Shown: positions 1 through 64,000 of the stretch, one piece after another
How the letters are laid out: every line of letters begins with the position of its first letter
Numbering within the stretch: the first letter of the stretch is position 1
Assembly (NCBI RefSeq): GCF_041381155.1
Contig: NC_091142.1
Span: 6,637,778 to 6,701,777, forward strand
DNA length: 64,000 nucleotides
Reading direction: 5' to 3'
DNA from: Argopecten irradians
Lineage: Eukaryota; Mollusca; Bivalvia; Pectinida; Pectinidae
Made by a program: the position numbers and the translations under genes
Notes under the pieces: generated by a model
Databases searched by the model: none
Seen by the model: the letters and a program-made list of their open reading frames with translations, nothing else
What the model was told of the DNA's origin: nothing

Positions 1-65
1 TGCCCCAACGATTATAGATCTGAGAGGATTGGAGTGAATGTCGTATGTAGAGGAAATTTTATGTA

Positions 66-183
66 TTGACTGGATTATCTGCCTTAGTACCAATTCTCTC
101 CGCTAGGCGGCGCTCATAAATACTGTATTTTCGGAGCGAAGCCTAGCGGAGAATAGAAAAACTACGGCAGGCAATCCAGTCTA
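66..183. mobile_element. Short palindromic MITE
   Basis: About 38-bp imperfect inverted ends: GACTGGATTATCTGCC at left and GGCAATCCAGTC at right, meeting at CCGCTAGGC / GCCTAGCGG. TATT flanks both sides and may be the target duplication. No coding capacity. Confidence 0.7.
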
Positions 184-3100
184 TTTTATGTATGGGTGAA
201 TTTTTGTACAGGCCATGTAAATGGATAGAGTTTTTAATTTAGTTGCAAATATACGCAAACATAATTTTAAGTTATGAGATGTAAAATCCTCAATGCTCCG
301 GGGCTTTTTACCACAGGCGTATATATAATCCACCCTTGCATTATATGATAGTAAAACTGAAAGTATGTCTGGAGAAAAAATCACAGACCTACAGATACTT
401 ACTTTGACGATTATAGAGAGCGACACCCAAATTCAAATCTCTAAAGTGTTCTATTATTCAATTCTTTGGATCTACATCAAAGGATCAACCTACCTATCTC
501 ATATGTTGTCACACATAGAATCTTCAGCGACAGTGATAGTGACCCCTGGAGTATCGAGGATGAACTTAGACATGTATGAATGTAGTATAGAAGTGTCATT
601 CAATGTCACTGTTGTAAGTACAACCTTTCAACAGAGAGATGACGGTTTATAGTTCATTATGAATGTACATGGAGTGAAAAGAGTGAGTCTGATTATTGTT
701 CCTTTGTATCTAAAAAATTCAAATGCTTACATTATATTTCACTTGTTAAGTAGCATAGCCTAAAGGCATGAGGAGTTTACAAAAACAAAATAGTTTTAGC
801 ATAAATGTATCAACTTTAGAAATACAAATGTATGTTTTATGTTCCCTATATCAAATCCAACTTTACCAAAGACAATGTTAGAAATTCCGATTATATTATT
901 TTACCTCTCATTTACTCTTTTTATATTGTATACGTGGTATTATTATAAGTAATAAGTGTGTATTATATTTTAAATATAATGTAATAACGTACTGCATACA
1001 TGGTGTTCTATGGAGACCTGTTTGCGTCACCAGTTACATGTTATTACGTGACGACCTACAGAAACATTATACTTACGTCCGTTATATAATTACTTGACGG
1101 CCGATACATTGTAATTACGGGCCAAATTTTAACAGCAAATAGCAAATTGGTGAATTTACACTAAAATACTATGTTTGAATAAAGTACGTATCGCGTGATT
1201 TGCTTGTGTTTCTGGGAAATTTTCTTTCTTTGCCCGATGAGGTTTTGTATGGTAAACTCAGAAATATAAGAAAACTTAATGATGTTTTAATACCATTATA
1301 AATTGTATAGTTGTAATAAATGATACATATATCACAATACCATTATCAGAATTTTGACCTATCATGATACCGAATTACAGTGTATGTATTCTCAAGAATT
1401 AGTATTGCTCGACCCACTGTATTTACTTATTTGTAAAACATGACATTTTCTCGCCTAATGTATTATCTTTTTATCATGTATGTTTACATTAAACATAAGT
1501 CATTGTATGTTTTGAAAACGGAAAGAAGTTTTCACAACCAGGGTAATTGATATATCGCGAAAGCTCATGATAGAAAATTTAACAAATTGACATACATTAA
1601 ATACATGGATGTATTTATGGAATGTGTTTCATATTGAAAATCCAATATATATTGTATTATTTTCAGTTTTACGCAATTTATGCATAGGATCTAAAATAAG
1701 TGTTCACGTAATATTGTTTGTTTTAGAAAATGACAGTTCGAAAAATGTTCACAAATATTTTTGTCAGTTTCACAATCCAAAACAAAAAATAACACAAAGT
1801 TAAGACACCTATCGCAAACTTGAAATAAACCTGCTTTGTGACAGTTTTGAAGTTAAAGTGTAATGAAAAAGAATTTTAGAACTTTAAAATCGCAAAAAAA
1901 ACCAAGTTATATATGCTGACGCAAAAAAAGTTGGCGCAAAAATAAGTTTTTCAGTTACACTAGTCTATTTACGAGCAACTTCGCAAAAAAATATATCAAT
2001 GGAGACCCAAATGGATTACTGGCGGTTTTCCCCGATAGTTTCGACAGTCACATAGTGTTATTGTGTTAATCAATATTTTTATTTTATATATTTGTACCTG
2101 TCCATAACTGTTCTATTTATGTTATCATAATCAGACATGTCCAATGAAATTCCAATGAAAATGTAAATAAAATAATTAACATTGACAATGTGTTTTGTTT
2201 TTATGTGTGTTGCTGCTAAGACAAATGAGTGAATTATGGTGGGTTTTTTTTTCAATCTGACCTAAGAAGATATATGGATAAACAAAATGATTTTAGCACA
2301 CAGAGATATATCAACTGATTCCAGGATGATCATACTTGATGAAGGAAACAGCCAAAGAATTTTAAATATTTTTATGGCCCAAGCAGGCTCTTCGTGCATT
2401 TACGGTTAGAATGTAGTCTTGGTTACTGGCCATGGGTAACCGCTGAGATATGAAATTCTATAATTTAAATGCTTTCCGTTTCGTAGATATCCGTAAGTTA
2501 TATTAAACTACAAGAAATTGGTATTAGAATATCTAAATATCATTTAACTATCAATTTAAATAATGAATAGGCAACATGTACAGTATGGTTTCAGATACTT
2601 TCACAGCAGGACCCAATTTCATCAACATTCCTTATTTCTAAAAAAATTACTGATACATAATGTAATTTTCCATGTTTTAATGGAAAATGTAAAGTTACAG
2701 AACTCCTTAAAGTTATGGAATGTTGATGAAACTGGGTAAAGAATGCATGTCCATATGGATATTGTAATATTGTAAGAATTATAAATGTAAAGTCCATATT
2801 GTCTTTAACGAAAACCTCAATTAAGTTATTAAGCATGATATCCGACTTTAATTCAGTTAGTTTCGTATTCATTTCATCATCGGAGACCCACGGTTGAATG
2901 GACTACGCTGCGATGCATTTTACAAAAGTGTAGCGTGTAGCGTGGTGCAGTCAACCATGGCTGTCCGACGTACATAAATGTAAGTACAGTGTAACATAAT
3001 ACAACAGTAGAACTCTGACGTGTATAAATTTTACAGAAATAGTGACAAAAGGGAGGAAACCCTTATTTTAATACAGACTATTTTCTTTCCTTCTTTAGAA

Positions 3101-3399
3101 CATTTATAAACAATTGCACATTTATACTGATTTACGGATTTAAGAATGAGTCCTATTTTTTTCGAGGAAGTTACGGATATTATATATTGACCTTTAACCA
3201 GGATATTAAGAACCACTTAACATGAGCTTTTGTGACTATGTTGATGACCAATGAAATACTAGTAAAGCATTTTTTCCTTCAAAGTTTTTTTTTTCCAAAT
3301 ACACATGATATTTAAACATAACATCAACAAACACACACACGTTCAGACAAAGCTAAGTATTCATAAAATAAAGAGTAATACTCCCGCTGTAAAAATGTA
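184..3399. other. AT-rich intergenic stretch
   Basis: No exon chain, RNA gene or clear mobile element seen. Short reading frames lack splice context and family resemblance. Confidence 0.5.
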
Positions 3400-3625
3400 G
3401 TAATAACTCCATTAAAAGGGGACATTGATAAACTCTATATAATTTACTCAACTCCCTTTATGTCAGGGCTTCTGCGTGACAAATTTTATCAAAATCTAGC
3501 CTTGTAGTTTAGGAGGAGTTCGCCGGACAAAAATGTGTCTACAGACAAACTGACAGACAGACGGACAACCCGATTCCAATATACCTCCCTTAACTTCGTT
3601 GCTGGGGGTATAATTATCGCGGTAA
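3400..3625. repeat. Interspersed repeat of a type common in mollusc genomes
   Basis: Contains TTTAGGAGGAGTTCGCCGGA, then ACAGACAGACGGACAACCCG and a CCAATATACCTCCC end. From general knowledge such segments recur in bivalve genomes. Only one copy is present here, so the borders are approximate. Confidence 0.4.
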
Positions 3626-4578
3626 AATTCAACACACACTTTGAGTTTAAAAGCAGCGAGATAACCTAAATCCAGCAAAAGAAAAAAATAAAGTGCAATG
3701 CTGTGTTTTATGCGTATCCATATAAGCCATCAAGTGTAAGTTGATAGGATATATGTATACGTAGATGTAAAGTAAACCATTAACCGAATCTAAGGATCGA
3801 TTGATTATACCCAGAGCGGTTATATTGGCCTTATGCTGGCAGTTACATCGGGCCAAGTGGCAGTTGACCTGTTGATTTGCAAATTGGATGAGAAGTGTGT
3901 GGGTTCTAAGTCCGGCCCAATGTTGGCTGTCGGTTTTTTGAATGTACGATGTTAGAAGTGGCCCAGCAAAATTCCGAAGGTATCTGTGGCCCATGGCTGT
4001 ATGATTGATCCATTGGGTCGAAGCTAAAATATAAGCATATATTAATTATAAGCTTGGTAAAATACCTCTCTCTCTTTAAATAAGCCTCTAAAAACCTAAT
4101 TAAACACCAATCCATTCCCGGGGGATGAACAGGTAAGATCGATTGGGCTTCTATTGATCACTAAAAGATTATGAATTAATTAATTGATGTATATAATTTG
4201 GCAACAATAAAAATATCAATAACTCATTATTTTAAAACAAATGCTTTTTCGATTAAATTGATTTCGATATTTATCTCCAGCAAAAGAAAAAATAATGCAA
4301 CTATTAGATATGCAAATAACATTGCTTGTGTATTTTTACTTACTTCAAAAACATTAATAAAAAATATTTAATGTCATAAAGATTAAAGGCATGTGTTTTT
4401 TGTCAAAACTTTTGTTGGGATTTCCCCAAATTATGTGTAATTGTTTGGTGTGATGCATGATCGGTTTCTCTTATATTTCATCTGGAAAGGTAAATAAACA
4501 ACAAATAAGCTTGTGTGTAACGTGTGCTGCGCTCACTGTAAAATTGCACAAAGAGAATTATTTTACACGTTTCTAATC
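3626..4578. other. Intergenic, possible decayed repeat
   Basis: The part at 3800-4010 repeats short GGCC(C/A)A(A/T) and TTGGC motifs in both orientations, as does 6790-6950. This suggests remnants of one interspersed element. Nothing else is supported. Confidence 0.3.
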
Positions 4579-5230
4579 TTAATCTGGATCTCTACTTTCT
4601 TGGACAGTCCCTCTAAATTGTAAATAGTGGCCAGCGTTCTTGTTTTTGTCTTTCTTTTGCTTCCTCCCTCTCTGTCTCCAAAAGTGCAAAGCCATCTTTA
4701 ATGATGTACTGTAATTACAGAAATATGCATTAGAGATAGCCATTCTGTTTGTTTTCTCACAGCCTCTAAAATAAAAAAGTAAATACATCTACTGATATGT
4801 ACTGTACAGAAAATATTGTAGGGGTATACCAGTTACACAGGTCTAAAATTTCTACATTTTCATGTCTATATCTGAGCTTAATTTTCACCTCTCTGCCAAC
4901 GCATTTCTAAGCTTTGCTTCGATAACAAAATGCAGCTAACTTATCGTACAGTTTTAAGTACTAAATTTTGATATGTAATAATTAATTACTTTACATTATG
5001 AATAAGGCATTTTCTACTTATGGCTTCAATATCAAACTTTGACAGAACAAAGTAGTAATATGTCTTTCCCGTTATGGACATTATACAATGATTAATTTTA
5101 TACTTACTTGTGATGACTGCACATAATGAGCTTGAAAAAGGCCCTTTTGATGTCCTTTCCTTGCCAATTAAAAAACTCGTAGTTTGAATCCGGCGAGTGC
5201 AGGTAGCAACAATTGTTTGCAGTTTTTGGT
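4579..5230 (-). CDS. Possible 3' part of an unrecognised gene, two exons
   Basis: Exon 5230-5108 follows a pyrimidine tract ending TTGTCACAG and ends at AA|GTAAGT. Exon 4765-4579 follows TTATTTTAG and ends in TAA. Their phases agree, giving about 102 residues that include CCYLHSPDSNYEFFNW, KDIKRAFFKLIMCSHHKGC and a basic KQKKDKNKN stretch. The reading looks protein-like, rich in aromatic residues and Cys/His. No upstream exon could be fixed with confidence and I recognise no family. It could be a decayed or chance pair. Confidence 0.35.
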
Positions 5231-8200
5231 CTGTGACAATAGAAAAAAAAAAAACATAACTTCCTGAAACAATCATTCTTGTAAACTAAAACTAATTTAT
5301 TTATTAGCTTATTAGCCAAATGACTCCCTTGTTGTTTCAATTGTTCTCTCAATTTTTGAATACTTATAAATTGTGTGTACTATCTATATCCAAAGCAGCA
5401 CAATTTGCACATACTTTGGGAATTTCCACCACAATCAGGTGATGCTATAGTTTTGTTATCAATAACCTTCTTACCAAGTGCCTGGAGGGAGACTAGTGGT
5501 CAGTGTTTAGGATATGGACGGAAGAGAAATAAGGGGTGTGGATTTGAGTTTCATGTTGCAGAGGAAATGTTGTGAAGGGGTGAGTGATCTATTCTATACA
5601 TCACGACCATTTCAGCATTGGATTATGTATTCAAAATCGTAATCTTGTATATAATTATATAACTCTTCACTTGTTAAGTTGCTTATCTAAAGTAGGCTTG
5701 ATCGTATGCAGCCTGATTATAACAACATTATTAATTATAATTCTATAACAAAAGGAATTTTCTGTACTGATGTATAATTTGAAATTTGTTCTAATGCTGT
5801 AAAAAGGTACTTCTTTATTAGAACTTTCAAACTCTATATCATATCAGACAAATAACTTACACTACTTATGAGATAATGATATTATGTCTGAATGTTTTTT
5901 CAACTTAATCTTTTCTCACCATCTTACAGTGTATATAATACTATACACTGACCATGTGGTTTAGACACATGTAGTAATGTTTACATGCAGCAGCAGAGGC
6001 TGGTCACTATGCACTATAAGTAAGTATACTTTCCGCCCACTACGCAAATCAGCTTAATTGTTAACCACCCGAATTTTTTAAGTAGGACTTTCCCATCCTT
6101 TCAAAAATAATTTATAATCCGTTGTTGACATTTACATAATCCCATTTCATTTATAACAAGTTAATTATCTACATCTACATGTACCACTTTCAACCTGATC
6201 ACAAATGTTTGTGAAATATTGATTTTGGCATGTGTAATTATACTGATAAATTGGCAAAGGTCTTTAGCTTTTAGTTTGAACATGGAAATGGATATAAACA
6301 TACACCAAACAATCAGTACATCGTCAACCACATTGAAACAGATTTAATATCATTATTACTGATCAATTTAAATAGTATATTTATAACAAAAGTAACTCTA
6401 CTTACAATTTTGATGTGGTCTTGAAGTAATTCTTCCTATATGTCAGCAAAACTCGATATGAATTCATGTGTGCTGGTCAGCTCCAGGTCAACTAGCTATA
6501 GAGAGTGGTCCAGATACAAATAATTTAGGATGGAACTATGGCGGGAAGAGTTCACGTGACTCATAGCAGATGTGGATCATTGATAGTGGCCCGCCAGCGG
6601 AAATTAAACTAATTGTATAAGTATGACTCAGAAAGACCGAGTCAAATCTCAAAGAAATAAAACATAGACCTGGCAAATAAAGGATTCCATTTACATTATT
6701 TACAGTACAAACCATTTAAATCAACTCAAATAAAGAAAATTCTAGCAACTGTGGTGTAGTACATAACATGTTTCAATATTTATTGAAAGATTTTTCTGTC
6801 ACACATCAATCGCATTGGCCTAATGAAACTGTATTGGGAACGGCCAATATGCCAATAATTAAAGCAAGGACAACCATTGGTGCGTACAACATCGTACCAA
6901 TAATGGGCCAACTTTATCATGCCAACCCGTTGGGCTCGGCCAACAATTGATTTCGACCTTATTTTACATGTTTATCTGGGTGTGGGATGGGGGTATGGGG
7001 GGGAAGGGAGTGTGCTGGGGGGGGGGGGTCATAGTTCTAACAAAACACAAAATGTGTCTGACAAGTGGATCAATGATTCAGTAATCAGAACTTGTGTGTA
7101 AAACCTGTGTCTCACCACGGCCAGAAATAGAGTCAGCGAAGTACTTGTGTAAGAGCGTATTGTCCACCCAATTAAAAATTTTACCACCACCGCCGACAGA
7201 GAGCTCAGCGTAAAAAAATATGTATCATTTGGGCTATCATTGAATTTTAATCACATATTTATGTATTTATTTGTGACTAATTGATACAAAAAAAAAAAAT
7301 CCATATGAAATAATTTGTTTTGGTTTTGTTGCCTGCGAAATCAGTACATCATTTCATATAGGGCATAGTGATATAAGATATTTTTTTTCCGAGATGCAAT
7401 TAATTATCTTTAATCCTTTTATTATTAAATAAAATAAGAAGCCCACACTTTTCATTGACGGAAAATGACTAAATCAAGTTACTTTAGTTACGGAAGAAAA
7501 CTACTGATTTGTCTATTCCTGATTTTAATTAATAAAAAATACCATTCGTGGTGTAGCATCTCTAAGCTCCTGCAATTATTCAATTGATCATATCATCTAC
7601 CCTCTCATTTCAAAACCTAAATAGAACATATTGTATTAGTATTATGCCACGGAGCCAAATATCAATGTGAGTGTAACTAATAAATCATTTCTATCAATTA
7701 CACCATGGAACATACTGTATAACATGAAATAATGGTGCGCATTTTTTTTCGTGGTTTAGAACTCCAATTTAATTTCGTGGATAGAAATATTGATCAGTTA
7801 TGGACCTTTGTTGGTGTTATAACGCATTGGTAAAATCTAAAATATTGATAGCAGGCGCAATTACGGAGGACGTTGCCCGGGATTATTATTTTAGTGGATA
7901 AAAATATTAGTGCATATATGTGATAGAGCAATATAGACTAAATTAAATAAAACAATTCTCGTTCTTTTTATTTCTTACGCAACAAATATTTCATGTGATG
8001 CAGTAAACTACAATTTACATGCTTTGCCCCATTTCAGAAGCAAAGAACGTGATATATGCTACATTTATTCTAACAGCTAATTGCTCCCAACTTGATTGAT
8101 AGCACGTATGAAATATGTATGCTTGTGGATTATAATTGTCCTGCTGAATCGATTTCAGAGCGTCATTACCCTTTTATTAATCCATAAGTTTGATAAGGTC

Positions 8201-8801
8201 GTTTTAGACGAAAAAAGACAGCTTTTTATCATGAATTGTGTCATATGTTTTGCAATCATGATACAATTTGATTGTAGCTGTTCAATCAATATATTGAACA
8301 CATCGCTTGATGTACAATTCATTCGTGTAAAATCCCTCTCGCTCATAAATGAGCTGCTCTTGGCATTAAAAACCAGAAGCACTTGTCAATATCGGTAATA
8401 TAATGGTATATATGATCAGTTGTGGAAACTTGTGTAAAGATCAATGATAATAGAACCAAATACCCTTTTTTCAAATGCATTATTTATTTGTTTTACCATT
8501 ACTGTCGAAGAGTTCATTTCATCTGTAGACAATGCTTACAAGGTAAAAGTGTCATCCTTAAATAACTGTTAAGAGGACCCGTAAACCTCAATATACCAAG
8601 CAACTAATACACAAAAAGACAAATATACGATATTGAAAACGCATGTTTAATCAAAATTCAATAAGATACAGATAGAATATTCATATAAACAATACAAAAT
8701 ATAATGAAACATATATTTAATGTTAATAAAACCCAATATATTATATAGATTAAGAAAAAAACAATTCGAGACCTAATTTTTAAGGTTAATGTAAATGAAG
8801 C
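5231..8801. other. AT-rich intergenic stretch
   Basis: Holds a G-rich run near 6985-7030, and GGCCAA/TTGGCC-rich sequence at 6790-6950 like that at 3800-4010. No supported gene. Confidence 0.45.
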
Positions 8802-11428
8802 TCACAACTTGCAAGACAATTGGTCCTCTGCCTTGTTATCAGATGTTGGTTTTGACTGAGACTTCTTGTACCTTTCCCTGTATTTATTAAAATTGTAAAT
8901 ATCGTTGAAATTTGATGACGTTACAGCTATCGGAAGCGCCAGCAGCAGAATGCCACAAACGGAACAAAGTACACCCACAGCATACCCTTGGGGTGTTGTT
9001 GGGTAATAGTCGCCATACCCAACGGTTGTCATGGTGACGATAGCCCACCAGACACTGACCAGTGCATTTGGACAAGAAGAATTTGATGGACTGCTTATTT
9101 CAGCTATGTACATCATTAAGGCAAAGACGATGACTACGCTTGAAAAAGAAGTAGCCAGCAAGAGTAGTTCTCTTGCGCTTGTCTTCAGTGACAGAAGAAG
9201 GATTTGCACTCCAATGTTATCGACAATTAATCTGAAGATTCTCAGCAACCTCATGGATATTATACACCCGAACACGAACCAGCAGAACGTTATAAAATGT
9301 CCCATCGCTCCATCCCCAGTCACAGGTATGCGCACCGTCGATCTATCTAATTCACCCAACACAGTCAACCAGGAAGTCAACCATGAACACAATTCTACTA
9401 AATTCAAAAAGGATTTCATGAACGTCTTTTTGCTTTTCGCTAAACAAAAGCGAAATATCCAGTCGAGCATCAAAAACAGATTGCATACTGCATCCGCAAT
9501 CACGACGGCAGGATGAACTTGTGTGGACCAATACTCGACCATCTTGGCCGACGTTATGGCGTAGGGGTAAGGAGGAAGGTCTTTGACGGGGACTCTGAAG
9601 ATGGACACCGTCGACAGGATGGAGTAGGCAGTCGACAGCAGAATGACCACACACTGTATTGCATACCAAACCTGTAAAAATGAATCGCTCGTTTTTACAT
9701 ACTGCAAACCAACTTTTCTTCGCGGCGACTTAATTTCGCGTTTTTCCGCCAAAAAAAGTTCCTTACGATTTAATATCGCGACATAGATTACCGAATAGCC
9801 GGTTCATTTCGCAGACTTCACGATTCGATTTTAAAACCCAATTTTAGTGGTTTTAAATTTTTGCGATATGGATTTAAGGGTGTATATATCCTCAACCATT
9901 TATCAATGGTTCGCGGATCAAATTTTTGCAATCATAGCAATGTCCCGCGAAATCGCGAAAAATATCATCCCCGCGAAATATCCGGCTATACGGTATTATG
10001 ATACTACTTTTCTTGAGTTTGAAACAAATTCGCGACGATTTTTTCGCGATTTCCTATTGCCGTTGAAATTAAATCGCAGGTGAAAATAAGTTTTCTGAAT
10101 GTTTATGACGACCAAAAAAAAGGTAAATCGTCATTAAAGGCCCACTACCTTTCTGGAGCAAAATTTAAAGGTTTCTTAAAAACATTAACAACAAAATAAA
10201 ATATATATCGATGGCTTAAGATGAGGTTACTACACCAAACATATGCAAGATTTCCTGTCTAATATACGATAGCAGTGGAGATTCATTTCGCTGTTTTGCC
10301 GTCTGGCGCAGTGATAGTCAACTACAGCGCGGCATTTAGGACGACAGCGGGAAACATAAAACGACCCGCGTTATGAAAATTAACATTTTATTTATTCTAA
10401 TTAAACAGGTCTGAAGGTGATGATAAGTGTGCTAGTAAACGTATAGTTAATAACTCCTGCTACTTTACAAAATTATTGATTTTGTTTTACATTCCTATTT
10501 TTAGATTAAAAGCCGTTTCGGAAAGGTAGTGGCCCTTCAAGGTTCCAACTGGTCACTTCAAATAAAAACAAGATGTCATAACTGTAAAGGCGTTTAGTGA
10601 AACCGAAACGGCTTTTAAGATAAAGTTCCAATTTTATCCTTATTTATATTCAATATAATATACATAAATAACACCATATAGAAATGTTTTAAGGATTAAG
10701 AAAAGAGTATACATATATATTCAAGTTTTAAAATGTGAAAGTGAAAAAAGCGATTTAAAAAAAAAAAGATTTTATTAGCTTGATCGTTAATACTGCACTT
10801 GGTCAGTTACTAGATCTAGATGAAATTTGAGTTATCATAAATAAGTTTACGGCTAAAACTGGTCTAACACTGTATTCAGGAAAGTAAAATTATATTGAGT
10901 GGCGTCGTGCAACTTTGTATAGAGTAAAAAAAAATTTGTACATACCTTCCCTGAACATGTAGAACGATGGTACAAATTCGTGATGTGTATTTTTAATGAT
11001 GAACAACAATTGGTTTTCACCGGTACTAATGACTCGGATCTCTGATGCATGCCATGCTGTGGATCATCACTTGGGATGTAATCCAAAAGAGATTTGATAC
11101 CGGAAACATCTTCCTCTGTTTGGTAGAAGGATTTCCAGCAGCAGAGGTCAATTCTCTCAAGTGGAACGCCCCAGAACGCCAGATCAGCTTTGATGACGAC
11201 CGTGCATATGTTCCGCGGGACATGCACGCTGCCTCTAGACAGGTATTCCAGAACGCAATCAAAGATATCGGCATTTCTGTTGAAGTAGAATTCGTTACGC
11301 TCAGGAAGAAAACTTGGGGATGTTTCATCGAGATGAAGCAACAGCGAATTTTGTAAAAGTTTGTCTCCGATACAAGTTTTATCAAACAAAAATGTCCTGC
11401 CTCTTAGGTTCAAAGTAACGAAATCCAT
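8802..11428 (-). CDS. Voltage-gated potassium channel alpha subunit (Kv2/3/4-type T1), two exons
   Basis: Tetrameric K+ channel subunit of the plasma membrane. Exon 1 is 11428-10946 (161 codons, phase 0, donor AAG|GTATGT); exon 2 is 9671-8802 (289 codons plus TGA, acceptor TTTTTACAG). Together they give 450 residues. Exon 1 holds the T1/BTB tetramerisation domain (about residues 3-105), with the zinc site HX5CX20CC complete (H69, C75, C96, C97); this is known from Shab, Shaw and Shal channels but not Shaker. Exon 2 holds S1 (~162-183), S2 (~216-238), S3 (~250-265), S4 (~296-312), S5 (~326-350), the pore with TVGYGD (377-382) and S6 (~388-415). Odd points: S4 keeps only R302, R305 and R308, the S2 and S3 acidic residues are D and E in place of the usual E and D, and the S6 gate motif is PIA (408-410), not PVP. 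The C-terminus is short. The 5' end may include a non-coding exon, since an ACACAG acceptor lies just before the ATG. The subfamily is not settled. Confidence 0.92.
9699..10090. mobile_element. TTCGCG-rich MITE-like sequence in the Kv intron
   Basis: Begins ACTGCAAACCAACTTTTCTT, close to the end of the inverted-repeat element at 46391-46617 (CTGTAAACCCAACTTTCTTC). It then carries many TTCGCG/CGCGAA words. The right end is unclear. A reading frame at 9847-10083 is repeat-derived. Confidence 0.45.
10133..10540. mobile_element. MITE with ~20-bp inverted ends in the Kv intron
   Basis: Left end TTAAAGGCCCACTACCTTTC and right end GAAAGGTAGTGGCCCTTCAA are inverted copies with few mismatches. The interior has no coding capacity. 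Confidence 0.7.
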
Positions 11429-13576
11429 CCCTTTCTGTGTAACAGGTACAGCTGTAGTACTGTGTATTCATATGTTATCTAGTCATCGGGTTCTGCTGAT
11501 GACAGAGTTATTTTGAATCTCTATAACATGTGGCAGTCACCAGATCCAATAAGCCAGATAAAAAAAACATATGATGAGTTAAATATATGTGCTTCATCTC
11601 TGTAACCACGTGGGAATACTCTAAAAAGCGATGATATGACAAATGAAAAATCAATTTGTCAGATGGCAGACAGGCGATGTAGACAATGTATGGCAAAAAT
11701 ATCGGAAATTAAAATTTTTCAGTTACAGTTTATGCACGAAATTCACAAAAGTTAAACGATGGTAGAGAGAATAAATAGCTGTATTGGTACGTTTCTGTTT
11801 TTCATTCGAATAAAGAGGAATATATAGGTCAACCCATGTCAAAAACACATAAGAATCACGCTGATATACGTGCCTCTGGGTTAAGTAGCCCAATGTCGTT
11901 AATACACTGCTGACAACGTCAGAAATTTAGAACCCCAAAACACATAATTTGTCAGTTCTGCAAATGGCTTTGGATGCTCCTGGGAAATCAAATGATTTTC
12001 CGTTTGTTTAGGCGTATAGTAAGCTACAATAGTTATATACACAACGCTGTCAGAATTCTATATCGTTACTACCACAGTACAATAAGTCATGTTATTCCAC
12101 TCTCAAGGCATTGAATATGCAGAAACGTGCTAGATGTTGGATAAAACTGTTGGTTGGTCGATATTTTGAACTTTGACCCTAACTTTTTTTATAACTTGTT
12201 GACGGAATCCATATATTTAATAGCGTCAAATTTACGATGTACCCTGATATCATATATGTGTCACGGTGTCAAATTTTTTAACGCTTCTAATTCAGACTGG
12301 GCCTGAACTTGGTAACAATGATTTGGTGATTATTAGTTGGCGAGAAGATGGCACTGCGCCGTTCACATTGACAGAATATAATCCGACAAGTAATATATTA
12401 TTTTTCACTAAACAACACGCCACATGGTTGAAAACCTTAAATATTTCAACAGTATGCAGATAATTTATTTTATTTAAGATTTCACAGTGACAATTTTATT
12501 TCATCGTGGAAAAAAATGATAAAACTTATTAAAGAAAGAGCAGCGTTAGAGTTGCAGTGAGTAATTTCGATATGATCTGTATTTCTTTCGCCATTTTGTT
12601 TTGGAGTAAGCGGGAAAGAAAACTTTTTTATAACCTCATTTAGATTATACCCTGTCTTTAAAGTAATAAAATTAGAATTTAGGTAGAAAGTTACATCTAC
12701 TTTTTTCACATGTACTCTAACATTCATATCTTTATAAGTTTTATTCACAAGATAAAGAGCCGGATGATCCAATGGTAGACAGATTATTCTTAGTGACCAA
12801 GAAAATGATAATTCAACACTTTTAAAATTGAAATTGTTTATTGTACAAAGTATATAACAAACCAGTCATTCGTCTATCATGCTTCAGCAAGTCTCATCCA
12901 CTCTCTCTCTCTCTCTCCCTCTCTCTCTCTCTCTCTTGTTTTCACCCAAAAAGTAATATTCATGATAAATGCTAAGCCTCTCTTACCGCACAAAAGCAAG
13001 TTTAATATTAGTTCATAAAACATAATTACCATTTTTGTTATAACTCTTTTCTTTATTTTTTATGTAGATATTATATTACGTATAGTTCAAATATATTGCA
13101 GGCTTAATCTATAAGAATATTTTAACAAAACAATATTTGCTTTGATTTCTCCTATATTTTTTATCTAAACCTTCGCCACAAAAAGCCATATTATTAATTT
13201 TTGGTTGACAAATATAATAAATAACATTCTCCATTTAATCCACATGATGCTATATATGCTAGTTAGCCATCCTTTGAGCACATATAAATGCAGTATTTAA
13301 ACTATTTTTTTCCTGAATAATGTAAAGCATTAATTCAAAGTTCATAAATAATAAACCCATGCAAATATTTTTTTCAAAGAAATTAGAGATAGAACCAAAA
13401 ACAGAAGAAATACTTTAAAATTGTAACCACTGCAACATGATATAAATAGCAATAAATAAGTGAAAGATTAATCATCATTTTAAAAGGTTTTTTTTCTGTC
13501 TGATTTAACAAATATAAACTTCCACTGGAAATATTTAAGACAAAATCCATAATGGCGGTAGACGGAGGTAGTAGAA
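11429..13576. other. Intergenic stretch between the Kv channel and CFAP73
   Basis: AT-rich. A CT dinucleotide microsatellite lies at about 12898-12936. No supported gene. Confidence 0.5.
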
Positions 13577-13672
13577 TTAACTCGATGACGGCGGAGCGAT
13601 GGACGCACCAGATAACTCCATCCGGCGAATCTCATTTGTGATGATGGTAAGATCTTGTATGAACATTCGGAT
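13577..13672 (-). CDS. CFAP73: CFAP73 alternative last exon 9b
   Basis: A 96-nt terminal exon (acceptor ATATTTCAG) encoding 31 residues and a TAA stop. It starts [18 protein letters not shown], aligned without gaps to exon 9a over the MF(I/L)xDLT core, then ends in a short Ser/Pro-rich tail. Phase 0 matches the end of exon 8 at 19830. The two exons diverge strongly after the core helix. This points to an old exon duplication, not a recent one. Confidence 0.8.
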   Translation of the reverse strand: MRMFIQDLTIITNEIRRMELSGASIAPPSSS

Positions 13673-16600
13673 CTGAAATATTAATCAACATTCTAAATCT
13701 TTTTGACGGGTTATTTTGGCATTTTCAATCACTGGTTTAATAAAAGTTTACACCAGTATAGCTGTCCGAAAGCCTAGAGTTTTTGGAGTTTGTGATCTCT
13801 ACATGCAGTGTGGAATAAGCCTAAATTTTGGGAGCTGATGACATCTACATATAGCAAAGAGTAAGCCTAGAGTTCGGGAGTTTGAGATATCTACATACAG
13901 TGTAGAATAAGCCGAGATTTTTGGAGTTGGTGATAGTATCTACACAGCGTTAAGGTGAAAGAGCAATATATGGTATTCAAATCATACTAATTCTGTATCT
14001 TAAATTAAGACAACTCATTCCGTATAATATGTAAATAGTAAAGAATGATATGTGTAGCTTCGGTATTTTTTCACCAATTATTTTCCCTCGCTTTCAATTC
14101 CAATTTCAACAAATTTTCTTCTTCTTTTTGCGAAACTAAAGTTCTTCAGTGTCATAATTTTATTTGTTCGAAATTGAATTTTCTTTCAATTTTCTTATAT
14201 AAATGAGCAAATATCTTTCGACCACCTTAACGCTGTTAAATAATCTTGCATGCAGACTTGTAAAGAATCATCACAAAGAAATTCCAGAGATAGCAGGATG
14301 CATGAACGAACAAAGCGGCAGAAATTGGCATGCATGGGCAGAGGAATGGGGACGTGTTTATGATGACGTAATACAACTTGACGTCAGTGTATCTGATCTC
14401 TTCAGTTCCTTGCAAATGTCTGTAAGATCTTCTAAGAACATCTGAACCTGTAATAAGAAAGAGAAAAAATATTTTAGAAATTAAATTAATGTCGCTCTAA
14501 CGCGTGATAAACTATTCTTAAATCCAGATTGCGATCAGATGAGAAGACAAAAGTTCGGAGATCCCATTTCAACTCGTGTAACAATTCCATTACACATAAG
14601 ATTTTTTAACAATGCTAAAAACTAGAGAGGATTGTACTCAAGAAACGTAATGGTTGATTTATCATTAAATATATACTAGTGCCTAGTAACTGCTGGGTGC
14701 ATTTCAAAATAGTATCAGTATGTTTCCAAAAATCAACAAATCTCTTTGATAAATTCAATTCCGATACAAATGAAAAGACCAAGCGTTTTCATTATTCTGT
14801 CATTATCATGCTATTTTTTCTTATATGTTCCATCGGTTTTGCCGATGAATAGCATGTGGTCTATTTAATTTCACTTAGAAACTTAGGATTTCATTTATAT
14901 ATATATATATATAAAACAAACGTGGATAATAGTGTAACTACATTAATTTCTTTATCAATCCGTATTGTTGAACCAAAATACATTGTATGTTTGATGGAAC
15001 AGCCAATACCTCTTTCACCTCAGCATAAAGTAAAAAAAAATCATCTTCGCTAGCCAAGGTTTCTGGTCACGTCACAATCCAGAATGGAATACAAAGTAAT
15101 CAGAAGCATTGACTAACGATGATGTTCAAAACTTAATATATTCAATTTATTTTCGTCTATTGGCTTTCTTTCGCTTTTTTTTCCAATTGGTGATAATTTT
15201 AAGTACGGTGATGTATTATTACCACTATAGAATTTTTACCACTATAGACAATTTACCACTCTAAAATTACTACCACTATAGACGATAATTTACACTAGAC
15301 ATTTTTAACACTATAGATGATTTATTACCACTATAGACTATGTTTACCAATACATGTTTACCAATACACACAATTTACTACTACAGACAATGTACCACTA
15401 TAGACAATTTACCACTATATTTGTATTATTACCATTATACACGATTATTCTCACCTGATATGAGCAGAAGATTCATCAATAGGGTCTGACGCTTAAAGTT
15501 GATACATAGGGCGACGGACGTGTTGGTGAAAATGTTAGTTCTAATTTTACTAAGAAATGTGAACTACTGCTAACTAGTGCTTAGGAAAGGCTACGTGTTG
15601 TTAAATATAGAATCACTGCAACAGGGTTCAAAGCATGCAGAAAAATATTCTTCTATTAATACAGTGATAGTAATCATTTAATTAATAACTTTAAAAATAT
15701 CATGAAAACTTTCTTTTTAATTGCTTTATATTATTTTTTTATTTAATTTGATTTATTTTTTTATTCTATTCTTTTTTGTTTCATATTTTTTATTATTATA
15801 ATTGATTTTTTCACCATGCTTTAAGCATTTCAAAAAAATATCTTACCTGATTTTTCAGAATACATAGTTAAATATTTAAAGTTTGCACTGACAGAGTTAT
15901 CTGTCCTTGCGGGAAGGTATTGATTGTGACGTCATGTGTTTGCGAGCGTAACGTCATACTTTTCGGAGAAAACGGCGTGAATTGCGCTCACAAAACCATG
16001 GCGTAACAATCGATACCTACCCGCAAGGCAGCTAACTGTAAAGACTGAATAGTCACTGGCGTAGCAACTTGGGGTCATGAACCCACTTTTGGTGGGAACA
16101 TATGAATAACTCGATTTTAATCAGCTGTTTAATCGAATTCGTTGCCGATGACGGGAGAGAAAAAATATGGGTATTTAATAAAAAAAAACATGTAACTGTC
16201 GCTGGAATAAATAATATTCATTTACATGAAAAACTTTCAATATAAGAAACAGATGTTTATTTTGTTGGGGTTATGAGGGTATAATGATAATGGAGCCCGT
16301 GTAAATTCGCCGGGTAACATAAAATTTACACGTGATCTATTATCATTATACCCTCATAACCTCAACAAAATAAAAATATATTCCTTATATAAATATGAAT
16401 TTGGTTTGAAGTTTGATAGCACTCAAATTTCACAAGGGTTTGATAGTGAGTGTCGCTGTGACCTACATTCGTATGGCCGGTATAGTTCACTGTTGATGAA
16501 TAAGGGATCCTTATGTTTTTCCGGACCAAAAGGATATACTCTTGGTATATCTTTGTTATCTTTACTCTTTTTTCACAAGTCTGTATTTATATTTTGTCTG

Positions 16601-19600
16601 GGACTTAATTAGGTTTTGGGAAACTCTTATTTTTAATTATTAGGGATTTTTTGATAACTCCAATCATTTCGCTTTTTTTTTTAAAATGTTTAAGGTCAGT
16701 GAGTAAGCATTGCATGTGTAAAAATATAAACTTGTGGTTTCCAAACGTGTTAGAGAGAATATTAAAACCTATTAGGATTACATTTTTTATAATTATTTTA
16801 TTTTCATTTTATGTTGCATTGCAATTTATCTTTACTTTGTGCATCATCTCACCCGTTCATATAGCCTCATAAACATATTCATTTAGGCTTAATTGAAATT
16901 AAACACGAAAAAATATCCTATTGGAAGCATTAAATATTTAGATATATATCAAGTAAAATATTCATCTATATTTTGAAAATAATTCAAATTTTTAAAAACC
17001 TGTACGTTAAAAACGGTTTTATGCTTCCTAAAAAGATTCAACGAAATTAAAAAGAAAGACTAAGATAGAGCTTAGTTTCTGATACCGAAACCACAACAAC
17101 AAGCATTGGTCTATTACATGCAGCAAGCGTCAGAGAAGTTGTGACAAGCGTCAATAGCACGTCAAGAGAAGCACAACAAAAATAGCAAAAGCTGCGAATA
17201 GCATCACAATAGCACAACATAGCAGAGTGAAAGGTTAGCAGAGAAAACTGTCCGTGAACAGTGATGGAAAGCTAACACACAGAAAGCACACATATAAAGA
17301 TGACAAACAACATTGTCTCGTTTAATTTGATATCCAATTCAAGAGTGTGTTAATGAAATAACAGTTGATTCTTTTAATTCTAACTTCATTTTCATCTCGT
17401 GGATTATTCTATGAATTTCCACGAAAACTTAGAATAATTCTGACATGAAATAAAATTCTATGGTATTTCAAATTAAGGTACATCTTCTTTTTCTTGCAGT
17501 ATATAACATTTATCTGTCATAAACATATAGTAATCTTTAAACTAAAGAACCGTATTTAGATTTCTCAAAATGAAGAACGTATTGTTGGGTTGCGAGTTGA
17601 TCAGACTGCAAACAAACATATCTTAGTGGTAGTCTTATTTTAGCGTTTTCTGCGCTAGAAATACTGCTCTAAAATATATTTGCACCAATTGCACTTTCTG
17701 TTTAACGTTTATAATACGCGTATGTTGCTAATGGGGTGATTGCCCGAATCCCATCACTGAGCTACTTTTATTACATTACATTATTTGCGCAAAAATTTAA
17801 TTACGCTGAAATAAGTAAATGTCAAATAATTCAAGCATTGTCCTAGATTTGTTTGCATAGTGAGCCTAAGAGCAATTCTGATAATGATGAAAGAATTGTA
17901 AAAAATCAACGGTTTTTTCTCTCTCAAAAATTGTGAAACCAAATTTGTATCGATAGATTGATTGCCAAGTCCTGGAGAAAGAAAAGAACCTGGGACCAGA
18001 GTTCAGGCGATTTGGAGTAGAAATGGAATAAAAATCAACATGCATATATCAGGGAAAGCAGAGAGTCCATGGACAGTCAATAGAAAAACAAGTTTAAATC
18101 AATGTACGGTATCAGAGGGAAAGGGTAAGAACAGTTTTAAGTTTTGATAGGAAAGAACGTCACAGACATGCAAAATGATAATGTTGATAAAACAGACAAA
18201 AAAAAGATGAAAATAAGAATATAACTATTTGAGATAAACCATTGCAAAAAGCGATGGAAATTTCTTACTTTCATTAATAAAAAAAACTGTTTCCAATGTA
18301 GCAAGTTTTGATAATAAATCTGAGAATGATAACTAATAAAAGAATATCAGTTTCCATAGAAAAATGGAGAAACAAAAGATAAAAGGTTTGTTTAAGATGG
18401 TAAGCTGGTATATCCTTCAGCTGAATGAATGTGAAAGAAACTTGGCATGATAATGAATGAATATGTGATAGGAAGTTTAATGATAGAAATAAGAGTAAAT
18501 TTAGACATATGTAATAACTAATGAAATAGACTTTCAGCTGCTTGGTTACTGGTATAAACTGAAAATGATAACAAAATAAAAGTTAAATTATTCATTTTCA
18601 CTTGACAAAAAAATACAATAAAAATGGTTAATTATACATACAGCTTCACCAATATAGCTTATCCCAAATTAACTTACACAAAACCCTTAACCACGTTTTT
18701 AGCTTGCATCCTTTTAGCATCATTATTTTTCAAAAGGTAAAATTTCACTATTGAATTTAAACTCTTCAATAGATGTCTTAATGAACAGGAAATCACAGTT
18801 TTTTTATTTTTGAAAAAGAAAAAAGAAACATGATATGTTATTTTTTCACTCTTTTTGATTTATTTTTTAGCCACTTGTTCAGATTTTGTCTCTTTCAACA
18901 TCCAGACAAAACAATGTGAAATTTTACCGCTAAAATTCAATTACATTATACAACATTCACCTTCAAACACCATTAAATTTCAATTAAAACCTAAACCAAA
19001 TTTAATTAGAATATTACATGTTCTTGAAAAAAATTTGCCATAACCATCCCCAGAGTATATATGTATTGTTATTTTAGTTCTTCAGTTATCAACAACAAAC
19101 TTTTCATGACTTTTGAAAGATATTACCTTCATTTTTTCACCTGACAGGATTTATTTTTCTTCAAATTTTGGGGTAAAGTGCAGCAACGCCAAATGGCTAC
19201 CATCCAGTTCTCTTAATATTTCTATCGGGATTTCTTATATTCAGTGCAGAAACAAGCATTCTTAATATTCTTAATACTAAAATCAAAGTAAGAGTTTTCA
19301 AAAAAGTTCCATCACAACAACAATAACTTTTGTTCAGAGTATCATAATAGTAATATTTGAAATTGTATTGTTGTCAAGTATATACATTAGTTGTAAATAT
19401 TTTCATTTCCCATAAATTCATACAATATTCAAATATATCCAAGTCCCTAATTATATTCTCAAATTTATCTTTATGGGTAAAATGTTAAAACTCTTAATTG
19501 CTGAAAACCAGAGACTATAACTTTGAAATCTTTCTTTGAATTCTGACATATAGTTATTGAAATTGAAATTGTGAACATTATCACTGAATTGTATTTCATT

Positions 19601-22600
19601 GTTTCAATATTATTGAAACAATGGTTGATGTCCATCCTATTATTTCAAAGTAATAAGGGTTTGAAAGCAAAAAAAGTGTTGTTTTTTTTTTTTAAATTAT
19701 ACAGATTTTCAAAAAGTCTAAGATATTGTGATGGTAACTACATAGTTTGGATGGTAACCACTTGGCAATGCATAATGTGGGAGGAAGGGAGATCACTCTG
19801 GTGAAAGGGAGATCACTCTCTCCACTTACCTGGTGCAGTTGTTCAGCAGTGTCTTCTTCTGAACCTGACTGTTTCTGATGTCGCTTTACTAGCTGGTATA
19901 AATTGTGTGCAGCCCTGAAATCAGACAAAAGACCCAATGTCTTATATTTCCCAAAAATTTAAGCTACTTGAAAATTATCGAAATGTTTTGCGTTAAATTT
20001 TGAATTAGTTGATTTATGCTTTAAGTACATAAACTATATCGAACATAAATAATCCTATTCATAATGTTTTCTTTTTTTCTTTTCTAAATTGAAGGCCATG
20101 ACTCCCCTCCCCCCTCCCACTCCCCACCCCCTGTATACAGTATGGAGATTCAAATTGAAATTGAAATTGAACAAGTATGATGATTGAAAATGTGTTTTCT
20201 AATAAAAACTATTAGCAAACCTATATACATCACCAGGAGCTACCATGTATATGAAATCCATAATTTTTTAAAGCTTCTTTTTTAACTTACATTTTTATTC
20301 TGCCTAGCTCCAATGTTTTCTTAGCGGCTGTGTTTTTGATATGAGTCCACTTTGATTCCCAGAACACAGCCTCACTTTGAGCTTCGTCCAATCGGGTTTG
20401 TAGGCCAGATAAGAGATTATTGAAGGAAAGAATTTGGTTATTTTTCTCCTGAAACATAAATTCTTATAAATTTATCTAAACTGAAAATAATATAAAACTA
20501 ATCATCAAAGTACAGAGATCATTTTCTCAGGTTGTAAAAGATAGATGTTATTTCAAATGCAACTACCGTTATTTGATTGATGATGTTGGTAAATGTCTGG
20601 CAAAATGGTATAATTTTCTATGTCACAGTAAAACCTCAGTACTTCGAAATAACATTAATTAGTAAGACCAATTTTCATGGAAACATAAATTTGTTGATTT
20701 TGGTAAGAAAAAAAAATCAACAAAAATTAAACTCCACAGAATATAATGAGTTCACAGTAATATCTTTCTGAAGTTTTTTGATATTTTTACTAATAATAAC
20801 AAAACTTCATAAAAACTATTATTTTTGTTCAATAAAAATAAATATGCTGACCTCTGTATATTTCATTAGATTTTGTCTCTGTTGTTCAATCACTGCTTGG
20901 TTCTGGTTTTCTCGGTCCATTAAGTCCTAAAATGGATAAATTAAAAAATACAGATCTGTAATAAAAAAGAAATACATCACTTGTAATGAGCAAATAGTTA
21001 AAAAAAATTACATCAAATTAGCAACATATTTGAAATAAAACAAATACAATAAGTAACTTTTTTCCCATTGACTGGTTTTGGTTTTTAATTTTTAAAAAAA
21101 ACTTTAAAACAAAGTTTGTATTTAATGAATAAAAACAAAAAAATAGCTCTGTAATCGCAATTAAAATGAAGACCACTCAATTAGAAATCACTGGTTTGAA
21201 ATTCATAAGGCATTACAGGTATTATACAACTCATTATTTTTGCCTAATTTTGACACAATTTCAGCAATTTAGGCAGTTTTAATTAGTAATTATGGTATAA
21301 TTATATATATAATTCATCATTGTCTTTTTTTGCAACAGAGAGTATTACCCAACTTCAAGCCACAAAGCCAACCACAATGTATCTTTTTTTTTTATTCTTT
21401 TTATTATTTGATTGGGATCAAATTGACTGATCATCCATTGTCGCAGACGGAGCCTTAAGTTTTGGTATGCTATAATACAGTGCATACTTACACCATGAGT
21501 GGCGACTAGTGTATCATGCCTCGCAATGATGTCCCGCATCTCATGGAACTCTTCACCAGCCTCTAACGTCTTCTCCATATATTTGTGGAATATCGTGTAT
21601 TTTTCTAATTTACTTTGGAGTTTTTCCTTTTCTTTTAACAAGGAACCCTTTTCATCTCTCAATCTGCAAGAGAAAGATTAAACACAGTTTTGACTACAGT
21701 ACTTTTAGCTGTATATCCTGGAAATTTAGCATTTTTGAGAATATTTAGAGATGTAAGGCTGGGTTTTTTTTCGATACAGATTTTTAAATGCTCATTCCTC
21801 TTGTTTCTCAATTAATTGATATTTTTCAGCTAGGAAGATCTTTATTTTGCCATTTTTTTTTCAATAATTCAATTAGACTTATGAAGGCATCTATCAATCT
21901 AAGTATTCCAGCAATACTATTATCTTCCTCCCTCTGTTTCTCTATGAAAATCTTATTTTTAGAATAAATCAACAACACTTCACTTTTTTGAATTTTCTGT
22001 TAAATGATATTTGCAAGAGCAAATTTGTACATAAAATCAAGATTTTGACCAAAAGTTGAAAAAAAAATGGCTTGGCAGTCATCAGCTTTCATCAGTGTCT
22101 CTTCTCTTTCCACCAGCATGACACATACTGCACAAAGTAAAATCCATACGATGGAGTTTACTTTGTGCTTGTGTGTCTTTGTTCCAACAAAAATTTACAT
22201 TAATAAGCTTACTTGTCTATTTCTTTGTCTTTCTGTTTTTTAGAATCTCTTTCATCCTCAGCCTTCTTTAATGCCCGTGCACGTTTGGAGTCGTTATCCT
22301 AAAAATAGCAAACAATTGAACATCAAAATACTATAAATAGAATAATAAATGTTCTAATTTAAGGCATTTCATCAGACATGATCTGTCTTCAAGGTCTTAA
22401 TTTTTATCAATATAATGAATATGTTAAAGGGATATATCTTCATTAAATTTTGGACATCAGGATATAAATAGAAATAGCATTTGCAATGGTGCCGCATATG
22501 GATGCAACATTTATAAACAAGTAGTTTATTATTCATAGATTTTTGTAATAATCTCATTAATTTTGAACATTTTGAAAAACTCGCCTTTAAGAAATGGTCA

Positions 22601-24300
22601 AATTTTAATAGGGATTCTTTCAGCTGGTACTCCTTCCGTTCTAATTCTTCTCTTCTCTGTTGTAAACTTTCCATCTTCATTTGAAATTCCTAAGAAAAGC
22701 AAACACAAATAATAACAAGACAAATTACGATAAAAGAAGAAAAAAAAATTGTGAAACGATACTAAAGCAGTCACTAGGGTGATAGAATTAATTTGCTATT
22801 CACAACTGGTAATATTAATAAAAATATTGAAATCTTTGTTTTAATGGCGCCTCCTCTCTTATTACACATTTTTTTATTGTTTTTTTTTTTACTGGAAGCA
22901 ACACACTGACTATAAATTCCATAAAGAGATGCAGGTATGCATTGCTCAAAATTTAAAAAAAAAATGCTATGTAATGACTTTTTCTTGAATTTGGTATGAT
23001 GACAAAATTACAAAATTTTATGTGACAGCTACCAAAAAAAACCCACAAATAACAGTATAACTTCACAGAAAACTTTTCCTAGATATGAGGTGAAAATGGA
23101 AATCACATTATAAACACCCTGTACCTCTTTTTGTGCTGCAAGAGCTTGTTCCACTTCTGCCATCTCTCTCCTTTTTTCAAGAAGACGTGTAGCAGGTGTA
23201 AGATGGTCATCTTCTCTTTCCGGCATCTTTCTGTTGTAGAAATGTTTTTTACATTGAGTTGAAAATGTAAATTTGTATTCTTATTAAATGGCAAACCTAT
23301 ATAAGCATAGAGTGTTTTGTTAATACCCCTGTATGTTGTTTTTGGGTTTATTTTTTGTTTTTGAGTTTTTGGGTTTATTTTTTGTTTTTGAGTTACGAAA
23401 CTGGGCTTGAGTCTTTTAAGGCGTCCATATATATGTTAGATGTTTGTATGTGTATTTGAATGCATGATGATTGTTGGACGCGATCTGGTTCTACCTAGAA
23501 TCTGCTGCTCTTGAGGGTATATGGCGGCTTGCTGACAAAGCATGCAGCGCCTCGTTGGCCAGCTTTTCAGTTTGGTTTAAAATATTTGATTGATACATTA
23601 TTGTATGTTTCCAGACAGATACAAACAGTACTCTGAATTACGGCAGACTAGGGTCTTGTATGCACTTTCTTCAATTTTGGAAGAGTGAATTTAAGTTTCA
23701 GCCCAGAAAGCCTAGAGATTGAGTTGCTCTACTGGTCATGAGTTGAAAAGTCTTGTCAAAGAGTGACAATCAAATACTTTTGCTGACTGTAAATTCTAGG
23801 ATGTTGTTATACAAATGTTAGCTGATAGTTTCAATAGTATATTATACTAATAGTTCTACAACAGTCAATGGAAATATTGAAAGAAAAAAAAAGAAACTTC
23901 TGCCACTGTCATTGAACATGTACAGTAAGCTTCAGTATAATCTTATTTTATGACATAATAAATCAGAGAGAATATTCATAATTTTGTACACTGTTGCACA
24001 TGTAGAATTTATTTACTGGTGAAGAAAAAATAAGCTTTATAATGTACATGTACATGTAGGCCAGCTGTATGTCAGCTATCTCTGGCTAATATTCATGCAA
24101 GGAAAATAACATTTAGATGACATGGATATAATTTTGTAGCATTTGTTTTGTAACGGAACTCGATACAGTAGGCTACTGTAACCAGTAATGATACAAAGAT
24201 GATAAAAACTATTTTGTGATTCAAGCAGAAGTTTTTGTACTCACACGAGGAGTTTATCCTCGAAAGTTGTCCGGAAATATTCTCCAAGATTGACATTCAT
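13577..24300 (-). CDS. CFAP73: Cilia- and flagella-associated protein 73 (CCDC42/DUF4200 coiled-coil family)
   Basis: Axonemal coiled-coil protein. In Chlamydomonas the orthologue FAP73/MIA2 works with FAP100 in the MIA complex that supports inner dynein arm I1/f. Coding exons: 24300-24245, 23230-23125, 22689-22585, 22298-22213, 21663-21492, 20926-20852, 20448-20291, 19914-19830, then either 14447-14358 or 13672-13577. All phases join cleanly; the shared part is 281 codons and the totals are 310 or 312 residues, against about 308 for human CFAP73 from memory. Matches include the N-terminal EYFR start, RLLEKR(R/Q)E, QALxAQKE, KFDx[21 protein letters not shown] and the EDTxxQL segment leading to xMFxxDLT at the C-terminus. 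These fit CFAP73 better than CCDC42, although the family is the same. Exon 3 uses a GC donor (AAG|GCGAGT). The gene is head to head with NIPSNAP. Confidence 0.9.
13771..13950. repeat. Minisatellite, ~47-bp unit
   Basis: Three to four degenerate units start with AGCCTAGAG-type sequence at 13771, 13817, 13864 and 13910. It lies between the two alternative last exons of CFAP73. Confidence 0.7.
14358..14447 (-). CDS. CFAP73: CFAP73 alternative last exon 9a
   Basis: A 90-nt terminal exon (acceptor TTATTACAG) encoding 29 residues and a TAA stop. It starts [15 protein letters not shown], which matches the conserved C-terminal segment of CFAP73 (human QVKLFMQDLSAML, from memory). It joins exon 8 in phase 0. 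About 690 bp further along the minus strand lies a second homologous exon with its own stop, so the two can only be alternative ends. Confidence 0.82.
   Translation of the reverse strand, partial: VQMFLEDLTDICKELKRSDTLTSSCITSS
15200..15440. repeat. Degenerate minisatellite of ACCACTATAGAC units
   Basis: About a dozen imperfect copies of TTTACCACTATAGACAA with variable spacing, inside CFAP73 intron 8. Confidence 0.7.
15893..16040. mobile_element. MITE family B, full copy
   Basis: Left end AGAGTTATCTGTCCTTGCGG and right end CCGCAAGGCAGCTAACTGT are inverted. The interior has a conserved GAGCGTAACGTCATAC segment. Related copies lie at 35645-35760, 50700-51240 (interrupted) and 59990-60140. Confidence 0.75.
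16257..16375. mobile_element. Hairpin MITE with near-perfect arms
   Basis: Arms of about 35 bp: GTTGGGGTTATGAGGGTATA at left and TATACCCTCATAACCTCAAC at right, with one mismatch in this core. A second inner pair, GTGTAAATT/AATTTACAC, extends the stem. It lies in CFAP73 intron 8. Confidence 0.75.
16376..19829. other. Remainder of CFAP73 intron 8
   Basis: AT-rich intron sequence with no supported exon or element. A-rich, AGCA-repetitive sequence lies at 17090-17290. Confidence 0.5.
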
Positions 24301-24611
24301 CTTGGATTGTTCCCTTAGGCTTCACACAACATAAACTATCAAAGAATGAAGATATCCCTTTCCCTCTTTAGTGTCCTAGTTAAACCAGACCCGCCATTTG
24401 TAAACTACGGTACTGTTGCTAAGGAACGGCAGCAAATATTGCTTCGACAGAACGAAAAAAATAAATGGTTGTGCATAATTATCCAGCTAATATTGAATAT
24501 ATTTTACATAATTAATTTGAAGTTAGTTATATGGAAATTTCATTTTTTACAATAAATTTGTTTAGGTTTTGACCGTAAGTGCTTCCGGTTTGAAAGTGAG
24601 GCTCTAGCAAC
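24301..24611. promoter_or_regulatory. Bidirectional promoter between CFAP73 and NIPSNAP
   Basis: The two start codons face away from each other and are 311 bp apart. The interval holds a YY1-like CCGCCATTTG (24391-24400) and an imperfect RFX X-box, GTTGCTAAGGAAC (24415-24427), which differs from GTNRCC-RGYAAC at two positions. RFX sites are usual in ciliary gene promoters and CFAP73 is ciliary. A second YY1-like AAGATGGCAG overlaps the NIPSNAP start region. Transcription start sites are not visible. Confidence 0.6.
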
Positions 24612-27600
24612 ATGGAGTTCACGAAGATGGCAGGAGCTGTAGCAAAACAGTTATTTTCTAGAAACTCGGTATTGTCATGCCGTGCGTTAACTTTCGGTCA
24701 ATTTCACAACACTAGGTAAATGAAAAAAAAATCATTTTGCACCGAAAAGTCGGAGTGAATCCGTCTTTAATGACTAATTGCCGGTTTTAAAACTTGATGA
24801 TTGCAGACGACAACAAACTCATTTGTACTTTCATTTTCAAGGCCAGTCAATGTCAATCATGGAATATTTTAAGTCTGCATGTGTTCAATTGATTCAATTG
24901 TTAACTGCACATCTATGAATACAATGGCCACATATTTAGTAATGATTAACTGGATTTAAACACAGTAAATCGTCTAGTGTTTACAATAATTTGTAACCAT
25001 ATTTCAAACCATACCAGATCGATCCTCGGATGCTTATTTTTCGCCTGCAAACACTACCCAGTAAACACATATCGATTAGTAGTCGATAATGTCATATTTG
25101 TGGTAGATGGTAGCAACAACAACAATATCTGCTTCTGTCTATCTGTTTAATATGACTGAAGGCAAGGCCTTAAAGGGCGCCGCCAGGTGTTTCAGTAAGC
25201 ATTCATTATGCAATGTTAAAAAGTTCAATTTATGGAAATATCGGAGCCGAATTTTCTGTTTATTTTTTATTCGTATATTCACACTCTATCTTCGTCCCAA
25301 AACCCCCATTTGAGAAGGAAAACCATATAAGAGAAGAAAGAAACTTTAAATTCCGTAACAGATATGCCTTTTTGGTCAAGTGATTATATTGGACGGTAGT
25401 CTATCACTTGAACGCTTGCAAGTAAAGAGCAACAGCACTGAGCTTCTGCCGGATGAAGATGACGTTCGTTGGATCTTAAAAGCGTTTGAATTGCTTGATT
25501 ATATATAATGTGCTGACTTCAAGCATCGCATTCACGCTGATGGGATTTTTTACAGTGGATGAAAAAATGACTGCCGCAAACTGAAGCTGTCAGTGTGTAG
25601 GATTGAATTTTGAAGATTGTGTTTTTTCTAATATTTTCATGTATGCGTTACCTTAGAAGTGCTTCGCCCTTATTATGTCAGGAGCATCGCCACACGTTCA
25701 GATTACCGGGTAAACTAAAAGATTGACCTCTGTGAATACAAAAGCCTTTGTATAGATATATTTTACAACAATATGGACTGTAAGAACAGCAATATATTTA
25801 GACCGTGTTTATGAAATATTTAAATATCCACATTAAATATAATAAATATATTATCAAGAACATACCTTTGACTAGCATGGTGACATGTAGTCTGGATAAA
25901 TGTTTGTCAACAAAATGTCATGCGACTTAAACCCGTAGATTTTGTCCGTCGTCTACCTCGTTAAAGCGCCACTCCCCTCTTACACACCACTTAAATACAC
26001 ACTTAAACACACCCCTTTTCATGTGTAAACTCTCATGCTTACACGTCAGATCCTGACATACCTGGACACAACTGAATGACCAGGTTACAGATAAAATTAA
26101 ACTTAACATTATATAACTACTGGACGCACAAGGACACATACTATAAATAGACATACAGGTAAACAGATGACATTCACTGTAAACAGTGATGCACAAAAAC
26201 GGAACACATGACAACCGATACAACCAATTCCCAACACTATAACAGGGCAAGAGTACTGAGAAGTATGCTGCCAGGTAGGCTCAAACTCACGACCCTGGAC
26301 TTGCTGGTTCTCTCTCCAAGGAAGCCTCCAATATACTACTCTCAGCCAGGGGAGATAACCTAAAATAGCCAAAAAAGAGAGACATTATTCAAAATTAAGG
26401 AAAATTGTGAACTGGTGATAGCGAGGTTTCAATCCAGTTTTAATATTTGCGTCTTTTTCTTCACAAACTAATACTAGCTTAGTGATGATCAATCTCTATT
26501 AATTGAGCTCATGATTCAGTTATTAAAAATCTCCATCTCAACCAGGGTTGGACTCAAAAGTTCAAAACCTGTGAATCTGATGTCAATTGTGATCTTTTAT
26601 ACAGGTCTATATATATATATGTTAAATTGAGATTATCTGCAGGGCTAGTATTGTGTTAATTAGTTGTTTTTTTGTTTTGTTTTTTTTTTCTTTCGGAAAC
26701 AACCCTATTCTTGACTACTTTCCATAAATCATTGTTTCAGATGCCTTAGTACCTCACACAAATTGCAAACTGATTCAGACACAGACTCAAAGTCATGGCT
26801 GAAAAACTTTCTGCCAGTGAGGACATTACCTGCCAGCAAGGAGTCTCACTCCAGTCTCCTATCCAACAAGGAAACTGTCTACGAAATGCAGTGTAAGTTC
26901 AAAATTGGGATTCTACGATTCAATAGGTTACAGTAATTTAGAATTTCTCTCTTAAACAAATTATAATACTGTATTCGCAGTAGTTAGCGCCCTCCCCCCT
27001 ATAAGCCCCCCTCCACTTTCCTGGACAGGAGTTGAATTGGTATAAACTCCCCCTTTCCATGGATTGAATAATGTTTTGCAACATGTGATGCCTCTAACAT
27101 CAGTATTGTATCCCATAATATAAATTACATAAACTTGTGAGCCTTTTACATTTAAATCACCACATAATAATGAATCTCAAAGGATAACAAACATGTTTAC
27201 TGTAACAGATAAATGTACAAGGAATACAGAAAGATTTAAGATATGACTGACTTTTTTCGTCCACAATTTACATTTCGGTTCATTAATAAGAGCCCCCCCC
27301 CCCCCTCCCTTTGTTACAATAATTTAAGCGCCCTGGTCGCTAATAACAAATAGTAAATAGCTACATCAGTGTACTTAAGTTTCCATAGTCGTAATAATTT
27401 TGATTGACTTTTTCCGCAGTGTATCTCTGTATCTGTCAACATGCATTTGTCTGCATCTTCTAAGATTTTGTCAAATTGCCAATAATTTCCATAAAACTGT
27501 ATTTTCAGTCCATGCTGTAAAACCTGAGAGTATGGAGGAGTACCTCAAGCAGTTGTAAGTTGGTTTTAGAAATTATCTGTAGAGACTTACTTTATGTCAC

Positions 27601-30600
27601 ATCAGGATCTGTAATTGTTTTGTGCTAAAAATCTATTCTAAAGATCATTCCAGTAAAACATATCATTACTAAAAAATATCTAAAAGTACTTAAAAGTTTT
27701 CAGAATGGTTAAAGTCAAAAGTTCTGTTATTAAAATCAATAATCCAGGAAAATTTAATATCTTTTCCCTCCTAGGGCCCCAGATGTTTCTCCGGGTTGTC
27801 TTTCTTTCTTTACTCGTACAAATATCTAGAGCGCCCCGCAGAACTTAATTTTTTGTCTGTATATACCTAAAGGACCTTCATTGCTAGAAATGGAACGGTT
27901 TACAGTAATGCATTGGATCTCAGAGTCGTGAACCGATGCATTATTGTTTAGTTTGTTTCCCTTGACCAGCATTAGCCATATGTTTATCTCGGCTGACAAG
28001 CTGAAGTCAACATTTGGTTACAATGAAATTTGGCAGCACTTGTCAAAAATTAAATTAAATAAAATTTACAAAATTATTCATAATCAAACATATTGTACAC
28101 ATTGGTTTTCAAAGACAAATTCTAAAATGATGAATAAACAAGTTGTAAAGCTTTATTTATGTCATCCTCGACGCTCCGTGGGTTACTATCACTAACGTTA
28201 TATCCAACGCTGGACTATTTCAAAGCCATGCAGTCAACCACAGTGTACCATTATATGATGTACATCAAATTACCTGGTGTCTTTGCTTCCAATGAGATAG
28301 TCCAGGGATGGATATGATGTTAGTTATAGTAACTCCTATATGCTCTCTCAAATTCAAATTCAAGAAGTTGATGATGATCGTTGTTTGCCAATTTCAATTA
28401 TGTTATTTATTGATAGTGTCAATAGTTGGATATTTTTCAATTATTTGAGATGAAAATGAAGTAACTATGATATGTAAATATTCTCTGTAAAATATTCCAA
28501 TATTGATCATTTGCCTTTCAGTCAATCATTTCAACAGTTGATGCATGACAAAGGAACAGGTGCCAAACTTATAGGTAGCTTTACAGTGGAAATAGGAGAT
28601 CAGGACGAGGCAGGTTGGTATTATTGGTAATTTATATTTGAGATCGACATATATAATCATATTTGCTGAAATTTGAATCTAATGAGTCAATTAAAACAAA
28701 TGTGTCTCCAAACTAGGAAAACAGCTAGAGTTTTTGACTGGCTTTGGAATAAAAATCCATATTTTTACACTTTTTGACATATAATCATCAGATGGTGGGC
28801 TATTCAAATCGCCTTTTGTCCGTGGTCCGTCGTCCGTCCGTCCTTCTGTCCGTCCGTCCGTTAACAATTCTTGTTACCGCTATTTCTCAGAAAGTACTGA
28901 AGGGATCTTTCTCAAATTTCATATGTAGGTTCCCCTAGGACCCTAGTTGTGCATATTGCATTTTGGGACCGATCGGTCAACAAGATGGCCGACAGGCGGC
29001 CATCTTGGATTTTGATAGTTAAAGTTTGTTACCGCTATTTCTCAAAAAGTACTGAAGGGATCTTTCTCAAATTTCATATATAGGTTCCCCTAGGGCCCTA
29101 GTTGTGCATATTGCATTTTGGGACCGATCGGTCAACAAGATGGCCGACAGGCGGCCATCTTGGATTTTGATAGTTAAAGTTTGTTACCGCTATTTCTCAA
29201 AAAGTGTTGAAGGGATCTTTCTCAAATTTCATATACAGGTTCCCCTAGGACCCTAGTTGTGCATATTGCATTTTGGGACCGATCGGTGAACAAGATGGCC
29301 AACAGGTTGCCATCTTGGATTTTGATAGTTAAAGTTTGTTACCGCTATTACTCAGAAAGTACTGAAGGTATCGTTCACAAATTTCATATGAAAGTTCTCC
29401 AAGAACCCTAGTTGTGCATATTATTATTTGGGACCAATCGGTAAACAAGATGGCCGACCGACGGCCATATTGGATTTTGATTGTTACAGTTTGTTACCGC
29501 TATTTCTCAGAAAGTACTGAAGGGGTCTTTCTCAAATTTTATATGTAGGTTCCTCTTGTACCCTATTTGTGCATAGTACCTTTTAGGACTGATCCATAAT
29601 GCCTTTCGGGACTGATCGGTAAACAAGATGGCCAACTGGCCGCCATCTTAGATTTCATTGTTGAAGTTTGTTACCACTATTTCTTAGAAAGTACTATAGC
29701 GATCAGTCTCAAATTTTATATGTAGTGTATTTGAAAAAGTTTAAAAAGCAGAGAAAAGATCCCTCTTTCCATTGTCAGACATAGATCATTCTTTGGTGGG
29801 CGCCAAGATCCCTCTGGGATCTCTTGTTGACATATAGATTTTAAGAATAAACTACTAAAATTGTGTTTAAGTCGCTTTAATAGGGGAAATGCAGGAAATG
29901 ACAAATCTATACAGATTTATAACTTCAACAACACTAAAGAATCATGTAAGTTATATAAATGAATATTTTAAATAAAGAAAAAAAAATATTGTATAATATT
30001 TATTTTCCCCTATACATTTTATATTATGAAGAAGTGGTTTCATATATTGAGAATTTTAGATAGATAGTACTCTTTTCTACTTGCAGTGCATATCTGGCAG
30101 TATCCAGGAGGGTACCCTGTTCTCAACAATGCAACAGAAATTTACAGAAAAGATAAAGTAAGTTAGACATTAATCTTTATAAAACTACAGAAATATTCAA
30201 TAAAAATAGGCAAATTAAGAAACATTTGCAGGGGTTTCATTATCAGGCGGTACCCAGTTCTTTCCGCCAGTTAAACCTGGCTGTGGTACCGCCTGATTTA
30301 GGCTAAATTACATTAGATAGCTTACAAATAGTATATTAAAGTACCCCCTGAAATTGTAATTGTACTGCCTCTCCTGAAAGATAATGAAACTCCTGCATTT
30401 GGTTATGAATTATGATCATCGTAAAGTTTCAATGAACCTGACAGTAAAGTGTGAACCAAAGCACTGTCATGGTGACAAAATATTGAGAATCTTATTAGTG
30501 TGATCATGTACATATACCTGACTAAGAATCAATTTAGAAATACATCCTCTAGCCCATTCACACCCCCCCCGACACATTTAGGACCTTCTAAATCAAAGAC

Positions 30601-33600
30601 TAGACCAATCCATTTGAAATTTCAGGGGTCATTGAGCTAGTTTACAAAATAATTTTATATATACTGACAATTTGCTTGCTGTTTTTACATTGTTTGCTGT
30701 TTTTACATTTGTTCGTCTCAGAACTCCTCTGCAATCCCTCCTGACTATTTCCTGAAAGAATTTCATTTAAATTTTTAAATGAAATCAAGATCAGATGAAA
30801 AATCTTAAATCTTAATGTTTTGTAGCCTTCTGATATTTAAATTGCTTTTGATTCTGTATACTGTTAGGTAAATTCTACATCCATAAAGTTAGGGCCCACA
30901 TTTTTAATACTTCAGGCATAAGAAATTTCATGAAAAATTGTTCTGAAGAAGCGCACATATTAAAAGCAAGATTGGTAGACGTACCTTAAATAAAGATAAC
31001 TACCTACATGTATCATGAGCTTGTTCCAATTGAATATTAATTTTAATTTCAAGAAAGGTATGTCGCACATATCATTTATATCTTCTATTTAAAAATTTGC
31101 CTGATATTCCTGTCTAGGACTTCATTGATTATCGTCTGCGACGAAACAAAATGCTGCGATCGAGGAAGAACCAGATCTTGCTTCCCTTCAGCTTCTGGCC
31201 AGAGCCCACTGCCAGGAGCGGCAGTAACATTTACGAGATGAGAAGTTATACACTAAAGGTATGGACAAATTTACAGATCATTTACAAAATTATTGGCATG
31301 CTTTAATATTTTCATAGTACATTACATGCTCAGTAAAATTAGAATAAGACTTAGGGAACCAAAATGTAAGTTGTAGGCAAAATAACACTCTTTCCATACT
31401 CATATGGCACAATGATTTGTCACATTAAACATGGATGCATTCTTTCCTTTGAGATGCATTATTATATATGATTGTGAATGACTCACAAGTTTTTGTAAAC
31501 ACACAGAAGAATCACACAGTTGTAAAACATTGTTAAATCCATGGGAAGTAGGAGGGTTGTTTCACAAATATATTACTTCTTCAACTCCCTTCTCCAGAGA
31601 AAAGGAGGGGCGCTTATAAGGGGGGAAATACATTTTCTGCAAATAAGTTTCAACTGATAAACTGCAATATTTTACACCTGTATCATTTAACAGCTTCAGT
31701 TGTTTAAAACAGAATTTATCTCTATTTTGCAGCCTGGTACTATGATTGAATGGGGAAATAATTGGTAAGTATGCAAACTACATGTAAAAATATTTGCAGT
31801 TTTAATTTAAACGTATGATATATAAGATTGAAAAAAAAAGTTTGATAAATTTCCTTTATATGCGATTCATTTGATTATATCATCATCGTTAACTTTCTGG
31901 TTTATTCTTTAATAGTCAGATAATTCTATTACTTTTGAGTTACTGGATATTAATTGATATTTTGATATCAATACGTTCCTAACGTTGAAATACATTTCAT
32001 CTATATTTTAGTAGTGATATATATATATATATTTTGCCGACAAGAACTCATTAGCTGTCATTTATTTCTAACTGCAGTTAGTATCTAAGCCATGCTTTCA
32101 TACTTCGGCTAAATAAATATACTTTATCTGACACAAGGATTTGGGGGGCTATATGTCTGCTGTGAAAAGCTAAAAACAGATTTTATAGAGCTAGCTCAAA
32201 TTTAACTTCTTGAAAAGCAAATATGTGCTTTAACTGAAAAAATAGAGCTCTGGTACTTTTGTTTATTTGTCTAAATGTGTGAAAACTGTTTCGCTTCTGA
32301 CTTCATTTCTAACGCATTTTCATAGATTTTTTCTTCACGTAGCTTGTGGAAATAGCTTTTAATGTCTTGACCAATGATTGAATATGTATAACTAGTAGTA
32401 TGCAGCAACAATCTACAGGAAATTTTTATATTGCTAAAAAATTCTGACAATTAATAAACATTTTTGAAGGGCTCGTGGCATAAAATCACGAGCAGACGAA
32501 CCCGTCTGCGGACTTTTTTCACAAATGGGTGAACTGAACACAGTTCAGCACATCTGGGGTAAGTTTAAGAGTTATCTCCCCTTGCCAGAGCACAGCGTTC
32601 ACGGAATCCTGTGTGCTGAACCTACCATCTCTACCTGAACACTGCGCTACAATTTCTCTAACATTTGTTCCATCAATTAAAAGTAGAATTTCTGCTTTTG
32701 GTGCATCTTTACCTGCTGTTCCAAGTTTACTACTAACAACAGAATTTCAGTGATGCTTTCTCTCGTGTGGCACTCAACAATGAAGCAAATACAACACATT
32801 ATTTTGGGTTGTTTAACTATGAACAAATTGCGTCAGAATATAAGAATGATAAAAATCACCATTTTATTGAATTTTTTATTTCACTTATTTAATTCAGTCA
32901 AACGTTTTAAAGGGACAATTCACTCAGGCTAATTCTTTTATATAACCAAGAAGCAAAATATGACATAAATATATTGTTCTGCATTTCGTATGAAACATAT
33001 AACATAAAATATTGACAAGTTCGAAGTAATTCATTAGTGAAAAAAAAAAAAAAAAAAGTTCTCTTTCAAATGAAAAACAAAATTCTAAAGGCAAACACAT
33101 TTTTGTCTGTTGATTTGATTATTCCGAGCTTTATAAATGGTCACTGGAATTCTGTCTTTTGTTTGGTTGGTTGTAAATAAGTATAACACTAATAATATAT
33201 ACTTTGTACCAGAACGCAGGGAAACTGATACTTTGGCTCACAGAAACAAAATGTTTGTTTACTAGTAATACTTTTCTCCATGCGTAGATGAAAAAATTCC
33301 TTAATTTCCAATCGTGATAAATTGTTGACCACTTTGCTATCAGTAAACTTTTCTGTATCGCTATATTGCTGTTGTTTTGTACTGGATAGCTAATTAAATT
33401 TGCGGTGTTAATATTTCATGGTTTTGAAACATGTTGTGGAGGATTAATTTCGCAGTTTTTAATTACTACAATTTGTGAATTTATTTGATACTTTAATTGT
33501 TCTTACCTATGCAGTTTTGAAATCTTTTCTAAAATTTTATAGAATTCGTGAATTTCAGTTGAAACACATATATAGGGAAAATGATCCACCCGCAAAATTT

Positions 33601-36600
33601 AATCACTATGCTGGTATATAACACTGTTTGATTTTTATGCTACACGTTAAATTTAAATTTCAAGCTGTATATTATTTTTGGTACATCTGCTGTTCTTCAA
33701 CGGAGTCTAAAAGATTTCTTATAATGCATTTTTTGTCTCTGAGCCACAGTAGAGAAGACCTTGTGTTTATCTGTCCTTCCAGAGTTACAGTCATAACGTT
33801 CGTGCTCTGGCAAGTAACAACAGCAACATATAGATAATATCACGGTAAACATATATTGAACATATTCTAGTAAGGATAAAAATCATTAATTTAAACAAAT
33901 TCTATATTCTGTGTTTCATCATTATGAATCTTACAAACTTTTTTGAAAAAATATTGTAAAAAATTCAAATATGAATAAGTTTTGAAATGCGAAAAAAAAA
34001 TTAAAATCAATAAATAAAACTGCAAACTTGGAAAAGTGTCGTTGTTTTATTTAAAAAATTATTAAAAAAAATATATATATATATTATTATGTTGAAACCT
34101 AGTGGTTATTTTTGAAAAGCAGTTTTAACAAAATGATTTATTTCATTCTTACAGTCTAGGATATATATACCGGTATATGTTTACTGTGTTAGCATTACTT
34201 TTCAGAAGCCTGGTGTGAGGGAACTGTAGTTGTGCGTTTATTTACTAATAATGTTAGTTGGTAATGAAAATATATGTGTGTTTAACGTTATATTATAAAG
34301 GGCTCGTGGGATAGAGAACCGAAGGTCAAATGACGAGGCGGTAGCTGGATTATTCACACATTTGGGAGAGCAATACGTTGTACACCATGTATGGGGTATG
34401 TGGTCTTACAATGATCAGTGGTGCTCAAACTGCTAATGTGTGACATACAGTATTTTTTTTTTTTTTTTTTTTTTTTTGTGGGGGGGGGGGGGGGAGGTGT
34501 AGAAATGGTACCAAGTCTTAAAACTTCAGAAATATGCATGTTTCAAAATTTGCTTCCAAATGTTTTAACTGTTTAAAATTCATACTAAGTAGTCAAGTGT
34601 ATTTTTTTTTTTTTTTTCACATTTCATTAATTGCTAGGGCCCATTTCAGAAATACAGACTTATTTGATAATAATTAAGAATGAAGTTATCAAAGTGTAGT
34701 ATTTGACCAAATAAGCGCCCATGTCCCTAGCTACAAGCGCCCCTCTTCCCTTTGAGGCCTCAATTTCAATTGCCCGCGGACATAAATAAAGACAAAATCT
34801 GTAAAGGTTTGCATTCAATTTGTCTTAGTAAGGGGGCCGCGGTGGCTGAGTGGTTAAGATGTCCCGACATATTACCACAAGCCCTCCACCTCTGGGAAGC
34901 GGATTCGAATCCTATATGGGGCAGTTCCAGGTACTGACCACTGGCCGGTGGTTTTTCTCGGGTACTCCGGCTTTCCTCCACAACAAACCTGGCAACATGA
35001 CCCTGGCTGTTAATAGGACGTAAAAATAAACAAACCAAAAGTCTTAGTAAGCACCTTTTTTTTCATTTTTTTTTAAACGCCCATGACGCTTTTTGGGTTG
35101 AATACTGTAAGTTTTGGTGTAAAAGACAGTTGTTTGGGAAATCTTTTTAGTTTTGGACCTTAGTATTTAAGAGCTGGCAATACATACAGTTTCTTTTCCT
35201 TTATTTATTATCATTACCAATATACTGGGCACAGTTGTTATTATACAAATGTCATCATTTTAAAGTTTAAAAGTTGAGCCCAGATTATCCCTAGATCATT
35301 CTGGCATATTATTTGTATAAGTCTTCAGATTTTGCTGTGATGTTTTGTGAAATTCTTAAGAGGTTAATTGGCAACTTCATCTAGCATTTAACAATATTTT
35401 TTAACAAAAAAATATACTATTAATTAGATATTAATCCAATCTAATTAAAATTAGATCTTCTTTGTGTCTCTATGTAGACCTCTACCTTTGCCAAAATGTT
35501 GAGCTTGATATCCAGATTTTGCATAGTGCTGACTATAGCATATTCCCTAATGCCTGATACTCCCAACTTCCTTTAGTCACTGATACATGTAACCTGGCAC
35601 ATCCCCTGAAATGACCCTGGTTTGTTCTGTATTTGCATATTAGAGTGATCTGCCCTTGCAGGTTTGTATTGATTTTGACATCTTTATGTGAATTGTGCCC
35701 ATAAATAATGCAGTCACAATTGATACCTATTCTTAAGGGAGCTAACTCTGCAATACGCAAAGATGAAGGGGATACCTATCCTCAAGGGAGACAACTGTAA
35801 TATGACGGAATAATTGAATGTAAAACACAAATAAAACCAGATAATCCTGATGATAGATAAGTGGTGTGTGACAAAATTATCTGTTAAAGATATAGATCTT
35901 AACTCATTCACCCTGAAATTTCCTAATGAACTGGTCTAGTCTTTGATTTAGAAGAGTCTAAATGTGTCTTCAGGGGTGAATTAGTTAATTGATATTTAAT
36001 TTAATATGTTACATGAAGAGTTTTTGAAGTTGAAGTTACGTGTTTTATAATGTGTTGTTTTTGTTTGTTTAACTAAAAAAAATGCATGTATATGTACCTG
36101 GTAGGTCATAGACAATGTGAAGACAAATGCATGTCTTGGTGAAAGATAACATAATAATAATCCAGATGATAGATATAACCTAATGACATACATCAGCTAG
36201 ATCTTTGAATTCCAAGTTAAAAAAAACTGCCAGTCATATTAATTGTTGTGAGTGATTGTGACTAAATAATACTAATACTTCTATCAATGTGGGGGTTTAT
36301 TTTCCGAGATACCAAAACAATGTGAGTAAATAAAAAGCACAATTTACTGTCGATTAGACCCGCCTTCTGATGATTGTGATATCACAAAATCATATCAAAA
36401 TACGCTAACTAGCATAACCAGTGGAAGGTGGGACTCTCACCATGTTGGTATCTCGAAACCAACAACCGGGTATTTAGTGAGTTGGTATCAGTCTATGACA
36501 AGACTAATTTAATACATAATTACCAGGTATGTAATAGTTCATGTATCATATATTTAATTCATTTTTATTAGCCCACCATCATCAGATGGTGGGCTATTCA

Positions 36601-39532
36601 AATCGCCTTTCGTCCGTGGTCCGTCGTCCGTCCGTCCTTCCGTCCGTCCGTTAACAATTCTTGTTACCGCTATTTCTCAAAAAGTACTGCAGGGATCTTT
36701 CTCAAATTTCATATATAGGTTCCCCTAGGGCCCTAGTTGTGCATATTGCATTTTGGGACCGATCAGTCAACAAGATTTTGACAGTTAAAGTTTGTTACCG
36801 CTATTTCTCAGAAAGTACTGAAGGGATCTTTCTCAAATTTCTTATGTAGGTTCCCCTAGGGCCCTAGTTGTGCATATTGCATTTTGGAACCGATCGGTCA
36901 ACAAGATGGCTTGGATTTTGATAGTTAAAGTTTGTTACCGCTATTTCTCAAAAAGTACTGAAGGGATCTTTCTCAAATTTTATGTGTAGGTTCCCCTTGT
37001 ACCCTAGTTGTGCATAGTAACCTTTTAGGACTGATGCATAATGCCTTTCGGGACTGATCGGTAAACAAGATGGCTGTAACAACGGCCAACCGCCGCCATC
37101 TTAGATTTCATTGTTGAAGTTTGTTACCACTATTTCTTAGAAAGTACTATAGCGATCTGTCCCAAATTTTATATGTCATGTGTTTGAAAAAGTTTGAAAA
37201 GCAGGGAAAAGATCCCTCTTTCCATTGTCAGACATAGATCTTTCTTTGGTGGGCGCCAAGATCCCTCTGGGATCTCTTGTTTAGACAATTAAAGTTATAT
37301 GTACCATATGTTCCATACACATGAATCAAGAAGAGCTTTTAGTATGTTAATTATAGTGGTAGGAATCGGTTGCAATTTTATGATCGATTATTAGTTTTAT
37401 GTAACCAATGGATGATCGATTAAAATTGATTACAGTTTTCTTTGGTCCCACTGACGACCGTTTTCCGGGAAAATCGTAAAACCTTTCTTCTTCACATATT
37501 GCCATCACCTCAGGTTGTTTATGTTTTCACAAATAAAACTATACTCCTCTGAACGTTTACATTACCACATATTCGTATGTGCTCTTTAATTCGTTTAGAC
37601 GCTTGATATGAGCAAAAACACACACAAGCAATTGATTTCAACAAGTTTTCTACAACATTTCTTGCGTGTTTTACTGATCGGCTAATTATACACTTTCATT
37701 TTAATATCATGATGTCGGACAATTCCGATGGAACTTGATTAATTGGTCAAACCAATGATACTCGATGAATCGGAACAGCACTAGTTAATTACCACCAAAA
37801 ATTACAAACATTTTGATAATTAGAATACTTCCAATTCATAGCTTTCAATTTTACAAGTACATATAAAATTATTGTATTTACATCTACAGTGCAGTGAAAT
37901 GAGTATATATGGTTGGAGTATGCAGCCACATTTTGTCTACAATTTCATTTCACATTTATACAATGTTATTAGTAATTTTATAGTGATTTCTGCATGTATG
38001 TTTCAATTTAAACATACATGCATGTATGTTTCAATTTAAACATACATAAGACATAAAAATCACAATTTTACAGTGCATAATGACCGTGGTGTACGTAACT
38101 AACGTTTAAAAGGCATCATATATATGCTTGTCTGTCCATTTAGATGAATTTCACAGCTTCATTCATTAAACATTATGGTTTTCAAATGTTTGATGAAGAA
38201 AACATAACATGTCAAAATTTTCGCCCAGTTATGGCACATATAATCAGGGTAAAAATATATATAGCTAAATATGTAATGCTGTCTGAATTTAATACTGACT
38301 ATACTTCTTTGTGATTTTAACTACATTATTCCCATGCCAATTGAAAATAATTAAAATGGTGTTTGTTTTATTTGTTGGAAGTACATTTATACAGGGGATC
38401 TTAAACTTATTCTAAAAAAATGCAATTTTATACGCAATATAACAGTCTGATCTAGCTGTTTCCATTAGAAGATATATAAAAATATATATGTACATCCTCA
38501 TATCCAAGTTTAATAGTCGTAATTAGTAACCCCTGGATACTGAGTGTGCATGATCTACACATGTATATTTATATGTGAATATCTACAATTCAATTCAGAG
38601 GTAACTAGTATGCATATAATAATTATGATGGGTCATATTTTTGGAAAACTGGCAGAAATGATGATTTTAATTCTCTTACTTTGTCTTCATTTTTAAGCTG
38701 AAAAATTACTGTTTTACCAGAATTAAAAATTAAATTTAATAATGTTTCGACATCTTTTAGGTTACACTGATTTACAATCACGTAAAGAGACAAGAGAGCA
38801 GGCTTGGAGTAAACCTGGCTGGGACGAGTGTGTCGCCTACACTGGTGAGTTAACAAACAAAACACATTCTAGAATACAAACAGAATTATTTCTGGTCCTG
38901 GCTTTTAATCTGACACCATGATTTGTAGTACATTGTACATGTATTTACCAAGTGAAGTTTTTCCGAGTTTGTTAACATGAATGACCTTGAAATTTATTGA
39001 AGGTCAGTGTGGTGATGAAGATGTTTGACTATATACCTTTTACCAATTCAAGCAACCCCATCCCTATTAGCGCCCCTCCCACTTTTTAGGCTTCAATTTC
39101 ACTTACTTCATGAATTGATTTATTTAATTTGTAGTCTAGAATAACTTTATCAAGGCTTGTCCAAATTTGTTTCTATGAAGTGCTCCTGTATTTGCATCAA
39201 TTTTTTAAGTGCCATTGGCACTTATTGGGTCAAATATGGTAACCTTTTCATATAACTCATTCATCCCTGAAGTTACATTTAGACTCTTCCAAATCAAGAA
39301 CTAGAACAGTCCATTGTGAATTTTCAGGGATGAATGAGTTCAACATATGTGAATAGGATATGTTGATAGGCAAAATAAATCCGAACCAATCATGACTAAA
39401 GTTTGTGTGTTGCTCTTTGTGTTTTGTGAAAATATCTTAAAATGAAAATGTATGCTCTTATTTTCAGTGCCCCTGATTCGCCACATGCAGTCAAGAATCT
39501 TAATCCCAACACCATTCTCACCCCTCCAGTAG
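24612..39532 (+). CDS. NIPSNAP: NIPSNAP1/2 homologue, ten coding positions with a duplicated exon 8
   Basis: Mitochondrial protein of the NIPSNAP family (dimeric alpha-beta barrel fold). In mammals NIPSNAP1 and 2 collect on damaged mitochondria and recruit autophagy receptors. Coding exons: 24612-24715, 26741-26892, 27509-27554, 28522-28613, 30087-30157, 31118-31258, 31733-31764, one of 32470-32558 or 34301-34395, 38761-38844, 39468-39532. Every junction is GT-AG and in phase, giving 291 or 293 residues (human NIPSNAP2 is about 286). The start is a basic, acid-free presequence (AVAKQLFSRNS) typical of mitochondrial targeting. Family landmarks follow: [63 protein letters not shown], and the invariant C-terminal SPLQ. 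NIPSNAP1 and 2 are vertebrate paralogues, so a single symbol is safer. Introns carry several mobile elements. The gene diverges from CFAP73. Confidence 0.95.
24716..26740. other. NIPSNAP intron 1
   Basis: No supported exon. A tRNA-like SINE fragment lies at 26225-26360 on the minus strand. Confidence 0.5.
26225..26360 (-). mobile_element. Possible tRNA-derived SINE fragment
   Basis: Read on the minus strand it contains GGGTCGTGAGTTTGAGCC, similar to a Pol III B box. A recognisable A box is missing, so this is tentative. Confidence 0.35.
26970..27355 (-). mobile_element. MITE family A, inverted copy
   Basis: Carries the inverted version of the element at 44742-45048, including GCAACATGTGATGCCTCTAA and GTATCCCATAATATAAATTA. 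It has added C-rich tracts. It lies in NIPSNAP intron 2. Confidence 0.65.
28790..29832 (+). mobile_element. Pearl/Helitron-like element, family 1, 155-bp core units
   Basis: Starts ATCAGATGGTGGGCTATTCA, then GTCCGTCGTCCGTCCGTCC. Core units begin TTGTTACCGCTATTTCTCA at 28871, 29026, 29181, 29336 and 29491, an exact 155-bp period, with a longer last unit. It closes with the hairpin GATCCCTCTGGGATC and CTCTTGTT. No transposase frame. It lies in NIPSNAP intron 4. Confidence 0.75.
30227..30397. mobile_element. MITE with inverted ends in NIPSNAP intron 5
   Basis: Left end GCAGGGGTTTCATTATCAGG and right end GATAATGAAACTCCTGCA are inverted. An internal GGCGGTACC / GGTACCGCC pair lies next to the left end. 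Confidence 0.65.
30545..30612. mobile_element. MITE family C, partial copy
   Basis: Matches the ~87-bp hairpin seen whole at 35897-35985: CATTCACACCCCCC near one end and GACTAGACCAATCCATT inside. Confidence 0.55.
31345..31640 (+). mobile_element. MITE family A, diverged copy
   Basis: Follows 44742-45048 in the same order: AACCAAAATGTAAGTT, ATACTCATATGGCAC, ACATTGTTAAATCCATGGGA and AGGAGGGGCGCTTATAAG. The left end is eroded. It lies in NIPSNAP intron 6. Confidence 0.55.
32470..32558 (+). CDS. NIPSNAP: NIPSNAP alternative exon 8a
   Basis: An 89-nt exon between TTTTTGAAG and a GTAAGT donor. It completes the W codon from exon 7 and encodes ARGIKSRADEPVCGLF then SQMGELNTVQHIW, homologous to the segment after GTMIEWGN(N/Y) in other NIPSNAPs. 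It is two codons shorter than 8b and than the vertebrate segment, and has Q where the usual HH pair begins. Entry phase 2 and exit phase 1 equal those of exon 8b. Confidence 0.87.
34301..34395 (+). CDS. NIPSNAP: NIPSNAP alternative exon 8b
   Basis: A 95-nt exon between TATTATAAAG and a GTATGT donor, 1.74 kb downstream of exon 8a. It encodes ARGIENRRSNDEAVAGLF then THLGEQYVVHHVW, closer to the vertebrate sequence (EAVGGFF, YVVHHLW, from memory) and of the usual length. Splicing 8a to 8b would give a TAG five codons into 8b. Skipping both would give a stop three codons into exon 9. Exactly one must be used. Confidence 0.88.
34452..34496. repeat. Poly-T then poly-G tract
   Basis: About 26 T followed by about 15 G, just 3' of NIPSNAP exon 8b. 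The run lengths may be unreliable in assembly. Confidence 0.8.
34700..35110. mobile_element. MITE split by a SINE
   Basis: Left end AGTATTTGACCAAATAAGCG and right end CGCTTTTTGGGTTGAATACT are inverted relatives. The middle is taken up by the SINE at 34833-35040. Related fragments lie at 39030-39245 and 46905-47035. Confidence 0.6.
34833..35040 (+). mobile_element. tRNA-derived SINE, full length with 11-bp target duplication
   Basis: The A box (TGGCTGAGTGG) and B box (GGATTCGAATCC) are well kept in the tRNA-like head. A conserved central part follows (GGTGGTTTTTCTCGGGTACT, CTTTCCTCCAC) and then an A-rich tail (AATAAACAAACCAAAA). GTCTTAGTAAG flanks it exactly at 34822-34832 and 35041-35051. 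This is the layout of mollusc SINEs with a shared central domain, but I cannot name the family. Confidence 0.85.
35645..35785. mobile_element. MITE family B, diverged copy
   Basis: GTGATCTGCCCTTGCAGGTT at left and ACAATTGATACCTATTC then GGGAGCTAACTCTGC at right match 15893-16040. A second right-end-like piece (GATACCTATCCTCAAGGGAG) follows at once. Confidence 0.6.
35897..35985. mobile_element. MITE family C, whole hairpin
   Basis: About 87 bp: AACTCATTCACCCTGAAATT, CTGGTCTAGTC, then TTTAGAAGAGTCTAAATGTG and AGGGGTGAATTAGTT. The ends and the central TTAGA...TCTAA are inverted. Confidence 0.7.
36573..37281 (+). mobile_element. Pearl/Helitron-like element, family 1, second copy
   Basis: Starts AGCCCACCATC...GATGGTGGGCT (a hairpin) and a CCGTCC microsatellite. 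Three to four core units follow, some internally shortened. It ends GGGCGCCAAGATCCCTCTGG and CTCTTGTTT. It lies in NIPSNAP intron 8. Confidence 0.75.
37282..38760. other. Rest of the NIPSNAP intron before exon 9
   Basis: AT-rich, with a short direct repeat of GCATGTATGTTTCAATTTAA at about 37992 and 38021. No supported exon. Confidence 0.5.
39254..39343. mobile_element. MITE family C, whole hairpin
   Basis: AACTCATTCATCCCTGAAGT then TTAGACTCTTCCAAATCAAG and CCATTGTGAATTTTCAGGGA with TGAATGAGTT, the reverse orientation of 35897-35985. Confidence 0.65.
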
Positions 39533-40107
39533 GACGAAAAGGATGAACGCTCTATCTACGACATTGTCGATCCAAAGTTCTGTGGAGAGATAGACAATTG
39601 ACAAATACTCTTAAGAGATAAACCTTTGTCATGGATTCACTATGAAAGACTTGTGCAACTTTCTCTTTTTATGTTTAATTTTTTTGACAAGATCGTATAA
39701 TTCATCATGTAAAAATGTCCTCCATATATCATAGTGCCCTTGAAAAATTTATTTTAAGATTTATGAAACATGATTTGTGCTGCTAACAGGGTGAATCAGG
39801 AGGAAAAGATGTATTGGACTAGATTTCGTGAATTTTGTCAAAATGCACTTGTTTGGGGTAGACATTGAAAAAGAACTTTGTGTAAAATTATTACAAGTCC
39901 CTGTGCTATAGAGAAAAGGTGAGGACTTGTTCCATCAGTGGTAACATACTGTTGTCACGTAAATATTGAATGTTTGTATATCAAATATACATGAACGTAC
40001 ATTCAACTGGGTTGTTTTTAAAGTAGAATTTATTTAAAGAGATCTTGGAATTCAGTGAATCTGAAAGATTGCTTGGACTTTGTAGTTTTGACCTGTTATT
40101 AAGTGGA

Positions 40108-41150
40108 TGAACTCATTCACCCCCGACATTTCATAATGGACTGGTCTAGTTTTTAGCTCACCTGGCCCGAAGGGCCGGTGAGCTTATGTCATGGCGCGGC
40201 GTCCGTCGTCCGTCGTCCGTCGTCCGTCAACATTTCCTTTAAATCGCTACTAGTCATAGAGTTCTGCATGGATTGTAACCAAATTTGGCCACAAGCATCC
40301 TTGGGGGAGGGGGAACAGAACTTGTATAAATTTTGGCTCTAACCCCCCGGGGGCAGGAGGGGCGGGGCCCAATAGGGGAAATAGAGGTAAATCCTTTAAA
40401 TCGCTACTTGTCCTAGAGTTCTGCATAGAATGTAACTAAATTTGGCCACAAACATCCTTGGGGGAAGGGGAACAGAACTTGTATAAATTTTGGCTCTGAC
40501 CCCCGGGGGCAGGAGGGGCGGGGCCCAATAGGGGAAATAGAGGTAAATCCTTTAAATCGCTACTTGTCATAGAGTTCTGCATGGATTGTAACTAAATTTG
40601 GCCACAAACACCCTGGGTGGAAGGGGGAACAGACCTTGTATAAATTTTTGCTCTGACACACTGGGGGCAGGAGAGGTGGGCCCAATAGAGGAAATAGAGG
40701 TAAATCCTTTGAATCGCTACTAGTCATAGATTTCTGCATGGAATGTAACCAAATTTGGCCTCAAACATCCTTGGGGGAAGGGGAACAGAACTTGTATAAA
40801 TTTTGGCTCTGGCCCCCCGGGGGCAGGACGGGTGTGGCCCAATAGGGGAAATAAAGGTAAATCCTATAAATCGCTACTTGTCCTAGAGTTTTGCTTGGAT
40901 TGTGACCAAATTTGGCCATAAACATCCTTGGGGGAAGGAGAACAGAACTTTGGCTCTGACCCCCTGGGGGCAGGAGGGGTGGGGCCCAATAGGGGACTTA
41001 GAGGTTAATATTAACATTCCTTCAGAAAAGAAACAATGAACCTGTATTCAGAACATTACTTGGCATTACAAACCAGGTGAGCGATACAGGCCCTCTGGGC
41101 CTCTTGTTTATTTAGAAGAGTCTAAATGTGTCTACAGGGGTGATTGAGTT
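40108..41150. mobile_element. MITE family C split by a pearl/Helitron-like element
   Basis: The left half is at 40108-40154 (GAACTCATTCACCCC...CTGGTCTAGTTTT) and the right half at about 41110-41150 (TTTAGAAGAGTCTAAATGTG...GGGGTGATTGAGTT). They abut the ends of the 955-bp insert. The intact copy at 35897 shows the unbroken order. Confidence 0.75.
40155..41109 (+). mobile_element. Pearl/Helitron-like element, family 2, ~157-bp core units
   Basis: Starts TAGCTCACCTGGCCCGAAGG with GGCCGGTGAGCTT closing a hairpin, then GTCCGTCGTCCGTCGTCCG. Core units begin CCTTTAAATCGCTACT at 40236, 40393, 40549, 40706 and 40863 (156-157 bp apart). It ends with the hairpin GGCCCTCTGGGCC and CTCTTGTTT. No coding capacity and no clear target duplication. 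Confidence 0.8.
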
Positions 41151-41465
41151 TATATAAGTACACTGTGGCTGGTTACCATAGAGATTTTATGAGGTCAGTG
41201 ACCAATTACAATGAAAGTTAATTAACAAATTAATTAGGATGCCATTAATTGGTGCTTTTTCAAAACAGTACTAGATATTTTTATCATCTTTTTGGTGAGA
41301 TGTGTATTTTAACTCAAGAAGAAGAGAATCTATATTTTCGTCACAATTAAACTTCAATCAACAAAATGGATTAATTTATCTATATGAAATATTCAATGTG
41401 CTTCCTAGCCTGTATTCATATAAATTGGATAAAGTGTTTTCTTATCATGTGTTCATCAACTTTTC

Positions 41466-41555
41466 CCATCATCCCTGAAATCTTACTATAAGTTAGTAAA
41501 TGGATTGTTCCAGCAACAGTTGGAAGACTCTAAATGTGCATTCACAGGGATGAAA
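41466..41555. mobile_element. MITE family C, diverged copy
   Basis: CATCCCTGAAATCTTACTAT ... GGAAGACTCTAAATGTGC and CACAGGGATGAAATAAG, with the same hairpin layout as 35897-35985. Confidence 0.5.
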
Positions 41556-41992
41556 TAAGCAAAGCTTGATATCAAAGAAAACAATATTAATAGACATTTT
41601 ATGATACAATCATATGTCAAAATTGAAGTTTGATATATTCAATAATGTGTTAATAACTACGGTAGCATATTAAGTTGGATTAATTTACATAACGAGTTCT
41701 GCTCATCTGATAATGTACAAGTAAGAAATCTAATGTTGTCCTACTGTCCCAAGTGAGAAGAAAGAGCTAGATAGAAAAGGAATATTAAGATACATACATT
41801 AAGTATCAGTGTGTCCAAAGATCTGAATGTAGGATTTAAGAATTATGAACTGATTAGAGTAACTTGTATAGCATTAAAAATTGTTATATTGTGTGAAGGG
41901 TTGCTTCTTTAATCTTTTATTTCTAATTATAAATACAAAGAAAATATGTTGTAGGAAAGTTATCTTGATCTTCTAACTCAATATAACCATTC

Positions 41993-42593
41993 TGATCTAT
42001 CAAGAGTTGCTTCCCTTTGTTTCACTCAGAAATGAAGGGAAGTAACTCTTATAGATTGTTAATGATGGAGTAAAACGAAGAAAAGTAACTTCGATCAAGG
42101 ATTTATAAGTGAGAAAGATTTGTCACTGTCTCTACACAACTTAACACCACGCGAGATGCCTACAAACCCGAGGAATAAAAAAAGAATTGCTCAATCGCAG
42201 GTTGTCGATATTATTGATACCAGTGTAAAGTTCAATAATTTTCACAATGTCTAGTCCTTGTTAAGGACAAGATTTTGAAGAATTATCTTAAATTTTCATT
42301 ATTAAAAAAACATGACAGCTCATGAAATGACAGCCCGCTTCACGAAGACGGTAAACCTGGCACCCGCAAGCTACATCAAATGTTGCACCGGCGGATATCA
42401 AAGGAAAATCAGTCGTCACCCAACGTCACAGTCAGTGCAAAAACACGAAAGTGCTGGGACGTATTCTTCCAAAACCTTGAGTGACGAATCCTTCTCACTT
42501 TCTAATCCAGATACAGAGTGAAACCAAGGGAGTTAAATATAAAATATCAGAACCAAAGAAAAATGAAGGGAGGCAACTCTGATAGATGAGAAT
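41993..42593. mobile_element. Inverted-repeat element with a ~430-bp GC-richer interior
   Basis: Ends GATCTATCAAGAGTTGCTTC and AGGCAACTCTGATAGATGAG are inverted. The left part is itself a hairpin (41993-42060). The interior (about 42078-42500) is shared with 52005-52445 and carries a reading frame at 42312-42521 (contains APASYIK and GGYQRKISRHPTS). No known protein. Confidence 0.55.
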
Positions 42594-42632
42594 GGGTCTC
42601 AGTGTTTTTGATAGGAAGCTTGTGTTTGTTAC

Positions 42633-43706
42633 CACAGGGACCTGGCACGAAAATTTTTTAACCAATAGTATACATATATATATTATAGTATCAAGGGTAT
42701 GAACTCGGCGGTCGAGAAAAACGGACCTATTTTTTTAAAACCATGATTATTTTAATAAATGGGTTATATACAACATTGACGGATATCTTACCTTAAAGAG
42801 AAATAATTTATCTTTCCATTGAGTGCTTGATGAACAAAATTGGCCAAGTATTGACGAAGTTATGGCTTGATGAATCGGGAAATTTACGAAAAATATGCTA
42901 GGTAGACATTTCCCTGTCCGGTCGAAATGTCGTCTCGGCTCTAATGGGTACCTCAAAAACCAAGCCAAAATCACAAAATCTACGCTTGTGGTGGTAAACA
43001 GTACCCATAACTGTGTTCATCCACAATCTCCTTTGGAGGTGTCATGACCCGTACTTTGTAGAAACTCCATTTAAACATCGTGTAGCTCATTTACTTTAAC
43101 CGTCACCGCCATGTTCATTTTTCTCTCGGAACGCTTCTCGACTTTACATATCGTGACTACATTATGCAAATTATGTAATGTTGTGCTTGTAGGTAAACTC
43201 GAGAAGCGTTCCGAAAAACAAATGAACATGGCGGTGACGGTTAAAGTAAGTGAGCTACACGATGTTTAAATGGAGTTTCTACAAAGTACGGGTCATGACA
43301 CCTCCAAAGGAGGTTGTGGATGAACACAGTTATGGGTACTGTTTACCACCACAAGCGTAGATTTTGTGGTTTTGGCTTGGTTTTTGAGGTGCCCATTAGA
43401 GCCGAGACGACATTTCGACCGGACAGGGAAATGTCTACCTAGCATATTTTTCGTAAATGTCTCGATTCATCAAGCCATAACTTCGTCAATACTCGGCCAA
43501 TTTTGTTCATCAAGCACTCAATGGAAAGATAAATTATTTCTCTTTAAGGTAAGATATCCGTCAATGTTGTATATAACCCATTTATTAAAATAATCATGGT
43601 TTTAAAAAAATAGGTCCGTTTTTCTCGACCGCCGAGTTCATACCCTTGATACTATAATATATATATGTATACTGTTAGTTTAAAAAAATCGTGCCAGGTC
43701 CCTGTG
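42633..43706. mobile_element. hAT-like foldback element, 1.07-kb near-perfect palindrome
   Basis: Two arms of about 515 bp (42633-43148 and 43193-43706) are inverted copies differing at only a few percent of sites, around a ~44-bp spacer. The ends are CACAGGGACCTGGCACGA and TCGTGCCAGGTCCCTGTG. TTTGTTAC flanks both sides (42625-42632 and 43707-43714). An 8-bp target duplication and CAGGG ends fit the hAT superfamily. Each arm carries the same 75-codon frame pointing outwards (42974-42747 minus; 43366-43593 plus). No transposase is present. A lone end of similar sequence lies near 47248-47266. Confidence 0.85.
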
Positions 43707-44741
43707 TTTGTTACGTATACCAAGATTTCATACTAAAAAGTTTGTGTCGAGAGATTGAATTAAATTTTTACCGTCCAAACAATACCATAAAGCTGAAGAG
43801 TTATAAGGCCAAACAAAAAAATGTCTGTTTAGGGTTACCTGACCGACCCTAATTTTTTACCCCCAACCCTAATTTTTTTTTCTACTAAAAAAAAAAAAAT
43901 ATTAAAATTTGCAATTTTGATCTGACCCCAGTTCCGGCCATTATTTACGGCCACTACAAAAAAAAAAAAAAAAAAAACATGTCGACCTACTGTTCCCATT
44001 TTTTTTGCCAATGTGTAACTCTAAACAGACATTTTCCTTTTTTTGGCCTAATGTCCTGCTGACAAAGTGTTCTTCAGAGGATAACAAATGGAAAATTTAA
44101 ATGTTTACCAAAGTGAGCAGAAAATCTTAAATTTCGTGTGATGTCATCCATATCATCATTCAGTCTATAAAATGGGCAAAGTTAAAATACAGCTCTTTCA
44201 TCCAGTTTGTAGTATACATAATGTAATCATGTAAAGATGACAGTTTTGTCAATGCCTACATTAGCAGCAGTTGCTAAATATTGAAAACTCAAATATTGTT
44301 ATACTATTCATAAAAACTATTTTTATTCAGGCAACAAAATAACACCATTTCTGCAATATTTTTGCAGTCATAAATTATCACAAATATATATACAAACTCT
44401 CAAAAATAATCAGATTTTTGTTACAACACACAATTTATCTCTTTGATACTTTATGAAAATTAATTTTATTTTAATACAAATCTATTAAGATCCTGACCTC
44501 CATTTATAAAATAATGTATATATAATTTTCCATATTCTGTGTCAATTACCGGAAAATTTTATACGTATTAATTACCCTTTAATTGTACTGATCTGATCAT
44601 GATTTTGCAGGTATCCAGACTGACAAATTTTCCTGAATCTGTTATAAATCAATGTTCATATCTTTCAAGAAACTTTAAAATAGTGTGGAAGACCGAACAG
44701 AAGCCCTCGTGTATCCAAGAACAATGATACCGTATTCGCCG

Positions 44742-45048
44742 TAATTAGCACCCAGGGTGCTTAAATAATTGTAACAAAGGGATTAACGAACCAAAATCTA
44801 AGTTTTGGACTAAGAAAGTCGGCCATATTTTAAATCTTTCTGTACTCATGGTACATTAATCTGTTACAGTAAAGATTCACAAGTAAAAGACTTGCAAGTT
44901 TATGTAATATGGGATACAATTCTGATGTTAGAGGCATCACATGTTGTAAAACATTGTTAAATCTATGAAAAGGGGGAGTTTATACAACTATAACTCTTCT
45001 CCAAAAGAGAGTAGAGGCGCTAATTACGGCGAATACATTAAATGTACA
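44742..45048 (+). mobile_element. MITE family A, best-preserved copy
   Basis: Ends GTATTCGCCGTAATTAGC and GCTAATTACGGCGAATAC are perfect 18-bp inverted repeats. The interior has no coding capacity. Diverged copies lie at 26970-27355 and 31345-31640. Confidence 0.8.
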
Positions 45049-45465
45049 TTAGGTATGCATAAGATACATGTATATGCATGACTTTCAAGGATCTTTTGAT
45101 GTACGCCAAATGGTTTTCAGCGATTCAGGAATAGACATCATCAACAGTTTCAATTGATTAGCTTTAAAGCCTCAATCCAGGAAAAGACATTGAAGATTTC
45201 AAAGAATCAGCTGGTGAGCCTTGCTATCCTTGCTGGAATCGTTTCTGTTACATTCTTGGTATTAGTGGAATTTTCAAAGATGTTAGAGCTGGACCATTCA
45301 GTAGAGGATGTAGCTGGAAAAAAAACGTCAACATGATTCTTTAATGAGTTATAAGAGTATAAGTCGAAGAGCAGATGGAAATGAAGTCTAAAACAGAGCC
45401 TGATATATGGCAGCCTCAAACTTGTATTCAAGAGGTAAAAGGCTAGTGATGGCATGTTGTACACC

Positions 45466-46135
45466 TTTAACAAGAGGCCCATGGGGCCTGTATCGCTCAC
45501 CGGTTTCAGGTTAAGAACACAATCTACCAACTTGAAGGCTTTAGAATTGAACTTAATCTATTTCTTTCTACAGATGGATTTTAAAGAATTTGCTTTTTTT
45601 CTCCTAAAGGGCCCCGCCCCTCTGGCCCCTGGGGGAACAGCCCAACCGTTTATACAAAATTAGTTCCACATCACCCAAGGAAGCGTCAGACTAAATTAGA
45701 ACTAAATCCCTTCATTCCTATAGAAGAAGAATTTTAAAGAATTTGCTATACTTCCCCTATTGGACCCCGCCCCTCAGGCACCTGGGGAGCCAGGGTCACC
45801 ATTTATACAAGATTGGTTTCTTTTCACCCAAGGAAGCTTCAAATTCAGACCAAATTAGAAATAAATCCCTTCATTCCTACAGAAGAAGGATTTTAAAGAA
45901 TTTGCTATATTTCCCCTATTGGGTCCCGCCCCTCAGACCCTGGGGGGCCAGGGTCACCTTTTATACAAGATTGGTTCCCCTTCACCCAAGAAAGCTTCAT
46001 ACCAAATTTGGTGTAAATCCATTCAGCGGTTTATTTATCTAGTAGGGATTTTTGTGAAAAGTTGACGGACGCCGGAGGCCGGACGCTGCACCATTACATA
46101 AGCTCACTGGCCTTTCAGGCCAGGTGAGCTTATAA
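45466..46135 (-). mobile_element. Pearl/Helitron-like element, family 2, inverted copy
   Basis: Starts AACAAGAGGCCCATGGGGCC and ends GGCCTTTCAGGCCAGGTGAGC, the reverse of 40155-41109. Core units of about 155 bp carry TTTATACAAGATTGGTT and ATTTTAAAGAATTTGCTATA. The microsatellite is almost lost. Reading frames here come from the repeat. Confidence 0.7.
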
Positions 46136-46194
46136 ACGCTAATTACCACCACAGCACAGGTCTATAAGCATTCCAGTTTGGAATATCTTGACAT

Positions 46195-46398
46195 GTTGAA
46201 TATTCATTTGAAATGTAATGTTGAATATTCATTTGACATGTAATGTTGAATATTCATTTGACATGTAATGTTGAATATTCATTTGACATGTAATGTTGAA
46301 TATTCATTTGACATGTAATGTTGAATATTCATTTGACATGTAATGTTGAATATTCATTTGACATGTAATGTTGAATATTCATTTGACATGTAATGTAC
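46195..46398. repeat. 25-bp tandem repeat, about eight copies
   Basis: Unit TTGAATATTCATTTGACATG plus TAATG. The first copy has GAAATG; the rest look identical, so the array expanded recently. Confidence 0.9.
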
Positions 46399-46617
46399 TG
46401 TAAACCCAACTTTCTTCTGCGTCTTAATTTCATGATTTCTATAAATTTCAAAACAAGTTTACAAAGATAAACATTCACAGATTTTAAAACGAATGGAAAT
46501 TGCTCTCACTAGAAATGATTTGGAAATTTATTCGAGGAGATAAAATTTTGTGATTTGACTTGGATCGCCAAAGTCATGATAGTAAATCACAAACATAAGA
46601 TTGTTGGTTTACAGTCA
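46391..46617. mobile_element. MITE with CTGTAAACC ends
   Basis: Left CTGTAAACCCAACTTTCTTC and right AAGATTGTTGGTTTACAG are inverted. The left end touches the 25-bp array. Confidence 0.65.
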
Positions 46618-46648
46618 GCAATGGAAATATAAGATCATTTCCCCTTAC

Positions 46649-49600
46649 TGGAGCATCGTTATCTTCCTCTAAACATCGCTGTCTCTTCTCAACTTCCTTC
46701 TCCATAGCTTTACAAGATCTGAAATATAGGCTTCACTATACATCAAAATCAGTGCTTCCAAATGTACTGCAATTAAAGACTTTTCAAAAATTATATTACA
46801 TAAAGTAAGAACAAATAAATTTCAAAAGAAACGAATTGAAGCAACTTAATAAATGCAGGTCATCATATGTTTAGAATGCATTTATCAAGATTCAATTTAC
46901 CATACAAATGTATATTCGACCCCAATTTCCACCCCAATCCTAATAAGCGCCCCTCCCCCTTTTAGAGGCCTCAATTTCACTTACCAGTACCAATTGTCCT
47001 TGGCTGTTAATGAATTGAATATGGTAAACGAACTTGAGGCTTATAAGGAATGCTTTGGCAGATGGGGGACAGGGGCACAATAAATTTCCAACCAACAGTC
47101 AATATATTCATTTTAAGTAATTTGTATCCTACAGACATATGTCTATAAGGATCCAGCGTTATATGGAAAATAACTGTTGATATTAATTCCTTGACCCATA
47201 TTTATTTTAGTATATATATAAGACATATGAACGGTTGCTTGGAAATTCGTGCCAAGTCCCTGTTGATGACTGCACCTGTTGGGTTTGAATATATATCTGA
47301 TATCAGGGATCAATCCAGCTCTGATTTATTACCGTTTATGGGTAAATTTCCCCTCAAGGAATGAATTCCCCTCTGGCCTAAAATTTCCCTGAAGATTTAA
47401 AAATTCCCCATTTGAAGCTATAAAAGACCGTTTTTGTCACACAATTTCCCCTTTTCATTAATTTCTTTAGACTTTTGTTTGCAAATTTCTTCATATTTGT
47501 CATACAGCTACTGCATATTTTATGATAAACTCAAATTTTTCATTATTGTGCTGAAAATCTTGCTTTACTAAATCTTAAAATAAATTAGTTACTTTACAGT
47601 ACTTTTTTGTCAAATTGAATATAATTTTGAACCAAAAATTCCCTTATACTTCGCCAAAGTTTTCCCCTATTCTTAAAAAAGGGAAGTTTCCCTCAAAACC
47701 TAGATTGATCCCTGGATATGTGTTGTACCTTTTTGTTTCCTGCACAGCAATATTCAGATCACTCTCCTGCTCAGCTAGCTCAGACAAAATGGAGGTGTAC
47801 CTCATCTACAACACATTTCACATGGAAACATGAACACTTATATAAGCAAAATTATATATAATCAAAGATGCTACATCGCTGAGAAATGTTTTTTCTCTCT
47901 GTCAAAAACTAGAGCAGACGAATTAGAATTTTCAACAAAATTTACTCCATTACCACCATTGAAAATTTTGAGCTTCTAATTTTAATTCAAGATAAAAATA
48001 TCAAAAATAGTTAATTATGTCCCGAAATAATTCAACAACATTTTGCCCTATAAGGAACTAAGTACTATTTGTGTATGTACCAAAAACAAATTTAAGTATT
48101 TTATATGCATTTCTGTGTTAATTAGACACATATAAACACATTTACAATCAGTTATTGTTCAGTGATGGGTATCGTTTATGCTCTGTCCGCTTTGGAGCAT
48201 CTTTAATAATTGGTAAAATAGACTTATTAGCCCTGATCAGATACCTAGTATAGGCCCAATTTCATGACATTCCTTAACTTAAAAGTTCTCCATAGGAAAG
48301 CATTACAGATATTAAGGAAGGCTCCTTAACTAAAGATTGTTTCAATAACTTCTGGAATGCTTTTATCCTAGAGAAAATTTTAGGTTAAGGAATTCCTTAA
48401 CTAAGTTAAGGAATGGTCGTGCAACAGCTGGGTCCTGACATGTTTATATGAACAATTTCCAAAAGGAGCTTCTATTTTATTCACATTATCCACAGTCTAA
48501 TCTAAACACCAATCCATGTTATCACTTCATCAAAATCTAACAACATCCCATTAGGGGTCATATTCTGGTGACCTTTCAAATTATTACAGCCAAATTTCTT
48601 GTAGGGGACAAAATATTTAGATCTGTCCGAATAATTTTCATGTATGAACATAAAGTCATTTTGCCCAAAATGTAAAACAACGTAGCTACAAGTATATGAT
48701 ACAAAGTTTTCCATAATTGATTGATGTACCTAGGTATAGAAAATGAAACAGACAGTATAAAGGTCACCATAATGTGACCCTGTAGGATGTTGTCAAATCT
48801 TCTATGACCAGCAATTTGATCAGGATATATATATATACAGTGGAACTTGGCTGATACAAACTTGGATAATTCGACAACCCGGCTTAATACGAAGAACTTT
48901 GCCGGTCCCGGCCGAATTCCCTCTTTATCTTTGTTTGAAGAACTCGGATAATTCGAATTCGGAAAACTCAAAGAACTCGGATAATACGAAGTAAATTTTG
49001 GGTCAGAGTGACAAAAATCATACATAAAATGTTCTTATAACTCGAAATGATATTTTTTGGGACAACGAGTTCGCCGAAAATACCGATTTTCTTTTCATAA
49101 ATCTGCTGTAGTACAGCATTTCAAAATATACATCTCTATTTTATTGTTATAATTTTGCAACTACCATCGGAGATTGTGACATCTCTCTTGTTCACATCAT
49201 TTTACGACATGGAACTAGTCTAGATATACCAAGTAAAGATATCGTCAGTAGACATTAGAACTCCCTTAATTTGAACACTCGAATAACTCAAAGTTTTATC
49301 TTGGTCCCTTCGAGTTCGTATTAACCGAGTTCCACATGAATGTATTTTTATCAGATTGACCACAGCCAAATCTGTTCTATCCCTCGCCTTTGGAATCAGA
49401 GTAGTTCAAATGTGTCATGGGTGAATGAGTTAATAAATATAGAGGACCAAGCTTAAAGATGCTACACCACTGACGAATGGCATTTCCTTGTTTAACAACA
49501 GGAGCAGACAACTTGGCATTTTTCTTCAGTTACAAAAATTACTTAATTACACCATTACCATCATTGAAAAATTTGAGCTTCTTATTTTACTTCAATATAA

Positions 49601-52600
49601 AAATAAAATATTAACAAGAGATCCCAGAGGGATCTTGGCGCCCTCCAAAGAATGATCTATGTCTGATAATGAAAAGATTGATCTTTTCTCTGCTTTTCAA
49701 ACTTTTTCAAACATACTACATATAAAATTTGAGACAGACTGCTTCAGTACTTTTTGAGAAATAGTGATAACAAACTTCAACTATCAAAATCCAAGATGGC
49801 TGCCTGGCGGCCATCCTCTTGAACGAACGGTCCTAAAACACAATACAGTATGCACAACTAGGGCCCTAGGGGAACCTACATATGAAATTTGGGACAGATC
49901 CCTTCAGTACTTTCTGAGAAATAGCAATAACAAACTTTAACTATCAAAATCCAAGATCTTATCTTGTTGATTGATCTGTCCCAAATCGCAATATGCACAA
50001 TTAAGGCCCTAGGGGAACCTACATATGAAATTTGAGAATGATCCTTTCTGTACTTTCTGAGAAATAGCAATCACAAAGTTTAACTTCATCTTGTTGACCG
50101 ATCCATCCCAATTTGTAAAATGCATAACTAGAGCCCTAGGGGAACCTACATATGAAATTTGAAATCTTATATACTTACAGCTGATTTCCTTGCTTCCCTA
50201 TAATCACCAAAAGTATTTTTAGGCATTTTCATTTCTTTCCATTCCTTCAGCAATCTGAAAGATATTTTTAAAATGAAAATTGAATAAATAGAATTTAAAT
50301 AAGAGGGAATTTAGTGTTGCTTATAACACTTTTATGCTTGTCAGTCAGATCTCAACAAGTGAAACTCAATTTTAGCAATACTAGAGAGGGTGTGAAAAGA
50401 GTTATTTTCGGTATATTCATTTCTGAAATCCTATGACCTATATCGTTTCGGGAGGCTACAGGCTAATAATAGGGGAGATAACCCAGCTTCTGTTTTGAGT
50501 TGAGCTTACCTTCGTTTGGATTTCATGAGATGATCCTCAGTCTCTGAGTATTTATCTCTTTTACAATTGGCTAATATTGTACTGGAAGTGAAGATGAAAA
50601 CCAAAATAAACATATACAGTACATATAAATACATTGGTGTGAAGAAACCTTTTGCAAATCACTTTATTTATGGCCCAGATGAAAGGAGTTTTAGTTTGGA
50701 TTTAGCCAACACTAACTTCCGGGTAAGTATTGACTGTAATGTCATGTACTGTGTTTATGAGCGTAACGGGATTGGACTGGGTCGATCATCAGTAACCAGG
50801 TTGCTGATCAGCAGTTGAGCATTCGGCTAGTGTTCGGCTCTGGAGGTCCAGAGTTCAAATCCCGGGCTGGCTGCTACATTTTCTCCTCTCCTGTTACAAA
50901 ACTGTCACACAACTAAAATACACATGGTGGTGGTATCTGAGTCTTGTGTGTCCTCGCGGGCAAAGACGAAAAAAAGGAGGGAGGAGTGTAGCAGGATTGG
51001 TCTGGGTCGATCATTGGTGACCAGGTAGCTCAGCGGTAGAGCATTTGGCTAGTGTTCGGAGATCCCAGGAATGAATCCCAGTCTACCTGCTACATTTTCT
51101 CCTCTCCTGTTACACAAGTGTAATATAATTATAAACATCATACTTTCCCCCAAAAGATGAATAAAATTTGCTCACAACACCATGAAGTCACAAGGGATAG
51201 TATACCTTCCAGCAAGGGAGGTAACTCTGTAATTTTAAAAGACAGAATATTCCGACAATGTTTAAAAAAATATCTGCTGTCAATTAAGGTTCGATTCATA
51301 TTTCAGATTCATTGCTAATAAAAATTTTAATAAATTAACAAAGCAGCTATATATATAACAGTACTAATATTATAATTAAATAAATACTGACATTTCTTTC
51401 TAGTATAAAAATTATAATATAAAATACATTTATACCTGATCCCATTGTTAAGAACTTCTGTAATGAATGCTTCAGTTGGTTTTTCCATTTTCTGCCATTT
51501 GTTGATATCAGTGTCTGAATACCTCTTAGTAATAACATCATCTGCAACATCATTAAATTACCACTTTACTGATATTATATATCCCGTTCCTAATTTACAT
51601 AGTACTTCAATTTTGAGGATAATATTTAATACATCATGCCTTCAATTTCACCAATTACAAAGAGCTCAGTAGATAATACTTTTGCAAAGACCTATTGTTA
51701 GAGGATAATTTTGTACAGATACTGAATCCATGGTTCCAACTCTGGCAGTTATCTATTACATAATTCAGTATATAATTTATCCAAGTTATAAAATGTAAAA
51801 GATCCAGTAACATTGATTTTTGCAAAGGGCAACAACTCTTCAAATCATATTCCAATAATAATTTAATTCTGATTTTCAAACTCGTGTGAGAACATAAGTT
51901 TTACTGATGCAAGGCTGAATTGTTTTTAATTAAGCTCAGTGAATAATTATCTGGTGTTAAAAATGCCAAATATTGATATTGTTGCAAAGGGCAAAAATAT
52001 GTAACTGTCATCAAGGATTTATGCTAATTTCAATAAGTGAGAAGGATTTGTGTCTGTCTCTTTACATTACTAAACACCACATGAGACGCCTATGAACCGG
52101 GAATAAAAACCGTTTTTCTCAACAAATACTTGTCTTATCGAGTCAAACGAAACACCATTGTAAAGTTTATTAAATTTCACGACGTTTATAACTTGCTTTA
52201 AAGACGGAATGTTTAGGGGATATGTCTTAAATTTTCGTTAAAAAAAATCGACAGCTCATGAAATGACAGCACCGCTTCAGAAAGTAAGATGGTAACCATC
52301 GCACCCGCAAGCTACATCAAAGGCTGCGCCGGCGGATATCACAGGAAAATCAGTCGTCGCCCAACGTCACGTTCAGTGCACAAACACAAAAGCACCTGCC
52401 TTGGACTTCCCCAAAACCCAGTGTGACTTATCCTTCTCATATACGTCCTTGCTGTCATGATTATATATGCTAATTTTCAAACACACAATGCATGCATGCA
52501 AAATTTCATTATTCACTCTAGTTAATAGTTATCGTGTTCATATGTAGCCTCTCTGTAATATCCCACAGGCAAGTTATACGTTACTGACAAATAATTACAA

Positions 52601-53003
52601 GTTTGTCATATCGAGATACTGATGTTTGACTGCATACTGTAGTCTACTATTTTTATTCACTTACTGTGTTATTTTGACATTTAAATTATCTCTACTAAAA
52701 TTATCGTGATCTGTATTTTAGAATATGATGTAGGCATGTATAAAGGCTATATTATTCTATAATTAATTTCTCATGTAAATGATGTTGAAATATGATGCAG
52801 ACAACCGAGAACTGTAGGCCTACTGTCAATAATTGCATGTAATCTAGTAGGCCTACTAGTGTCGCGGTCCGAGTACCCTAAATTGACAAGATACAGACCA
52901 AAGAGTTAGAATTCGCTAGATCCATATATACTAGCATGTTATACAAACCTGTAGCATAACTCCCCACATAAGTAGATTTCGCTTTCTTCTTCTTTGGTGG
53001 CAT
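46649..53003 (-). CDS. Unrecognised charged coiled-coil protein, at least six coding exons
   Basis: I do not recognise the family. Exons in order: 53003-52949 (starts MPPKKKKAKSTYVGSYAT), 51541-51436, 50557-50510, 50254-50179, 47805-47729, 46718-46649. The phases agree at all five junctions and sum to 144 codons. The product is rich in K, E, R and Q, with segments such as LLKEWKEMKMPKNTF, ILSELAEQESDLNIAV and CKAMEKEVEKRQRC that look like coiled coil. Its short-exon style resembles CFAP73, so a ciliary or cytoskeletal role is possible but unproven. The acceptor of the third exon is weak. The last exon listed ends at CCA|GTAAGG; reading on gives a stop after 22 more codons, and a strong acceptor at 45315-45314 offers another possible end. 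The 3' end is therefore open. Confidence 0.6.
47866..48206. mobile_element. MITE family D, full-length copy
   Basis: Starts AAAGATGCTACATCGCTGAG and ends CTCTGTCCGCTTTGGAGCAT, inverted. Shares TTTGAGCTTCTAATTTTA with 62226-62594 and, as TTTGAGCTTCTTATTTTA, with 49453-49612. Confidence 0.65.
48240..48430. mobile_element. Hairpin-type MITE
   Basis: CATTCCTTAACTTAA at left and TTAAGGAATTCC with AAGTTAAGGAATG at right are inverted; GAAAGCATTAC pairs with GGAATGCTTTT inside. It lies in an intron of the unrecognised minus-strand gene. Confidence 0.55.
48837..49337. mobile_element. Pogo/Tigger-like non-autonomous element
   Basis: Left end CAGTGGAACTTGGCTGATAC and right end GTATTAACCGAGTTCCACAT are inverted. 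Repeated AACTCGGATAATNCGAA words near the ends are typical of pogo/Tigger derivatives. No intact transposase frame. Confidence 0.6.
49453..49612. mobile_element. MITE family D, truncated copy
   Basis: Matches the first ~160 bp of 47866-48206 and stops where the inverted pearl-like element begins at 49616. Confidence 0.6.
49616..50165 (-). mobile_element. Pearl/Helitron-like element, family 1, truncated inverted copy
   Basis: Begins AACAAGAGATCCCAGAGGGA and runs through three to four core units (TTTCTGAGAAATAGCAATAA and TAGGGGAACCTACATATGAA). It lacks the microsatellite end and stops about 15 bp before the exon at 50254-50179. That places repeat DNA directly downstream of its donor. Confidence 0.65.
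50700..51240. mobile_element. MITE family B interrupted by a tRNA-like dimer
   Basis: The left half (CGGGTAAGTATTGACTGTAA ... GAGCGTAAC) and right half (TTGCTCACAACACCATGAAG ... GGGAGGTAACTCTGTAATT) match 15893-16040. They are separated by the insert at about 50767-51137. Confidence 0.6.
50767..51137 (+). mobile_element. Tandem pair of tRNA-derived SINE-like units
   Basis: Two related units, near 50770-50890 and 50990-51120. Each has GGTCGATCAT, a tRNA-like head and GCTACATTTTCTCCTCTCCT. The second keeps a clean A box (TAGCTCAGCGGTAGAGC); the first keeps a good B box (GAGTTCAAATCCC). A ~100-bp linker lies between. Confidence 0.6.
52005..52445. repeat. Second copy of the 42078-42500 segment
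   Basis: Shares GACAGCTCATGAAATGACAG, CGCACCCGCAAGCTACATCA and GGAAAATCAGTCGTC with the first copy. The inverted ends seen there are not visible here. It lies in intron 1 of the unrecognised minus-strand gene. Confidence 0.6.
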
Positions 53004-54199
53004 AGTGTTTTTGTGCTTATGCCTCAAATATCCCGCCAATTCATGCGAAGAGGTATAATCTCAAGGTGTTCCGACTAATGCATCTCTCGGAACATCTCTT
53101 CTTTGTCGATTGGGGTAAATAGAGTATCCCGTACCTCATCCACGTCTGGTAAAAAAAACGCGACCTTTGGTTATTTTCGTTTTTAACGATGTTTGCAGAA
53201 AGATTTTTAGAATTGTATTTTTTTGACCTTCTTTTCCTAAAGACTTCGACACAATATCAGAACATTTAACAGTTACAACAGGACTTATTTGGGTATTTAC
53301 TGAAAGCTTTCAACTCAGTGCTTTTTGGTAGACCCTTTGGTGCACATGTATTTGCCATAAGAACAGAATCATCAGCGTCCAGAATAAAAAAAAACTCATA
53401 TGAATTATAATCAATTCGCTTAAAGCTGACACCTGTTTTAGAAAGTGAAGATAACGGTAATCAAGAAGGTCTTCTAGATCATCAAGATACTTTAAAATAA
53501 AGGGAAAAAAGGGGGAATTCTCCCCTTGTTTGAGACCGATGTTACACAAGAACAACTCAGAGATGCATCTTTATCATTCATTACTAAAGATGTCGTATCT
53601 CAATAATTTCACAAATTATTTGGATGATATTTATGATTTCAAAATTAATCTCCACGCTATTTTAATTGGACATTATATTTTACAGTACTGCATCGGTAAC
53701 CCAGGCGATAAATACTACCGTTAATATCAGTTTATGCGATATTCCTCACACTGGGTTCCCAAGGAGGATCACCTTGATAGACAAATAGTACTTCAACATT
53801 TATCGCTATACAAATGTATTTATACCTAAAAATCAATAACGATGTGTGCGCGTGCGCTTGAATATTTATTGAAAATTGATATTTCTATAAATATGCTGCT
53901 TGTATGTAGTTCGTTCATGTGCTAGTCTGTTTGTTTAAATCTTATTTCGCAGATATAAAGAAGAAGTTATAACTATATAATCACATTGGCGACTTAAACA
54001 AACAAACAAATAAATAATCACTAATATGAAGATTTTTTTTTATTTAGAATCTACTTTTATTTTATTTTTATTTTAGATTAATTTATTTTTCTATATTATT
54101 TTATCTAAAAGTAATTATTTAACATTGTTACGTGATGTGGATCGTTGAAGTGACACCATTACACCATCATACTTCTTATGAGTAGCTGACATCGAAAAT
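53004..54199. other. Intergenic stretch between divergent unrecognised genes
   Basis: No supported gene. The short frames at 53310-53555 and 53530-53724 have no splice context or family match. Confidence 0.45.
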
Positions 54200-54421
54200 A
54201 TTATACACAGTATGTAAGAGTTATCGCCCTTGTTTCTAACGACGTTCAAAATTTAGAGTTATCTCCCCTTTCTATTATTATCGTTGCCAAAGTTTTGTGC
54301 GCGATAGGAAGACGAATTACATATCAACAGAGATTTTTTTTTTATTTCACGAATCATTTCACTGAAAAGTCATCACTTTCTTGATAGCTGTCATCGCAAA
54401 CATCGTAACTTGGTGAGTATG
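54200..54421. repeat. Duplicated ~210-bp segment, copy 1
   Basis: GAGTTATCGCCCTTGTTTCT, AGAGTTATCTCCCCTT and TATCGTTGCC recur in the same order at 55725-55925. Each copy ends in a donor-like site (here TTG|GTGAGT). They could be duplicated non-coding first exons of the gene at 59003, or a repeat, since AGTTATCTCCCCTT-type words occur elsewhere in the window. Confidence 0.5.
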
Positions 54422-55724
54422 GTTTAGTAGACTATTAGATATCTACATGTATATCATAAAATATTTCCTTTTTGATTTTACGTATCATTTTAACGTTATA
54501 CATATTGTCTATCACCAATTTATCGATTTTTGTCGTTTGTGTGGGTTTTTGTATATAATCTAATAAAATATACACTTGTATGAATTAATTCTAAATATAT
54601 TTGTAGACGATTTATATCATCGTATAAATTAAGTGTTGATTTTTTATGTTTTCGTCTTTCTAGCTCTCCTTCCGCCAATCTTTTATTTTTGTTTGCCTCA
54701 CTCTTTTTAATTTGTTTGTCCATCCCTTTGTTTCTTTTCGTTCATCGCCCTTTTTTTATAAATATTATTTATATTTCTATCTAATTACATAATGTTTAAC
54801 TATTTTAACGTAGAGCAATTTTGTTTAGATGTATTGAAACGCTTTCTGTTGAAATAGATAAGTAATATTAAAGTTACATTTAGAACAGTCTTGCTGCAAA
54901 TTTTGTTGAATAATCGCAAATTCACCCAGCAACTGCAAATGTTGGTGAATATCTTTTCATTAATAGTAAAAATAGGACAAAAAAAGAATAGGATCAAAAT
55001 TCAGGTCAAAAATTCACTAAGCATTTTTACTTTGACCAGAAACATATATACATAGAGATTGGAAACTCCTTCTTTGTCTTTGTTGACAGGCAGAGGGACC
55101 TCCGGTTTGTAGGCATTTTGCCTTGGCTAACTACTTTTAAGTGTATTCTTTTAGACAAGTTGTTTTTGTATCAACACAAAGTTTAAACATTATATCATGG
55201 TTTGTTGTGATTAGCTTTCCCGAATGATGATATTTAATATGATTTTTGAAAGCATGAATATAGGCAATTTTACCTGGTTTTTCGAAAACCAAGCATTCAA
55301 AACCGGAAGTGTGTTTTGTTTTATTAATAAATAAGTTAAAATATTATTTCTTCCGGTATCCAAAATCGTACTCAAACCATCTGGAAATTACTGAACTTTT
55401 ACAACATATCAAAGTTATTCTTTTATTTTCAACTATTTAAGAGATTATCTAAAAATCCCTTAGCACATACAGAGGTACATCTGCCGATCGTAAAAATGGA
55501 GGAGTTGCCAATCTCTATGTATATATGTTTCTGCTTTGACAAGATGATTTACTTTGAAAAAAAAATGTTTTAGGGAGAAATAGATTCAATGTGTTTACCG
55601 TCAAGAAAACATTTATTTAATAAACCGTCGGCGCCATGTGATTTACCATTTTTAAAGTTACCAATAGCTGTTACAATTACTTTATTATCGCCTTTTTTGT
55701 GTAAATTTGGCTAACGTTATGCAG

Positions 55725-55925
55725 TTATGCGGGAGTTATCGTCCTTGTTTCTAATGACGTTAACAATTAGAGTTATTTCCCCTTGTTATTGTTATCGTTG
55801 CCTGAGTTTACGCGCGGTAACAACACAAAGTGCCTTTCTACAAATTTACATCTTACGAACTATCTTTTTAAAAAATCATCACTTTATTGGTCTTTGTCTT
55901 CGGGAAGCATCGTAAGTATATCCGT
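55725..55925. repeat. Duplicated ~210-bp segment, copy 2
   Basis: GAGTTATCGTCCTTGTTTCT to ATC|GTAAGTAT. See copy 1 at 54200-54421, 1.5 kb upstream. Confidence 0.5.
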
Positions 55926-56491
55926 GTAAAAAGAACGGGTCGGTGTGATTTGTATATAGTGTTAAATATGCCTCTGTCACTCAGCTGACGAAGTATGTAT
56001 GCTTCTTTCAATCTTTGGCTCAGTCGGCAGAGTAGTTTTTATCCATCTTTATGTTACCTAGGTTTATCCCTCTCTCACTATATTGTATAATATATTTCTA
56101 AGGTTTATCCCTGTCTCACTATATTGTATATTACATAACTTAGGTTGATCCATATCCTATATTGTATATTATATTACCTAGGGTTACCCCTCCATAACTA
56201 TATTGTATATTATATAACTTAGGTTTATCCCTGTCTCACAATATTGTATAATATATTACTTAGGTTTATCCCTTTCCCACTATATTGTGTATTATATTAC
56301 CTAGGGTTACCCCTCCATAACCATATTGTACATTATAATACTAAGGTTTATCCGTGTCTCACTATGTTGTATAATATATTACTTAGGTTTATCCCTCTCC
56401 CACTATATTGTGTATTATATTACCTAGGGTTACCCCTCCATAACCATATTGTACATTATAATACTAAGGTTTATCCGTGTCTCACTATATT

Positions 56492-56652
56492 CAGTGTTCA
56501 ATCTACGATTATTTTTCGTGGGTCCTTTTCAATGGTTTTTGTAAAAACAATGGGTCCCACAGTGTTATAGATACCCATTCCCAGAAATTTCATGGGTCCT
56601 TTTAAAATTCTGTGAGTCCAGGACTCGGGATGCGCATGTAGATTGATCACTG
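56492..56652. mobile_element. hAT-type MITE inside the satellite, copy 1
   Basis: 161 bp with inverted ends CAGTGTTCAATCTAC and GTAGATTGATCACTG. TATATT flanks both sides. Inner GGGTCC words are repeated. It interrupts one satellite unit. Confidence 0.7.
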
Positions 56653-57728
56653 TATATTGTATATTATATTGCTAAGGTTTATTCCTGTCTCACTATATTG
56701 TATATTACATAACTTAGGTTGATCCATATCCTTCTATATTGTATATTATATTACCTAGGGTTACCCCTCTATAACTATATTGTACATTATATTACTAAGG
56801 TTTATCCGTGTCTATATATAGTATAAGTATATTATATAAAGTAGGTTTTATCCCTGTCTCACTATTTTGTATATTATATTAATTAGGTTTATCCCTATTC
56901 CACTATATTGTATATTATATGACTTAGTTTTATCCATGTCTCACTATATTATATATTATTTTACTTAAGTTTATCTCTATCTTAGTGTATTGTATATTAT
57001 ATTACTTAGGTATCTCTCTCACTCTTACTATATTGTACATTTTATTACTAAGGTTTATCCCTCTCTCACAATATTGTACATTATATTACTTAGGTTTATC
57101 CCTGTCTCACCATATTGTATATTATATAACTTAGGTTTATCCCTGTCTCACTATATTGTATATTATATAACTTAGGTTTATCCCTGTCTCACTATATTGT
57201 ATATTATATTACTTAGGTTTATCCCTGTCTCACTATATTGTATATTATATAACTTAGTTTTATCCCTGTCTCACCATATTGTATATTATATAACTTAGGT
57301 TTATCCCTGTCTCACTATATTGTATAATATATTTCTAAGGTTTATCCCTGTCTCACTATATTGTATATTACATAACTTAGGTTGATCCATATCCTATATT
57401 GTATATTATATTACCTAGGGTTACCCCTCCATAACTATATTGTATATTATATAACTTAGGTTTATCCCTGTCTCACAATATTGTATAATATATTACTTAG
57501 GTTTATCCCTTTCCCACTATATTGTGTATTATATTACCTAGGGTTACCCCTCCATAACCATATTGTACATTATAATACTAAGGTTTATCCGTGTCTCACT
57601 ATGTTGTATAATATATTACTTAGGTTTATCCCTCTCCCACTATATTGTGTATTATATTACCTAGGGTTACCCCTCCATAACCATATTGTACATTATAATA
57701 CTAAGGTTTATCCGTGTCTCACTATATT

Positions 57729-57889
57729 CAGTGTTCAATCTACGATTATTTTTCGTGGGTCCTTTTCAATGGTTTTTGTAAAAACAATGGGTCCCACAGT
57801 GTTATAGATACCCATTCCCAGAAATTTCATGGGTCCTTTTAAAATTCTGTGAGTCCAGGACTCGGGATGCGCATGTAGATTGATCACTG
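57729..57889. mobile_element. hAT-type MITE inside the satellite, copy 2
   Basis: Identical in layout to 56492-56652 at an offset of 1,237 bp. It was carried by the block duplication and did not insert separately. Confidence 0.7.
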
Positions 57890-59002
57890 TATATTGTATA
57901 TTATATTGCTAAGGTTTATTCCTGTCTCACTATATTGTATATTACATAACTTAGGTTGATCCATATCCTTCTATATTGTATATTATATTACCTAGGGTTA
58001 CCCCTCTATAACTATATTGTACATTATATTACTAAGGTTTATCCGTGTCTATATATAGTATAAGTATATTATATAAAGTAGGTTTTATCCCTGTCTCACT
58101 ATTTTGTATATTATATTAATTAGGTTTATCCCTATTCCACTATATTGTATATTATATGACTTAGTTTTATCCATGTCTCACTATATTATATATTATTTTA
58201 CTTAAGTTTATCTCTATCTTAGTGTATTGTATATTATATTACTTAGGTATCTCTCTCACTCTTACTATATTGTACATTTTATTACTAAGGTTTATCCCTC
58301 TCTCACAATATTGTACATTATATTACTTAGGTTTATCCCTGTCTCACCATATTGTATATTATATTACTTAGGTTTATCCCTGTCTCACCATATTGTATAT
58401 TATATTACTTAGGTTTATCCCTGTCTCACTATATTGTATATTATATAACTTAGGTTTATCCCTGTCTCACTATATTGTATATTATATTACTTAGGTTTAT
58501 CCCTGTCTCACTATATTGTATATTATATAACTTAGTTTTATCCCTGTCTCACCATATTGTATATTATATAACTTAGGTTTATCCCTGTCTCACTATATTG
58601 TATATTATATTACTTAGGTTTATCCCTGTCTCACTATATTGTATATTATATAACTTAGTTTTATCCCTGTCTCACTATATTATATTTTATTTTACTTAGG
58701 TTTATCTCTGTCTTAGTGTATTGTATATTATATTACTTAGGTTTATCTCTGTCTTAGTGTATTGTATATTATATGACTTAGGTTTATCATTCTCTCATAA
58801 TATAGTTTATTTTATTACTTAGTTTTTATCCCTTCCACTGTATTGTATATTATTTTACTAACTTGGTATATCCCTTTCTCATTTTATTGTATATTATATT
58901 ACTTAGGATTATCCCAAATAAATCATTTATTAGTAATTCCAGTAATAAGCTGAATACAATTTTCAAATGTATATAAGACTTCTTATAATTTTACAGTTAA
59001 CA

Positions 59003-61051
59003 ATGGATTGCGGTTACGATTCAGAAGACGAAGTTTCTGGTTTTCTGAACAATGTAGTGGACCAATCGATAAGTGACCTTATGGAGGAAGATGAAAAAAA
59101 TCCTCAAATAGATTTTGGAGCTCAGAAACCAAACATAAATCAAGAGTTTTCAAAGACCAAATCTCTACCCTCATTAGAAACAAACGTAGACAGTCAGAAA
59201 CATACGCTAGCAAAGACACCTTCGCAGCCTGGCATAAACAGAAGGCCAACAAAGGTCGTGATGGATAACAAAGATTTAAGACGAAATCTTCTTCAAAGGC
59301 AATACAAACAGGCTGTAATCGACCAGCGTGCCAACAAAGCACCAGGAATAAGGGAGGAACTAGATAAACCTAGAAAGGCAACCACAGCAGACCTCCGATT
59401 AGATCCTTCATCTACTTCAGACCAAAAACCTGGCCAAGCCAGTCCTGCAACTGATACAGAAACCACAGATCCATCATCAAGTGAAAAAGCAGAACAAGAC
59501 ACAGAGGAAGATATGGATAAGAATATTGACGACTTCGTTAATATTTCACTTTCCTCTATTACGAAGGAGGAGATGTTAGACGAACATGTCGATGACTTCG
59601 TGAGTTCATCATTGATGAGGATTGTAGGTGACGATACAGCAATGGTTCTGATGGAAGACAATGAAAAGGAAATGCATCAAGATGTCAGAAGTGAAGATTA
59701 TAAGTTAGGGACAATTGACATCGCCGGAAAAGCTAAAAAAGAAATAGAGCAATTCCACACAGACAAAGATGGACACTCAACACCCACTGCCGATATCACT
59801 GAGAAGGAGGTTAATGATATCGAGGCTAAGGATTTAGGTGAGCATGAAAGTCTTCAGCCGTAATTGTATACCACCCATAAATATCTAACTATGATTTGAC
59901 CTAATTTTTTATCAAGATGTTTGGGTCTGTCTTTTTTATAATACTAATAGACTAAAATTGAATCAATGTGCTGAATTTGCATATAACATAGTTATCTGCT
60001 ATTTCAGATAGGTATTGATTGTTATGACGTCAATGTTTGTGAGCGTAACGTCATACCTTACAGAAAAAAACACGACATATGTTTCTCTCACGAAATAATT
60101 ATGTCACGATGGCTACCTACCTGCATTGGAGAGTTTAACTCTATCATATACCAACTCAAAAAATGTATGTATGTTCGATAGATATTTTGATAATTCACAA
60201 CCAAAGACACTGTAACCGCAAACGTATTTCTCCCGTAATTTACAGATTTGGCTGAGATTATTGACAGTGTTGTTCCGGAGACTAAAGCTTCCACTCGGAG
60301 TGTGTTTGGTTTCTTTATTGTAAGTATTTCAAATTATTTTATCACAAAAACCTCTGTTATTTTCAATATTTTTTATATCTTAAATTGTTTATCAAAAGTT
60401 TTAAACTCCTACTTAGTACTTTCATGATCATCAAATGTTGTAATAATGTATCACATATAAATATAATTTCTCGTCAGTTGTACACGATTGCTTTTTTTTC
60501 AAAATGACTCAATGATATATTAGATATTTTATCAATCATTAGAAAACATTGTAATTCAGAGGAGAAGATCTAGAGGCTCATTAAAATTGAGGATTCCCTG
60601 TCTCCAGCTAGTATGTGGAAACACTAAAGGTAATCATAATGTCCTATTTCACAAACGTATTATACTTCGCAAATAACAACAAATATATAATAATATGAAT
60701 ATCATGATATTTATTTAATCTATGAAAATATGAATATTTTACTTACAAGACATTTCAGCTGACACAAGGCAAAGTTCTTAGTACATGTACTTATGAAATG
60801 TAAGTTTGATGTGAAATATGGTAGTCTTGCTTCAGAACTACATAGAACATTATAAGCTATACAGGCCTGTTGGGCCTCTTGTACCAGTCTGAGAGTATAC
60901 TTGAAATCTTATTCTAATTTTAGTTGAAGATTCTGACAATTTTGCGGAAAACAAGAACACCAGTCGAACCAAGAAACCCGGTTTTCTAAGAAGATTATTC
61001 TCATGTCTGAGGAGGGAAGGAGGTCGAGTAGACCCCCACAATGGTGAATGA
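59003..61051 (+). CDS. Unrecognised acidic protein with repeated amphipathic helices, four exons
   Basis: Coding exons: 59003-59837 (acceptor TTTTACAG ends at 58996; donor TTAG|GTGAGC), 60246-60319, 60560-60629, 60924-61051. Phases join cleanly into 368 residues ending in TGA. No known domain recognised. The first exon is acidic and disordered-looking. It contains three helix-like motifs of one pattern: LNNVVDQSISDL near the N-terminus, then IDDFVNISLSSI and VDDFVSSSLMRI about 28 residues apart. A fourth, LAEIIDSVV, opens the second exon. The pattern resembles helices that bind the PKA RII dimer or related docking domains, except for Ser at one core position. The tail (KKPGFLRRLFSCLRRE) is basic with cysteine, so membrane or nucleic acid contact is possible. 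If exon 60560-60629 is skipped, the last exon is read in another frame and stops after 21 residues. A 41-bp satellite lies just upstream. Confidence 0.65.
59990..60140. mobile_element. MITE family B in an intron
   Basis: AGTTATCTGCTATTTCAGAT, GAGCGTAACGTCATACCTTA and GGCTACCTACCTGC with GAGTTTAACTC match 15893-16040. It lies in intron 1 of the gene at 59003-61051. Confidence 0.6.
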
Positions 61052-61819
61052 AAAGTTTAATAAGGATATGAAAAGTTTGATGTAGAATTTATATGATATC
61101 ATCAAAAGAAAGAGGTTGGAAATATATATTTGGTTATTATAATTGATATATAACTGAAAAGCAAAAATATTCCATAGAAGATCATTGATGATATTACCAG
61201 TAAAGATATATAAAAGAAGATTGATACAATTTATAGTGATTTGGATTATCATCAGATGATTTTATTTTAGTTTTTAGTACATTTTGCTTGTTAGCAGAGA
61301 CAATTACTAATGTACACCTATAGCGTTATGAATGAACGGGCAGTTCTTGAAGGATAAATACGGTCTTCATGGTATTTATTGTCCAGCTCAAAAAAAAGTA
61401 TTCCAAATGGAAACTTTATTAAGTTAAAAAATAACATATTGCAATTATGTTTTATATTTGCTTTATGTAATTCATATTTGTTTGAAATATATGCAAAACT
61501 CATTTATTGATGTGATGGTTAAAGGATGGTATAATGCGAGTGCCATGATGATTTTATGTTTACTTTTTGTATTACCTATTTATTTATTGGATATATCTTT
61601 TGTAAAGTTCTTAAGTTGAAGCTGTCAAAATTATATCTAACTCAGGTTAAAGTTTTCAAAGTTGTATTTAACTCAGTCATTTAGATAACAATTTTTACAT
61701 GATGTACACTTTGATATTAAAGTTATATTTTTGTAATTCAATGTATTTCAAGAAATGTTTAAAGTCACTTTGACGAATATTTAGACAATATTGATATCAT
61801 TATGGTTCCAAAGTGTTAA

Positions 61820-62060
61820 CCTGAAATACTAGTATGGTTGGATTATGTATAAATGTTGGTCTAAATTTTGTGACAAAAACTCTATTTTTAAGCTAAAATG
61901 GTTATAGATTAATTTAAAGTTCATAACTTTAAATATCATAGTTCTTGCCTCGAAGACAGATTCCTGGGACAGATTTCGGAGCCGACTTTTTAAGATTGAC
62001 CATCTATTTATTGATCAGACATACTCTTTAAGGCTAAAGCAGATATATTAAAAAACATGA
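61820..62060 (+). repeat. Direct duplication, copy 1
   Basis: Shares AATGGTTATAGATTAATTTA, GACAGATTCCTGGGACAGAT and TTGACCATCTAT with 62875-63115, about 1.06 kb downstream, with frequent differences. Confidence 0.7.
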
Positions 62061-62225
62061 AGAGTCTGGATTACTTTTGGTTATAAATACTGATTTAGGG
62101 ATTCTTTTTATTTATTCGATATTTATACATTTTTACACAAAGTTCCACCAATACCTGTTACAGGCTATGTTAACCTAACTTCATGTACATGTATCTGTTT
62201 TGTAATAACAATTGTACTCATGAAG

Positions 62226-62594
62226 TTAAAGATGCTCAACCGCTGACAAATGGTATTTTTTCACTACCAAAAACAGGAGTAGACGATTTAGTATTTTCTT
62301 AAGTTACAAAACTTACTTACTTTACACCATTATCACCAATGAAAAGTTTGAGCTTCTAATTTTATTTCACGTTAAAAATATGAAAAATTATTAATTGCAT
62401 CCCGAAAAAATTCCGTGGCACTATATTCTATATGAAATGAAGTACTGATTGTGCATGCTCCATACACAAAATACATAATCTTATACTTATTTTTGTGTAG
62501 ATTAGACATATATATATATATACACGATTAAACATCAATTATTGTACAAATGTGGAATATTATTTAGCTCTGTCGGCGGTGGAGCATCATTAAG
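62226..62594. mobile_element. MITE family D, full-length copy
   Basis: Starts TTAAAGATGCTCAACCGCTG and ends GTCGGCGGTGGAGCATCATT, inverted. Matches 47866-48206 along its length. Confidence 0.7.
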
Positions 62595-62874
62595 TGATGA
62601 CATAAATAATTAGTTTTAATGAAAGTTAATTATGTCCTTTCGTGCTGTATCAGTTAGTGACAGTTACCGTTATCGATGTTGATTTGTACTTTACACTTAT
62701 ACTACAAACTACTTTATCAGAAGGTACTTAACAGTTAGTACCATTGTTGTATATTTACTTACCTGTGTCAGTTTTATACTACATTTAATGTCTATTGCAC
62801 TTCTCTATAAGTTTAAACTCAATACAGGTTAATATTTTATATCATTATGTTGCAATTGATTAAAGTATCAGATA

Positions 62875-63115
62875 ACCTGAGAAATACCTGTATGGGTGGA
62901 TTATACATAAGTGTTGATCCAAATTTTGTGACAAGAAATGAATTTTAAAATTTTCGAAAATGGTTATAGATTAATTTAAACTTCATAATTTTAAATACCA
63001 TAATTCTTGCTTAGGAGACAGATTCCTGGGACAGATTTCAGAACTGACTTTTTAATATTGACCATCTATCTAGTGATCAGACAGACTCTTTAAGGTTAAA
63101 GCAGTCTATTTAGAA
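62875..63115 (+). repeat. Direct duplication, copy 2
   Basis: Partner of 61820-62060. Not inside any supported exon. Confidence 0.7.
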
Positions 63116-63867
63116 ATCAAGAGTGTAGTGTGTATTAGGTTTTAAGTTCTGAATTTTTATTTTATTATATTTTTTACATAGAATTGATTTTTGCACTTTT
63201 GTATTTTTCACCACCTCCAGAGTCAATGTTAAACTGATCTTTTGTATATCAATGAAGATTTGGCTAGAATTTATGCATTATTTGATGAAAGTTTATTTAT
63301 TACATCTGTGTACTAATAACCATTAATTAGCCATTTTTTTCCATGAATGCATATGCTATAAACTTAATTTATAAGTTTACCATAATGAATTGTAAACTTA
63401 TGCTATCTGTGATAATTATAAATTTATATTTATATTAAAATAAATTGTTACAAATTTTATTTTTAAATATATCTCTTTAGTTTGTCATTATTTCAAGTAC
63501 CCGGTATACAATTTTCCATCTTCAAAGCTCCAGAGGTTACTTCCACTGTGGTTATATCACAGTTAAATGACTATATCTATATTTCTAAGGTATGTGCCTT
63601 ATTTTCATAGATTGTCAAAATCTACTGTTTTCTGCTACCTAACCTTAGGGTAGCAGTGTACAGCAAGACCGAATGGCCATGGTGAGATTTTTATTAAGCA
63701 GAAAGCCCCTGTTTTACTATATGCATAAAAAATTTAAAAATGTATATGTAATAAAATTGGTGAATTCAATCTAGATAATTATGTGCAGGCTTCACATTTG
63801 CATAAAGAAATTCCCCAAAATGTGTTCGAGATTAATGTTTTATAGGGTATCCGAATGTGCGTCTAAG

Positions 63868-63917
63868 ATGGAAAAACTCACTACTGTAGCAGCAGAAATT
63901 GATAGCCGGGGTACGAG
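63868..63917 (+). CDS. Possible first coding exon of a gene leaving the window
   Basis: An ATG opens MEKLTTVAAEIDSRGT and runs into a good donor, ACGAG|GTAAGA, at 63917. An acceptor-like TTTTATAG lies just upstream. The continuation is beyond the window, so this rests on codon content and the donor only. Confidence 0.3.
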
Positions 63918-64000
63918 GTAAGATTGCTCAAACGTTTTAACGGGTGTTACATAACCCCAGGTTCGCTCCTGTCCAGTATCATGGATTTATTAGATATAAT

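Follow-up and report, generated by a model that had tools for sequence, protein, structure and literature searches.

Two versions of exon 8 in the NIPSNAP gene of the scallop Argopecten irradians: a tandem duplication, probably mutually exclusive and older than the bivalve-gastropod split

Introduction

Mutually exclusive exons are recognized, according to the available text of PMC3228551, by a similar length that differs by whole codons, by conserved splice-site type and frame and by homology to each other. In a human survey of mutually exclusive exons derived from tandem duplication, most events are described as ancient in the part of the article available (PMC9741552). The closest described system is that of coq-2, whose exons 6a and 6e, in the accessible text of PMC7434440, resemble the pair presented here in belonging to a gene of mitochondrial function, in being homologous and, as is proposed for NIPSNAP, mutually exclusive and in occurring in molluscs.

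NIPSNAP1 in humans takes part in marking damaged mitochondria so that they are removed (mitophagy), as stated in the accessible part of PMC12842286. Vertebrates, like the scallop, have two protein versions of this family (PF07978) in one animal, NIPSNAP1 and NIPSNAP2, but these are encoded by two genes, whereas the scallop versions come from two exons of one gene. The vertebrate NIPSNAP proteins retrieved in this work carry a segment of the Leu type, as defined below.

Here the two versions of exon 8 in the NIPSNAP gene of A. irradians are described. We consider it highly probable that they form a tandemly duplicated pair of which one or the other is used, in a mutually exclusive manner, probably older than the bivalve-gastropod split, with the choice enforced by the reading frame.

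Gene structure and reading frame

The NIPSNAP gene was rebuilt exon by exon in the window, i.e. the whole stretch of 64,000 nucleotides that was analysed. It lies on the + strand, with coding sequence from 24612 to 39532. The internal exon borders are all of the AG..GT type, and after splicing the frame stays open as far as the stop. Exons 1 to 7 and 10 were assigned from the open spliced frame, which equals proteins P0001/P0003, exon 9 from the frame, and exons 8a and 8b from the frame, from a profile of exon 8 and from the identity of their products with NCBI isoforms X2 (8a) and X1 (8b).

24612..24715, + strand, exon 1, coding part from the ATG
26741..26892, + strand, exon 2
27509..27554, + strand, exon 3
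28522..28613, + strand, exon 4
30087..30157, + strand, exon 5
31118..31258, + strand, exon 6
31733..31764, + strand, exon 7, shared, ending with the TG of a Trp codon
32470..32558, + strand, exon 8a, alternative, with Leu at column 24 of the aligned segment and QH
34301..34395, + strand, exon 8b, alternative, with Gln at column 24 and HH
38761..38844, + strand, exon 9, shared, carrying the stop that arises if both exons 8 are skipped
39468..39532, + strand, exon 10, coding part including the stop codon

Exons 8a (89 nt) and 8b (95 nt) are 6 nt apart in length, which is a whole number of codons, and both lengths are 2 mod 3. Both have AG..GT borders, both are entered after the TG of exon 7 and finish its Trp codon, and both leave one base of a Gly codon. 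Their translations are 55 % identical over the aligned residues. In length, in splice-site type and frame and in homology they agree with the description of mutually exclusive exons in the available text of PMC3228551. The intron between 8a and 8b has 1742 nt and the intron after 8b 4365 nt. The exon-8 profile, built from 52 segments including scallop 8a and 8b and run on the 2919 open stretches of the window in six frames, had two above-threshold matches, exactly 8b (2.6e-19) and 8a (2.8e-16), the next best being 0.31; no third copy of exon 8 was found above threshold in any frame of the whole window.

The spliced 8a and 8b forms have 291 and 293 amino acids, respectively, each open to the stop, and the two isoforms match PF07978 with 146.0 and 146.2 bits (curated cut-off 22.3). 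When the genome (845.8 Mb, 1508 contigs) was searched with both isoforms, only the best candidates being scored, this locus was recovered together with one exon of 28 % identity on contig 2, which is a NIPSNAP-domain match and a distant paralogue; apart from that exon, no further copies or retrocopies were found among the best candidates.

The 8a product equals P0001, 'protein NipSnap-like isoform X2' of A. irradians, letter for letter, and the 8b product likewise equals P0003, 'isoform X1' of the same species. Both isoforms, with one exon 8 each, are thus already present in the NCBI automatic annotation, and what is new here is the age of the pair. The preliminary description knew of no earlier report for NIPSNAP; none of mutually exclusive NIPSNAP exons was found in the literature listings searched, which take in few subscription journals.

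Inclusion of both exons 8 leads to a TAG at base 12 of 8b, 165 nt before the last exon junction, and skipping of both leads to a TGA at base 8 of exon 9, 74 nt before that junction. The frame of the scallop gene therefore bars an intact NIPSNAP protein with both exons or with neither. As a usual rule, nonsense-mediated decay acts on a stop that precedes the final junction by more than about 50-55 nt, so both RNAs would be expected to be degraded. On all these points the preliminary description was accurate: it had given the exon coordinates and a spacing of 1.74 kb, had seen in the exons two homologous forms of a single segment, alike in entry and exit phase, had noted that 8a is two residues shorter and has QH while 8b has HH, and had derived an early TAG in 8b from the use of both and a stop in exon 9 from the use of neither.

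The exon pair in other molluscs

Homologues were taken from three lists (the best 120 of 648, the best 120 of 499 and all 83 proteins), the entries being representatives of 90 % clusters. Both exon-8 versions are present in tandem and in the same order in four over-long gene models, those of Tegillarca granosa (P0016), Batillaria attramentaria (P0007), Nucella lapillus (P0008) and Elysia crispata (P0042). With the scallop this makes five species of two classes, the others being an arcoid bivalve, two caenogastropods, to which we take Nucella to belong, and a sacoglossan. Both copies are readable in all four models, although 8a of Tegillarca is shortened and ends after 22 residues; its visible part lacks the same two residues as scallop 8a. 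In the Batillaria, Nucella and Elysia crispata models the copies are joined by non-homologous linkers of six or more residues, and the 8a-8b joins of all four models look mispredicted. In the five same-gene pairs, column 24 has Leu, Leu, Leu, Leu and Val in the upstream copy and Gln in all five downstream copies. The 8a segment is identical in the proteins of Argopecten, Pecten and Ylistrum.

The protein P0063 runs from exon 7 directly into 8b and then into the usual C-terminus, and is encoded by an intronless contig of 1362 bases with the source code 'lgn', which was taken to denote assembled public reads. Compared with the Tegillarca model P0016, it is identical in 166 of 166 residues and only the 22 residues of 8a are missing. 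The contig is most likely a transcript, since it is intronless over its 1362 bases and the scallop intron following 8b by itself exceeds this length. This contig, matching Tegillarca, points to use of 8b without 8a; in the scallop itself, exclusive use is supported by the annotated isoforms and the frame. Proteins from short contigs carry segments of both types, 8a in P0014, P0018 and P0040 and 8b in P0023, P0049, P0051 and P0063.

The segment was surveyed in 246 retrieved proteins, which gave 249 segments; the naming groups were typed by hand from the match lists. Gln at column 24 was found in 17 of 44 named mollusc segments, in 4 of 92 from unnamed sources and in 0 of 113 from named non-molluscs, in which Leu at this column and HH were each present in 112. 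In an alignment of 68 proteins, HH-x-W is invariant at its second His and at its Trp but not at its first His. In the mollusc segments without Gln the first His was lost in 10 of 27 (five QH, five EH), and HH was kept in 16 of the 17 Gln-type segments, the exception being Bradybaena P0037, with Gln and QH. This protein and Solemya P0006, with His at column 24, are outside a simple Leu/Gln pattern. The segments indicate that 8b is not the plain usual exon, nor is 8a the odd one: 8a keeps the animal-wide Leu and 8b has the mollusc-only Gln. The 8a type, in turn, is without the first His of HH in some lineages. Each exon type departs from the common form at a different site, as would be expected of divided or new functions, of which it is no proof.

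Only the Leu type was seen in cephalopods, among the representatives of 90 % clusters, and the non-Gln segments of cephalopods and Solemya could derive from unduplicated genes rather than from 8a. That the Gln type was missing outside molluscs, or that a particular mollusc showed only one of the types, is weak evidence, because sampling from the best of a list and the use of 90 % cluster representatives can hide isoform pairs. Isoform X1 of the chiton Liolophura has ELNTVQH in common with scallop 8a, a hint that the pair may reach further back.

Identities were compared over eight genera, comprising the five same-gene pairs and three genera with the two types in different proteins (Mytilus coruscus/californianus, Patella vulgata/caerulea and two proteins of Babylonia areolata). 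The two Babylonia proteins may be products of separate genes. Mean identity was 0.66 between 8a segments, 0.71 between 8b segments and 0.58 between 8a and 8b of the same genus, and the observed labelling ranked first of 128, a ranking which is partly circular because the labels were set by position in the five same-gene pairs and by motif in the three added genera. In a tree of 52 segments and 31 columns, the 14 Gln-type rows required 3 changes, compared with a mean of 12.4 after shuffling. The Gln type was not one clade in this tree, two nemertean sequences and Solemya falling inside, and forcing it into one clade was not rejected (AU p 0.318). A single duplication before the bivalve-gastropod split is the likely origin of the pair; the tree leaves it unproven because 31 columns are too few.

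Splice sites and candidate control elements

The acceptors of 8a and 8b are the poorest in pyrimidines of the ten acceptors of the gene (9 and 10 of 18 positions, respectively, compared with 11-14 in the other eight), that of 8a being the weakest by this count and that of 8b the second weakest, and A at -3 occurs in these two and in none of the others. The chance that two named exons have the two weakest acceptors of ten is 1 in 45. We infer from these sites that regulation acts at the two weak acceptors.

Long-range RNA pairing was considered as a mechanism of exclusion, and a duplex scan of the introns flanking 8a and 8b (60-nt by 120-nt tiles) gave no clear signal for it. Between intron 7 and the 8a-8b intron the best duplex had -34.8 kcal/mol, within the range of 8 shuffles (-30.2 to -36.2). 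Between the 8a-8b intron and the initial 1.7 kb of the intron that follows it had -39.1, slightly beyond three shuffles (-34.7, -36.5 and -38.6); the shuffles are too few and the margin is too small for a claim. The region has 128 inverted-repeat pairs, and most of the 25 longest are A/T-rich. The 1742 nt between the exons argue against steric exclusion by mere shortness of spacing. Among splicing-factor motifs, TGCATG was given no weight: of its 24 copies in the window six lie between exons 7 and 9, the nearest of them 140 nt downstream of 8b.

Discussion

The preliminary description had proposed mutually exclusive use of the two exons, and the frame, the two annotated isoforms, the ordered pair in four other molluscs and the contig with 8b alone all speak for it. 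Decay of one exon in close relatives, which would have spoken against it, was not seen: 8a is unchanged in Pecten and Ylistrum proteins, and both copies can be read in the four over-long models. In the proposed course of events exon 7 would be joined to either 8a or 8b and the chosen exon to exon 9; the two resulting NIPSNAP proteins would be identical except for about 30 residues in the C-terminal NIPSNAP domain. The phase would enforce the choice, both or neither giving a frame shift and a stop early enough for nonsense-mediated decay, so that splicing errors would be removed by the frame and regulation would be left to the two weak acceptors.

A reading in which protein comes from only one of the copies, 8b or 8a, while the other is noise or reduces expression as a poison exon, would fit the weakness of both acceptors, and the frame shift on double inclusion or skipping would permit control by decay. 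It is nevertheless very improbable, as each copy is an intact coding exon, the proteins of Argopecten, Pecten and Ylistrum agree fully in their 8a segment, segments of both types occur in short-contig proteins, and a pure poison exon would have no need of a homologous protein segment. The chance that both exons are used together in one longer protein is slighter still, close to negligible. The models P0007, P0008, P0016 and P0042 do hold both versions, but they bridge the frame by non-homologous linkers or a shortened 8a, the contig matching Tegillarca has 8b alone, and in the scallop the frame runs into the stop at base 12 of 8b.

The more serious rival accepts a mutually exclusive pair but has exon 8 duplicated independently in several mollusc lineages, with subsequent convergence of the copies. 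The absence of a single Gln-type clade from the 31-column tree would agree with this, there is a precedent in mrp-1 (PMC7434440, in the text available), and convergence is stressed for such exon pairs in the available part of PMC9741552. Against it, all five same-gene pairs, from two classes, have the same order and the same Leu-or-Val/Gln difference, the copies are nearer to the same type in other genera than to their partner in their own genus, and none of the 113 named non-mollusc segments has Gln. Independent duplication is therefore considered unlikely, and one early duplication with mutually exclusive use is preferred.

Aligned to solved bacterial NIPSNAP chains (5kak, 1vqs and others), the swapped segment falls in the C-terminal domain, where it presumably forms the end of helix 1 and strands 2-3 of the barrel fold. 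Because it should cover these elements, the swap would be predicted to alter the handling of a ligand or partner. The preliminary description had suggested that the isoforms could differ in dimer contact or ligand pocket, which is likewise hypothetical. We know of no ligand of the NIPSNAP1 barrel domain. A switch as old as the bivalves and gastropods would date from the Cambrian. By analogy with coq-2 it might be speculated, with rather low probability, that molluscs have switched since then between two NIPSNAP barrels, the first close to the form found across animals and the second carrying the mollusc-only Gln, by tissue or oxygen state. If this were true, the 30 swapped residues would mark the site at which NIPSNAP meets its ligand or partner. 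The pair, seen in two mollusc classes, exchanges one defined segment and is in effect a domain-swap experiment done by nature. It singles out a region of the protein of which two versions are worth having, and existing RNA-seq allows it to be tested.

The human survey, in its main text, mentions NIPSNAP 0 times (PMC9741552), and the scallop pair differs from that survey in belonging to Mollusca and in having exons 6 nt apart. Together with coq-2, NIPSNAP would be an example of molluscan mutually exclusive exons in a mitochondrial gene. According to the accessible text of PMC7434440, the a-form of coq-2 is similar to the exon found in other animals and only some phyla have the second form, and the NIPSNAP pair is alike in this respect. 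The two systems differ in that the C. elegans coq-2 exons are of equal length (134 nt) whereas those of NIPSNAP have 89 and 95 nt, and in that the coq-2 pair also occurs in helminths and annelids (both from the same text of PMC7434440) whereas the NIPSNAP pair has been seen in molluscs only. Finally, coq-2 has a demonstrated biochemical switch, between ubiquinone and rhodoquinone (PMC7434440, available part), whereas a switch of this kind in NIPSNAP is hypothetical.

Genes and repeats in the vicinity of NIPSNAP

The NIPSNAP gene and the coiled-coil gene on the opposite strand form a head-to-head pair. The minus-strand ATG of the latter, chosen by eye, lies at approximately 24298, about 310 bases from the NIPSNAP ATG, and the two genes may therefore share a promoter region. 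The features noted in the window, together with one exon elsewhere in the genome, were as follows.

8802-11428, minus strand: gene of the voltage-gated potassium channel type, with Ion_trans/Ion_trans_2 (8802-9752, minus) and BTB_2 (10853-11428, minus) matches
20300-24298, minus strand: coiled-coil gene, with a DUF4200 match at 22372-22680
42654-43686: inverted repeat downstream of NIPSNAP, with two 511-nt arms
56008-58500: tandem array of 41-bp units, nested inside a longer repeat
G000:C2:42496657-42496824 (locus L001, contig 2 of the same genome): exon of a distant NIPSNAP-domain paralogue

The arms of the inverted repeat are 96 % complementary and separated by 11 nt, and the repeat is possibly a palindromic mobile element. 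The array of 41-bp units includes two identical frames of 108 amino acids, at 56244 and 57481, which are 1237 bases apart. Short tandem repeats are also arrayed in the first kilobase of the paralogue locus.

Shorter segments in other NIPSNAP proteins

A segment shorter by two residues, at approximately the position of that encoded by scallop exon 8a, was found in the retrieved homologues P0081, P0085, P0088, P0097 and P0111, which are named as, or resemble, scorpion, tick and spider proteins. The shortening in these NIPSNAPs apparently arose independently of scallop 8a.
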